Origin: Cristatella mucedo
Lineage: Eukaryota; Bryozoa; Phylactolaemata; Cristatellidae
Assembly (NCBI GenBank): GCA_009760855.2
Contig: WPIO01000007.1
Location: 3,208,501 to 3,272,500 of the forward strand
DNA length: 64,000 nt
Direction: 5' to 3'
Shown: piece by piece, positions 1 to 64,000 of the stretch
Layout of the letters: every line of letters begins with the position of its first letter
How positions within the stretch are numbered: position 1 is the first letter of the stretch
Position numbers and translations under genes: made by a program
The notes under the pieces: generated by a model
Databases searched by the model: none
Seen by the model: only the letters and a program-made list of their open reading frames with translations
Told to the model about the DNA's origin: nothing

Positions 1-26
1 GGAGAAGGGGAGATATAGAGGAAGGG

Positions 27-157
<131 letters not shown>

Positions 158-315
158 GTTGATTCACATGGTGCCTAGGTCATTTCTGGACCAACACTGT
201 ACACACGCATTTACATACACATGCATACACAAACAGGCACATACACTTACATACACAAACAGGCACAGGTACTTACATACACATGCAAGCAGCGTGTATA
301 CATATATACATATGC

Positions 316-346
<31 letters not shown>

Positions 347-362
347 CATTCTTAAACCTTTT

Positions 363-455
363 AATATAATAATAATAACAATACACTTGATAAAGTGCCC
401 TCAGAGAACTAAAATCTCTTTCTAGAGGCGCTTTACATTTGCTGCAAGGAAGCAC
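363..455 (-). mobile_element. LINE family A 3' tail fragment
   Basis: An AT-rich run is followed by cttgataaagtgccctcaga, ctctttctagaggcgcttta and catttgctgcaagg. Confidence 0.65.
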
Positions 456-769
456 ATACATATACATATTCACAGTCAGCAATCGACTCACGACGATTCG
501 ACTAAAGAAAATTCCGGGATACGAAGTCAGCCAAGGTCACACAAAAATTAAAATGTATCCATGAAAATGTTCAAAATCCGAGTGTGTCAGTAGACTTGAC
601 AAGGCCGCAACCAGTAGAAAGGAAACTATGTCTGACAGACATGCATTGAGGGTACCGACGGCTATTACATACCATTATCGACTTACAAAATAAATTCGAC
701 TTACGATAGGTTCTTTCTGATCCTTACACACGCGCGCACACACATGCATGTGCACGCACGCGCGCACAC

Positions 770-797
770 ACGTGTGTGTGTGTGTATGTGAGAGAGT

Positions 798-862
<65 letters not shown>
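770..862. repeat. (GT)n microsatellite
   Basis: Run interrupted once by tatgtgagagagtctc near 785-800 and preceded by a CA/CG-rich stretch from 725. Confidence 0.95.
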
Positions 863-863
<1 letters not shown>

Positions 864-1004
864 ACACTCAAACGCAAAAGTAGCTGCTTAATTGCCTGCA
901 CTCTGACTAAATATCGAACCTTCCTGACACCAGAAGTAAGCACACTGGTAGCAATAAGAAAAAGCAACATGTTTAAGCAATTATCAGCAATGTTCCTATA
1001 TTAT

Positions 1005-1680
1005 CAAGTTCATATGACGTTGCACCTCCCGTATTTGCAACGACTGGTAGGAACTTCGGTGGCATGGGGCTGATCACAAACACTCGCATGCATAAGCCGT
1101 TGTGCTACACTAGGCTCGTTGCAAGAGATCAGAATGTGCATCAGCAGAAGGCGTAAGAAGGGCAAGTTGCCAAAACCGTAGCTCAACATCATCCCACAAA
1201 TGCTCGATTGGATTAAGATTTGAAGACTGGCGCGGCCACTCCATAACAGTCACGGGAGAGTAACTGACCTCAAATAACTTGTAAAAATACTTAACTTACT
1301 TAGGTGGTGATATGTTTTGGGCAACAGAGCTGCCAGACCGTTTAGAACTGCTATACAAGTCACCACCCACACCATGGCATCTTTTCCCATGAATTTGGCA
1401 GTTTATTGCTGGGTGAGTAGGCTTTGTTGAGTCGCCTATGCACTGAAAGCTTCCAGTTTAAAGAGAGCTTGATCTTGCATTCATCGCTTCACACAACTCT
1501 ACCCCAATCTTCAGCAGTCTAGTGGATCTCAATCTTGGCCAATTACAAGGACTTACCATATTCACTTCACCGAGAGAGAAGATATTTTCTCTCAGAGATT
1601 CGATAATGCAGATCAGCCTCATCCAATCGCCTTCTGACTGGTGTGAACAATGACTCGCTATATGAAGCATGCCTCATGTG
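1005..1680 (-). pseudogene. Tc1/mariner transposase relic
   Basis: The minus strand reads TAEDWGRVV-SDECKIKL near 1470-1530 and EWPRQSSNLNPIEHLWDDVE near 1180-1250. These are two landmarks of Tc1-type DDE transposases: the segment with the second catalytic Asp, and the WP-QS-DLNPIEHLWD block before the third acidic residue. In-frame stops replace the Trp before SDE and occur elsewhere, and the frame shifts between the blocks. Terminal inverted repeats were not located, so the ends are approximate. Confidence 0.8.
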
Positions 1681-1783
1681 CAGTAGACTGAAACTAGTAG
1701 GGGCAACTAGGTCACGCTCCTCGCTTTACAAAGAGCAGCCCCAGCTTGCAGTGCTGGCAAAGGGCTGTGCCAAAAGCAGGCGG

Positions 1784-1960
1784 TACCGCGATGGTTTAGC
1801 CCAGTGGATACGGTGCTCGCCTCGACCAAGGTCAAGGTGAATGAATGTATTTGATGGCCGAGATCGTAGGCTCAAACACCAAGGCACATGTAAAGCACTT
1901 GAACAGAGATTAAGTTCTCTTACGGTGCTATACAGATGAATTACATTTATTTATGTAAAT
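1784..1960 (+). mobile_element. tRNA-derived SINE, family 1
   Basis: The head is tRNA-like (ggtttagcccagtggatac), then gccgagatcgtaggctcaaa near the B box. The tail, gtaaagcacttgaacagaga and ttaagttctcttacggtgct, resembles the LINE family A 3' tail. Confidence 0.6.
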
Positions 1961-2569
1961 GCCAAAGCAGGTGCTGCAGAGTCTATACCAGCACGTACTT
2001 ATGGTAGCCACGCTCGGACATTTCCCAGCTCAAACTGATTTCCTCAGGTATTCAGCTTACTAGCTCGAATACAAAACGTTGCCTCAACGCAAAATTCAAC
2101 ATCTATACAAAGATGATCGGCCTGCTTTTGCCCCCAGGTGTCAGCCCAGAGGTTCCACGATGAAATAAATGAAAGCATGTTTGAAGGTGAATACCATGCT
2201 TCAACAAAGAATCAGAAAGAATTATCATCAGGTCAGAAAATCTTCCTAGTCAGTGGCAGAGCCACAGGGCAGGGCAGTCTTTGGTCCCACTACCATAGGG
2301 GGGGGGGGTGGCCTAAGCCACCTGGCCGGCAACAAGGACGAAATTTTGTAATGTTATATCTTCACTCAATGAGCAGCTGCAGAGTTCGTGTTTAATAAAC
2401 AATTCATTTTGTGTGCTATAATTGTTCACTAATTTCATGTCTTTCACTATATACATGAATCTATCTTGTGAATGTTGGCTCCCTATGATATACTATGATA
2501 TCTTGTGAATGAATCCCTATGATATCTATATGATATCTATGAAATCTTGTGAATGTTGGCTCCCTAGAT

Positions 2570-2741
2570 CAGTGGTGGCTGTCATTCTTCCTAATGCTGC
2601 GACCCTTTAATGCAGATCCTCGTGTTGTGGCGACCCCCAACCGTAAAATTCTCGTGTGCAAAATGTGGAAATGCATGCTTTCCGATCGTCTAAGGCGACC
2701 CTTGTGAAAGGGTCGTTCGACCCCCAGGTTGAGAACCGCTG
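2570..2741. mobile_element. SPIN-like hAT non-autonomous element (MITE)
   Basis: This 172-bp element starts with cagtggt and ends with ggttgagaaccgctg. The right terminal inverted repeat reads CAGCGGTTCTCAACC, the motif I recall for SPIN-type hAT elements; the left repeat is partly mutated. Internal SPIN-like stretches are present: gcgaccctttaatgcag, gcgacccccaaccgtaaaat and gtgaaagggtcgttcgaccc. A perfect 8-bp target duplication, ccctagat, lies at 2562-2569 and 2742-2749, as expected for hAT. There is no transposase. Confidence 0.85.
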
Positions 2742-2749
2742 CCCTAGAT

Positions 2750-4272
2750 GAAAACCATGGCTCCACTCCTCTGTTCCTAGTGCATAATTTGTGACTCTAA
2801 ATAGATATCCGGGATGTGCAGCTGATTCTAGAGGAAGACCCATCGCAGCATGCGCACAATGGCACCTAATCCTCAGCTATCAACAACGTCTGATACACTC
2901 CGACATACACGGTACCAACGTATAGAAAACCCAAATTAGCTGTCGAACGGCTCGACCAAGAATTGAGTTCTTGCAAGACGAGTCGATGGAAATGCAAATC
3001 AAAAGGTATCATCGAAAAGAACTACTCACAGTCCGACCACAAAATAGTCCAACCACAAAATGATATCCATCCCTTACACGATCGATGACCTGGTAAACAC
3101 CATCCCAAGAGCTTCAACCTAATCAATATCGAGGGGATTTATTTTGCCTGCTGCATGCACCCATCTGGTTGACTAACGAACACCTCAGCAAAGATACGGA
3201 AACTTGGCAGAGAATTGATTGAAACTCAAATGGTGCATAGCATCCCCACATATGTACAAGGCGATAAACAAATGTTGGAGGCCAACCAACGTCAACACAA
3301 CCTAATTGTCAACAGGGTGAGTGCAAGCATAGAGCCAAATAGCTAACGGTTTATTTCTGCATATTTTAAAGACAGAACCGATCGCTGAACTATAATCCTT
3401 AGAGGTGGTCTGAGAGTGGCAATGATTGCCCACTAAGCTTCCCTTACGGCCTCCAACCGGCTTCACCATCGGGGCTCGAACTGCACAGCTGAGCCACCGG
3501 CAAGCACTCCACTAAGGAATTTTCATAGCCTCGGCTATTTGAACTACTTTTCCAGCCAATCGGGAGGTTGCATAAATGGGCAGCCTCCAGGAGTCCTAAA
3601 TCGGGGCTGGCAGCTTAGCCTTGAGAGATGACAGTATGACAGCAAGGCAGTAGCAGACCGTGGAAAGGACTGAAGTGTACTCCCCGAGTACTCGTGCAGA
3701 GGTCATCAGGACACAGCCATACACCAATACTCTGGGTCTGCTAGCTGCCTCTTGCCGACAGCCAAGCTGCTATGCCTACCTACGTTTCCCCCATACTGGG
3801 CAGTGTTCAACAAGCGCTCAAAACTCACATTACTCAGAGCTTGGCAAACGGTAGCTATAAAACTCCCGTGAGTGCCTCACTTTGTTCTATACACCACTGC
3901 AGAAATACCAAGCTAATGCCCAAGTGACCAAACTGACCCACCTGCGTTGAACGATGCTTCTCCCCCCCCTCTCCCTCTCCCTCTCTCGTCTCATCAGAAT
4001 CCTGCTAGGCAAAGGGTCAGCGGTGGGGTGATAACCATGATCCCCCACCAGCCCCCAACCCCGAGAAGGGATAGGGTGACACCCTGAGAGGGACAAATGG
4101 GATATAAAGAGAAAGAGAACAGGGAGCAGTTCGCAGGTAACTTAAGGTGGTACAAACTCGGGTAATACCATTGTCCCTGTAAGGGGGAGAGGGTTTGCTA
4201 AAGGTTCTAGAAATCTTTCTCACTGAGCTGACAGAGTGAGAGAGGGAGGAAGAGGAGGAGGAGGAGGAGGAA
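2750..4272. other. No gene recognised
   Basis: Mixed-composition sequence with one possible antisense tRNA-like SINE near 3415-3520 (ggggctcgaactgcacagct). I see no credible exon. Confidence 0.5.
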
Positions 4273-4345
4273 GAAGAAATAATAACACTGTACAACACCT
4301 TAAGAGGACTAATTCTCTTTCTAGGCTCTTTATACGAGCTGGAAA
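4273..4345 (-). mobile_element. LINE family A 3' tail fragment
   Basis: aataataacactgtacaaca, ccttaagaggactaattctc, tttctaggctcttt. Short tail piece following a GGA-rich run. Confidence 0.5.
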
Positions 4346-4574
4346 GGAAGGAAAGAATGAAGGGCATTGGACCGCATGACCTGGCCACAGAAGCGACAGC
4401 CGAGGGAGGGCAATCCAATCAGACATACGGTGAGAGTTCGCCCCAACGGCACACACCTTCAGGCAAGCAAGTTCGGGGGGGGGGCTGGGCCTGAGCAGGT
4501 AAGACTGTAGCCCTCCCCTTCCCGGAACCACTAAGACGTCCGGTAGGCTCGTAAGGCATTTTGCTCTCATACTC

Positions 4575-4745
4575 CTTCCACCCCTATACTTCTTACGCAA
4601 CGACAACTACTCTCCTTCTGCCGACTTCGGCTCATCCTTTCCAGCCGTCCCAAGCTGCTACTTCCATGCTACTCACTAACTCAACCGCTCTCCTGATTCT
4701 GCTGAGCTTCACACTTGATCTCTTTTGTGAGATAAAGTCAGCACG
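4575..4745 (+). mobile_element. LINE family B fragment
   Basis: cgcaacgacaactactctcc, tctgccgacttcggctcatc, agctgctacttccatgctac, actctcaaccgct-like text. It covers the UTR part only and lacks the terminus. Confidence 0.55.
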
Positions 4746-4784
4746 AACAAGCAGACAATGATAATTTAAGCGGACAGAGTAAAT

Positions 4785-5420
4785 GCCCCCAGGAATAGGT
4801 AGGTTTTCAGCTTCTTTTTAAATATCGCTGAGTCAGGGTACGTCGTGAAGTCATCCGCGAATGAGTTGAATGCTTCGGGACCGTATAAACTAAAGGCACG
4901 GTCACCAAAGGATTTGGGGGATGGTTAAAGGCACAGCAAACGACGAAGAAGAGTAGGCAGTAAGCTGCAAAGCCTGATTGGGAGGCATTCTGGGTAGGTA
5001 GGCCAGAGGAAGGGAATGAAAGGGGCATACAAGTGAGTGACAGAACCTTGAAGTCGACATACTACTTGATGGGAAGCCATTGAAGGTCAGCGAGAAGTAG
5101 TGCAACGTGGCAATTGCGGCGTCGACGACAGACAAGCCAAACTATACAGTTTTGCACCAACTGTATGTGTCTTATGGCACATGCAGGAAGACCTGAGAGG
5201 TGTGAGTTACAGAAGTCAAGATGGGATGTCACAAATACACGAACTAGCTTGGCCGTAGTATCTTTTTTCTAAGCAGGCATGCATTCTCGAGATTGCATGA
5301 ATGAGAGTAGGAAAGCTTGACCATAGAGCTAGCTGATGTGGTCGGCTCATGAAATGTCACTTTGAAGCAGGGCATTCAGGTTTCGTGCAGAAGCTTCTGC
5401 AGGAGATCTGCTGGCCAAAT
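4785..5420 (-). mobile_element. LINE family A fragment (RT C-terminus and UTR)
   Basis: The plus strand carries gttttcagcttctttttaaa, gtgaagtcatccgcgaatga, aaaggcacggtcaccaaagg and gacagacaagccaaactata, the antisense of the GDRAFS...ARLVC region. It ends about 80 bp before DCAF10-like exon 3. Confidence 0.65.
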
Positions 5421-5496
5421 CCACTTTGGAGGGTTAGGCGTTCCAATTTCTGGCACGGATAACTAACCCAGGCAGCCGATCGCTGGCGACACTCAC

Positions 5497-5691
5497 CCTG
5501 AGATGTCCGACCAGAGGAGGATCTTGCTATCAAAGCCCGACGACACGAGGCTGCCGTCGATATACTCAACATTTTTGACCCAGTGGTCGTGACCGGTGAG
5601 GATGGATTTGGGCTGCTGCAGATTCCTCAGATCCCAGATGCGCACCGTCCGGTCGTCAGAACACGAACAAAAAGTGTGACGATCGATGAAC
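5497..5691 (-). CDS. DCAF10: DCAF10-like WD40 protein, exon 3
   Basis: This 195-bp exon starts after acceptor gctgcag and ends at donor gtgagt (5496-5491). It encodes residues 137-201: FCSCSDDRTVRIWDLRN (end of blade 2), then GHDHWVKNVEY and SSGFDSKILLWSD (blade 3). The WDLR in the first segment fits the WDXR (DWD-box) motif through which DCAF proteins bind DDB1. The WVKN-EY and SGFD segments are features I associate with DCAF10 among WD40 proteins. The exon leaves two bases of a codon, so the gene must continue. No next exon could be recognised at lower coordinates, where LINE debris follows immediately, so the C-terminal part is probably beyond the left edge. Confidence 0.85.
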
Positions 5692-7142
5692 CTGCAGCGT
5701 TTTCATCAGCGTCAAACACGAGGGACAATATAGCTAGACATAAACCAGGTACTACAGTAGGCTGAATACCAGCTTCAACAAACTGTTGGCACCTCTGCGA
5801 AAGGCTGCACAAATGAGTGAGATCTTCATAGCGTCGTGAAACAATAAGTAGCTTTGACTGGTCTACAGATGCCTCTCAACAGGTCTATGGCTCTGAATAC
5901 CAGAGGTGGTGGCTTAAATTCTCAAAGGCGGCTCACCATATAATTCTTTCCCTCTGGTGCCGAAATACCCTTAAGCGTGGTCAGCATCATAGCAGTCAGT
6001 TCAGTCGGATATTATGCCACTTGGCAATTTTACACGTTTACATTTAGTAAGACAGAAAATGCTTTCATAAATAGCACCGGCACGCACAAGATACATGCTT
6101 TACAGCAGAACATACACGTGTCCTGAAGCAAGTGCAGAGATTAGAGCAGTAACACATAAATAAATAGGCACACTTTCATGAATGAATGAAGACTCAAGTG
6201 CAAGTTTCGACAGAGAGTATCAGCAGTGAACCACACACCCTCATATTTTCCGATCCCAAGTGATGTTCCAGTGACAAGGGACAGTGGCCACCTCGAGCAG
6301 CATCAGCTGCCACGACCAGATATCGAGCGGCGCTCTACAGAGTACGCTGCACAGCAGCAGCAACACCACCTGCTGCGGCTGCTACTAATAAAGACACACT
6401 CAGTGGTACCGATCTGCTAGCATCGAACCATCTGGAAGCAGTCGCACCTCTTTTTTTGCAGCACAAACAGCTCGAAGCACTGAGGGTCAGGGGCAGCCAG
6501 CAGCGACTGCACGAATCTCGGGCCTGATCAAGTCTGACAGATTATCGCTTAGATTGCCCAAAGGCTGACGGAACATCTGTCCAAGAACTCACAAAGGCCG
6601 GTAGCCAGGCGTTGTCTTAGGGGCTGAATATATGCCGTAAATGCACGGAACCGAAGTCGCCGGATGTGTATCAGTGCACTGCCTACTTTCTGTCCTCAAA
6701 GCTTAACAAGCCAAGAGCAGTAGCGCTTCCTTTAAAATGCATCGGTTCACTTTAGCAAGAGTTGCTGTGTGTCTAGCTACGCCTTTACAGATGCAGCCTC
6801 GTTCGCTACACTAGGGACAAGGTAATAATAATTACTATTGCTGCAGGGCAGCACTCTCATCATCCATCGATGTTATATCTTATTAAAAACGGAGCATGAA
6901 TGATCTTTTGAAGCAACATCAGAACAGAAAAATAAAGCAATGGCGTACTTCCAAAGAAAAATGAAGTTGTATATGAAGTCTCAATAAATCCACGATCCGT
7001 CAATTCCACTCCTGAACTAGAGTAATCTTCTCATATTATAGGTTTAAAAGCAGCTCTCTGAGTTTCGTTTGAAGAAGCTCAGAGCAAAGCTGCTGTTTGT
7101 TCATTGCTACTGCATCGAGCGACAGACAGACAAAAGCATAAG

Positions 7143-7144
<2 letters not shown>
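5692..7144 (-). other. DCAF10-like intron 2, first part
   Basis: Intronic by the splice model, with no recognised repeat or exon. The rest of intron 2 (to 12035) holds the microsatellites, SINE and LINE copy listed separately. Its 8615-10880 stretch is otherwise featureless apart from G-rich runs near 9170 and 9460. Confidence 0.6.

Positions 7145-7231
<87 letters not shown>
7145..7231. repeat. (GA)n microsatellite
   Basis: Perfect run ending in a G run, in DCAF10-like intron 2. Confidence 0.95.
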
Positions 7232-7237
<6 letters not shown>

Positions 7238-8070
7238 ACAGAGAGACGACAGAAAGAGACAGATAGTGGTAAACAAAGTGAAAAGAGACCGGCAGATAGA
7301 GCGAGAAAGAGATAAAGATTGAGAGCAAAGGCACACTACAAAAGCTTGTAGGAAGCAGTGAGGTAGGGGTCTGCTTCTTGACTAAAGCTTATGGGGTTCT
7401 TGTCTAAGACTTATTGGGTGGATACGTAGCTAACTGGACAAGCTGCTTACGCTATGTTTTGAGTGCGAGCAATGCAACTACCACAGAGACTACTCGTACG
7501 ACTCTTGAAAATATTGTGGTGCTGGCATTACAGCGCCATCCTATGGTCCAGCTATCTGGTATCTAAGCTGTCCCCCAACCATCCGGAAGATGAAGGGATA
7601 AGATTAATAGTAGCTGTTTAAAAGCAAAATCTGGCCGATAGGGTTTGTCTACTGCCACTACTTAGCATTCAGTAGGAAGAGCTAAGAGCAGATGATACAG
7701 AGCTTGTCCCAGCTTCCCAGCATGAGCAGCTTAGGGGCACAGCAAAGAGCCTGAAGCCGACTCGAAACACTGACGGTGGCCTAGCACTAGCAGTAGTCAA
7801 CCATGGAATGGCAGGAGTAAAGGGTTGTGATTCTAAATGTACATACACACTCATGTCGGTCACCACCACTCAAGCCTATTACATAATACCACATACTAAT
7901 TCATGTGTACACACATATTGCACGTGTAAGTCCATGCTAATGCACGCACACCAATGCATGTGCAAACCGGCACATAGACACAGACACACACAAACGCAGA
8001 CAAGCACAGACGGAGACACCCACAAGCATAGGCGCACGCGCATGCACACACGCACACAGAGACAGACACT

Positions 8071-8092
8071 GACACACACACACACACACACA

Positions 8093-8156
<64 letters not shown>
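8071..8156. repeat. (CA)n microsatellite
   Basis: Near-perfect run with one cgcg interruption, preceded by CA-rich sequence from about 7900; in DCAF10-like intron 2. Confidence 0.95.
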
Positions 8157-8158
<2 letters not shown>

Positions 8159-8517
8159 CAAGTCCAAGCACTCATACACATGCACATTAAACTAAGAAAT
8201 GAATTCAACTCATACGTCGGGAATGAAAGGATTCGATAGATATGAGATTGGCTTGCATATCAATACAGCACTTCGATAAGTGATTCTGAACCCGTTCATG
8301 CACCGTGCGTGCACTCTGCACAAGTGCTTTTGTGATGCAACCCCACTGAAAGCAGGTGAGGTCGAGGACATCGTGGATGCTAGAGTGAGTTCTAGAACAC
8401 ATTAAGCGTCTGAGCGGCTTGCTACACACAGGATTTAGTGTGAGCAGTATTAACAGCCTATGACGCACAGGATTGAGTGTGCTCTCAGCTCTGCAGGTGC
8501 GCCGTGTTGTCCACCAC

Positions 8518-8518
<1 letters not shown>

Positions 8519-8597
<79 letters not shown>

Positions 8598-8614
8598 CTC
8601 TCTCTCTCTCTCTT
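8519..8614. repeat. (CT)n microsatellite
   Basis: Run with one ttg interruption, 360 bp from the (CA)n run, in DCAF10-like intron 2. Confidence 0.95.
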
Positions 8615-10882
8615 TTAAAACATTGACCAAAATATGCTCGAAGGTGCAGCACTAGCTAGACAAACAGGCTACACTAACAAGGCTGCCGTGCTAAACAGCA
8701 GCACCACACAGCGATCACACTCGCAAAGCTGCAAATAATCAGCTGAGAGCCCTCTCAACTAGTTATTTGCAGGCGAGCAGGTTGTTGGCAGCTTGGGGGA
8801 CCAATGGGACCTGCAGACGCTGACATCGCTCGAGACAGCCAATCATAACAAGCATGCAGGTAGGTGCCAGTCCAAGGAGAAGGAATGGACAGAGCATGCT
8901 GGACCAATTCTTTGCATAATGGTCGCCACATTTTATGACTCATTTCGTATGATACTGATCGCATGCTTCAAGGCATTCTTTGAGTATCTAAGAAACTCCT
9001 AGCTAAGCCCTTACCCAGCCTCCACACAGTCGCTGCACTCAACCGGTAGGGTAGGCCAACAGTTGAAGGGCAGCATTTCAGCTTTCGACCGGCTTAAAAA
9101 GCAATTGCAAATTACTGGAGGCATGGCTGCAAAACAAGCAAAGTACCACTCAGCAGAGGGAGGCAGGGGGGAGGAGGGAGAAGGCGGGCGGGCGGAGGGG
9201 GGGCAGGGGATGGGAGAAGCAGTGAGGCAGAAAGGGTCACCCAGTGCTTTCTGGCAAGCCACCTAGGCCCACATTATACTCCCACTTAGAGAAGTCGACA
9301 GCCCGGTAGGCACCGAGTACCCACTACGACTTTAACAACCTGCTATGTGCAATATTCGATCGAGCCGGCGGGTGAGTTCTCGGATTGGGTGATGGTCGAC
9401 GAACGACTAATGATAATGGTATTGGATGGTGGCAGTGGCTGGGTCACCAGAGGTGGCCATAGGGGGGGGGGGAGACAACCCAAAGCCTCGAGTGCCGTGC
9501 AGCAGCCCAGGCAGCAGGACATCGGTGCCACATAACCTGGTCAGAGCAAGTGGTGTGGTGTCGGGTGCTCAGTCACTGGCCCGGCAGCAGGAGGCTGCCT
9601 GCTGCACGAGTCATCCAGATGCCAGGCAGCAAATAGGTTTTGCACCAGTTCACCTCCGCCAGGTGGTCCTCGATGCTCCGAAAACAGGCGTCCGGCAGCC
9701 TCCCACGGCACCTCCTTCGAGGGCTTTCGAAATGATGTCGACAGGCTGCTTGCTGCTGGGGCATCAAGGACGGCGATCGGCCCCCACCCCCCTACCGGCT
9801 TCCGGCAGGGCAAAGAAAGCATTGCAGGCGTTGGATGAATTGCATCACCTGGATGCTGATTCGTTGGCAGCTGATTAACATAATGGCTTAGCCACAAACT
9901 CAGCTAGTTCCCACACCAACGATGCAGCACATAGCCCGGGGCTTCCAGTAAACAGCCGGAAAAGCCTAGGCCCACAGCAAGGAGCCATTGATGTCGCAGG
10001 CTGCACTAGAATCAAATTGAGTACAGATTCACCGTGGGTTGGAGCCAACGGCCTGTCCCTTTGCTTTTCAAGCCTTTAGAATGTTGAGAAGATAAAGCTC
10101 CTGAGCAGTGACATGCACTGCATGCAAACCCCCAGTGCCGTGATTCCGATTGACAGATTGAGAATAAATGAGTGCAAGGATCCAGATCCAGGCAGGAGAG
10201 AAAAGGGTTGCTTTGCTCTGCATGGACTCACTGGAATTCACAGCAGGGTATTGCCCAGATGGCTGTACATACATGGCTGACCTCAAGTTGCCACAATGGA
10301 TATTACCAGCTACGAAACTGTACTGAGTAAGCAGCATTCACATGGCTCAAACGTTGTATGCTTGCTAACTTGGTGAACTGGATTAGACGTCGCACATGTG
10401 CAGGCACCATTGCACCATACCCAGGTGTGGACCATCAGCTAGCCTGCCAACCAAGTGGCCAAGTCCAAGATGTTGCTACCAACCAATCAGAAACGGCTTC
10501 ACGAGTTGCAGCTGTGGCACCATATTTTGGTGTAATTTGGGATGGGGCCGAAGTATAGGTAATTATTCTATGTTTGGGATACTGCAAGTATCTCACACAA
10601 AGATAGCAGTAATAGCAAAGAAATTAACCCCCAAGAAGTTGACGGTACCCTATAAGTTGTGCATGACTGAATGGCCACCGGCCAAGTGGTTCAGCAACCT
10701 GGGAAATGTTTCAAGAAGCACCCAATCAGCTGATATGAAAAAAAGCTCCTTGCTGGTTCCTTTGTGGCTACTGTGAACACAATGAGCTTGGAATTGGTCC
10801 CTGAATTCGACAGTCTCAACATTCGATGCTTTGCCAAGATCTTGCCAGTCGAGGAAGTCGGCAAACTAAGGCCAGATCCATC

Positions 10883-11032
10883 TGAATTAGTCCCTGGGTA
10901 AGGTACTTGCTCTTCACGACCGAGATCGTGGATTCGAGTCCTGCAGTCCATTATCACCCATTGTAAGTGATGGTGATAGCCATTGAGGCTCTTCTGCCAC
11001 TACATAAATGATGCTGTTGAATCAACTAACCT
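10883..11032 (+). mobile_element. tRNA-derived SINE, family 2
   Basis: gtaaggtacttgctcttcac, cgagatcgtggattcgagtc, aagtgatggtgatagccatt, gaggctcttctgccactaca, ttgaatcaac. Box B is GATTCGAGTCC. Confidence 0.65.
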
Positions 11033-11284
11033 TAATACAACTTTGCTTGGGCAACCCTCGACAAGATTTGAGCCCAGGGGATGTCCCTTAAGGTCATTAA
11101 TCTAAGACTTTCGGGTAATGGGACACGTAGCCCTGAGATCGTGATTGCATACTGACTACAGAAACCGGCCTCCCAGCTGAGCAAATATCAGCTAAGTACA
11201 GACCACATTAAAAGTAAACAGGAAATCCAAAGTCATCTCACTCAGTAGCTGTTACTTCAGCTGAACTGCCAACGCTCCACAGAC

Positions 11285-11552
11285 AAAATCGCAGCAGCAC
11301 CTACTCTTCTGCTGCCGACTGAGGCACATCCTTTCCAGCTGCCCTGAGTTACTACTTCCATGCTGCTCACTTCCTCAACTGCCTTTCCGACTCTGCTAAG
11401 CTTCTGACTTTCTCCTTCCTACGGAGGTGTAGGCTGTTGGCTACCGAACGTGTACCGAAAGCTGCGTAGGCTTTGAGTGCGTTATAGAAAACTCTCTAGT
11501 GTAACACCTACCTAGTCCTTGGGGCTTTGTCGAGTTACGAACGGAGATACAT
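11285..11552 (+). mobile_element. LINE family B 3' end
   Basis: ctgctgccgactgaggcaca, gttggctaccgaacgtgtac, acctagtccttggggctttg and cgaacggagatacattacag. It lies in intron 2 of the DCAF10-like gene. Confidence 0.65.
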
Positions 11553-12035
11553 TACAGTGGCGATCCTTTAACTCATGATGCGGTGCTGCAAAATTGTGGC
11601 CACAGCCAAAGAACCTCTGCGCACGAACCCATGATTATTTGCCAGAACACTCTGTGAAATGTGCCGACTTAGGTGACACAAGCTGATAAGCAAGGCACAG
11701 TGCTTAAACCGTTGCACAGTACTGACAGGTTCATGTAGCAAGCAGGAATCCCCCGAAAAATCAACCGATGTCTAAAAAGAATAAATACCACCCTATTGGG
11801 CAGACCTCTTTATGCCGAAAAAGGTAAAAGATGCATTCCTCAAAAATGTATGACTTCTCGAGTATATAACTAGCCTCTCTCATGTCATGGCTTCCCACAC
11901 TGCTGGATCACTGGTACATGAGTGCAAAGCAATACCTGCCGTCAGGCACAGCAGAGCAGTGCCCCAAGCAGATGGCAACAAACAACAAAGCCGGCATAAT
12001 GCGGCCTGCTGGTAGCTTAAGACAGTCCATCGTAC

Positions 12036-12149
12036 CTGATAGCATTGACACAGTCGTTATGGGCATCAGTCTTGGCTTTGATTTGGCGTTTGTTATGAGG
12101 GTCAAAGATGGCAAGTGTCTTTCGCTCACAGGCGCACACCAGCAAGGTC
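12036..12149 (-). CDS. DCAF10: DCAF10-like WD40 protein, exon 2
   Basis: This 114-bp internal exon begins after an acceptor (tgctgtag at 12150 and above) and ends at donor gtacg (12035-12031). It encodes TLLVCACERKTLAIFDP, then NKRQIK and AHNDCVNAI, that is, the end of blade 1 and the start of blade 2. One base enters from exon 1 (GG+G = Gly99) and two bases leave (AG), which exon 3 completes as Arg137. The phase fits at both ends, and the joined text AHNDCVNAIRFID reads as a continuous WD40 blade, which is strong evidence for the model. Introns of about 5.4 kb and 6.3 kb flank it. Composition is ordinary, unlike the GC-rich first exon. Confidence 0.85.
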
Positions 12150-12617
12150 CTACAGCATGACAGCAGTTTAACAATAGCAGCAAGGACGACAACTTCAATT
12201 CTGAACAGTGTCTGTAAACAGATCGCCAAGCCTTCGGCTGCTGCTGCGATTGCTGCTAGGCTTCCACTCGAACAAGATGATCGAAGCAGGGAGTAGCTAC
12301 GACATAGGGGCAGGGGAACGCTAAGGTCGAACTTGTGGGAACACCTAGCAATAAGCAGGAAACAGCCAGCCAGCACAAAATAAAAATGGCCCTGAGGCTT
12401 AGGTAGGGCAGGCAGGCAGGCAGACAGGGTGCACTCCCTTCAGGTATGGCAGGATATCTTCGAGTTCATCTAAGCTTAACGAAAGGAGCCCAGAATAGCA
12501 AGGCTGAATAGTAGATCTTGGCCAACAGCCAAATACCAATACTGGCTCCAGCAAAGAGACTAATTCAAGAGGCTAACTGCCTTCTCTTCGTGAGTCAGGT
12601 GTAGTAGCAGCTTGCGA

Positions 12618-12740
12618 GACCAGTACAGCTGTCACCAAGGCGAGCACAGCTGTCACCAAGGCGAGCACAGCTGTCACCAAGGCGAGCACAGCTGTCACCA
12701 AGGCGGGCACAGCTGTCACCAAGGCGGGCACAGCTCTCAC
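12618..12740. repeat. 21-bp minisatellite
   Basis: About six tandem copies of gcgagcacagctgtcaccaa plus g, with a gcggg variant in the last two. It lies in DCAF10-like intron 1. Confidence 0.92.
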
Positions 12741-14119
12741 CAGCCCTGCTGCTAAGCGCAGGCTCATCCTGTTAAGACAGGCCAGCTGCTTCGTCAGCCA
12801 GCCGGCTGGTCTACCCTCTCCTGCACGGGTAGGGTGGGCACTGGAGAGGTGTGGAGGATGGGGGAGCCTGAAGGCCAGCATTGGCTTCGTGGTCACGAAA
12901 GCAGCCAGCCAGCCAGCCAGCCTGCTTGCTCCAAGCCAGCCAACCGGTGGCTCCTCTTTGTCACGGTAGACGACTCCATTCACACCCCGATGAGCAATCA
13001 GGGGGCTCGACAGCAGCTGTAGGTGGCTGCAGCCGGTAGGAGGCTGCACCAGCAGCCACTCCCTTAACCACTCGGCAGCTACAGCAGGTGCCTTGAAGTT
13101 GGTGGGGGAAGGGCCGAAAGGGAAGGGGCAATCCAAATTAGGCTTAACTAGCCTATGCAAGCAAGCCTTTTGGTAACCTACAACGGCCTCTCTAACCAAC
13201 CCTAGGAAGCTGGCTGGAGTAACTTAACTGTAATGGAAGATGGTAGGCTAGCAAATGATCCAAGAGAGTTGGATTTATTAACCAGGCCGAGACAGGGGTA
13301 GAAAGTATCTCGAAGGCTGCTACCACATTTATCCGGGCCAATCGAGACTAAGCAGATACCGGCAACACTCACATAACAATCATAATGATAATGATAATTA
13401 TAATAAGATAGTTGCATAGCACCGTAGGAAAACTAATCTCTTTCCAGGCACTTTGCATATGTTGCAGAAGAATGCAACCATCGACAAAACTGGGGTTTAG
13501 AGGATGCTCAGAAACAAAAAGCCAGATGCACTGATGCTCCGATGCACTGAAAGCCTGACCGATTTACAGGCCCCGGTGTCTGCTGCCGTGATGACTTCCG
13601 AATTGAAGTGATTTGTCGTTCTGTCACTAGACAAGAATGGGTTCAAGGCTACGTCAGGAGGAAATCGGCTGATGCAAGAGAAAGCTGCACTAGTAATAAT
13701 AATAATAATAATAATAATGTACTTGATAACGCGCCCTCAGAGAACTCAATCTTTTTTAAGGCGCTTTACATTTGCTGCAAAGGGAAATGCGATTAAATTG
13801 TGAGTAATATCGTGTTTGATAAACAACATGAATAACATGGTTAAAGGTGACATGCACAGGGTGAGCATGCAAGTGTGGTTAGTGGCAGCATGCACAGTGT
13901 CAGCACGCATAAGCACGTGAAGGACGAATCACAGGGACCCACTACATGCTGTCCTACTAGTGGCAGCAATAATAAGCTGACCAGACAATGACCTTGTCTT
14001 AGTCAGCCACACAGAAGGAGAAACTAGCATTGTAAGCTTTTTAGTGTTGCACTAAGATGGGTGCATGTTGCCACTGTTGGGACAGCAGAGGACAGAAGAG
14101 CTCTGTTGAGACTGGTCTG
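12741..14119 (-). other. DCAF10-like intron 1 segment
   Basis: Intronic, with a LINE family A tail at 13692-13970. The remainder is unassigned, and a 208-codon minus ORF here (12573-13199) is built on the minisatellite and looks non-coding. Confidence 0.5.
13692..13970 (-). mobile_element. LINE family A 3' end
   Basis: It begins with (AAT)8 on the plus strand, followed by the tail block tgataacgcgccctcagaga and ggcgctttacatttgctgca. The 3' UTR then contains gtgacatgcacagggt, agcatgcaagtgtggttag and agggacccact. Confidence 0.8.
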
Positions 14120-14300
14120 TTGCTCCAAGCTTTGCTACTGTTCAGCTCTGTTTCTCCGCAAGTTGTGCCTCTTGTCCCCGAAGTCATGAATTCGAATCCT
14201 ACGGTGGGCGATCCTGTATTGCCACTGCAAGCGGCAGTGATAGCCGTAAAGGCTCTCCTGTCACTGTACAAAAGAGGCCATTGAATCTTCCAAAGTGCCT
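14120..14300 (+). mobile_element. tRNA-derived SINE, family 2
   Basis: gtcatgaattcgaatcctac, tattgccactgcaagcggca, gtgatagccgtaaaggctct, cctgtcactgtacaaaagag. Confidence 0.65.
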
Positions 14301-14806
14301 GCCAGACACGGGTGCCTTCGCCGAAGGCTGCTGCAAACAGTAGTTCGGATTGTCCGCCGGGCTCTCCCGGAGAGGCTCGGCACAACAAGCTTTTATATTT
14401 GGATGCCAATCTCGTTATTTTACATATAAAACACACACTTACACAATAACACATACACATAGCCCTACTACATAACTTTAATTGCTGCCTAACTGGGAGC
14501 CTCTCAAGTACCAGTTTTTTATTTAGTCTTATCGGTGTACTTGAGTTAAACCAACTGCACTATCGGTAGTTGCAACATAAGAGGATGTGCTCGACTAAGA
14601 AAACACTGCCGATACAACCAAGATGTCAGCTGTGCTCGACTAAGAAAACACTTGCTCGAAAAGAACATTATGAAGCCGACACCAGTTTCCCAAAAGACCT
14701 GCGGAATGACCCTTATGCCAGACTCCTCGCAAAAAAGAAAAGGTTGCAAGCTTCCAGCACATGACTTTCTCTGCCTGAGAAGGGTGGGTGAGAGGTCTGA
14801 GATTGT

Positions 14807-15317
<511 letters not shown>

Positions 15318-15982
15318 AGATACAGACAGAGTGGGTGAGAGACAGACACAGACAGAGTGAATAAGTGAGGGGGGAGGACGAAGGAGAGTGAGTCAGAGTA
15401 ATAAATGGGTACACGAGTTGAGACAGATAAATAGATACATGCTACAACTACATTTGCCTGAAACTATCAGCTAGGTTCTGCACCATCAGCTAGGTTGTGC
15501 TTCATCACTACAGGACATCAGAGGAGCAAATTTCAAATGTATAAAGCACCAAAGGGCAAGACCAGACACCGACGGCCTTAAAATACCTCAGCAGAAGCAA
15601 GGGAAAAAATGACTGGACACCCAAGTATATAAAACGGCACCACCCACGATTCTGTAATCTGCATGGATTTTTTGCGGTTCGACAACCAAGAGCACACATT
15701 AACTCTTGCATGCCACCCACCCCCTTAATAACCTAGAAAATCGTGAGCTGACCAAAAAGGCTCGTAATAATTTATCGGAGCTGTCTGAAAGGGATTCAGA
15801 TGAAAACCAGAGCCCGTGGATCTGTAGAACTTCGTCTGGCAGCAGGTAGTGGCAATGGTGAGCAGTAGCAGCTGAGACATCGGAGTGACCAACACGATTG
15901 AGGAGGACGCTGAAGGAGGCCAGTAGCTCACCCGGAAGCTTAAGAGCATGCTAACACCTGTGGACATCTACGGTAGCCATGA

Positions 15983-16013
15983 CTGCTGCTGCTGCTGCTG
16001 CTGCAGCAGCAGT
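15983..16013. repeat. (CTG)n-CAG inverted trinucleotide run
   Basis: About seven CTG units directly followed by CAGCAGCAG, so the strand can fold on itself. In DCAF10-like intron 1. Confidence 0.85.
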
Positions 16014-17591
16014 AGATGCTGCTATTGATGATGCTTCCACTGCTCACACAGCAACCGAGTGCACCAGATAAGAGATAGGGCCACATAACACTGTTTACTG
16101 CTCACTTCAGCATCAAGGACTTGCCCATGGGACTTTGTCAATGGCAAGCAGCAGAACCATATGCAAGAGACTGAACCTACGCAGAAAAGAAGAGCAGCCT
16201 GGCTTCTGTAGACCACGAGCATTACAGCCTCTGACGGCACGGTGAAAACATGATCAAGTAGTGTCAGTGGTCACGTGTACATGGGTGGGGGTCCCCAACA
16301 AAGTAGTAACCTAGAGCTGAAGAGGACAGGCTGGGTCACGAGGGTACAAGATATGCGTGATGTTGAAGCCTTTTGACAAATTCATCGATCGATCCGCTCA
16401 GCTCAGGTTACTTCCCTAGCTGTCATAAGGCATTCGAATGGCTCAAATGGAATGCATAGGTGAGTCCAAGACTTGCCAGATATCGAGGCTCATTTTGCCG
16501 GTGCTCGGCAAGTTGGTCTATAGTTCGCAAGAGGCCCTCCACCCCCATGTACCTAAGGCCAGCCATAAATCACTGTTAAAAACTTGTGGGCGGTTGACAT
16601 GTTCAAACCAAGCAAAGCATCATCCTTGGTCTAGCATTCCGACCGGGAGATAGTGAATGATTGCTAAGCTGCTTCCCAACAATGCAATCGCGATGCACTA
16701 GCTATTAAGGAGTCCTCCACTTTCGGGAGCAAACTGCTGCTCCCTAATTGTGCAAGGAGCTCCTCAGCAGTTTGGCACAGACCGTGATCCCATCTCAGCT
16801 AGCAACATGGGCCAGGTGCCTGCCACACCATTACCAGCAATGGAGGTGACTGACCACTAACAACAGCCCCTGCGAAAGTTTATGAACAACCTGCAGCAAG
16901 TAGTCGTCGGAGCCATCGACCGTGAATGATAAGACGAGCTCCTATTTGCTGGACGCCTAGCACTAAGCAGCTGCCTACCCGAGTTGTAGCAACCAAGGAA
17001 AGTGCAGGCGTGCCTTCGGTCACGCACCAATGAGCATTCATGGCTGAACAGCAGGGGGTTACTGCCTCTACCTGAGCTCGAGGGAAGAGACGATCCTGTG
17101 CTGCCGGCTAATCGCTGCTTGGCCGGTCGGGAAGAGGTCACAAACGCCCTTCCCAGTTCTGGCTGCTGCACGATGCAGCCAGCAAGTCCCTCGAGGCCTG
17201 GCAGCCTCGAAGTCGACTGACAGTCAACAACGGGTCAACACTCCCAAACCGGTGCAGCACGGCTGTTGCGGGCGCCTCTAGAAGGTCGAGGCCAATTATG
17301 ACAGCCACGAAGAAAGGAACGAAAGTTCGAGATGAAAATGGACCACCGTCGAGATGATGTCGACTGAGGCAAAGGGTAACTTCCGGTGGAGCTAGACGTC
17401 TTTCGTCGTACCCGGCTGCCGCCGCGGCGGCCGGCCGAGTGGAAGACCGGGCTGAGTACCGGGAGAAGATTGGGGATGGGCGGTCGGTGGGCGACAGCGC
17501 GAGGAACGACAGCGGCCGCCGCGGCGAACGCGCTGCCGGCGGCGGCGGCGGCTGAGTACCGGGCTGAGTAGCGGGTGGACCGGCGGCTTAC

Positions 17592-17887
17592 CCGTCGTGT
17601 GAGAAGTCGAAGCTGAAGACTCCGCCGTGGTCGAGAAGAGCGGGCGGCGGCTCGGCTAGCTTCGCCGCTCGTGAAAGCGGGTCGCAGAGGGAGGGCACGT
17701 GTCCGCTGTATCCGCTCTGAGTCGAGTACGTACACTGCACCCGCTCGTAGATGCTGCGGTGCAGGCGCGAAGCGCCGCTCCCGAAGCAGCGCTTCGCGTG
17801 CGCGTCGCACGCGCGTGTCCCGTAGGCCAGGCGGCCGGATATTTCCCTTCTGGCCGTCCATTGCCACGGTAAGAAGCGGTCATTCAT
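17592..17887 (-). CDS. DCAF10: DCAF10-like WD40 protein, exon 1 (start exon)
   Basis: This is the first coding exon of a predicted CUL4-DDB1 ubiquitin-ligase substrate receptor. The ATG at 17887 opens a frame beginning MNDRFLPWQW; a second ATG at 17883 lies in another frame. The exon ends in the first WD40 blade (HGGVFSFDFSHDG) at a consensus donor (GG, then gtaag at 17591-17587). It leaves phase 2, which exon 2 completes as a Gly codon, reading SHDGTLLVCACE across the junction. Residues 1-98 come from this exon, and the leader is Arg/Ala-rich. The exon lies in a CpG island. Assignment rests on recalled similarity to metazoan DCAF10 (WDR32) in the blade sequence and order. The start is the first in-frame ATG I can support, but an upstream non-coding exon is possible. 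Confidence 0.8.
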
Positions 17888-18110
17888 GGTCGGCCGGACT
17901 GAGCGACGAGGAGCTCTTGAACATCGCTACGTCGCCAGCCGGACACGGCTCGCCCAAATTACCAGCCCGAAGCCGCGGCACTAGAGTTCAAGGCCGCGGC
18001 AGGTCACTTTGGGCGGTCCTGCTCGCTGGGCGCCCTCCCATCCCTCCCCCCATTGGCCGGCGGCCGCTGCTGGAATTGCGGTCGTAACAACAGCGACTGC
18101 TAGCCAACTA
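17885..18110 (-). promoter_or_regulatory. CpG-rich promoter region of the DCAF10-like gene
   Basis: The GC- and CpG-rich sequence around exon 1 continues about 200 bp upstream of the start codon. It holds an inverted CCAAT motif (attgg on the plus strand at 18052-18056) and a GGGCGG box near 18011. There is no TATA box at a sensible distance. This pattern fits a housekeeping CpG-island promoter. The transcription start is not determined. Confidence 0.45.
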
Positions 18111-18399
18111 TGCGCACGCCAGCGCCGGCTCAGCCGGACTGGTCATCATTCTGCAATTCAAGGTTACTCTGTCGCCGGAAGCCTCTGATCTATCTTCAGC
18201 TGTCTCTAGACGGGCGGCAGTTTGGAGTTGAGTCGCCGGGGAACTTGCCTCGAGTTCCAATCGCCCAGGTGTGCGAGCTGTGCGAGCTGTTCGCGATCGG
18301 AACTATCGTCTATAACTAACTATATATATATATCGTCTATAACTAACTATAACTAACTATCGTCATTGTCAGGCGACGGGTACATTAGTCCTTGCCTGA

Positions 18400-19990
18400 C
18401 AATGATAATAAGATAGTAATAAAAAAATTTCTCAAACCATAAGAGAACTAAATCTCTATCCAGGCTCATTAAAACTTGCAGCAAGTGAAACAATAACCAT
18501 ACAAATAATGATATTAAAAACAACCGCACGCTTGTATAGCCCCCAGCCAGGTAAATTAAAAATAATGATACAGTTGTTATAGCCCCCCTCGCCAGAGAAA
18601 TTAATATCTTTCTAGGCACTTTAAATTTTCTGTAAAGAAAGCATGATCGAATGGTTGGCGGTAGTATACTCAATGAATAGCAAGCATAACATGGTAAGAG
18701 GTGACATGCACAGGATAAGCATGCAAATATGGTTAGTGGCAGCACGCATAAGCACATAAAGGTCGAATCACATGGACCCACTAAATGCTGTGATAAGCAG
18801 ATGCCTTTTTATTTTATTTTCAAATTCGGTAAAGTCAGGGCATGCCGTGACGCAAGTCGGAAGTGAGTCCGGGCAGGCTTTGGAAGCATACGAACTAAAG
18901 GCACTGTCTCCAAAGGATTTCAACGATTTGGTTCCAATAAGAAGGGGGCACAATGCTTAGCACGTGGGGAGTATATCTGATAGGTTGGGTGGAGCCAAAG
19001 AATGAAGAAACCTAAAAGTGAGTGACAGAGCCTTGAAGTCGTTGCGTTGCTTGACTGGGGGCCAGTGCAGGTTGGAGAGAAGCGGTGTGATGTGGTAACT
19101 GCGACGCTCACGACAGACAAGCCTAGCTACAGAGTTTTACCCAGCTGTAAGCACCTGAGTGCACAGGCCGGTAGACCAGCAAACAGTAAGTTACAGAAGT
19201 CGAGACAACATTTTGCAAATGCACGGACCAATTTATATATGGTATCCCTGTCTAAACAAGCCCAAATTTTAGCAATTTGAGCAGCTGAAAGTAGGCAGAC
19301 TTGATTGTGGAGCTGACGTGGTCGTCTAACGAAAGGTCACTTTGGAAAAGGACACCTTGATTTCATGTAGATTCAACAGGAGATATACTGTCAGAGCCGA
19401 TTGCGAACGTTAAATTTTTTCAATTTTTGAGTCACACTTGGTTTTCCTACAAATAGTAAATAATGACTTGAAAAGTATAAAAACACGCAGAAGGCAGAAC
19501 TCAGGACCGCTGGTTAGTGGGACCCCTGGATGGTAACATTCACTGAAATACTACCTGGTCACGGCCAGAGAAAATTCGGGAGCTAGCGAAGTATTTAACC
19601 AGCCACGGTTGTTACTTCGTGCGTAGTTCCCAATCCAAGCTAGGTATCGAACATGATGAATAGCCGATCGGTACGATCTTCTAATTAAAAGTTTCAAGAA
19701 TTTGAAAAACTAGATCCGCATTTATGAACGTTAGACATTGGTCGCACCGCAGTGTCTCCAATTAGCGAGCAAGCCAACTCGTTCCTGCAAGACGCTTAGA
19801 GCATCCGATTATGAGTTCAGTTTTATCGTCGCTAAGTTTAGGGAGATTGGCCAATATTCCTAATCCGATGTCTGCCAGATAAGCGTCACCTTTTTCATTC
19901 ACCGTCGTTGACTCCAAGTGCTTGACAAGTACTGCCGGGTATTGTGGTGATAGTACTAAAGCCTGGAACTTACTTCTGACTGGCGTCACG
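18400..19990 (-). mobile_element. LINE family A copy (L2-like) with RT C-terminus and 3' tail
   Basis: On the plus strand this starts with an AT-rich (ATA-type) run and the conserved 3' tail, including a ~45-bp stem-loop block. It continues with the GDSAFSSYASKA block and TEFENKIKRHLLITAFSG at 18770-18950, then LADIGLGILANLPKLSDDKTEL near 19800-19870. So it runs from the 3' end back into the RT. Multiple stops are present. Confidence 0.75.
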
Positions 19991-20009
19991 ACACCCCCTG
20001 ACGACCATA

Positions 20010-20228
20010 TTTAAAAAGAAAGTAAAAACGATTCTACTTACCACAGCATTTAGTGGGTCTATATGATTCTTCCTTTGTGTGCTTATGCGTGCTGACACTG
20101 TGCATGCTGCCACTAACCATTCTATCATTCTTCCTTTGCAGCAAATGTAAAGTGCCTAGAAAGCGATTGCGTTCTCTGAGGGCTCTATAAGAAATGTGCT
20201 ATTATTACTATGACTATTATTATTATCG
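20010..20228 (+). mobile_element. LINE family A 3' end
   Basis: It shows ttccacag-type UTR text, tgtgcttatgcgtgctgaca, cagcaaatgtaaagtgccta, gaaagcgattgcgttctctg, then an ATT-rich tail ending at about 20228. Confidence 0.75.
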
Positions 20229-20504
20229 ATAGCGTAGGCGTACGATCGGGATTTATAGCTAACAATTCCACAGAAGCTGCTTAGCTCGAGCTTTAAAATA
20301 TCTCTTAGGGCAATTCTGGTCAGGACACTGTCTCTCTACCAGTCACCCTAGAAATCTCAGCAGCATCTGACAGACTTAGCCGCCGGTTACTTCTGGAAAG
20401 ACCCTCAATGCACCTCGGCACCAGTGGCTGCGATCAAATGGGGCAGGTCCTACCTCAGTGAGAAATGTCAGTGTGTAGATGCAAATGTCATTCATTTGTA
20501 TAGT

Positions 20505-20690
20505 GCTTAATATAGCTTAACCTTTATTCAGGCGCTTCACGTATGCCATGGGGCTCGAGCCCACGACCTCGGTCATCAAATACATTCATTCACCTTGATA
20601 TTTGTCGAGGCGGACACCTTGACCGGTGAGCAAAAAACCAGCTTTCGGCCATTCTTGGAGCCCTTAAAGTAAGCGCTACCGGTCGATCCG
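20505..20690 (-). mobile_element. tRNA-derived SINE, family 1
   Basis: Antisense copy: aggcgcttcacgtatgccat, ggggctcgagcccacgacct, cggtcatcaaatacattcat, gacaccttgaccggtgagca. Confidence 0.6.
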
Positions 20691-20749
20691 GTCGTACTAT
20701 GTCCTCGTCTGTTCACCATTTTCACTCTCCCGCGCGGGAGAGTGAATAT

Positions 20750-21620
20750 ACCGAGGATATCATCCTAGCCAAACACAAACAAGGCTTCCATTCTCCACGC
20801 CGACGAGACTCAGCTCTGCCTGACCTTTGACGCTTCTATGGCCTTGTTCCGTACCCGAATCGATTTGAGTCTCGTAAAACACGCGACGACGACATTCGCA
20901 CTTGGGTGATCATTAACTTCCTGAAGCTTAATGGTGGTAAGACCAAACTAATAGTTATGGGCAAGCCTAATGTCACCCCTCAAGTTACAAAACCTTACCC
21001 TCAAGATTAAGTCATCTGACGTCACTCCAGTGACGTCTTCGCGTAATCTGGGCCTGCTGTTCCACAGAGACTTGCCATGGGATGGGCAGAATTCCTTCGC
21101 TATCAAGTCGGCTTACTTTCAGAAGAGAAACTTTGCCAAAATAAGTGAGGATTAGGCTAGAGTACGACAGCCAAACTAGTTCTCGTGTTTGTGTCGTTGC
21201 TGCAATATTACTGCAAGTCATTTCATTATCAGGACTCTTTGACTCAGGGCCCTTGAACGTCTGCAACCGGTGCAAAGCTCAGCAGCTCGTCTGGCCTTTC
21301 ATCAAAGGCGTAGCTGCCACATCGCACTATTCGTATCTGGGCTTCAGCGGCTCCCTATCAAGCATTGAATCGGCTGCAATGTCCGTGTACAGTATCAAGC
21401 TTTGAATCGCTTGCAGCAGCAGCCTACTTATTCGACCTCCATGCTCCTTCAGTGTTCTATGCAAAACCACCCGCTCCTCGGCGTCCAGTCGTATTCAAGT
21501 CCTCGCACTAAATTGGAATCTTTTGGTGATCGGCCCTTCGAATTGTATGTACCGAAAGTCTGGAACTCGCAGCAGTTTTTGGTCACTATCTGTAATGAAT
21601 TTGAACCAGGTTAATCTCAT
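20750..21620 (+). mobile_element. Degenerate LINE reverse transcriptase fragment
   Basis: The plus strand reads LHADETQLCLTFD (compare the YADDTQLY catalytic motif), FLKLNGGKTKLIVMG, SRNLGLLFHRDLP, SAARLAFHQRRSCHIALF and GDRPFELYVPKVWNS. These are successive blocks of a non-LTR RT C-terminal half, broken by stops and frameshifts. The catalytic DD has become DE. Confidence 0.75.
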
Positions 21621-21825
21621 CAAAAGATGCAGCTGTTTCGCTCAGCTTTCTATTAGCGCTGGTGAACTCATGTTCGCTTTTTTGTGTGCATCGCATATTT
21701 ACCTACGTGCGATTTCCTTCAAGTTACTAGCCATAGGTTCTACTAATCGGTGGCCCGAGTATCTTCCTGTACCTTTTAGCATCCAGGCCCAACCACGATA
21801 CTCGTGTGCCTGCCCCTGTAATGCA

Positions 21826-21925
21826 ATGTAATGTATCTCCGTCTGAAACTCCACAAAATCGCAAAGACTATGTGGGTGTTACTAAGGACAGTTTTGCATA
21901 GCCCAAGCTTAATCTAGTGCTAGCG
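21826..21925 (-). mobile_element. LINE family B 3' terminus fragment
   Basis: aatgtatctccgtctgaaac, tccacaaaatcgcaaagact, atgtgggtgttactaaggac. Only the last ~100 bp of the family. Confidence 0.6.
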
Positions 21926-22049
21926 CAGTGTAGTAATTGTGACATACTCGCTAACTAACAAGCCTAGCTCATTATAGGGGTTGATAACATGCTCAGTGTC
22001 AGCAGGCCAAGGAAGGCTAACACGGACAATTCATACGGCGGACCGAGCG

Positions 22050-22370
22050 AATGCTATGAGAAAAAGGTAGGTACAGGCATGCAGCTTCTGCTTGTACGTC
22101 GTTCGTTCAGGAATGCTGTGAAGTCAGTCGAGAGTGAGTTCCAGACTTTGGGAGCAAGCAAAACAAAGGCAAAGGTCTCCAAAAATGTAACGTTGGCTAG
22201 AGGCTCCGCTAAATGCCTCGAGTTGGAAGACGTGTTGGTATAGAGGAAAACCCGACGATGAAAGATTTCATATTGGCAGGCCGCAGTAAGAGAGTATATG
22301 GACCTAAAAGTGAGTGAGAGAGTGTTCTGAAGTTGGTACACAGCTCGCTGTTAAGCCAGCGCAAGTCTGC
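22050..22370 (-). mobile_element. LINE family A fragment
   Basis: It shows antisense text of the VWNSLSTDFTAFLNE block on the minus strand (22075-22150), aaggtctccaaaaatgtaac and gtgagtgagagagtgttctg. The 3' tail is absent. Confidence 0.6.
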
Positions 22371-23284
22371 GAGATTTGGCGTCACACGACAGTCACGACA
22401 GTCACGACGTTCACGACAGGCACGCTTGGCTGCAAGGTTTTTCCGCTAGCGACAAGCGTCTTTAACGACGACGCGAAGAGGGCAGCAGCGAGAATTGTTG
22501 AGCGGCCGCGCTCGCGCGGTATTCTCAAACACTCGCCTGGACGTGCAGCGCGACGCGCAGCGGATATACGCTCGCCGCGCCGGTCGCCGACGGACGCGGC
22601 GGGCATAGCAGACTGCAATTTGGCGCAACAAATTCGCGACTGCATAGCTCGCGCGCGCGCGCGCGTTCATCGGCAGTTTCATTACGCCTCCGGTTAGGTC
22701 GAAGAGCGTCCGTGGAAATTTTAAACAAAGCCGGTGTTTTAAAGCTCCGCGAATTGAGCGCCGACTGGGAGAGCAGTTTCGGCGACATCGCAATCGCCAG
22801 ATCGGCATTAGACGCATGACCCGGATGCTGCGCGATCTTTGTCCGCCCGTCCGTCCGCCCCCCCCCCCAGCTCGCAGCGAGACTCCTCCACCGGCGTTCT
22901 GTCTCATGACGGTAGACCGCCAGCTGGCGGGCGTCCTGCATGTTGAAGTCGTCGCTCATTTCACCCCACATCGTGGCGGGTTGGAGCAAGTGGGAAAGGC
23001 GGTCGGACGCGGACGAGCGACGTGTCCGATTGTAGCATGCTGCTCAGTCGACTAGCTACTTACGGCTAGAGCCTGAACGCGATCGCTTCTCGTTAGCAGC
23101 CTGAGCCCTGATTTAGGCAACTATTCTCACCATCGCATTCCGTCACCCTAGGGTTCCGGAACAAAAGGCGATGAACAAACCGACGAACTCAGAACCAGAG
23201 CGTGCAAAGGCCGCCTCCCATAACATCTTTGCAGTACAAACAAATGCCGCTCTGGTGGGCCCAGGGGAAAAGGCGCTCGGTTTT

Positions 23285-23425
23285 AATGACTGAGGTCAAG
23301 GTACTTTCCTTAGACGACCGAGGTCGTGGGCTCAAGCCGTGCAGCATACGTGAAGCGCCTAGATAGAGATTCAGATCCCTTAGGTCGCTATAACATTGAA
23401 TTATGTCTTTATTTTATTAAGGGCC
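23285..23425 (+). mobile_element. tRNA-derived SINE, family 1
   Basis: gacgaccgaggtcgtgggct, caagccgtgcagcatacgtg, aagcgcctagatagagattc, agatcccttaggtcgctata, then an A/T-rich tail. This is the best SINE-LINE tail match. Confidence 0.65.
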
Positions 23426-23507
23426 GATGGCCTCCGCTCTGGTGCCGACCTTCGAAGGTGAAGGCCGCCTGGCAGACCTTTAGCCTCACCGTTAGAAGAA
23501 AATACTA

Positions 23508-23680
23508 GCCGATTCAACAGCCTCTTTAGTATAGCAACAGAAAGCCTTCACGGGGCTAGCGCTGCCGCTACAGCAATAAATGATCGCCCTCCGCAGAATG
23601 CGAAACCATGACCTTGAAAGACCGACGACGTGAAAATCAACCGCCTTACCTAGTGTGCCATCACGTCGCACGATGGCTTC
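23508..23680 (-). mobile_element. tRNA-derived SINE, family 2
   Basis: Antisense: gccgattcaacagcctcttt, cgaaaccatgaccttgaaag, caaccgccttacctagtgtg. The middle part is diverged. Confidence 0.6.
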
Positions 23681-24077
23681 GTTAAAAAAAAACATGCACC
23701 CTCGACGACTCCGAAAATGGGGCCAAAGGCATGCCTCTAGGGAGCGCCACCTTCGCCAGTGTGAAACTACTACAGTTACTTACCTTCCGGAAGCGCCCGA
23801 AGCTTCTGCGCCGCAGCCAATCCGATGCCGGGAGGCTGACCCTGCTGACCCGCCCGCCCGGACGGCAATTAGTGCTTATCTATTCGGCGAGCCGGTAGCA
23901 GCGCGTCGAGGGCGAAGGCTTCTTTCGACCTATTTATAACGAATGGCCCTGTCTAGACAATCTAATCGCGCGACCTCACAATGACAGTTACGCCCTCTTC
24001 TAAAGGCCGACCACGGACGAGGGGGAAGCTGAAGGCCAAGGCTGCGAGCCTCTCTCTGTCTCTCTCTCGCCCTCTCT

Positions 24078-24362
24078 TAATAATAAAAATAATAACAACA
24101 CGCTTGATTTAGCGCCCTCAGATAATTCAATCTCTTTTCAGGCGCTTTACATTTGTTGCAAGGGAAACACGATCGAATGGTAAGTGGTAGCATGCTCGAT
24201 AAACAACTAGAATAACATAGTTACGTGTGACTTGCACAGGGTCAGCATGCAAGTGTGGTTAGTGAGAGCATGCAGTGTCAGCATGCATAAGCACATAACG
24301 GACGAATCACAGGGACCCAGTAAATGCTGTGATAAATATGTGCGTTTTTAATTTCTAGACTT
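24078..24362 (-). mobile_element. LINE family A 3' end
   Basis: It has an AT-rich simple tail, the conserved tail block and the same 3' UTR as the 13.7 kb copy: cagggtcagcatgcaagtgt, then cacagggacccagtaaatgc. Confidence 0.8.
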
Positions 24363-25547
24363 GATTGAATAATTTCTTAGTTAATTTAGTTTAGTTTCTC
24401 ATCACCATCCACCCCGTTAATAAGCTCGGTTTTGTTAGCGTGCTAGCTCGTCCCGCCCGCTCGTTCTGCCCTGACGTTGCACTTACATTGAGTCCTTGAG
24501 CTATGAGCACTTGTACACTCTTCAGAGGCTAGTAAAGTGCTGTGAACTTAAAAAAAGAAAAGTTCACAACGGGTGGTCGGGGCATTCCAGAAGGCTGAGC
24601 TCATCTGATTTACATCGAGCACTTGGGCTATAAACGCTTACGAAACACTCATAGGCTAGAGGCCTGTGAACTTGAAAAGGTCCAAGCTCAAAGGGCGGCC
24701 ACGAGAATCCAGCAGCAAGCAGCAGCTTGAGCTCACGAGACACGAAAGCCAGCGGCTTCCCGGAGAAGCGGCGCGTGCGTCGCACTGTGCGGCCTGCGCA
24801 CGCGCGGGCGGCGGCGGCGGCGCGCGCGCAGGCGGCCAGCGAAGCCGGCGCGCGCGCCGCTAGCGCAGCGAACGGGATTGAACTGTAAGCCGCCAGCCCC
24901 GCCCGCAAGTAGGATGCAGCGGCCTCCCCGAACTTGGTAGGTAATGAACGCGCTTATCGTACCAAAGATGACTTAAGGTTGACGACTGTTGGCAAGGATC
25001 TGCTCGAAAAACGATTAGGCCTAGGGTCATCGAAAGATTTACTTGCGGATCTACGTATACCCAGAACCAGTTCCGAGTCGCTTATCGATTGACATGCCCG
25101 GATTGCCTGCTAGCCGGGCCCGCGAGACGTTCGAGACGACAGAGTTGGGACGCAAGCGACAACGACGATCTCGAGGGGGATGGGGGAAGGAGGGAAGAGA
25201 GAATCGCCAGCGCTGGTTTGCTTCGCTTGGCGCGCTTCAGCCGCGCAGCGGGCCTGGCCGACGAGTGTCAATAACTGAGGCAGCAAGCTTGCCATGGTCT
25301 TGGTGAATAGACCGCGAGCGAGCCCGACGTATTGCCAGTTTCCTCGGGGCAAGCCAAGTCTGCCTAGCGAAGAGTGCTGGCGGCCGGCTCCGGTCGGCCG
25401 GTAGCCAGCCGCCAGGCTGCAGCGAACGCCAGCCGCTGCTGAGTGGAGGGGGGGGGAGGGCGGGGTGAGATGCACGCTGCCAGCCAGCCTCAGTGTCACT
25501 GCTTGCGATGCGGAGGAACGGCCGACTGGGCTACTGGCCCCTGGGTC

Positions 25548-25705
25548 CATCCTTGCCCATGAGGTAAGGTGCTCGCTCTTCACGACCCAGGTTGTGGATT
25601 CGAGTCGTGCGGTCGGTGGACGATCCTCCTTCATTGTCCACTGTGAGCGGTGATGACAGCCGTGACGGCTCTTCTGCCGCTATACAGCTGAGGTTGATAA
25701 ATCAG
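25548..25705 (+). mobile_element. tRNA-derived SINE, family 2
   Basis: gaggtaaggtgctcgctctt, cacgacccaggttgtggatt, cgagtcgtgcggtcggtgga, gatgacagccgtgacggctc, ttctgccgctatacagctga. Confidence 0.65.
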
Positions 25706-25879
25706 CTTGCCTCTTTTTTGCTCGGCTGGTCAGACCGCCGAGGCAAGGCTCGCCGAGGTGTCTCGTAATGTCTTGCGTCTCTCGTTCAGGCTATCGTTAC
25801 TCTCGTTGAGCTGGACTAGGACTTTTTCTTACCATGTTATTCATTTTGTTTGTTTTTCAAGCATGATTTTACTTACTAT

Positions 25880-25978
25880 TCTATTGCGTATCACTTTGCA
25901 GCAAATGTAAAGCGCCTAGAAAGAGATTAAGTTCTCTGAGGGCGCTTTATCAAGTGCAATATTGTTATTATTATTTCT
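25880..25978 (+). mobile_element. LINE family A 3' tail
   Basis: This is a near-ideal tail: gcaaatgtaaagcgcctaga, aagagattaagttctctgag, ggcgctttatc, then (ATT)n. The stem-loop arms gcgcc/ggcgc and agaga/tctct are intact. Confidence 0.75.
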
Positions 25979-26835
25979 TAATCTCGCTGCGGCGTGCTCA
26001 CCCGGGGTGTTGACTCGGGCCCGATCACTCACTTGCGCACGATTGTGACTGGACAGCACATTGGGCTAAGTTTAGCGCTTTGACAGACCAGTCCGTAGAT
26101 TCTTTATTCAATTTGGCCAGCGCCTGGCGACACAGACGTGGAGGCGGTAAGTGTGCCGGAAGGTTAGGAAGGAGAACTTTCAGCTCTTCTGCAGGGACGT
26201 GGAGGCAGGGGAGCTTCTTCCTGAAGTTTCCTGCTCGCCATTGACGTGACGGGTGAAGCGCTAGTTAATAGTTACTATTCGCGATCCCACTGCATGCATC
26301 TTTAATGCAAGCACATACAGAATTTTCTAATTGCCGTAGGTGGCTGTGATTGCTGCAGTTTCCTCTCCTTTGTAACGGGATAGCCGGATGGATATACGGA
26401 GAGCCAGACAGACAGATCGAGTAAATCGTGTAATTTAATTACGTGAAGTATCTAGGTTAATCAGTTCTTGAAGTCTCATAGAGCGCGTTACATCGTGCTT
26501 TATTCAGGCAGCGAACTCCAAATACCGGTCCTGGTATTTACTACTAACGCTTGCTCGCAGCAGAGCTGCAATTGTTGTGAGATAGTTCGCATCTGTCCGC
26601 ATTCAAAGAACTGTACGTCTGTCACTGGATTAACGCGTGAAGAATAGGCCGACGACGGTAGAATGGCGATGGCTTCAGCAGTGCGCTTAACAGTGTGAGC
26701 TGATTTCCCCTAGCTTTTGGTTACTAGTGACGCACCATTTCATGTCACATAGCGAGCGCTGAGAATTCAACTCCACACTGCACGGGTTGCCGAAGAAGAT
26801 AGCAAATGAAGAAGCAATAGCTGCATAGCAAGTGC
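25979..26835. other. No feature recognised
   Basis: Apparently single-copy sequence upstream of the candidate exon at 26836. It could hold its promoter, but no specific element stands out. Confidence 0.4.
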
Positions 26836-27040
26836 ATGGCAAAAGGGACAAGTGAGAGGAGACCTGGTGGCTGCGTCGTCGTCGTTCAAGAATTACGGGA
26901 TGTGTTGCAGAGGTTCGAGACTAGAAAGCAGCAGGAGACATTTTCCCTCAACGGCCCGATCCAAGAGAAAAGAATTGATCGCTATTTTGTTCTTGACTCA
27001 TGCGGACGAGGCCGTTTTCTCAAAGCCAAAATGATTTCAG
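26836..27040 (+). CDS. Candidate first exon, unidentified
   Basis: An ATG in acceptable context opens a 68-codon frame (MAKGTSERRPGG, VVVQELRDVLQRFETRKQQ, then RIDRYFVLDSCGRGRFLKAK) that runs into a good donor (ATTTCAG, then gttagt at 27041) in phase 1. It lies in non-repetitive sequence and the composition is protein-like. The RYF...GRGRFLK segment resembles the beta-strand pattern of PUR nucleic-acid-binding repeats, but that is superficial and not an assignment. A second overlapping frame is also open. No partner exon was found downstream. Confidence 0.25.
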
Positions 27041-27481
27041 GTTAGTGCCTAGCGTGAATCAGTGCGTCGCATTTAGTGGACGGACCGCTGAACTGTCTTC
27101 CTATGTCTCAAACGCGATTGCTACCCACACAGGTACAATGTCTACCTTCACACGCGTATACGAATGATGCTGAATCTAGATTGAATCCGGATCTGACTCA
27201 GACGACGAAGAGTTGACTCTAATGCGATCACCCAAATGGCCACGCGAGCCCTAGTGTCAGGAGAAGTCTCAACTGAGAACGCCCAACAAGCGTTCGTTTT
27301 CCAAACTTTTCTCCATTCTCCGAGAGAGTTTTCTATGCCCTAGTAGAATTCTCTTTCCACTGGAGGTGTACTTAATAAATCTAGTAATATCCATAACAAA
27401 TTCGAGCTTGGTCTCAATTCTAGAAAATGTGTCGCCGATAATTTGCTTCCAAGAATGGCTAGAGTTCATACTTTTATAAAA

Positions 27482-28400
27482 AAATAATACTACATTTACG
27501 TAGCGCCCTCAGTGAGCTTATTTTCTTTCTAGGCACTTTACGTATGGAAATACGCAGTAAAGGACGCGTTTCAATGTAGATAGTGCTGACACGCACAGTG
27601 TCAGCATGCATAAGCACGCCAAGAACAAATCACAAGGACCCAGTGAATGCTTTGAGGAACACGTGCGTTTTCAGCTTCTTTTTACTGTCAAGTCAGGGGA
27701 TGTCACGAAGTCAGTTGGCAGTGAATTCCAGGCTTTGAGAGCACACGAAATAAAGGCACGGTCTAGAAAGGATTTGAGGTTGGTTCGACGCGAAGCTAAA
27801 CGACTTGAATCAGAAGAGCGGGTGGTTCGGTGTCTTGCTCGATAGGAAAGTAATTCTAGGAGCTAGGTTAGAAACCTTAGAGTCAATGCGCTGCTCGATG
27901 GGGAGCCAGTGCAGAACGGCGAGAAGTAGACTGATGTGGTAACTGCGACGCTCATGACAGACAAGCCTAGCAGCTGAGTTCTGCCCCACCTTTAAGCACC
28001 TGATGGCACAGGCCGGAAGACCTGCAAATAGTGAGTAATAGAATTCGAGTGGGGATGTCACACATGTATGGACAAACTTGGATGTAGTTCCCTTGTCTAA
28101 GCAAGCCCAAATGTTAGCGCTGCTACGTAGCTGAAAGTAGGAAGACTGTAGATCCGATGAGGTCGTCTAGTGAAAGGTCACTTTGGAAAAGAATGCCACG
28201 ATTTCACTCAGATGCAACAAAAGAAATGCTAGCTGAGCCAATTTTAATAAACAATTTTTCTAATTTCTGAGACACGCTGGGTTTGCCCGTAACTACTAAG
28301 TTGGTTTTATCGTCACTCAATTTGAGAAAATTTGCTGACATCCATATGCGGATGTTAGCTATACATCCAGTGACGGATTTAAGACTTTGTCATGCTGGAG
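27482..28400 (-). mobile_element. LINE family A copy (L2-like), 3' part
   Basis: This copy shows the 3' tail (agcgccctcagtgagc...ggcactttacg on the plus strand), then on the minus strand CAIRCLKVGQNSAARLVC, RRSYHISLLLAVLHWLPI and EQRIDSKV, the post-RT helix characteristic of L2/CR1 elements. Confidence 0.8.
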
Positions 28401-28644
28401 CCTAGATTGTGCTTATTTTTCTTGTTATCTTTTGTAAAATGTTAAACGTTAATTTTCTGGTTTTTTTTCTGCAACGAGCAGCAGTTTAGTTTGTGATTTG
28501 TAAAATGATCATGTTACTCAAGACTAATTCGCTCCCCCAAAGAATGATTAGCTAACTGTTGGCCTCATATTTCTGCAATACATGGGTTCTGATCCCACCT
28601 CACAGGCACCATTGTTTCCCCAGCCCGGCCAGAGGCACAGCTGA

Positions 28645-30415
28645 ATCCAATGTATCTCCGTATGTAACTCCACAAAGTCATAAAGACCACGTGGGTGTTA
28701 CGCAGGAGAGTTTTGTATAGCGCACTCACAGCCTAAGCGGCTTTCGGTACGCATTCGGTAGCCAACAGACTTCGTCTCACGAAACAAAGAAAAAGTGGGA
28801 AGCATAGCAGAGTCAGGAGAGCAGTTGAGGTAGTGGGTAGCATAGAAGTAGCAGCTCAGGACCGCTGAAAAGGATGTGCCATAGCCGGCAGTAGGAGAGT
28901 AGTTGTCGTTGCGTAAGAATTGGGGAAGCAATTGGAGCAAATTCCACAGTCTAGGACCTGCAGAGCTAAAGCTTCTATCGCCAACGGTCTTTAAGCGGAG
29001 GAATGGGACAGCTAATTTATTGTCCACACAGGACCTGAAGGCACGAACAGGCTGAAATTGATGCAGTAGTTAAGCTAGGTACGAAGGAGCCAAGCCGTGG
29101 CGGGCCTTGTGGGTCAGCGTAAGAACTTTGCTCTGTATCCGTTGCTCAACCGAAACCATCCTAGCTCTTTCAGCAAAGGTGACACGTGCTCAAACCGCTG
29201 GGACTTGAAGACTAGCCTTGCAGCCATATTCATAGTCCGCTGTAGTGACATAATAGCTTTTTTGGCAGCCCAGCCAAAAGGGAATTACAATAATCAAGCC
29301 GAGACAGAACTAAAGAGCTAGTTAAATTTTTTACAAGCCACTATGGGAGACAGCTCCTAATCTTGGATAGGGATCGGACGTGATGGCTAGCTGTAGAAGC
29401 GGACTTCTGGATGAAGCTTTGGAAATTGAGGCAGCTGTCGAAAACGACACCTAAATTTCGAACACGTGGTGATGGTCGCACAATAGCATCACCTATTAGA
29501 ACAGCAAAGCCTTTTAATCCAGCCACACGCTTAGGGTGTTCTATGAGCTGCAGTTCGGTTTTATCATCATTTAATTTCAGGAAGTTTTCCGACATCCAGG
29601 ATCAAATATCGGCAAAGCAAGCATTCAGTTTTTAAGTTGCCGCAGCAGATTCCGACGGTTTTTGAATGACAAATATAACTGAGTATCGTCAGCATAGAAG
29701 TGATATCCTATTCCATGGGCCTTAATCACTTTTCCCAGAGGTTGTGTATAAATGGAGAACAGCAAGGGACCGAGTACAGACCCTTGAGGGACTTCACAAG
29801 TGACCCTTCTCGTGTGTGAGACCTGACCCCCACACGACACGGATTGAACACGATCAGACAAGTATGATTTAAACCACGCCAGTGCTTCGTCTGCCAGACC
29901 GATCGTTGTTCTCAATCGTTCAAGCAGAACTTCGTGATCAATGGTGTCGAAGGCAGCAGACAGATCTAGCAGAGCTAAGGCAGTGACATTCCCGTCGTCG
30001 TTGCCACGTAGAATGTCATTGTTAACACGGAGGAGAGCAGTTTCAGTGGAGTGCTGCCTCTTGAACCCTGATTGAAATGTATCTGACATTCCATTATTTT
30101 CAATATGTTCAGCAAGCTGCTTAGCAACCATTTTTTCAAGAATCGTTGATAAGAAAGGAAGAAGGGAAACTGGGCGGTAGTTTGCTAGGACCTCTGTGTC
30201 TAACCCAGGCTTTTTAAGAATGGGTCTAACGATTGCCGATTTGAAGGACTTGGGGACGACCCCTTTTCCCAAAGAAGCATTAAAAATCTTGGTTATGGCA
30301 GGGCTAAGTTGGTCTGCCAATCAAGACCACAGAGATGAAGGTATAGGGTCTTCAGGAGACGAGCTCTTTTTGCTTGACCTTATTAGAGTAGCCACATCGC
30401 TTGCAGAAAAGTGTG
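28645..30415 (-). mobile_element. Non-LTR retrotransposon, family B (CR1/L2-like), 5'-truncated
   Basis: This is the best-preserved reverse transcriptase in the window. The minus strand reads EDPIPSSL and [70 protein letters not shown] and the catalytic FYADDTQLY, covering the palm motifs of a CR1/L2/Jockey-type RT. A frameshift near 29600-29625 separates NFLKLNDDKTELQ and VRNLGVVFDSCLN. Further frames carry the post-RT segment (MAARLVFKSQRFEHVSPLL, DRSFSSAGPRLWNLL). The 3' end is the family B terminus ending in GGAGATACATT (28645 side). The endonuclease is missing. Frameshifts and stops mean it is not active. Confidence 0.85.
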
Positions 30416-30589
30416 TGCCCACTGTGCACATGCATAATCGGCTTTATCTGGGCATATTTTCCTAAACGATTAGCTTTTCTTGGATTTGCTGCATGCATTC
30501 GCTTGCAGTGTATGCACATATGAATTTCCTAAATTAAATAAAGCAATATACATTTGTCTCGTATCCTAGGGGGTTTAATCGCATCCTCG

Positions 30590-30688
30590 TGCTCCCTTTG
30601 CAGCAAATTTAAAGTACCTAGAAAGAGATTGAGTTCTCTGAGGGCAATATAAGAAATGTATTAATATTAGTTTTATTATTATTATTAG
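30590..30688 (+). mobile_element. LINE family A 3' tail, tail-to-tail with the next copy
   Basis: It has gcagcaaatttaaagtacct, agaaagagattgagttctct, then (TTA)n running directly into the minus-strand copy that begins at 30690. Confidence 0.7.
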
Positions 30689-30689
30689 G

Positions 30690-32480
30690 GAACCACTAAT
30701 TCTCTTTTCAGTTGCTTTATATGCGTTGTAAAGATGGCATTTCAATTGGTTAATTACAGTATGCACGACTTCAGAACGTATGAGCATATAAAGACAATTC
30801 ACTTGGGCAGGGAAATATTTGCCAGGAACGTGTACGTATTTTGCTTATTTTAGAGTTTAGTATCGCCACTGGGTCCACGACGTTATTATGGGGTGAATCC
30901 TAGGTTAGGAGCATACAAGCTGAAGGCTGTGTCTCTAAAGGATCTGCAGTTAGTTAGAGGCTCAACTAAACATCTCGAGTTAGAAGATGATGTACGATAG
31001 TGCGAAGCCTGATTGAGAGGTATTTCTGATTATAAGACCGAAGCAAAAGAATGAATGAACTTAAAGTGAGTGATGGAAACTTAAATTAAATATGCTGCCT
31101 GATGGGGAACTTGTAAGACCGGTGAGAAGTTGTATATTGTGGAAGTTACGATCTTAAGAGAGACAGACAGACAGACATACAGACATACAGACAGAGACAG
31201 AGACAGAGGCAGAGGCGGAGGCGGAGGCGGAGGCGGAGGCGGAGGCGGAGGCGGAGGCGGAGGCGGAGGCGGAGGCGGAGGCGGAGGCGGAGGCGGAGGC
31301 GGAGGCGGAGGCGGAGGCGGAGGCGGAGGCGGAGGCGGAGGCGGAGGCGGAGGCGGAGGCTGAGGCTGAGGCTGAGGCTGAGGCTGAGGCTGAGGCGGAG
31401 GCGGAGGCGGAGGCGGAGGCGGAGGCGGAGGCGGAGGCGGAGGCGGAGGCGGAGGCGGAGGCGGAGGCGGAGGCGGAGGCGGAGGCGGAGGCGGAGGCGG
31501 AGGCTGAGGCTGAGGCTGAGGCTGAGGCTGAGGCTGAGGCTGAGGCTGAGGCTGAGGCTGAGGCTGAGGCTGAGGCTGAGGCTGAGGCTGAGGCTGAGGC
31601 TGAGGCTGAGGCTGAGGCTGAGGCTGAGGCTGAGGCTGAGGCTGAGGCTGAGGCTGAGGCTGAGGCTGAGGCTGAGGCTGAGGCTGAGGCTGAGGCTGAG
31701 GCTGAGGCTGAGGCTGAGGCTGAGGCTGAGGCTGAGGCTGAGGCTGAGGCTGAGACTGAGACTGAGACTGAGACTGAGACTGAGACTGAGACTGAGACAG
31801 AGACAGAGACTGAGACAGAGACAGAGACAGAGACTGAGACTGAGACTGAGACTGAGACAGAGACTGAGACAGAGACAGAGACTGAGACAGAGACAGAGAC
31901 AGAGACAGAGACAGAGACAGAGACTGAGACTGAGACTGAGACTGAGACTGAGACTGAGACTGAGACTGAGACTGAGACTGAGACTGAGACTGAGACTGAG
32001 ACTGAGACAGAGACTGAGACAGAGACAGAGACAGAGACAGAGACAGAGACTGAGACAGAGACAGAGACAGAGACAGACAGAGACAGAGACAGACAGAGAC
32101 AGAGAGAATAGCCTGGGTATAGACGTTTCCCCAACTGTAACCTATGATTAGTAAGCTGCAGAAGTATATGCGGGATGTATCATTTGCATGGAATAGGTTA
32201 ACTGTGGCATCCTTGTCTAAGCTGGCACAAATACTTCTAGTGGTGTGCGGCTGAAAGTAGGCAAACTTGACTGTGGAGCTGATATGGTCATCTAGTGACA
32301 GGTTCAAGTGGAAGTGGACACCCAGATTGCATGTCGATGCTACACGAGATGCGCTGGCCATGGCCATTTTTATCGCTGGCTTTTGAATGTATGAGTAACT
32401 CTTAAGTTTGCCCGTAATTAGTAAGACATTTTAATCTTCATTCAATTTGAGAAAATTCGCCGCCATCAACAAGGGCATAC
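30690..32480 (-). mobile_element. LINE family A copy interrupted by a hexanucleotide array
   Basis: The tail lies at 30690-30780. On the minus strand STCNLGVHFHLNLSLDDHIS, FAYFQPHTTRSICASLDKDA and VNLFHANDTSRIYFCSLL (32140-32365) are RT C-terminal text. The continuation after the array is only weakly recognisable (VTSTIYNFSPVLQVPHQAAY, 31080-31150). The 31150-32105 array sits between these parts, and the minus frame stays open across it for 428 codons. Confidence 0.75.
31150..32105. repeat. Mosaic hexanucleotide array (GACAGA/GACTGA/GGCTGA/GGCGGA)
   Basis: It has ordered blocks: gaca/gacaga edge to about 31205, GGCGGA to 31358, six GGCTGA to 31394, GGCGGA to about 31504, about 41 GGCTGA to 31752, GACTGA to about 31797, then mixed GACTGA/GACAGA to 32105. 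The plus strand is G-rich (GGAGGC), with potential to form G-quadruplexes. Minus frames read as Pro-Gln/Pro-Pro or Ser-Ala/Ser-Val repeats. Confidence 0.95.
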
Positions 32481-33119
32481 TAGCAATACATACTGCAAGG
32501 TAGTTGGGTGAGACGAGCTGGAAAGCATGGAACGGTCATAGCACAAATACAGTGGTGTTTCACCTGCAAAAAAATGAATGCCTAGCTTGTGCACGGCGAT
32601 TAGATCAACGGGAGGAAGAGTTTGAATTATTGCTAAAATAGATGGACCGAGAGCATATCCTAGACGGATGATTCTTGCTCTCTGGCATGACAGCTCTGAA
32701 ATCTCCCACTGAGAACAGACCTAAACCCTCGCTGTAAATATAAGCGATTTTATTGCCTAGATGCTTGTGGCTCAAAAAGGATTCGGAGATCAAATATACA
32801 TCAAACGCTGCCGAGATATCGAGCTGAATTAGCAGATGGACTCTGCCTCTCAGTTATTGCTCAGAAGGTTGTGATACGCTCACAGCAGTGCTAACTCTGC
32901 TGGGTGATTAGCTTTAAAAAGCCCGACTGGAGCTCACCTGCTGGGTGTGAAGGTTTTTATGTGTTTAACTTGTTTGCCTTTGCTCGTTATAGTTTCATGG
33001 TAGGACCGGAAAAATGGAGACTGGGTAAAAGGTACGAAAATTCTCGTGATCTGGAGTCAAGTTCCTAATGGGTGGCCTAACCAATACCTCTCTCTACTAT
33101 AGGCTGTACTGTTTTAGTA

Positions 33120-33245
33120 ATGGGGTTGAGATGGTCGCCTATGACGACCAATTTGGTGGGCTCTAGCCCTGCGGCGTATGTGAAACGTCTGAACCGGGTT
33201 TACGTTATCTCAGAGCGCTATAGAAGGGGTTATTTTGTGTATATT
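33120..33245 (+). mobile_element. tRNA-derived SINE, family 1
   Basis: tggggttgagatggtcgcct, cctgcggcgtatgtgaaacg, tctgaaccgggtttacgtta, tctcagagcgctatag. Confidence 0.6.
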
Positions 33246-33579
33246 TATGGATATAACTTGTTCAGGGGAGTAGAAAACGTACGCACCTCAGAAGGAGAAT
33301 AGTAAATGTGGGATCTGGTAACCCGAAAAAAAGCTCGCAGACAAAAGCCCACAACGACATTAGCACGCAGGACAAAAGCGGGCTGAAAATGCGAGTAAAA
33401 TATTTCTAATATTTCTAGAGAAGGCTGGTTCAAATAGATATTCATAGTTAGAGTATTTTATTAGAGAAGACATTTACATAGCATCACTCACATTACACAA
33501 TAATGCACTCCAGCTTTTAAATATATTTTGAAACGGTATATCTACATAGAAAAATATAATATAATCTTATAACGTTTAC

Positions 33580-33705
33580 CTTTTTGATTAGATGCTCAGG
33601 GCTTTGTGCAATTGCTTGAAGGTTATCTCCCACTAAGATTTCTCCGAGGTAGGTTGTTGATGACACGAGTGCTAACATTCGGATTCCACGAATAACCGCG
33701 ATACA
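33580..33705 (-). CDS. Candidate internal exon beside the inverted array, unidentified
   Basis: The minus frame reads IRGIRMLALVSSTTYLGEI and VGDNLQAIAQSPEHLIKK, then a consensus donor (AAG, then gtaaacg at 33579). Upstream the frame runs into the outermost ~177-bp unit, where cgcag may act as an acceptor. The sequence is protein-like and not repeated elsewhere in the window. No family is recognised. Confidence 0.25.
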
Positions 33706-34400
33706 CTGCGATACAGCCGCCATTTCCACAGTAAAAGCCGGAACACTGCGGTTTTGTTTCCAAATTGTACAGAATGTTGTTACAGGTTTACCCAATGAAA
33801 TTCGTGCAATTGCGCTTTCGCATTCCCGTGCTATGATATCAAATGGTCCGGGTCAGCCAGCATAATTATACATTCGAACGGCGATAATAATAATAATAAT
33901 AATAATACATTTATTATAGCACCCCAGAGAAATCAGTCTCTTTCTAGGCACTTTAAATTTTATGCAAAGAAAGCATGATCGAATGGTTGGTGGTAGCGTG
34001 CTCAACGACGACAAGCCTAACCTAGTTAGGGGCGACATGCACATGGTCAGGATCCATATATGCGATAAAGCTGCCTTTTCCAAAAAAGTCACGCCACCGC
34101 GGTTTTGATTCCAAATTATAGGAAACAGTATGCCGGGTTTACCACACCAAGTTTCATGGGATTACAGGCTCTTGCGCGTTCTCATGCTATGGCCTCCGAT
34201 GGCCAGGCCTAAATGGCAGCCTAAAACATCTGACTTGTAATAAAGCTGCCGCTTCCCCAGAAAGCTTCGCACAATTGCGGTTTTGATTCCGAATGACCAA
34301 CAATGGTGTTCTACGTTTACCCACCAAATTTCATGCGAATGCACTCATTTGATCTCTCGCTATCGCCTCCAGTTGCCCCGACCAGCCCTAATTCCTACAT
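33681..34400 (+). repeat. ~177-bp tandem repeat array, left inverted arm
   Basis: About three units lie in plus orientation. The landmark gcggttttg(a/t)ttcc recurs at about 33748, 34099 and 34277; the last two are 178 bp apart, and the first gap is one unit plus the inserted LINE tail. Each unit also holds gtttacccaccaaatttcat and ctatggcctccgatggcc. The outer end starts near ccacgaataaccgcgataca. Confidence 0.7.
33885..34055 (-). mobile_element. LINE family A 3' tail inserted in a ~177-bp repeat array
   Basis: (AAT)7, then tatagcaccccagagaaatc, tctttctaggcactttaaat and the start of the UTR. It interrupts the left inverted array between its first and second units. Confidence 0.65.
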
Positions 34401-34611
34401 ATTTGAGCTGCAGTACCGCCTTAAATAGCTCGGGCTACAAATTCTCTCCCCCTGGCCAACTCAAAAACCGCCTTCAAAGTGCCAGGCAGCGTTGCTCATC
34501 TGCAAAGCCATAAATCGCCGCTGCAATAATATTGAAACAATAAACCGGCCCTGAACACTTATCTGTAAAGCCAACAAGCAACTAGCATAAACTGCAAACA
34601 TGACTTCACCG

Positions 34612-34748
<137 letters not shown>

Positions 34749-35046
34749 ACGTACGCCTAAATTTAAACCATAAACATGCCAAGCCTCTTATCTGCTATTA
34801 AACCTAAACCCTAAATCTGTCAAATTCGTTCCAGCTGTCACTCATCTCAAAGTCTTTACCACGAGGCGATACATTACCATATGTGATTGTGATCTAATGA
34901 CGCCCATCTGTCAGTTCTTGAAGGCTTTTTGGAGTTCCTCACCAAAATCCTCCTTTGCTATAGACCTTTTAAAAGTGGAGAGGATTTTAGCATTAAAATT
35001 GATTACCCTTGATAAAATAAGGTGCGCTCGTTTCTTGACTACGGGA

Positions 35047-35345
35047 GGTTATATGGTAGATCCAACGCATTTTTCATTCAACTGGTATTTCTGTCCAAAC
35101 TCTGGACCCGTGAACACAAAGAATCTTTTCCCCAGGGCCACAAATATGTGCCTGCTTAGCAACCTGAATCGTGGTTCAATATTTTGTACTTCCCGTTGCC
35201 TTCTTATGGACAATTCGGCGTTGATGTTGTCCATCAGCATTGCTTGTGAAAGTTTCGATGCTAAGACGTCTTTGGGAGGTCTTCTTGATCTGCCCGTAGA
35301 TTTTGGTGACTGTTGTAATACTCTAATTGATGCTAGGAACTCTAC
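35047..35345 (-). CDS. Unidentified ORF in the AT-rich core between inverted arrays
   Basis: The minus frame is open for about 100 codons (VEFLASIRVLQQSPKSTGR through NEKCVGSTI) to a TAA. The same frame then continues for 45 more codons (KKRAHLILSRVINFNAKIL and beyond) to a TGA near 34914, so one stop divides a longer frame. A plausible acceptor (atatttgtag) lies just upstream. Composition is protein-like: mixed charged and hydrophobic, with ELSIRRQREVQNIEPRFRLL helix-like. The plus strand is also open across 34897-35358. No family is recognised. It could be a decayed gene carried by the candidate foldback element or a host exon. Confidence 0.25.
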
Positions 35346-35667
35346 AAATATTCACTAAGTAAATACAGCTTTGGCCAAGATGCTATTCTAAAAAGTGTGC
35401 ATGTACAGCGTCAAAAAGCATTTCAATGTCTACTAAAACAAAGCTGCAAAAAATGTGCCGAATAAAGCGCAGGCTCGTACTTATACTCGTTTAAAGTAGC
35501 ATACCGTCTGATACCGATCTAGCCACTTAGAGAGAATGCATCTGCGTCATCATTTAGAAGTTTTAAAATGCCTTTTTTATCATTCGAAAGCTGAAATCTT
35601 ATCGGTGATAACCTTGATCCAATATTATAGACCACGAGTTATTTGCTTGAGAAGGCTGAACTGCCTA

Positions 35668-35852
35668 AACTGCATCCTGACTCGGCTATGCTTCTCACTT
35701 GCTGCTTTCACTTTCTTTGTTGAGTGAAATGAAGTCTGCTGGCTTCCGAATGCGTACCGAAAGTCACTTAGGCTTTGAGTCCGCTATACAAACTCTTCTG
35801 CGTAACACCCACATAGTCTTTGGGGAATTATAGACGGAAATAAATGACATTA
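35668..35852 (+). mobile_element. LINE family B 3' end
   Basis: gctggcttccgaatgcgtac, cgaaagtcacttaggctttg, cacccacatagtctttgggg. Truncated 5' end. Confidence 0.6.
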
Positions 35853-36979
35853 ATACAGCTTTCAGTGGACAATGAGGAATTGCTGGATAGCTCTAGGTAA
35901 CAGGTTTCAATATTTTTGTTCTTGGGTACAAAGTGTATTCACCTAATTCCTTACGCCTAAAATAAATAGAAAATATCTATAACTATACAAATTTTTGCTT
36001 CTATGATCAGTAGAATGATAATTTGAAATTCTCCACTTTTGCTGTAGGCACGTTGCGGATGTCGGATTCACACTTACAGCACCCGTCGTTCCGCTACCGA
36101 AATTAGTGAGATTAGGTTAACATAAGCATTAGAACAGTAAAAATAGAAGTGCTATAGTACAGGTACCTTAAAATATTTTATTCTATGCTATTGCAGAATA
36201 TAGACCTGTGAATAGTCATATTTGGATTGTGTGGCATCAAGAGGCTGTTTGCACCGAGCAGACGAGTTCTTCCACGTATATAGACTATTTTTCAAGACAA
36301 GTGCAAAGACGTAATCCGTGCAATTACGTGCTACGACGTGCAAGGCCTATCAAGAAAACTTCGACTCGCTTGTTGGGATCAAGCAAAGCCTCTCATTTGA
36401 CATTCGAGCACTAAAAGAGAACTAAATGTGAACACTTGGTGCTCGCTACATGGAATTTGTTGTGCTATATTAGGTAAGGTAAGGAATAGCCTGTTTTAAT
36501 ATCTGTAATTCCGTGTGTTTACTGGATGAAACAGTAGAGAGAAGAGAGTAATACAGTTTGCTTCTCTTGGAATTTTTCTGGAACCGACTGACCAACCTAG
36601 CAATTACTACTTGTGTATGACGGGCCTTTCCCGTCGCCAGACTGGCAATCGTGCTCCTCCCATCACGTAGCCGCACGCTTCTTGATCCATAGTCCTACTA
36701 GCGCTTCACTCTGAGCTCCCCGAGAGAGACCAGCCCTCTCTAGAAAGCTCATCTATCCTCAGGGGAATAATAGCAAGTCAGAGAGCGATGAAAATATTGC
36801 AGATCCAGATTCAAACTTTTACATATTGAGGAGAGAAAGCCACGCTTTCCCAGCGTCAGACAGACGTCGGCGATCTGATCAGATCTGATCGATCTGATCT
36901 GGTCTGTCGGGCGATCTGATCAGAGACCCTGGTCTTACTAAGTCTAATGCCAAGCTTCAGGAAAAGTGTCACCGACTTT

Positions 36980-37751
36980 TTCTAACTGCTACTGTAGGCA
37001 AATAAGCCCGTGCTTCTGCAACAATGTGACCTGTCTATTTTTGGCTATAGGGCTGCCATCTGGAGCGGGCTATTAGAGGTTACGGCATGGGAAAGCGAAA
37101 GCGCCTCTGCTTTAAACTTAGGGGGCAAATGTGAAGCGCTGTTGTCTATACTTTGGAATCAAAGTGTCGTAGTTTCGCAAAGCTTTTAGTGGAAATGGCA
37201 GATATATCGCAGTTCGAATACTTTTGGCTGCCAACTGACCCGGGGCCATCAGAGGCCATAGCGTGGGTACGCGCAAGCGCATTCACGTAAAATTTGGCGC
37301 GTAAACCTGCCACACTGCAGTTTTCTATAATTCTGATGAAAACCGCAGTTTCGCGAAGACTTTTTCTGCAGCTGTATCGCCGTTCAAATAAGCAAAATGT
37401 GGCCAGTCCGGGCTATTAAAATAAATAATAGCTGATTTAAAGGCCTCTTTTTGTACAGTGACTGAGGAGCCTTTACGGCTATCACCACCGCTTGCAGTGG
37501 CGATAAAGGATCGACCAGCGCAAGATTTGAACCGACTACCTCGGGGCCAAGGTCGTGAAAAGCAGCCGCCTTACTGCCATTGAAGGCAGTAGCATGAGAG
37601 CGGGCAAGCGCGGTCGCGTGAAATTCGGTGGGTAAACTCGGAACACTATTCTGTCATTCTGTGTAAGTTTGAATCAATATAACAGATTTTCTACGCGTAT
37701 TTTGGAAATTGCAGCTGCATCGCAGTGTATCGCAATTATTCGTGGAGTCCC
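36980..37751 (-). repeat. ~177-bp tandem repeat array, right inverted arm
   Basis: The same unit appears in reverse orientation. gtttcgcaaagctt (about 37172) and gtttcgcgaagact (about 37350) are 178 bp apart. The outer end, cgcagtgtatcgcaattatt followed by cgtggagtcc, mirrors the outer end of the left arm. A family 2 SINE interrupts it at 37425-37590. Confidence 0.7.
37425..37590 (-). mobile_element. tRNA-derived SINE, family 2, inserted in the right inverted array
   Basis: Antisense landmarks: tagctgatttaaaggcctct, acggctatcaccaccgcttg, cagtggcgataaaggatcga, gggccaaggtcgtgaaaagc. Interrupts a ~177-bp unit. Confidence 0.65.
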
Positions 37752-37912
37752 ACGAAGGGAGTCACATCCGTCAGCCGAGTGAGTGGCGCCTGAATGCAAA
37801 GAAAGCTCACCCGGGTCAGCCTCAAAGTCGTCCTGCTCCATCGCCGAGAACCAGTACCGCTCTCTCCGTGTACCACAAAGAAAGGAACAAACCTGAGTCA
37901 AGAAGCTGCTGA
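37709..37912 (+). CDS. Candidate terminal exon beside the inverted array, unidentified
   Basis: The plus frame starts within the outermost right-hand ~177-bp unit and continues into unique sequence, VESHEGSHIRQPSEWRLNAK, then a Pro/Ser/Arg-rich end and TGA at 37912. It mirrors the candidate exon at the left border, as both begin at the same unit motif and point outward. There is no recognised family, and the chance of a fortuitous ORF is substantial. Confidence 0.18.
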   Translation: MQLHRSVSQLFVESHEGSHIRQPSEWRLNAKKAHPGQPQSRPAPSPRTSTALSVYHKERNKPESRSC

Positions 37913-38559
37913 GTGACCTAAATTATTTCTCATATCGCTGGATGATAATGGGAGTCTTCGAAAAAATGGTGTCAATCCTAATGGACCTCCAAGGTGGTTT
38001 TAACGAAGTTTCCTCGTTTTGCCTACGGGATAGTAAGGCCCACTATCACAAGAGGAGCTTCCAACAGCTGAACAAGTTCTCTTCATAGAAGAAAACAACA
38101 TCAACAGCAGCTGGAGCCACTGTTAGACCATCAAAAGGTTCTGATGCCACCACGCGCATCAAGTTTAGCCTTTACAAGAAATTGTTCATGGCCCTAGGCA
38201 ACGAGTCAGCAGTTTCAATTAACTCCAAGGTCTGTCCAAAACTGTCGTACATATATATATCGTATCCAAAGCTGTCGCATGTAAATGTCAAAGCTGGTAC
38301 CTTCGTCGGACCATGCACAAAGAAGATATAGAGTCCAACGATTTCACCAACAAGCTCAATGCGGGAGAGAGCGGCTTATAGCTGTTGTTGCAGCGGTTTA
38401 CGGCTTCCTGAGCAATAGCTTTTGCGACGCTCACCAAATCCACTCCCTCTTTTCTCTAGCCGAAGGGGCAAAAAAGGAAAAAAGCGAGCGAACGAGCGAG
38501 GATTGAGCTCTGGTCTCTCAAGGGTGTGGGGGCGCGGTGGCGAGACAGACAGTGAGACA
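37913..38559. other. No feature recognised
   Basis: Unassigned sequence. Short ORFs only; a tandem tccaa(a/g)gctgtcg-like pair occurs near 38235-38275. Confidence 0.4.
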
Positions 38560-38700
38560 GTGACAGAGAGAGGGAGATAGAGAGGCTGGGAGAGATAGAG
38601 AGAGGATAGAAAAAAAAGAGGAGAGAGACAGAGAGATAGAGAGGAGAGATAGAGAGGAGAGAGAGAGAGAGCGAGAGAGAGAGAGAAAAGAGAAGGAAGA
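38560..38700. repeat. GA-rich imperfect microsatellite
   Basis: gagagata and gagaga mixture. Confidence 0.9.
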
Positions 38701-38907
38701 ATATAAGGAGCTTCTTCGGGCTCTTTGATTGGGATGTATAATATCCTCTAAAGTTCATATCCAGGTTGGCCATCCTGAGAAACTTAAGGAGAACACGAGA
38801 CTTCGCACGTCCTTACCGAGGGAAATATAACGAAAGCATGTGACGAGGGACTTACATTTGGGGGCTTTGAGAAAGCGGTTTGCAGTATAGCCACAACTCT
38901 ATAAAAA

Positions 38908-39085
38908 CAACACTAGCTGATTTAACAGCCTCTTTTTGGGTAGCGACAGAAGAGCCTTTACGGCTATCACCACCGCTTGCAGTGGCGATAAAGAATCGCC
39001 CACCACAGCATTCGAACCCACGACCTCGGGGCCGAGGTCGTGAAAAGCAACCGCCTTACCTAGTGAGCCATTACGGCTCACCACT
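38908..39085 (-). mobile_element. tRNA-derived SINE, family 2
   Basis: On the minus strand: cactaggtaaggcggttgct, cgaggtcgtgggttcgaatg (B box GGTTCGAATG), tatcgccactgcaagcggtg, gtgatagccgtaaaggctct, tcagctagtg. A tRNA-like head with intact box B. Confidence 0.7.
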
Positions 39086-40430
39086 AGAACATCAACTCGC
39101 TACTGATCCCTTTGAGAGGTCGTTTTGTATGACTGCAGTGAAGGAAATTTTAATTTATATTTATTTGCTGTTTTTTCTGAGTAAATCTTAAAATACAAGA
39201 TGCAAATTCGTCAGTTTTGTCTTCGGGAATTGTTTAATTTTAAGTTAATTACTGTCTAGGTCACAGCAGCAAAGTTTCTTAGGGAACCGTAGTCATTTTT
39301 TATACTGCTGAGGCATAGGCAATTATAAAAATAACATTTAATAGTCTGAGATAAATAAAATTGTTGCTTAAAGCTTCTATTATTGCAGATTTTTAGCTAG
39401 CCCTGCAGAGCGTCCAGAGATGACGATTGCTGACGTCCAGTCAGCGCCGTGAATTTCGGTATTTCGTCTTGACAGGTGTACGAATGGTAGCGCGCGATAA
39501 TTGCTTCTTTGGAGTTTTTTTCAGAGGAAAGCAGCTGCACTGTGACTATAGACATACATTATGGCTAACGGGCCCGGCCCCCCTGCTCCTAGGACCGACG
39601 GTGAATAGGGACTAAGCTCTTCGACACGCCCCTACGCCGCTGGAAAGGTCAAGGTCGAGCACTACTTATTCCTCGCCAAGCCTAGGGCGAGTAGCTAGAC
39701 TTAAAAAGCGTGCATTATTAAGCTGCGTTAAGGCGTTATATCCCGATCGGAATTTTCATGCCACGCGTCGAATGTTTCAACACATCTTGCCAGCGATCAA
39801 ATTGAATTAATTAAACGTGGACTAAATCTCGTCTCCGACGGAGATGTAGCGCCGCAGCGCGCCCTCTGACGGCCGTGCCCTCCGTGTCAGCGCCTGCTCG
39901 GGCTGGAGGCGCGAGAGGCCTGGGCTTCCGACGATTATCGGACGAAGGCGTGACTTTCAAAGCCCGGCGCTCTGTCAAGGGTTTGCGATGGAACCTGTTG
40001 GCTATACCTGAGTTGAACCGTCTCTTTGAAACAGCACAAACACAACTGCAGTACTTCGCACGTTCCATCACGAGCGAGCATTGAAAAGGACCTTTTTATG
40101 CTATGGCTCGCCTGCTTTTCTAAGAAGCGGCACCATTGTCGGACTTGGCCGTGACTCGGAGCCACGACGGTGCATTAAAGGCACTTTGAGGATCATCAGA
40201 CCGCTCGTCACCGTATCCAATGCTGGGTGCTCCAGCACCAATACACTATCTTCCTAAGTCTGAACTCGAAGCGAGAGCGGATAGCCTAGCGGATAGCCTA
40301 GCGAATAGCCTAGCACTATCTCGCCGATGCTGGAGCCGTCGGTGGCTATCGAATAGACCGCTCTACGCTACGGAGACTCCCAATATTACCTGGATGTTAA
40401 TCGTAACTCTCTACGCTGCGGATGCGGACG
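39086..40430. other. No gene recognised
   Basis: AT-rich to 39850, then increasingly CpG-rich. Overlapping Arg/Ala-rich ORFs at 39811-40165 are judged shadows of base composition. Confidence 0.4.
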
Positions 40431-41350
40431 TGTGCGGACGGACGGATGTGGACTGAAGCACGACCGCTCGTCGTTGCTGCCGTCATCACTTGGCATCGGC
40501 GCTGCACCTGCAAGTCGCCAGCCGCGATTCCAAGGATCTACCGGAGCGCGCCGCCCACTCCGCCGCCCCGCACCGGGAGCGCGAACCCTCCTACCTCTCC
40601 CTCTCGCAGTCTGCTTCCTGCTAAGGGAGCGAAACCAATATAACGTGAGAGGTATGAGGAAAGATGGAAAAATAGCTGAGCCGTTCTTGAAGATGGTTCG
40701 CGCGCCAGCGTTTCATGGCGGTAGCTGCTAAAGGGAGAATTACGCACAAAAACAAGAAAATCGCTCGTCGTGCCAATTATCGTGAGTTAACGGAGGGGGG
40801 CGGCACATCATGCTGTCGTTCTCGCTTCACGACAAACGTACCTTGAACGAACAGCGAACCTCCGCTTGCGAACAGCGACAGCGGAGAACAGTCATCGTTC
40901 GGAGCCCTCGGTCGAGAGTAAGTAGCGCGCCAATACGAGTGCGTTGTGACAATTAACGCGGTGAACGGCGGGTTGCGGCGCCCGCTTGCCGGAAGCCCAG
41001 TCGTCGCTCGCGTCGCACGACGTAATCTGCCCGCGACCCTGGGGGCGAAGGAGAGTTAAGTTGTTTTTTTTTCTTTCAAGCGTTAGTTCGCATTCTCAGG
41101 GCGGCGGCGACGCCTTCGGCGTCCTTGGCGAGCTCAGTCGGCTGCGGCGGCGGCCGAGGCGCTTATCATCGACCTCCTGCTTTCCTGCGACGCCGGTACG
41201 CTCGGGCCGGCAGTTGCCGTCTTGAACGACACGCGCGAGCTTTGCGACAGCCGACCGCCACCGCCGCCGGCTCCGCCGTCGTCCGAGCGGGACGCTGCCG
41301 GCCCCTCTTCAACGGCTGCGCCACCTAGCGAGTTCGACTGCGAGGCAGAC
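40430..41350. promoter_or_regulatory. CpG-rich region around the unidentified exon
   Basis: CpG density rises from about 39840 and is high to 41350. It contains the candidate exon at 41134-41446. There is also a 12-bp repeat (gcggatagccta, three copies) upstream at 40277-40315. Confidence 0.3.
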
Positions 41351-41446
41351 TGCTTGACCGAGTCGTCGTTCTGCGCGATCGTGTTCCGGTTGACGGTAAC
41401 GTATGGATTGAAGTTCTGGTTGTTCACCAGCGTCGGCCTCCCTTCT
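41134..41446 (-). CDS. Unidentified candidate terminal exon
   Basis: The frame is open from a good acceptor (gtctgcttgcag, ending at 41447) to a TGA at 41136-41134, giving about 103 residues. The text begins EGRPTLVNNQNFNPYVTVNR and continues with Ser/Asn/Gln-rich, then Gly-rich and Ser/Arg-rich sequence, like the cytoplasmic tail of a larger protein. The opposite frame is Pro/Arg/Ser-rich and looks like a shadow. No family is recognised and no upstream exon was found. It sits in a CpG-rich stretch, so part of the openness may be due to GC content. Confidence 0.35.
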
Positions 41447-42009
41447 CTGCAAGCAGACAGCAGCGGTTCAAACAGGCGTGCCCGTGCGACGCGGCTACTT
41501 TCGCTCGGATTATATTATTCGCACTTCGCGATACGAGCGGGCGGCAAGCGACGTAGCGGAGTAGCGCCATCTGATTATGTGTGCAGCGCTCAGCCAAAGT
41601 CTGTGCAAAGTATGCGAAAAAGTGGCCACAATCTGCCACAACTCAGCCGCGAGCTATGTGCTCTCCGCCAATCGTGTAAATTAAGATCATTAACGACGGC
41701 CGTCGTTAATGACTCATACTTGAGCCATTCAGTCCTTCGCATGCCCCTAGGTACGGGGTATATTGCTTGTTCTATCGCTTTTATTTTGGCGGCACGGATA
41801 ACAGCTTCGCGTAAGGAATGCGTGAAGTCCTAAAATACTGCACTGCAGAGTGGGTTTGGAGTAGCCCTGCGAGCTTTTCTTGCGACTAGCTGCAGACATT
41901 TGGAAAAAGAGGGACACTGGCACTCGTCAAGATCTGCATTGATTCTGCAACCGACCCAGCAGTACTTGCTGATCGAGTACTTCCACGCCGCCGCCCCGGT
42001 TTGGCTCAG

Positions 42010-42130
42010 ACGCGAGGTGCTCGCCTTTTGCAATCAAGGTCGTGGGCTCAAGCTCTGTTGCGTACGTAAAGCACCTGAATAGAGACTAGCTTCTCTTAGG
42101 TCGCGTTAAAAATGATAGATGCATATTTTT
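42010..42130 (+). mobile_element. tRNA-derived SINE, family 1
   Basis: caaggtcgtgggctcaagct, ctgttgcgtacgtaaagcac, ctgaatagagactagcttct, cttaggtcgcgttaaaa. Confidence 0.6.
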
Positions 42131-42559
42131 ATCGGTATTTTTTTTTATCAGAGTTGCATCGAAATAAAGCTGATTGGCATCCAGATTGCAGATATTTTGA
42201 GGCACTTGAGGACTCGAAGGTGACTGTACCTTCAGCAAAGCATCGCGGCAGTACTTAGTTACAAAAAGAGCTCTAGCCATTAAGATCTTATACATGTTGC
42301 TCATCTTCAAATTTTTTCCGGAATTTTTCCTGCAATGACACGAACATTTGTCCTCCGCGACAAGATCTCGAGGTGCCCCGAGGCAGTCGCTGGGGGCCAA
42401 GATCTCCGCAGCCAGGATCCATGACAGCCATCGAGCTAGAATAGTATCGAACGATTGGTATTTTCGGCTTAGGCGTGCGCTTACCTTGCATCCTGTCGAA
42501 AGAATTACCTACGGTGTCTGGGTGCGTTCGGTGAAAAGTTCGCTGTGCATGGAGCATGA

Positions 42560-42900
42560 GTTAGCCACGAACCGACGTCTACTCTCTAGCTGCCGACTGT
42601 GGCACCTATTTTCCATGCGTTCTGAGCTGCTACTTTTCTTACGCAACAACAGCTGCTCTCCTGATGCCGATTATGGCACATGCTTTCCAGCGGTCCTGAG
42701 CTGCTACTTCCATGCCACTCACTACCTGAACTGCTCTCCTGACTCTGCTATGCTTCTCGCCTTCTCTTTGTTTCTTGAAATGAAGTCCGTTGGCTACCGA
42801 ATGCGTACCGAAAGCTGCATAGGCTGTGAGTTCGCTATATAAAAACTCTCCTGCGTAACACTCACATAGTCTTTGTGGCTTTATGGAGTTACAGACGGAG
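42560..42900 (+). mobile_element. LINE family B 3' end
   Basis: It contains tgatgccgattatggcacat, ctgagctgctacttccatgc, gttggctaccgaatgcgtac, cacatagtctttgtggcttt and atggagttacagacggagat, matching the 3' end of the RT element at 28.6-30.4 kb. Its terminus runs into an (ATAC)n array. Confidence 0.75.
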
Positions 42901-43113
42901 ATACATACATACATACATACATACATACATACATACATACATACATACATACATACATACATACATACATACATACATACATACATACATACATACATAC
43001 ATACATACATACATACATACATACATACATACATACATACATACATACATACATACATACATACATACATACATACATACATACATACATACATACATAC
43101 ATACATACATACA
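42901..43113. repeat. (ATAC)n microsatellite, about 53 copies
   Basis: An essentially perfect tetranucleotide run begins exactly where the family B LINE terminus (ggagatacat) ends. Confidence 0.97.
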
Positions 43114-43127
43114 ACATACATGCATAC

Positions 43128-43352
43128 ATATACTTCCGTGCTACTAACTTCTTCAACTACCCTCCTGACTCATCCTCGTGACTCCTGTTTCTTGCTTTCT
43201 CTTTGCTTCGGTGAGCGAGATGAAGTCTGCTGCCTACCGTATGCGTACAGAAGGCCACGAACGCTCTAAGTTAACGCCCTCCGTTGAAAAATCTCCAGCT
43301 TAACACCGTTTAGTCCTCAAGGCTTGCGGAGCTACAGACTAAGATACATTAC
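43128..43352 (+). mobile_element. LINE family B 3' end
   Basis: Second copy directly after the (ATAC)n array: gagatgaagtctgctgccta, ccgtatgcgtacagaaggcc, gcggagctacagactaagat, then acattacatt. Confidence 0.65.
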
Positions 43353-44052
43353 ATTATATTACAGGAGCCGATTCAAATCCATTACTGAAGAGGATTCAGT
43401 ACGAGGTTCAGCAAAGGTGCCAGTTACATGAATTGAGCGAGGCATGAAGCCTTTCAAAAAAGCAACAGGTTTTTATCTACAAGCTTTGTCCGTTAGTTGC
43501 AAAACTGCATACACACATATATGCAATGCTATTAAATATGCTTATATATGTATATATAAGCATATTTAATTTAGTTTGCTATTATAAATTATATATAGCT
43601 ACAAAAGTAGGAGTGCTCTCGATTGCTGCCCTGCTTTTCCACTGGTGGATACCTGCGTTTATCGGTGCAGAATCTACGATTCATTCATTGCTCGTGCTTC
43701 ACTCGACTAGTATTTCTTATACATCTCCGAGAAATAGCACCCTTTACGTGAGCTGCGTTTGTGGTGAAGCAATCTAGTACAGGAGCCGCAACGGAATGTT
43801 CCCAAAATATGGTATCGGTTGTGGTATCGTTGCTGAGGACTTACACGGTCATCTTAAGGTAGCCTCATTGCTTGTGACTGAATTGACGAGTACTGTACCT
43901 GAGAGGATGCAAGGTGTGCGCGATCCGAGGAATTAAGTGCTTAAAAGCTAAATCGGCTGCTTTCTCGGCCAAAGTTGGAGAATGAGGAAAACTCTTTGCT
44001 AGACTTTGGTTTATCGAGCGAACTACCTGGGTCGCAAAAGGGCGGGCGGGCA

Positions 44053-44407
44053 TCACCCTCGCTGGGCTAAGAATCGTAGCCGTTCTGATCTAGCCGTAGC
44101 AGCTGAATCGTCCCCAGGCGCGCCTATTGGGCGCGATCCGGCTGCTGCGGGCGCTACAGCCAGGTAGCCTAAGCTCGGCTCCCATCCAGAGCCACCGCCC
44201 GACCAGCCTCGTCGTTGCACCGGACTTTGGGAGAGGAGGCGGAGAATCGTGCGCCCGGCTGCATCGGAGCATCGCTTGAATACGTACGGTATAGGAGGCA
44301 GGCCGACCTTCTTGTAGTGACCCCATTCTTCGATGAACTTTGGAGAAACGTTCGACTTCTCGGCATAGAAGTATAGGCACTTGATCAGATATGGGTCGGT
44401 GCGACAT
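44053..44407 (-). CDS. ANKAR: ANKAR-like protein, exon E (last exon, with stop)
   Basis: This 355-bp exon follows a short 170-bp intron (acceptor gttttgcag). The first base completes Arg729, and the exon then reads CRTDPYLIKCLYFYAEK, SPKFIEEWGHYKKVGLPPIP, and a tail of about 80 residues rich in Gly, Ala, Ser and Arg that ends at TGA (44055-44053). The part through VGLPP is conserved-looking C-terminal ANKAR sequence. The tail looks unconstrained, so a further splice near the VGLPP segment cannot be excluded. With this exon the model totals 2,541 bp, an exact 847 codons including stop. Confidence 0.8.
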
Positions 44408-44577
44408 CTGCAAAACGCCGAGCGCAGCCAACGGAGGAAAATGCCTCCCCTGGTGCCGCGGGCGAGTGGCGGACCGAAGCGCCGCAGCCAACCAGGCCGC
44501 GGCTTTTAGGTGGCAAAGGCTGGCTGCACCGCTCACCCGAGTGAGCGGCTGGCGGGCTCAGCTGCTGCCGCACTAAC

Positions 44578-44725
44578 CTGTTTAGCAGCTGTCGCTCGGC
44601 CGCGTGGTTGTAAGACAGATAGGCAAGAGCGATGGCGGCGCAGCCTCGGACTTGTTCCACAGTAGACAGCATGAGATTGCACAGGCGATCCACTGCTCCG
44701 ATCGTGACGAATGCCGCCGGTATGC
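44578..44725 (-). CDS. ANKAR: ANKAR-like protein, exon D
   Basis: This 148-bp exon starts after acceptor gccggcag and ends at AG before donor gttagtg (44577-44571). Two incoming bases complete Gly680, so the junction reads CHTRAGIPAAFVTIG. The exon then encodes AVDRLCNLMLS and an armadillo helix (EQVRGCAAIALAYLSYNHA, then ERQLLN). Two outgoing bases complete Arg729 in exon E. The HTRAGIP junction and the ERQLLNR-CR junction both match the family pattern as I recall it. That makes this one of the surest pieces of the model. Confidence 0.9.
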
Positions 44726-44984
44726 CTGCCGGCGCGAGAGGCCCAGAGAATTCACTACAGGGGGCTGCTGCTCATGCGCGCGGCGATGGCGGCTCTCCCC
44801 TAAGAAAGTGCTGCTCTTCGCGCCTGAGCGTATGCGAGTTAATTCCAATATCCAAAATCCAACAATCTAAATCCAACCCGTCATCAAGAGATCCTACGAA
44901 CTGTCCCGCTCCAAGTAGACGGTCGCCGAGAGCGGAGCACGAGATGCGGGTCTGTGGCGTGCTTATTCTTTTATCATTAGAAAG

Positions 44985-45665
44985 TCATGCGTAAAGTTTA
45001 GCTGATTCAGCAAGACCTAGGCCAGAGCAACAGAGTGGATTTTGAGTAAAAGAAGCTCGAATTACATATGCTGCTTCATGGAGAGCCAGTGCATGTCGGT
45101 GAAATATGGCGCAGTGCTGGAACTCCGACGGTGAACAGCAGTGCAGTTTAGCGATTAAAACGTTCAAACGGACAGGCCAAGCTGCACGGTTCTGCACCAA
45201 CTGTAAGCGTCTTAAGACACAGGAAGAAAGCCCTGCGAGTCATGAGTCGTAGAAGTCAAGATAGGATGGCCCAAATTCACCAACTAGCTGGGCATTGTCA
45301 TCCTTAACTAGGCAAGCGCAATTTTTGGTAATATCGGTACTGGACACTGAAATAGGGCAGATTAAACTGTTGAGTGGATAACTGTTGAGGTCATATAGTG
45401 AGAGGTCACTTTGAAACATAAGACCAAAATTTCATGGAGAGGCTACAACAGATTTTCAGATCAAGTCTGGTTTGAGGATCAGGCTTTTCAATTTCTGAGT
45501 AATAACAATAATGATAATACGTCTGCGAAGTGCCCTCGGAATCTTGGTCTAGGCACTTTACATATGCTGTACAGGAAGCATGACGATATGGTGAGTGGTA
45601 AGATGTACTGTGTCAACATGCACAACACCAGATGTGCTCATAGCTAATATGTTGGTTTTTATCTT
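44985..45665 (-). mobile_element. LINE family A fragment
   Basis: The plus-strand text gccagtgcatgtcggtgaaa, acggacaggccaagctgcac and gtcaagataggatggccc parallels the 5 kb and 19 kb copies. A tail-like block (gaagtgccctcggaatc, ggcactttacatatgctg) follows at 45520-45575. Confidence 0.6.
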
Positions 45666-45711
45666 CCCTCAGTCTGAGAACTTTTCTGCCCTGCAAGTCC
45701 GAATGTCCGCT

Positions 45712-45800
45712 ATAATGATAATAGCAATCATAAAAAGACAATTGTACACTGTCCTAGTACAAAAAATCTAAAATCTCATTCTTGGCACTTTACACACGAT
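45712..45800 (-). mobile_element. LINE family A 3' tail fragment
   Basis: aataatagcaatc-like run, then ctaaaatctcattcttggca and ctttacacac. Diverged. Confidence 0.4.
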
Positions 45801-47084
45801 AGAGAATGTCAGTTCTGCAAGCTGGAAGGCTAGGAAGGCTAGGTCAGCGCTCAGTTTCAGCTGCAAGTCACGTACTGAAAACCGAAAGCCTAAATTGTTC
45901 CTGGAAACTACATTGGCTAGGCGGAGAGTATAAATTGTGCTCGGAAGCGGCCCTTCAGCAAATTATTGGAGTATTTCTTCTTTAAAAGGCCGATGACCCG
46001 ATGACCTGATGACCGTTGACATCTACGCTCTCTGAGATTTCCTACCGAGGTAGGATCTAAATCATTGCAGTGCGATGCCATCCATGGGTAGGAGACAAGA
46101 AAGACACTCGAGAAAGACGAAAGGCGATGAATTGTATCAATCTGTGACGAGAGATCCAACAGTAGAGCTAGCAGAAAGACTCTACTTACGTTGGCATTTC
46201 TGATACGGTCAGCAGAAATTCGCAGCAGTTCTGACTCTGAAGTGACTAGCGTTAAAATCTGAGTGGAACTTATTTACTCGGTACGAAGTAATGATACACG
46301 ATTTTAGCAGGTCAACCACTTCGCGTTCGTTGTCGCTTACTTGATAGGAACGGCATTAAGGAGTCTTAAAGGAAGTTACTTAATTTCTCCTAGTCTAGTT
46401 TCTAAAGTTACTTAATTTCTCCTAGTCTAGTTTCTACTTGTTAATGAGTGGCCAAACAGACTCTTTGAATGACGTAGGGACGAGACTCCCTGACAAATGA
46501 CATACCTAAATATGGTATGTTAGTTTCACCATGCAGTATCAAATCTAATCATTCCCAAAAGGAATACGGTAGGCACAGGGTCTAGAGGGCTAGCAGCTTT
46601 CTTACGCTGGAAGAATAACTTGGAGATAAGTTGAGGCAGGCTTGAAAGTGAACATTGAGGTAAAGCAGGGAACAGACGTCGAGGAGTCCAGTGGACGCGG
46701 TTACCTTGACGATTGACTCTCACAACTTATCGTACCTAATCTTAGAGGTAGACCCTCGCTCTGCCTTCGGAGCAGTGTCTCTGGGAAAACTGCAGTCTTC
46801 TACTGGGACCACACACGGATGTCGTTATAGAGCTGTTGCTTTTCCCGCTATCAGCCTCACCATAAAAGGCCGCCACTGTTGATTGTGCCGATCCGTCGAT
46901 ACCCTCTCTCTAGGGTAGAAAATTACAGTAGTGCTACGACTGCTGTTTCGGAGAATTACGACATGCGCATTCATCTCATTAGAGAGCTTTCACGCGGCTC
47001 CGAATGTGCCGATGCTCTTTGCCTCAGCGGGAGCCTTGCGGTTCGCCTGCTTACCACTAAGCGTAGCCTGCTCGCATCGGACGT
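45801..47084 (-). other. ANKAR-like intron (D-C) segment without exons
   Basis: Contains the 32-bp tandem duplication. No coding exon is expected here, because exons C and D join in phase. Confidence 0.55.
46373..46436. repeat. 32-bp perfect tandem duplication
   Basis: The unit from aagttacttaatttctcc to tagtctagtttcta occurs at 46373-46404 and 46405-46436 without mismatches. In the ANKAR-like intron between exons D and C. Confidence 0.95.
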
Positions 47085-47545
47085 TTGATCGCCTCGCAGT
47101 TTTGTCGGCTTTCTTTTCGGAGCAGATTTACTTTCTTCGGTTGCATCGTAGCCTTCCAATCTCAAGTACACGACAAGCGGTCCGCATGCACACCGCCTCG
47201 CGAGGCCAGCGTCTCTGACGAGGCAGCGTCAGCGAATCGAACCTCAACTTCTTTGGAGATCATGCCTTTAGATTCTAGGCTCCCAAAGACTGTAACTCAC
47301 TCCCTAATGACGTCATGACACCAACTAACTCGACGACATTTAAAAAGAAGCTGAAAATGCACCCGTTTCCCACCGCATTGTCTAGGTCTGTATGAATTAC
47401 CTTTTACGTGCTTCTTTGCTGACACCGAGTACGTTGTCACTCGACATGCTTTCATAGGCAGCCTATCTAAAGTGCCTCAAAGGAGATTCGTTTATCTTAG
47501 AATGCTATGCAAATGTCTCATCATTATTACTATTATTATCTCGTG
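47085..47545 (+). mobile_element. LINE family A 3' part
   Basis: The plus strand encodes the decayed block SLEIMPLDSRLPKTVTHSLM, then aaaaagaagctgaaaatgca, tail landmarks (gtgcctcaaaggagattcgt) and a TTATTA tail. Confidence 0.65.
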
Positions 47546-47617
47546 CGAGTCAACGGAGCCTCCTCTTTCGCAACTGCCTGTATGGCCGGACTAAGGTCAA
47601 GGTCACAAGATGAGAAT

Positions 47618-47880
47618 GCAATATATCTCCGTCTGTAACTCCACAAACTCACAAAGACTATGTGGGCGTTACGAAGGAGAGTTTTCTATTGCGCATTCGG
47701 TAGCCAGCAGACTTCTTCTCACGAAACAAAGAGAACGTGAGAAGAAGCATAGCAGAGTCAGGAGAGCAGTTGAGTTAGTGAGTAGCATGGAAGAAGCAGC
47801 TCCGGACGGCTGGAAAGGACGTGCCACAGTCAGCAGCAGGTGAGTAGTTATCGTTGCGTGAGAATCGAGGAAGTTAGATC
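47618..47880 (-). mobile_element. LINE family B 3' end
   Basis: Plus-strand text atatctccgtctgtaactcc, gactatgtgggcgttacgaa and cattcggtagccagcagact, the reverse complement of the family B terminus. It lies in the long ANKAR-like intron between exons D and C. Confidence 0.65.
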
Positions 47881-48391
47881 CATAGTCTCGGTCCTCGAAT
47901 GCGTTCCCCTGTACGAGTACGGCTAGTAATGTAGGTGGGCGGAAAGTGGAGGCCTCGCCAGAATTCGCTTGCTTCATCTCGCGGGAGCTACGTATCTTTG
48001 GCGTGTGAGCAACAGTGCAAGACTCTGATAGAACTCGATCGAAGTAGCGCGCGCGGCCAATGCGAAAGAGCTCTCAGACATTATCGCAGCATCGAATCGT
48101 CCTGGCTAGCTGCTCGTGCGCTTGAGCGGAGGCCGCAGGCGAGACCTGGCGCCCACCTGGCGCCCACCTGGCAGCACCTGGCGACCTCGGGCCCAGCCAG
48201 CCAGGGCGACGTCGGCGGCGACGTAGGACCGTCGCGACGGCCTCCACCACCGCTGCCGTCGCTCCACCACCGCTGCCGTCGCTCCTGACTTCCCGCCGCT
48301 GGGTGGCGCAGTTAAAGCAAGCAGCGTCACTAGCGAGGAGCCGAGGAGCCTCCCGCTAATCTGCTGAGCTCGAGGAAAGCCGGGACGAACC

Positions 48392-48445
48392 GCCCGTAGG
48401 CTTCGCGAGCCGCCGCGGCGGCGGCGGCTCGCGAAGCCTACGGGC
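48392..48445. repeat. Perfect inverted repeat, 25-bp arms, 4-bp loop
   Basis: Arms at 48392-48416 and 48421-48445 (gcccgtaggcttcgcgagcc, then gccgc, and its reverse complement) around ggcg. Intronic, 55 bp past the donor of ANKAR-like exon C. Confidence 0.97.
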
Positions 48446-48499
48446 TGTCGGCTCCTGTCGTCCCTGTCGAGCCGTTTCGTCGGGACGCGCCTCGCTTAC

Positions 48500-48656
48500 C
48501 CGCTCTGGTGTGGCAAAGGCGAGCGACGCAGTCCGCGGCGAGCGCCTGTATGATGTGACTCTTGGACTCGTGCAGAATGTCGACGATGAGCTGGATGCCG
48601 GCCGCAGACGACAGGGCGGGCTCCTCGTCAGGTACGATTCGCGAGAGCACGACCGC
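48500..48656 (-). CDS. ANKAR: ANKAR-like protein, exon C
   Basis: This 157-bp exon begins in phase 0 after acceptor gtgacag and ends at donor gtaagcg (48499-48493) in phase 1. It encodes residues 628-679: AVVLSRIVPDEEP, GIQLIVDILHESKSH, and ADCVARLCHTRAG completed in exon D. The order matches the ANKAR armadillo segment. A 55-bp piece of this exon (48517-48571) has a perfect copy in the preceding intron at 49887-49941, and a perfect 25-bp-arm hairpin lies 55 bp beyond its donor. Confidence 0.88.
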
Positions 48657-48829
48657 CTGTCACGACAGCAGGGCGAACGTGTGCGCTTTCCGAGCGCGCG
48701 CCACCGACGCCCGCCCACACAGCAGCCGCCGGCGCGTCGCTGCCATCGAGCTCGAATGGCGCTGACAAAGTAGCGCGGAGGAGGGCGTAGTCGGGAGACC
48801 GTTCCGTCGAACTGGGCTGGCGCACTGAT

Positions 48830-48955
48830 TTGGCGAGGAGTAAAGGTCCTCGACTATAACGACCGAGGTCGTGGGCGCAAGCCCTGCGGCATAAATGCCT
48901 GGGGGGATTAAGGTTCTCCTAGGCCGCCATTTGTATGAAATATCCTTTGAGCGAT
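48830..48955 (+). mobile_element. tRNA-derived SINE, family 1
   Basis: cgaccgaggtcgtgggcgca, agccctgcggcataaatgcc, gattaaggttctcctaggcc. It lies in the ANKAR-like intron 48657-50558. Confidence 0.6.
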
Positions 48956-49314
48956 GCAGCGACGTGGCTAAACAGCCAGCCCTTCCTTCCTTTCGCCGGG
49001 CGTAAATTGTTAGTGCCGAGCGGGCGGCGCTGATTTAATCGCGGGCGGGCCTATGTTTTACCAACTATCTCCTGTTCGTGCGATTGCCATAGGCTGGACA
49101 TGATGTTACTACCGCTAGTCACGGTCAGTCTAAAGAGGTAGCCGTACTAATCGGAGACTTTAACGAAAAAGAGTAAGCAATTTCTTTCAGAACTAAATCT
49201 ACAGGATATGGAAACCGCTGCCGAACCAACAAAAAATGCAGTAGAAACATTTTGGCTGACAGACCTGTCGACCAAGTCCACAGCTCCAGACAATCACGGC
49301 GCTGCATTTAAAAG

Positions 49315-49625
49315 AAGCCGTCAGTTCGTATGCTCCCGAAGCCTGAAGCGTACTCCCAACTGACGTCACGAACCCCCTGCCTCGATGAGATTCAAGAAGC
49401 TAAAAACGCATCTGCTTCTCACAGCATTTTCTGGGTCCTTGTGACTCGTCCTTTGTGTGCAAATGCGATCTGACACTTTGCAAGAGTCTTCTAACCATAT
49501 TTTCGTGCCGAAGCTGCATGTTACCTTTGACTATAAATGCTAGTTGATACTATGCATGTTGTAGTCGCGCAATATAAGAATGAACTATTAATTGTATTAT
49601 TATTATTATTATTATTATGAAGAGT
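49315..49625 (+). mobile_element. LINE family A 3' part with (ATT)n tail
   Basis: It reads atgctcccgaagcctgaagc, aactgacgtcacgaaccccc and ttctgggtccttgtgactcg, matching other family A 3' regions. It ends in (TTA)8. It lies inside the ANKAR-like intron between exons C and B. Confidence 0.65.
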
Positions 49626-49886
49626 GGGCCACCGTTTATTAGTCTGGGTCATAGTCATGATTAGGAGAATGTCAAGCTTTCGCGAGAGCTTTATCGCACC
49701 CTTGCTCAATATGGTACCTCGTCCATGATGGATGTGTGCTATTGACGTCAAGCTGGCCGGTTACGTTCGTGAGCAAAGAGTCGGCGAGACGTGCGGCACT
49801 ATCGTCAAGCCGAACCTTGTGCGCATTAAATTCGCGCTGACGCGACTTTGAATGATAAGTGCAGCTGGCACCGTCGGCTCAGTACT

Positions 49887-49941
49887 AGGCGAGCGACGCA
49901 GTCCGCGGCGAGCGCCTGTATGATGTGACTCTTGGACTCGT
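49887..49941 (-). repeat. 55-bp perfect copy of part of ANKAR-like exon C
   Basis: Identical to 48517-48571 in the same orientation (aggcgagcgacgcagtccgc through gactcttggactcgt). The copy is bracketed by direct repeats ctcagtactag and lies in the preceding intron. It has no splice sites of its own. Confidence 0.97.
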
Positions 49942-50558
49942 ACTCAGTACTAGTACAGTACTAGGCAGTGCCGTGGGCGGAGGATCTGGCCGGGAGGAGA
50001 AGCAGCGAGCGACCGAGGCACCCCCCCCCCGGCGCGTGGGCGGCTTCGCAAATCAACAGGCCCGACGAGGCTGAGTCATGGCCATAGCACCACAGGCACC
50101 GGACTCTCGTTTCGGATTCGGTGCGATTTGAGCCCACCGGATACCGCGCCGCTGCCACCGTTGCACCGCCTTTCCATTTCCGACACTCGAGCTGTTTTAC
50201 TGGTTATCGCGCATTATCGTCTTTACTATGAAAGCTGGGCTCTTCTTCTCGCAGCCAGCCATCTGTGACCGAACAAGTTGCTTCCACACCGACGGTCAAC
50301 ATGCGGCCGCCATTTTTTCCGCTCGCTCAGCTTGTGCATGCAGCAGGGAGCGCTCGCTCCGGCGCTCAAAGCGCAGTCAGAGCTTGCTGCCGAGCAGCAC
50401 GCCAGAGCGCTCTGGCGTGCTCGCGGAGCGCACCGACCGGCAGAGCGCTGTTCCGCCTCGCGGCGGCGCCCTGAAGAACGCGAACGAGCAGAATGCGCGA
50501 GCCGTGCCGGCCGAAATGCGTCGCTGCATTCGCCGGCGGAACACGCGCGCGCACAGAC

Positions 50559-50812
50559 CTGGAAGGCGCCGTTGCAGCGGTAGAACTCGTTGTCGGACTG
50601 GAGGAAAGGCACGAAGCATGCGAAGCGCACGCCTCCTTCCGCCGCGATGGCCTGCTGCTGCGCCATGCTGTTGTAGGCGAACGTGGCCAGGGCGGCGCCC
50701 GCCAGCAGCCGCACCTCGTCGTCCTTGGAGTAGAGCAGGCGCAGCACGAGCGCGTAGCCGAACTCAAGGTACTGCGACGGCTGCCACATCTCGCCGACGA
50801 CCTCTTGGTTTC
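50559..50812 (-). CDS. ANKAR: ANKAR-like protein, exon B
   Basis: This 254-bp exon starts after acceptor gttccag and ends at CAG before donor gtctgt (50558-50553). The donor is weak beyond GT. Two bases complete Gly543 from exon A, so the junction reads ASVALGNQEVV. The exon covers residues 543-627 and encodes armadillo helices: LRLLYSKDDEVRLLAGAAL, ATFAYNSMAQQQAI, then FLQSDNEFYRCNGAFQ. This order (LYS-D--VRLLAG, AFAYN, then YRCN--FQ) is what I recall from vertebrate ANKAR. The frame stays open past the donor into Arg-rich text that has no family similarity, which supports splicing here. Confidence 0.85.
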
Positions 50813-51539
50813 CTGGAACGGTGGCGGAAGCAGAGGCGTGGCAAGCGATGGACGGGGGGGGGGACAGATGTCCCCGGGCGCCAAGCTCTAGGGGCCAAAA
50901 ACAAAATTGATTCAAATGGAGCATATTTCTTTTTGAATTTTTCTTGCGAGAATACTAATCTTAGTTTCAAGCAAGTCTTTTTTGTTTTAATGGGCTTGAC
51001 TATTGCTGGCTAAGCTAGTTAAGCATGTGTGCAGACTTGGACCAAGCTGTAGCTCGACACTCTGGTGGCGACACGCGGAGAAGCGGAAACACCAAGGGGG
51101 GCTTCAACCACCGTGTATTAGGCTGGCGCTCGCAGCGCAGCGAGCACACGGCCGCTCCGCCCGAGCTCCAACTGCGAGCTCCCCGTCCGCTCGCCCCATC
51201 CGGCCTCCCACTGGCTGCGTCACGCCTGGGGCGAGCCCGACCTGCTACGCCGTTCCAAGGGCGAGCCAGCGTGCAGTGGCTGAGCACCGACACACTATTA
51301 GTTCACACAAGCCAGGCTTACTTAGCTGGCTGTGCTACGACAATACAGCAGTCATTTTTGGACACCTGACAGGCGTCCAAAAGAGGAAACTGTCTAGAAA
51401 AAATGAGAAAGCAATTTTTTAAACTGTAATAAGCTATTACCGCAGCTTGAACCAGGCAGGAGTTAATGCCGAAAATAAAGATTCCTTTATCCTTGCCTTT
51501 TTTGGAACAAAAGGGAGCTCCTACTCAAGATCAGCTCTG

Positions 51540-52545
51540 AGTTGGGAGGAAAGTCTTAGCAATCACTGTAAAACCTGTCTGCAATGAGGTGGAGTGCATG
51601 AGTGGAGGCTGTGAAAACCATCAATACTGAACTGAACAGCATGGTAGGCCTTTTGGAGGAACTGTCTGAGAACAAAAGTGAAACACTTGAAAAAGAAGTG
51701 AAGCTCCTACACTGTATTTTGAACTTCAACTTTTCGGCTCTGTTGTCATTTTGATATAGCATCTTAAGGAAGATTGACCCCGTTCAGAAATGACTGCATG
51801 ATCCAAAGATGAACTTAAAAGATGCCTTCTGTGACCTCCACTCCCTTGAGAATGAGTTGTCGAGACTTCGAGGAGACCTGTGTCAGGAATCACTACTAGA
51901 TGCCGAAGGAAATTGTGGGGTGCTGTAGTTGAACGAAGAATTCGCCGAAGGACACCGATGCCTGCAGAACTCTCTCGGGATGTTGGTCTGATTGCAGAGG
52001 AGATTTCAAGAAGGAGATTTCATGATCATGAAGGACAGGATGAAGGACAGGATGAAGGACTATCTCCGACAAGAAATTATAGTTAGGTTTTCAGTGCATG
52101 CATATCTTGATGCAACATTTATTTTCTAGTTGGAAGTTGAAAAACTTTTGAAATCACTTGACCAGAGCAAACTGCGCCAGCAATGTCTGGAACTTTTGGA
52201 GGCTTCTATCGTTCAAACGTTGATGGAACAGAGCTGTACAACGAAATATGTTACTGTAAAATGCTTCTTGTAGCACGTCACGACTCGACACTAAAGACTG
52301 GAGCTCATGTCTTTCCTCGTCAGTTATGGAGAAGATGCATTTCCTAATTTGAGAGTTGCCGTACAAGTTATTCTCACCCTAGCTGTATCCGTGGCCAGTT
52401 GTGAACGTTCCTTAGCAAGCTGAAGATAATCCTGTCATACATGAAAGTATCAATGGGGTAAGATCGACTCTCCGATTTGACCTTGTTAAGCATAAAGAAA
52501 AAACGGTGGACAATACTGACTTTCAAACTGTAGTAGACTAGTTTT
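51540..52545 (+). pseudogene. hAT transposase pseudogene (C-terminal part)
   Basis: The plus strand encodes NVDGTELYNEIC near 52215, then NLRVAVQ-ILTLAVSVASCER and LKIILSYMKVSMG-DRLSDL near 52350-52490. This is the C-terminal dimerisation region of hAT transposases of the ZMYM1-like group, whose usual text is SVASCERSFSKLK. Stops and frameshifts break it throughout. It lies in the ANKAR-like intron between exons B and A, antisense to the gene. Sequence from 51540 to 52130 is assigned only by continuity. Confidence 0.75.
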
Positions 52546-52980
52546 GCCATGTTTAAGGCCAGAAAAATTCACTTAAGTTGAAAGCTGTGTTAGCTGCCTT
52601 TAGCTTGTACCTTTAGAAAAGCTGATAAAACTATCACGACTCGATTTGTCTGCTAGCGCGTGTTTTGGCATTTTCTTGCAGCAATTTTTGGCAAGGGGAA
52701 GGATTGCCATTTGTAGCTTTGTCCCGGGCGCCGATAGGTCTCACTGCGCCTCTGCTCGCTTCCGCGAGCAGAGGCGGCGACGACGCCATCGCCGCCCTCC
52801 AGTTAGAAAGGGCGCTGACTGACTTTCTACGACGACCGGCGCCAGCAGACGAGCGGCTCGGCGGTGGCGGAGCTCTTTCGTCGCCGGAGCCGCGGCCACC
52901 CGCCGAGGTGGCGGCAGCAATCATTCTCGCTGGTCGTTGCCGCTGGCCGCCGCCGCCACTGCCGCAGGAGCGAGACTCAC

Positions 52981-54607
52981 CGAGTGCCACCGATGCCAGG
53001 GTCAGGGCCGCCTCCACGCGAATCAGCTCGCTCTTGGACAGCGACAGCAGCGCGATGAGGAGCCGAATGCCGCGAGACTGGGCGACTGTGTTCTGATTTC
53101 GGCGGTGCGGCACGAACCCGACGCCGACGCACATGTGCCGCATGCTGCGAACGGCGCTGAGTACGAGGTACTCCTTGTCGCTTTTGAGGATGCGTATGAG
53201 CGGGTGGACGCCGTTGGCGTCGGCGATTGCGCCCTGCCTGTTGCAGGCGCCCTGCGCCAGCACGCCGAGCCCCTCGGAGCCGACGAAGTGCAGCGTCTCG
53301 GACAGCGAGCCGATGAACTCGATGAGCGTCGGTATGCTGAGCACGGCAGCCATGGCGCGACGGTCCTCGTGGTCGTCGCCGGCGAGCGCCCACAGCGCGC
53401 CGGCGGTCGTCTCGAGCACCTCCTGGCTGCCGCTCTTTCGCAGCAGACCCAGCAGCGGCATGACGGCGCCCTCGCCGCGAAGCGCTCGCTGCGCGGCGGC
53501 GTTGCCCTCCACCAGCGCGTGCACGGCGCGAACGGCGCTCAGCTGGATCTCGCGGTGCTTGACGTCGCACAGCATGACGACCAGCTCGAGCGCGCCGCCG
53601 CTGACTATGGCGTCCTGGTTGGCCCGGTGCCGGCGCACCACCTTGCCGACGGCCTGGTTGAGCGCGAGCAGCAGCGGCTGGTGCGTGCAGTCGTGAAAGA
53701 GGGCGCACAGCGAGTCGACGCCGTCGGGAGTGCCGTTGAACTGCGACTGCCGCTCGTCGCTGCCGTCCGTCAGCACACCGATCGCCAGCACGGCGGCGAC
53801 GAGGACGTCACGCCCGGCGGCGGACGCCGGCGCCGACGGCTGGCCGTGAGCTCGAAGCACGGCCACGAGCGCCGGCAGGGCGCCCTGTGCGCATGCCTGG
53901 TCTGCGTACTCGCCGACGTCGCATACGAGTCGCAGCGCCGTGGCCGCCAGCTCGACGACGGTGAGCGAGGAGGCGGCGGCGGCTGGGGTCGAGCGCAGGT
54001 GCTTGACGAAAGCGGCGAGGCCGCCGGCGGCGACCGTCTGCTGCTTCACCTCGGGCCGCTCGGCGACGTTGATGAGGCAGTGCAGCGCCTGGGCGACGGC
54101 AAGGTCGCCTGCGGCGCCCTTGACGACGCCGACGAGCACCGGCACGCCGCCGCCGTCGCACAGCGGCCGCCAGTTGGGGTTCGTCGCGCTGCCGTCGAGC
54201 GGCCGCGTCAGCTCGCGGATACAGGCGCCGGCGCGCTGCGATTCGTCCTCGAGGTCGGAGCGGATGAAGGCGAGCATGCGCCGCCAGACGGGCAGGTCGG
54301 GCGATTCGAGCGAGACGAAGTACTTGATTGCCGCGACGTTGAACGTCAGGCAGGCGAGCTCGACGACGCCGTGGTTCTGCGCGTTGACGGCCGTGACGTT
54401 GGCGCCGAGCTCGACGAGCACCTTGACCGTGTCAATGTTGGACTCCTTGTACTTGACGGCGACGTGCAGCGGCGTCTCGCGCATGCCGTCCTGCGTCTCG
54501 AGCTCGAGCAGCTCGCCCTGCGACCTCATCACCTTCTCCACCGTCTTGGTGTAGCCCATCTTGGTCGCCTGGTGAATGTAGGCCCAGCCGTTCTCGAATG
54601 TGTTCAT
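52981..54607 (-). CDS. ANKAR: ANKAR-like ankyrin/armadillo repeat protein, exon A (first recognised)
   Basis: This 1,627-bp exon encodes residues 1-542 plus one base. The proposed start, ATG at 54607 (MNTFENGWAY), has A at -3. Residues 5-105 hold two or three ankyrin repeats (RETPLHVAVKY, VLVELGANVTAVN). Residues about 150-542 form a chain of armadillo repeats, such as SAVRAVHALVEGNAAAQRAL and TTAGALWALAGDDHEDRRAM. The exon ends at donor gtgagt (52980-52975) in phase 1. The frame is open for another 124 codons upstream to an ATG at 54976, but that leader is low-complexity Arg/Ser/Ala sequence and could be 5' UTR. Known ANKAR proteins are longer at the N-terminus, so upstream exons may exist; an AG at 54609-54608 is a weak acceptor candidate. 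Third codon positions are almost all G or C. Molecular function in this family is poorly known. Confidence 0.85.
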
Positions 54608-55094
54608 CCTGCGTTCGCGCGAGGAGCTCTCTTCCGGTCGTTCGCTCTGCTCTGCTCTGCTCTGCTTCGCGGGCGCCGCCTCTCGATCCCGTGGTCGTCG
54701 AATGTGGCTGCTGCTGCTGCGGGGGCGGCGGCGTGCTGCGACGAGCAGAGCAGCGAGCAGCTCGATATCGCGACAGTCGCCGAAGTCGCAGCAGCCGCCG
54801 CAGCGGAATGCTTCGAGCGGCTGCGATTCAACTGTTCGCCGAGCAGCGCCGCCAAGCGGCAGAAGACGGAGACGACCAGGCGCCGAGCGGCGGAAGCTCG
54901 TCGGACGGACTGAGCTCGCGCTGGCGTGCGAGAACTCATCTCCGTAGTCGAAGGATCCAGATGGACTGGAAGGCACTCGGTACCGACCCGGGGCGCTCTG
55001 GGTAAGCGCACCGGAAGTCGATCTACTCGGCGGTCTGCTCGGCCCGATGCTAGCGCTATTTAATGGAGCAACCCAAAGTAACGTGATTCCTTTC

Positions 55095-55212
55095 CTGAGC
55101 CCCCCCGAGACAACTTAATCTCAATCCGGGCGCTTTGCATATGCCGAACGGCTCGAGCCCGCGACCACGATCGCTAAAGGCGAACACCTTACCCCCGGGC
55201 CAAACCAGAGAA
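55095..55212 (-). mobile_element. tRNA-derived SINE, family 1
   Basis: Antisense copy: gagacaacttaatctcaatc, cgggcgctttgcatatgccg, aacggctcgagcccgcgacc, gaacaccttacccccgggcc. Confidence 0.6.
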
Positions 55213-56369
55213 ACCAAAAGCTCATCTAAGTGCACTTGAATCCAAAGGTCCGCGTGAAAGCTGCACGCCGGGAAAGAGTGGATCAGTGGCCGAGTAGATT
55301 GCGAAAAGTCTCGCTAGATACTGCAAATTGGATTATCGGCAGCATTTCTCCGACTGGCAGACGGCTCGCCACGACGCGGTTGAGAGTAGAGAGCTCAGCG
55401 CACATGGATGAAGACTGGGCGGAATCGCGGACTGCGCCACTGCCAGCTGGTTATCCTAAGATCGCACTGGTTTAGGCTATATAGCCAGCTAGAGGCAATG
55501 ATATGCAGGAACGTAGACCACACACTCGGCACGGCGAAACGCAGGATGCAATATGCTGGCTTGCCAAAGTGGCCTCGCTTACTTTGGAGTGGCTAGCTTT
55601 TACCATGTGCTTCCTTGCTTGGTTGTGGCTAGGCACTAGCTAGGAGCGCCAGACTCGCTGTATCTGAAGTAGTCAAAGACTCGCTGTATCCAAAGAAACG
55701 CAAGGCTATAAGGTCACCCTTTCTCCTGCAATGTATAAACAGCGCATTAGCTCGGCCTTGTCTATCCAGGGCCATTACTGCTAACGGCTTAAGTAGGCCA
55801 CCTAGATGCGTCAAACAGAAGTCTTAGATGTGAACCGCCACATGCTCCCTTTGGTGCTTTGGTGAGTAAAACCACAGTCGCTGTTCTAATGCTACTGTCG
55901 GGGATCCCACTGTTGTTTATCTAGACGATCCGGCTGTAATCTTGCCATGCCGTAGAGAGGTCGAAGCACGCTACCCGAAGTGAAATGGCTCTCATGTGAC
56001 CAAGTGAACATGGCCTAAATGCAAAAGCCATGTTCATCGACGACCGGTACCCATGAAAAAACCAGGACGTCGATCACCTTACCGTCTAAGCAATATCACT
56101 CAGCGAACACCACGGACATGGTGGGAAACTCACTCAATAACACAAACTGAAGTGCATGCTACGAGTCACAACAAATGATTCCAGAACGCATTAGCCTCGT
56201 GAATGCTCCGACAGATTATGCTCCAATTATCAGAGAGACTAGACGCGAGGTCATCCTACATGAATTCTACGTTAGTAAACGGTCAAGTCGCGTCGGTGTC
56301 GTCGTGCCATCGTCATATCGGCAGTTCGTCAAGTCCAACAGCGGCTCTCTCATGCTCGTGCATATTGTG
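55213..56369. other. No feature recognised
   Basis: Upstream of the ANKAR-like exon A. I could not find further ankyrin-type exons on the minus strand. Confidence 0.4.
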
Positions 56370-56490
56370 ACTGGGATAAAATATCATATATCTTTTATAC
56401 AGCACCCTAAGAGAACCAAGTCACTACCCAAGCGATTACAATTCACTGCTATAGAATCGGCCTCATCCTGGTCTGAGAAGCCAACCATTG
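56370..56490 (-). mobile_element. LINE family A 3' tail fragment
   Basis: atacagcaccctaagagaac, caagtcactacccaagcgat and tacaattcactgc match the tail in antisense but are diverged. Confidence 0.5.
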
Positions 56491-57369
56491 AAGGAATGAG
56501 TCTACGCTGAAGAGCGCCTTTAGCTGCGAGTGATAATATTACGCGTGGCTTTGTAATTGCTATTGATCCGTACAAGACGACTGGCCCGCCAGTCTTGAAG
56601 TTATCGATCGACTAATAGCTGAGCTTGAAAGTTGCTTGCATCACATGCAGCACTGAAGCGAAAGGCTCCGACTTTTACTTTTAATGACTAGCTCCCGCTC
56701 AATTAATTTTAATGACTAGCTCCCGCTCAATATCCCGCTCCTTAGAAGACCACATCTTGAAAGGAGGCGCATTAGTCAAGACAGAGAGTAACGATCGGGC
56801 AAGTGATAACTATCTAGAAGGCTGGTCACTTATTGCTGCAGCATTTACTGCTGCCCCACGCCCAGAAGAATCGAAGTTGCATTATCGACGAGCCAAAGGC
56901 TGCCCGCTAATGCATGCAACTGAAAGGTCGTGCGAGCGACGCCCGATCTTCATAGGACGCAACCTGTGCAATGAGGATTGCGATTTGACCTCACTCCTTG
57001 ACTTACAGGAAAAGCAGGATGTAAGTATGTTACAATTTAGTTGGATGAGATAAGGCGACAATGAGACGAGCTTGACAGTTATGGGCCGGAAACTGGAAAG
57101 CCTCACTCTCAAAATCGGCTCAGCATGCAGCATTCCCGAAAGCCCCTGTGCGAAGTCGGGTGTCCTGCTCCCAAATAAAGGCAGCTAGATAAACGCACCA
57201 GCTTCAAGGTCTGTTCAGCCAAGTAATACCTTTACTTCAATCATTTGGGGCCTGGGCATATAAAAAGCTGCAAGATACACATTTGCAGGATTCCGCTTTT
57301 CGCTTATCTCGCAATTCATTGAAGGAAGCTTGCCTTTCACAAACGTCACAAGTGCAGCAAATTACTACC

Positions 57370-57627
57370 ACTATTATACTACTATTACATATTATATTAT
57401 ATATTATATATTATATTATTATTATATTATATAATATATTATATATTATATATTATACTACTGTTACACTACGACTTCCACTATTACTAACACTAGTCCG
57501 TCAAAATATTTTCTTTCCAGCATTTGTGAAGAGCCTGGATTAATTTAAGATATCATGGTGCGTTAAACAAATATGTAATCTGTTTCGTATTATTATTGAC
57601 ATATGTGTACTCTAAATCAGTCAGACT

Positions 57628-57662
<35 letters not shown>
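57370..57662. repeat. AT-rich and (TA)n tracts
   Basis: atattatata-type repeats at 57380-57460 and (TA)n at 57634-57660, immediately before a family A LINE tail. Confidence 0.85.
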
Positions 57663-57664
<2 letters not shown>

Positions 57665-58000
57665 TTGCATAGCACCCTCACAGAATTTAATCTCTTGCTA
57701 AGCAATTTACAGATGCTGTATAGAAAGCATTACGGAATGGTTGGTGGTAACATCCGCAAGCAGCAGGCTTAGTGTAAGCAGGTACACCACACGAAGTACG
57801 AACCACTAAAACTCACCAGAGCTTAATAAACAGGTTCGTTTTAAGCTCCTTTGTAAATGTCGTTGTGTCAGGGAAGCTGTGACGTGCGTCGGTAGTGAGT
57901 TCCAGGCTTTGGGAGCATAGGAACTAAAAGCACGGTCTCCAAGGATTTTGAGGTTCATACTAGGTATGGCTAGACGATTCGAGTCAGACCAGCGGGTTGT
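57650..58000 (-). mobile_element. LINE family A 3' end
   Basis: It follows a (TA)n run. It has the tail block (agcaccctcacagaatttaa) and then the UTR and RT C-terminal segment (gagttccaggctttgggagc, ggcacggtctccaagg-like text). Confidence 0.7.
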
Positions 58001-58059
58001 ACGAGTATGACTATGCTTTTGATTATTAGCAGTTCCTCAATAATAATAGTAATAACAAT

Positions 58060-58425
58060 TAATATTTTTATGCAGCGCATCGAATTCAAATTTTTCTGTC
58101 ACTTAGTTTTAGGTTCCTTCATTATCTGGCTCCTGCTTATCTATCAGAGCTATTCCGGCACTAGGCTAGGCATCGTACAACCCACTGTCCTGGTTCGAAT
58201 CGTTTACTCTATACCTCGTATGAACCTCAAAACACTTGGAGACCGTGCCTTTAGTTCACATGCTCTCGAAGCCTAGAATGCACTTCCGCCTGAAGTCACG
58301 ACATCCCCTGACGTGAGACATTTAAAAAAAAAAGCTTAAAACACGCCTGTTTCTTACAGTATTCGGTAGGTTCGTGTGATTCATCCTTTGTGTGCTTATG
58401 CGTGCTGACACTGCCTGCTGCTACT
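58060..58425 (+). mobile_element. LINE family A fragment, opposite orientation
   Basis: The plus strand reads LKTLGDRAFSSHALEA near 58225-58275, then a frame-broken LP-EVTTSPD segment and the UTR landmark tgtgtgcttatgcgtgctga. It faces the neighbouring minus copy. Confidence 0.7.
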
Positions 58426-58479
58426 GACTATGCTGACTCTGAAAATGTTCCTCATTTGCTCTCTGTGCGTGGGCTGCGC

Positions 58480-59000
58480 TCAGTCGGGCGCGAAAGCTCG
58501 CCACCTACAGAGCGCCGCCCACTGTCGCTGTTTCACGTTGTCTTTCCGCGGCTGCTGTCTAGCTGTCTAGCTGCAGACCCGAGCAACAGAAAGCGCGCGC
58601 GCGCGCGCGAAGTCAGCGGCGAGCGCGATGCAGCGGTCGCCGCTGACTGTGCGCCGCAGCAGACGAGCGCTGCCCGAGCCCCACTCACTCCCTCCCTCCC
58701 TCCCTGCCGCGCGCCGACCCGAGAGCACTCGCACCACGGGCGCGCGCGAACAATGGACGAGCGATTCGCGGCTCGACGCGTGAGCAGAAAAGGTCGGCTT
58801 CAACTATTCACGTCGACGCGAAATGCGGAGGGCATGCACTTGTGCTAGCGTTGATTCGCGGCGCAGCTGAAGACTCGAAGACACTTACGGAACGGAAACC
58901 CCAAAAGACGCCGAGCTGACGGATAATCGCCGCCGCCGATCGCCGAGCGAAAGCTGCGGCGGTCGCCGGGTCGTCGGCTCTCTTGCCTGCGCAGCGTATC
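58480..59000. promoter_or_regulatory. CpG island
   Basis: CpG-rich stretch with a (CG)n run at 58593-58609 and (CCCT)n near 58684-58706. No exon identified. Confidence 0.35.
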
Positions 59001-59352
59001 GAAACTCGAATACAGCGAATGAGGAGCCTGTGGTCAGGCAGCGGACATTAGTCACTTACGCAACTAACATTCACTGGCGCAACTTCCGGGGTGCCTTTTT
59101 AGCTCTCTTCCGGATATCCAGCGGCCTAAAAGTAGTGACCAACCAGCTTCCTAAGGGGGAGGGTATTGGGCGACCGCGCTTAGAGAGAGGCTGAAAGTCA
59201 TTGCAGTGCGGTGCACATTCGGCGGGCTGGTTTCGGGATCTGTCTCCAGAGCCTGGAAAGACCGGCGAGCATTCCAGAGGCAAGCTTCCGATCACATGCA
59301 CGTTATACGTGTGCATGTGCATTTCGTGTTTAAGCGAACATGTAGAGTGAGA

Positions 59353-59355
<3 letters not shown>

Positions 59356-59415
<60 letters not shown>
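59356..59415. repeat. (TA)n then (GA)n microsatellite
   Basis: (TA)n to 59390, then (GA)n. Confidence 0.95.
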
Positions 59416-59439
59416 TGGGAGAGACATCTATTTGTGCCT

Positions 59440-59560
59440 CTTTTTGTAACTCCATAAAGCCATGAGTGCTAAGTGGGTCTTAGGACTAGGTTTTTTCCGT
59501 AGCTCACTCGCATCCTAAGCGGCTTTTGGAAGCCAGCAGGCTTCGTCCCATGCAGCGAGA
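59440..59560 (-). mobile_element. LINE family B 3' terminus fragment
   Basis: tttgtaactccataaagcca, agtgggtcttaggactaggt, ccagcaggcttcgtcccatg. Diverged. Confidence 0.5.
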
Positions 59561-61169
59561 GAAGCACTACCGAGTCTGGATTAAACTAGATGAAGTATGC
59601 GACAGCAACAGCAGCAGCGTAGGAGGGTTAGAAAAAAGCTTGCCCGCTTCCAAGCAGGAGAGACTGCGTCGTTTTTCAAGGATTTCGGTTACAGTTCCAC
59701 AGACTCAAAAAGTGAAAGGTTCTGGAGACTTAATCTAAAATTGTCGGCAGCTTAGGCTCTTAGTAGGACGCGAGAGCACCAGGAGACGCTGACACCCATG
59801 CGGCAGTGCAGCAGCGGTGCGGCAGACAGCAGCAGCGGTGGAGAACCACATCGGTGCGGCGGCGCAGCTACGCCGCACCGCTGCTACTAGTAGGGCAAGT
59901 TTTCTCTCCGTTTCCTTTTGCGAAACTACTGGGCGTTATCGCAGTGCATTTAACAAAGTTAAATGCTTTTGATTCAAATACTAACCAATCAGCTGCTTTA
60001 TGCACCATCTGCAGTTTTATTTTTAATAGCAGCTCTACAGTCGACAACCTTGCCAGTACAGTTACACCGTAGGTCTAACCGAGGGAAAGCTGAGAGAGTT
60101 TGCAGCATGCTGAGCCAGTCATTATGTGCCACGACGTGGCTTCTATTTCAGGAAAGGGATAGAGCATGGTCAGCTGCTCCAAATTCGGCACTCCAAACAA
60201 AACTGTATAACCTCGGGCGGCTCTCGAATAAGATACCGAAAGTATACGAACTCGACGGCGGTCGAGTTATGGCGCCTCTGTTACGTTACTGTGTCTCCGG
60301 CTGCAGCAGCTCTAGTGGAGTCTCACGGAGACACGTAGATACGAGTGGGCGAACGTGAGCGGTGAACGAGACTCAATCTGTATCCCCCAGCGGGTACATA
60401 TACGAGCTAGGGGCTGACTCACCACAGATAAGGGAGTGCATCTGTGGTGAGCCACTGTGGTGGGCCACGTGCTTACATCAAAGGCTGCACTGAGTCAATT
60501 TCTCGACCACCTGCTGCGGGTGGGACATACATTTAGTGACCGAGAAGCAACAGGCGCACCCAACGCCGCCAGTTGACATTGCAAAATTCATTCTGGGGAA
60601 GAAAGCCTAGATAGCGTGTCTGGAGGCCGTGCCTGAAGGTCGCAGCTTTCGCAGAGTCGATCATTTCGCTACGGGCTACATTCACTATGCCCGACCCATC
60701 TAGCATCATGGCGGCACATCTATTTTTCTCCTTCTGAGATGCACGGATTCTCCGCTGTCCTGAGCAACTAAAACAATAAATATGCCCCTAGGTCTAGTCC
60801 CAGCATCCTTCACAGAGGCTGCTGTTAGACCACAGACTAGGGCGTGGAGCGTGGGCACTCTACTCTTGACTAAGAAAACTGCAGCAACTTCCGCCCTGTC
60901 TGCCCGTTGCAGTTTCCACCTATGACATTGCAACGACCGTCGTAAGAGACCAGCTAAACTCCCGCATCAAAACTTCAAGTTCAAGGCCAGCGAGTTTCAT
61001 GCTGGTTTTAGAGCTCTGTAACTAATCTCTCAACAGGGTGAGCACTTTTGCATGCATACAGCGACCTTCTGAGGAATTCTGACTTATTTAGAGTCTCTCT
61101 GCTAGGAATATATTCGATCTACGACGCTGTGCTCGAGCTTTGATTGACATCCTCGCCTGGCGACTCTCC
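59561..61169. other. No gene recognised
   Basis: Contains a GC-rich ggcagcagcggtgcgg repeat near 59800-59880 and an inverted repeat ctcaccacaga/tctgtggtgag near 60420-60450. ORFs are short and not family-like. Confidence 0.4.
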
Positions 61170-61360
61170 TAACTACCGTGCAGAATATCTTGCTGACATT
61201 GGAACTTGTACGACAGGAAACTACTTCGCATTGGATGTCGATACAACTAACTTAATAGTATTTGGGTATACTAAGTGTTACTCAGGAATTGAAAGGCTAA
61301 ATCCGAAACATGGGCCCGGCCAGCATATTTCCCACAGCGTCTGCACTTAATCCGCGACTC
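61170..61360 (+). mobile_element. LINE reverse transcriptase fragment
   Basis: The frame reads EYLADIGTCTTGNYFALD, NLIVFGYTKCYSGIERLNPK, a mutated version of the WM--NFLKLNDDKTELIVFG block after the YADD motif. It is short and isolated. Confidence 0.55.
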
Positions 61361-61499
61361 CTGCTCCCACGTGCCCTCTCACTGGACAACCGCAACGGCT
61401 CCACAGTCAAAACTGACTACGCAACTGGGAATTTCTAAGTTCGGGCTACTCAGCTCAACGTCTGGCGCACGCTGTCTGCCCAGTTAACAGCCAGTCGGA

Positions 61500-62860
61500 A
61501 CGACAAATCGTCTGCTTAATATCGATTTCGCGAGATCGCAAGAGCGATTGCCCTAACGACTTCGCTCCGCCCACGTTCGGCACGGTTCGAGCGGACGCGC
61601 GGCATTCGCCTTTTCCCCGACGCCAATTTCGAGCAACACTTGAGCGTTTGGAGTTCGCGGAAACTGGCGAGCGAGTTGTCCGCCCCTGGAAGGCGCGGCG
61701 CACAGCAGCGGCGCGGTCGGCTCGGCCGCCGGCTCGCGACGCGCGCCTGCGGTCGAGCGCGCAGCATCCGCAGGTCCCGACGGCCACACGACGCCCGGCC
61801 GCGCGCCTTTCGCGACTGCTTCCGCCGTACCTGCCGCTCCGGCGCAAACACGCAGGCCATCGCAACCGACTTAGAAAGGCCTTCAAAAAACCGCCGCCGC
61901 CGCCGCAACGAAGCCGCCGAGTAGCGGTAACTGCTCGCCGCCAGTATCCATTACCGCGAGCCGAGCGGGCGCCCGCTAAGCTTGCGTGTCAACAGCGAAA
62001 GAGTCGGAGCGGCGGACAAAGGGCGTCACTTCATCGGCATCGCAATTGTGCAACTTGTGGCGGCGGCAGCGGCGGCAGCGGCGGCGGCGGCGGCGCGCGA
62101 CGATCGCTCGGACTCGCCGCCCCGCCCCGGGGGGCCGCGAGCGCGGCGCGGCCGCGAAGGCTGACCGGGGACCGCGAGCCTGCGCGCCCGGCACGCGGCG
62201 GCGGGCGGCGGGCTCGAGCGCCGCTCACCTGGCCGCCCGGGCGACGACGCGCGCCTGCGAGCGCAGGCGCGCGCTCGCCGCGCCCGCTGCCGCTGGCGGC
62301 GAGCGCGCGTCCTTTTTCGAATCGCGGCGCCGGCGACGACCCGACGCGAGGCGTCCAGCCGCCGCGAGCTGCTCGCGGCCGCAGCGAGTGCGCCTGTGGC
62401 GCGCGCGCGCGCGAGGAGCTCGCCCGTGCGTCGGCGCGGCACGACTGCTCGGTCCGGGCGCGGCGCGTTCGCCGCTCTGCCGCGCGCGGCCACCGCCCGC
62501 GGAGGCGAGCGCCGGCCGGAGAGAACCAACGGCTGCGCGCGGCCGGCGCGGGTTTCGGCCTGCGGAGGCGAGCAGAGCCGCTCCCCCCCCCAGCGGCGTA
62601 GCGGCGTAGCTGCTCGCCGAGCGCTCCGGCAGCGCTGACGCGGCGCTGCGCTGCCGGAGCGGCGCGTCCGCCGGAGCGAGAGAGAGCTCCTCAGGAAGGA
62701 GCTGGAAGTGGAAGTGGGTGTCAGAGGCTGAAGCGCCAGCGGGTCGAGACGAAGGGAGGAGGGGCGGAGCGGCGGGGAGCGGCGGGCAACGGCGGCACTC
62801 CGCCCGGAGCTGCAGCGGTTGAGCCCCTCCTGGGTTCTCGAGGGTAGGGGCAATTGTGAC
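61500..62860. promoter_or_regulatory. Large CpG island
   Basis: Over 1.3 kb of very GC- and CpG-rich sequence with long Arg/Ala/Pro ORFs in every frame, typical of CpG-island shadow ORFs. No credible coding exon was recognised. It may be a promoter for a gene off the right edge or for unrecognised 5' exons of the ANKAR-like gene. Confidence 0.45.
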
Positions 62861-63069
62861 TACAGGTTTCATTGAAAAGTACGCAGCATCTAAGCGTGCG
62901 GCTAAAGGGAAATTGAGAACGACGCCAGCGCCGAGACGCGCGCATCCTCGGGCCATCGAAGCGGGACGATTCGCTTCTTTTATAGCGCGTGAAAAACACC
63001 GGCGGGCATTCGGCACGACGTCAGTACGAAGCATCCGCCTATCTCAAAACGGAAATAACAATAGCTTTA

Positions 63070-63480
63070 AACGATAATAATAATAATGCATTTGCAATAG
63101 CGCCCTCAAAGAACTCAATCTCTTTCTAGGCGCTGTACAGTGTCTGCAAAGATATTAATTATTATTCTTGATGAGTAATAGCATGCTTAATAAACAATAT
63201 GAATAACATGGTTAGGGGTGACATGCACAGCGTCAGCATGCAAGTGTGGTTAGTGGCAGCATGCACAGTGTCAGCACGCATAAGCACGTATAGGATAATT
63301 TACATCGGCCCAATAAATGCTGTGATAAATTAACACGTTCTTAGTTTCTTTTTTAATGCAGTCACGTCAGGGGATGTCGTGACCCAAGTCGGGAGTGAGT
63401 TCCAGGCATGGGAAGCATACGAACTAGAGATTTGAAAGGATTTGAGATTCGTACGAGGTATAAGTAAACAGTTAGATTTC
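63070..63480 (-). mobile_element. LINE family A 3' end
   Basis: This is one of the cleanest copies of the tail: (AAT)n, gcgccctcaaagaactcaat, ctctttctaggcgctgtaca, the shared UTR, and the start of the RT C-terminus (WNSLPTWVTTSPDVTALKKK on the minus strand). Confidence 0.8.
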
Positions 63481-64000
63481 GAAAAGCTAGCGGCCGGCTC
63501 AAAGAGTTTCCAATTGAATTTCAAAGATTATGTAAGCGTTGATCAATTGCCGCATTCCTCAAGGTCGGAGTCTTGCCCCAAAATCCAAATCCCCAAAATC
63601 CCTTGCCAAAATCCTGGCTACGCCTTTAGAAGTTGGCTTTTCGCTGCCAGCGAATTCAAGCGCCGAGGTGCCGAGGTCAGCTGCGGTCCACGAGGTCACG
63701 TGTTGACAACGGCGACAATAAGCAACGGTCTCCGAAGCATATTCACATGTGCGCACGTAGTCTCGGACAGTTAAACGATCGCGAGCAGAGCCTTGGCTGG
63801 ATTCGATTTAATCAGCGCGCACCGCAGTCAACCTAGGCCATGCCATGCATTCGTGACATCCGGCCAAGAAATCTGTACCAACTACTCGCAGGTATTCCAG
63901 CATGTGCAATAAGACGCTTATAGTTCTTGCAATAGCCCGGCTTGTCTATCGTGAACGTCACTTCCGCAGTGCTCTCTGACGAGCGCTGGCTTTCACTCGA

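What the first reader, a model, noticed from the sequence alone, without database searches (positions are those of the whole stretch)
2562..2749. SPIN-like hAT MITE with a perfect 8-bp target duplication
The 172-bp element has a right terminus (CAGCGGTTCTCAACC when reversed) and internal blocks that match what I remember of the SPIN family. SPIN is known for repeated horizontal transfer among distantly related animals, including mammals, reptiles, flatworms, a bug and a pond snail. An intact ccctagat duplication suggests a fairly recent insertion. The left terminus is mutated, so it is probably not mobile now. Finding SPIN in this lineage would add a host to that transfer network.
Basis: partly seen in the sequence, partly recalled or inferred. 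Interest (0 to 1): 0.75.

Follow-up and report, generated by a model that had tools for sequence, protein, structure and literature searches.

The report
SPIN hAT MITE in an invertebrate
This is one decayed copy of a short jumping DNA of the SPIN type, a family known for crossing between distant animals, and it sits in an unnamed, apparently invertebrate genome that holds many more copies.

Summary
A 172-bp element (2570-2741) is flanked by a perfect 8-bp duplication, the only one among 5,501 CAG...CTG segments of 100-300 bp in the window. The host genome lists 41 places, the window included, on 27 contigs. Thirty copies give a 187-bp consensus with intact ends and the target preference nnnTAnnn of Buster-group hAT transposons (TA in 57 of 60 flanks). 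Published mouse DNA agrees at 65 of 77, 18 of 19 and 18 of 20 positions. The mitochondrial COX1 does not read with the vertebrate code. Near-identity of such DNA to mouse points to horizontal transfer, untested by phylogeny. The insertion is not especially recent: this copy is 10.7% from consensus, the other thirty 4.1-9.7%.

The parts
2562..2569 (.). left target-site duplication CCCTAGAT (fits nnnTAnnn)
   Evidence: nnnTAnnn rule from PMC3499496 and PMC3517528
2570..2741 (+). 172-bp SPIN-type hAT MITE, 10.7% from the host-family consensus; the consensus was built in this orientation
2570..2591 (+). left terminus, damaged (3 extra bases and substitutions against consensus CAGTGGTTCTCAACCTTCC)
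2588..2650 (+). left subterminal core, 58 of 63 identical to the recalled SPIN-type consensus; nearly the same stretch aligns over 62 columns to the published mouse Adh5 copy
2651..2683 (+). middle, shared with the host copies but unlike the middle of the recalled mouse form
2684..2725 (+). right subterminal core with the palindrome GGGTCGTTCGACCC (2710-2723); 39 of 42 identical to the recalled consensus
2725..2726 (+). place where 18 bp present in the family consensus (positions 154-171) are missing
2726..2741 (-). right terminus, intact (CAGCGGTTCTCAACCT when reversed)
2742..2749 (.). right target-site duplication CCCTAGAT

Best explanation
The element is a decayed copy of a multi-copy, non-autonomous SPIN-type MITE (hAT superfamily, Buster group). 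A SPIN transposase made by a full-length element is inferred to have bound its ends in trans, cut it out and inserted it at an nnnTAnnn target, making the 8-bp duplication. The family multiplied in this genome and then decayed. The copy lacks 18 bp beside its right tip and has a damaged left tip, so it is probably immobile. Because the consensus is almost the same as the murine SPIN-type element although the host is apparently an invertebrate, the family most likely entered this lineage by horizontal transfer. Shown: anatomy, duplications, target preference, multi-copy family, likeness to mouse DNA, a COX1 that is not readable with the vertebrate code. Inferred: trans-mobilisation, immobility, horizontal transfer and the SPIN name itself.
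For: Perfect duplication, unique among 5,501 segments. 41 places on 27 contigs, 1,934 first-look candidates of which 40 were scored. 187-bp consensus from 30 of 39 fetched copies. T and A at flank positions 4 and 5 in 57 of 60 each, the Buster signature. 153 of 156 positions agree with a consensus recalled before other host copies were seen; the three differences are C or G here against T or A in the recalled form, each in a CpG of the host consensus. Published mouse DNA agrees with the host consensus at 65 of 77, 18 of 19 and 18 of 20. SPIN is reported from murine rodents (PMC5857283). COX1 has in-frame AGA/AGG and is not open in the vertebrate code.
Against: The SPIN reference is recalled, or consists of mouse fragments that I call SPIN from memory; the recall was made after seeing the window element. 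Of the recalled blocks searched in papers, none of 6 was found and 1 of 6. Buster families share about 106 bp of terminal sequence (PMC4298943). The middle differs from the recalled murine middle. Ungapped, the damaged left tip is no closer to mouse (9 and 10 of 19) than to Buster2 (11 of 16), and the Adh5 copy's end agrees with the right tip at 14 of 19 only; primer R1 did not stand out in the ungapped test (633 of 2,000 shuffles as good). No hAT gene with these ends was found among 50 of 138 PF05699 places. The copies were chosen by likeness to the window copy, so divergence is biased low.
Confidence: 0.9

Rival explanations
1. It is a MITE of another Buster-group hAT family, inherited vertically in this lineage, that resembles SPIN because Buster ends are conserved.
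For: PMC4298943 reports shared terminal regions of about 106 bp among Buster elements. The middle differs from the recalled murine form. Ungapped, the damaged left tip agrees with Buster2 at 11 of 16.
Against: 153 of 156 positions agree with the recalled SPIN-type form. The intact right tip agrees with a mouse primer at 17 of 19, against 11 of 15, 11 of 16 and 12 of 16 for Buster1 tips, 12 of 16 for Buster2 and 7 of 11 for Mar. DNA without coding constraint would hardly keep such identity with mouse by descent.
Confidence: 0.07
2. The copies come from vertebrate DNA that contaminates the assembly.
Against: 41 places lie on 27 contigs, seven of them over 10 Mb (lengths). The mitochondrial contig is not readable with the vertebrate code.
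Confidence: 0.01
3. Chance likeness plus a chance direct repeat.
For: Short tips such as CAGTGGTTCTC are common among hAT elements (recalled).
Against: 0 of 500 shuffles reach the mouse alignment score, 0 of 2,000 for the core without the tip, and many genome copies exist.
Confidence: 0.002

Closest known systems
SPIN non-autonomous elements (SPIN_NA) of hAT/Buster, murine form
   Same: ends and subterminal blocks: 153 of 156 positions of the host consensus against the recalled form; published mouse fragments 65/77, 18/19 and 18/20
   Different: middle is 31 bp here against 69 bp in the recalled form and unlike it; three CpGs here are TpG or CpA there; the window copy lacks 18 bp
SPIN_NA_12_RP / SPIN_NA_13_RP of Rhodnius prolixus (named in PMC11614815)
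   Same: SPIN non-autonomous elements in an invertebrate genome
   Different: their sequences were not in reach, so not compared
Buster1 and Buster2 MITEs (PMC4298943)
   Same: Buster group, short tips, found in distant animals; Buster1 has TGGGTCGCG subterminal repeats and the host consensus has one GGGTCGCG
   Different: tips agree with the right tip here at 11 of 15, 11 of 16 and 12 of 16 (Buster1) and 12 of 16 (Buster2)
Mar MITE of Drosophila (PMC3517528)
   Same: 8-bp nnnTAnnn duplication, non-autonomous Buster element
   Different: tip agrees at 7 of 11

Membership tests
hAT superfamily | 8-bp target-site duplication | tested here: met
   window copy perfect; 10 of 30 aligned copies perfect, the other 20 at 6 or 7 of 8 (the script chose ends that favour matching flanks and CAG-like tips)
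Buster group of hAT | target preference nnnTAnnn | tested here: met
   T in 57 of 60 at position 4 and A in 57 of 60 at position 5; window CCCTAGAT
SPIN | short terminal inverted repeats beginning CAG, SPIN type (type recalled) | tested here: met
   host consensus ends CAGTGGTTCTCAACC / CAGCGGTTCTCAACC; in the window copy only the right end is intact
SPIN | similarity beyond the terminal 16 bp | tested here: met
   core without tip against a published mouse copy, which I take for SPIN from memory: score 62, shuffle maximum 26, 0 of 2,000
SPIN | about 95% identity to the published SPIN consensus | tested here: inconclusive
   153 of 156 to a recalled consensus; no published consensus could be fetched
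SPIN | autonomous partner with a SPIN transposase | tested here: inconclusive
   PF05699: 150 of 766 candidates scored, 138 places listed; 50 of these examined, none flanked by these ends in the DNA held
SPIN | patchy distribution and identity above host-gene identity (horizontal transfer) | not testable with these tools
   no related genomes are held for this host
MITE | short, without transposase, many copies of uniform length | tested here: met
   29 of 30 aligned copies are 170-190 bp and one is 198 bp; consensus 187 bp; no hAT domain at E 0.1 in six frames of window 1-15000, 15001-30000 and 32401-47400

The most novel reading that the evidence does not exclude
A SPIN wave reached a further invertebrate lineage, perhaps outside the arthropods, and produced a large MITE family there, whose CpG-keeping consensus and distinct middle may mark its donor or vector.
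Probability: 0.6. Interest if true: 0.55.

Novelty: new member of a known kind. Interest (0 to 1): 0.5.

Why it matters
SPIN is a model of DNA transposons moving between distant animals. Each added invertebrate host, with its own copy number, age and middle segment, narrows the routes and vectors of those transfers. Here the consensus of a short element without coding capacity in an apparent invertebrate is nearly the same as the murine one, which descent cannot easily explain.

Tried and rejected
Pattern scans of viral contigs and genome contigs, and BLAST of phages and plasmids, found nothing; these are collections of viruses, prokaryotes, phages and plasmids. Paper searches for SPIN letters: one search gave three mouse papers, none, two of the same three. 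A search for the name URR1 with SPIN did not settle the naming. Other listings only led to the passages cited. A search for the ANKAR-like window protein in viral contigs found no relative. Rfam and ARAGORN on the window: 0 and 0. Strand folding is only mildly better than shuffles (z -2.03, 8 of 200 as good) and was not used.

Autonomous partner: the top PF05699 hits are a different, very young hAT family; the 30 fetched copies show no SPIN ends. Twenty weaker hits with several kb around them gave one match to the consensus, in L094, at the place of the MITE copy L032 already known. A genome-wide copy count by pattern did not complete. Host phylum: Chitin_bind_4 and the haemocyanin beta-sandwich domain gave 0 hits, but the tool warned that no control rang, so absence is not shown; the annelid linker search did not complete. 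The first script for block identities stopped with an error after the left block and was redone for the right side.

Full report
What is there. At 2570-2741 lies a 172-bp segment that begins CAGTGG and ends CCGCTG, flanked on both sides by CCCTAGAT. In the whole window 5,501 segments of 100-300 bp begin CAG and end CTG; only this one has an exact 8-bp repeat at its flanks. GTTGGCTCCCTA occurs twice left of the element (2474 and 2555), so CCCTAGAT on the left is plausibly the native target. No second copy was found in the window, and no hAT domain at E 0.1 in the six frames of 1-15000, 15001-30000 and 32401-47400; the rest of the window was not scanned that way.

First comparison, before the genome could be reached. 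The element aligned to the mouse passage with score 65 against a maximum of 29 in 500 shuffles, and to the recalled consensus with 107 against 27. Primer R2 agreed at 15 of 20 (1 of 2,000 shuffles as good); primer R1 aligned locally at 16 of 17 at the right tip but did not stand out in the ungapped test (633 of 2,000). Without the tip, the core still scored 62 against at most 26 in 2,000 shuffles. Against the recalled form the window element lacked 18 bp beside the right tip.

The host genome. The genome search answered once for the element: 572,011,866 bases in 688 contigs, 41 places (the window's own included) on 27 contigs, 1,934 first-look candidates of which only 40 were scored, so the true copy number is unknown. 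I fetched 39 stretches that cover the other 40 places (L038 holds two, of which one was read). Ends and duplications were read by script. Thirty of 39 had both tips recognisable and were aligned; nine were dropped (L019, L020, L029, L033, L035, L037, L044, L045, L046). The consensus is 187 bp. It shows the ordinary left tip CAGTGGTTCTCAACC and contains the 18 bp missing from the window copy, letter for letter as in the sequence recalled earlier. Outside the middle it agrees with the recalled form at 78 of 80 and 75 of 76 positions; the three differences are T or A in the recalled form at places where the host consensus has CpG. One of the three, position 26, is split in the host: 14 of 30 copies have T there. 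The consensus agrees with the published mouse copy at 65 of 77 positions, and with the two primers at 18 of 19 and 18 of 20. The middle (31 bp) is not the recalled murine middle (69 bp).

Group and mechanism. Flank positions 4 and 5 are T and A in 57 of 60 cases each, the Buster rule nnnTAnnn (PMC3499496, passage; PMC3517528, passage). PMC3499496 places SPIN in the Buster family. The sequence is thus a non-autonomous Buster hAT element that moved by cut and paste with a transposase supplied in trans. The last step is inferred: no autonomous partner was found. The PF05699 search scored 150 of 766 candidates and listed 138 places. Thirty of them (3,237 bp each) and twenty more with several kb around them were searched for the MITE consensus; the first thirty had no match, and the twenty had one, the MITE copy already known as L032.

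Age. The window copy differs from the consensus at 18 of 169 positions (10.7%). The 30 others differ by 4.1-9.7%, mean 6.8%, 5.9% outside CpG. These 30 were among the best matches to the window copy, so the family is probably more diverged than this. CpG sites changed at 13.5% against 5.9% elsewhere. The perfect duplication is weak evidence for youth: 10 of 30 copies have one. The 18-bp loss has company: five of the 30 (L010, L018, L021, L024, L032) have 14-17 gap positions, mostly in or near the same stretch but with differing limits; full-length matches to the window copy favour such copies.

The host. The best COX1 match lies on C688, a 21,008-bp contig, which I take for the host's mitochondrion. 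Its frame is closed many times in the vertebrate code (AGA and AGG in frame) and open in tables 4, 5, 9, 13 and 14. That AGA/AGG stand at conserved serines and AAA at conserved lysines, hence table 5, is my reading from memory of COX1, as is the step that this speaks against cnidarians and sponges (table 4), flatworms and echinoderms (tables 9, 14) and tunicates (table 13). The arthropod cuticle domain and the haemocyanin beta-sandwich gave no match, without a positive control. The host is therefore apparently a non-vertebrate animal, perhaps a lophotrochozoan, unnamed.

Known context. SPIN in galago, murine rodents, opossum, tenrec and vespertilionid bats: PMC5857283 (passage). In Rhodnius prolixus: PMC11614815 (passages). 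385 SPIN copies in a turtle: PMC4054807 (passage). The pond snail Lymnaea is recalled, not seen. That the mouse fragments are SPIN copies (in mouse annotation perhaps under the name URR1) is recalled; one search did not confirm it. PMC4298943 (section 5, part 1, read) warns that Buster elements share about 106 bp of ends, which is why the SPIN name is held at 0.9 and not higher.

Verdict. A true, decayed copy of a SPIN-type MITE family in an apparent invertebrate. Horizontal transfer is the best reading of near-identity between this host's element and mouse DNA, but it has not been tested with host phylogeny.

Noticed in passing
L048-L077 (host genome): A different hAT family, very young: 62 of 138 listed places score 73.5 bits or more, 16 of them with open frames of 635-642 aa. 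L059 matches the other 29 fetched copies at 99.0-100% in the longest piece of each (1.3-2.2 kb; one short piece 95.5%), and none of the 30 has SPIN ends.
   Followed up: partly
L099 (contig C688:9000-15559) and L098: The 21,008-bp mitochondrial contig has COX1, NAD3, NAD1 and NAD6 on one strand (names by my reading of the frames, COX1 by Pfam). Frames at 2633 and 4748 of L099 are identical, so a stretch is repeated at a spacing of 2,115 bp.
   Followed up: partly
window 52979-54607, minus strand, with likely further exons down to about 48500: Ankyrin plus armadillo gene (ANKAR-like by domain make-up) with a 543-codon stretch at GC3 0.915; the 4-kb blocks of the window have 41-60% G+C.
   Followed up: partly
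window 29625-30320, minus strand: Reverse transcriptase fragment, LINE-like (RVT_1).
   Followed up: no
window 31206-32105: Long hexanucleotide arrays GAGGCT and GAGACT, and many dinucleotide arrays elsewhere.
   Followed up: no
about window 5511-5681, minus strand: Weak WD40 / beta-propeller match below the curated cut-offs, possibly one exon.
   Followed up: no
L038 (C676:2828080-2828470): Two copies of the MITE family on opposite strands about 100 bp apart, the second only 75% identical to the query.
   Followed up: no
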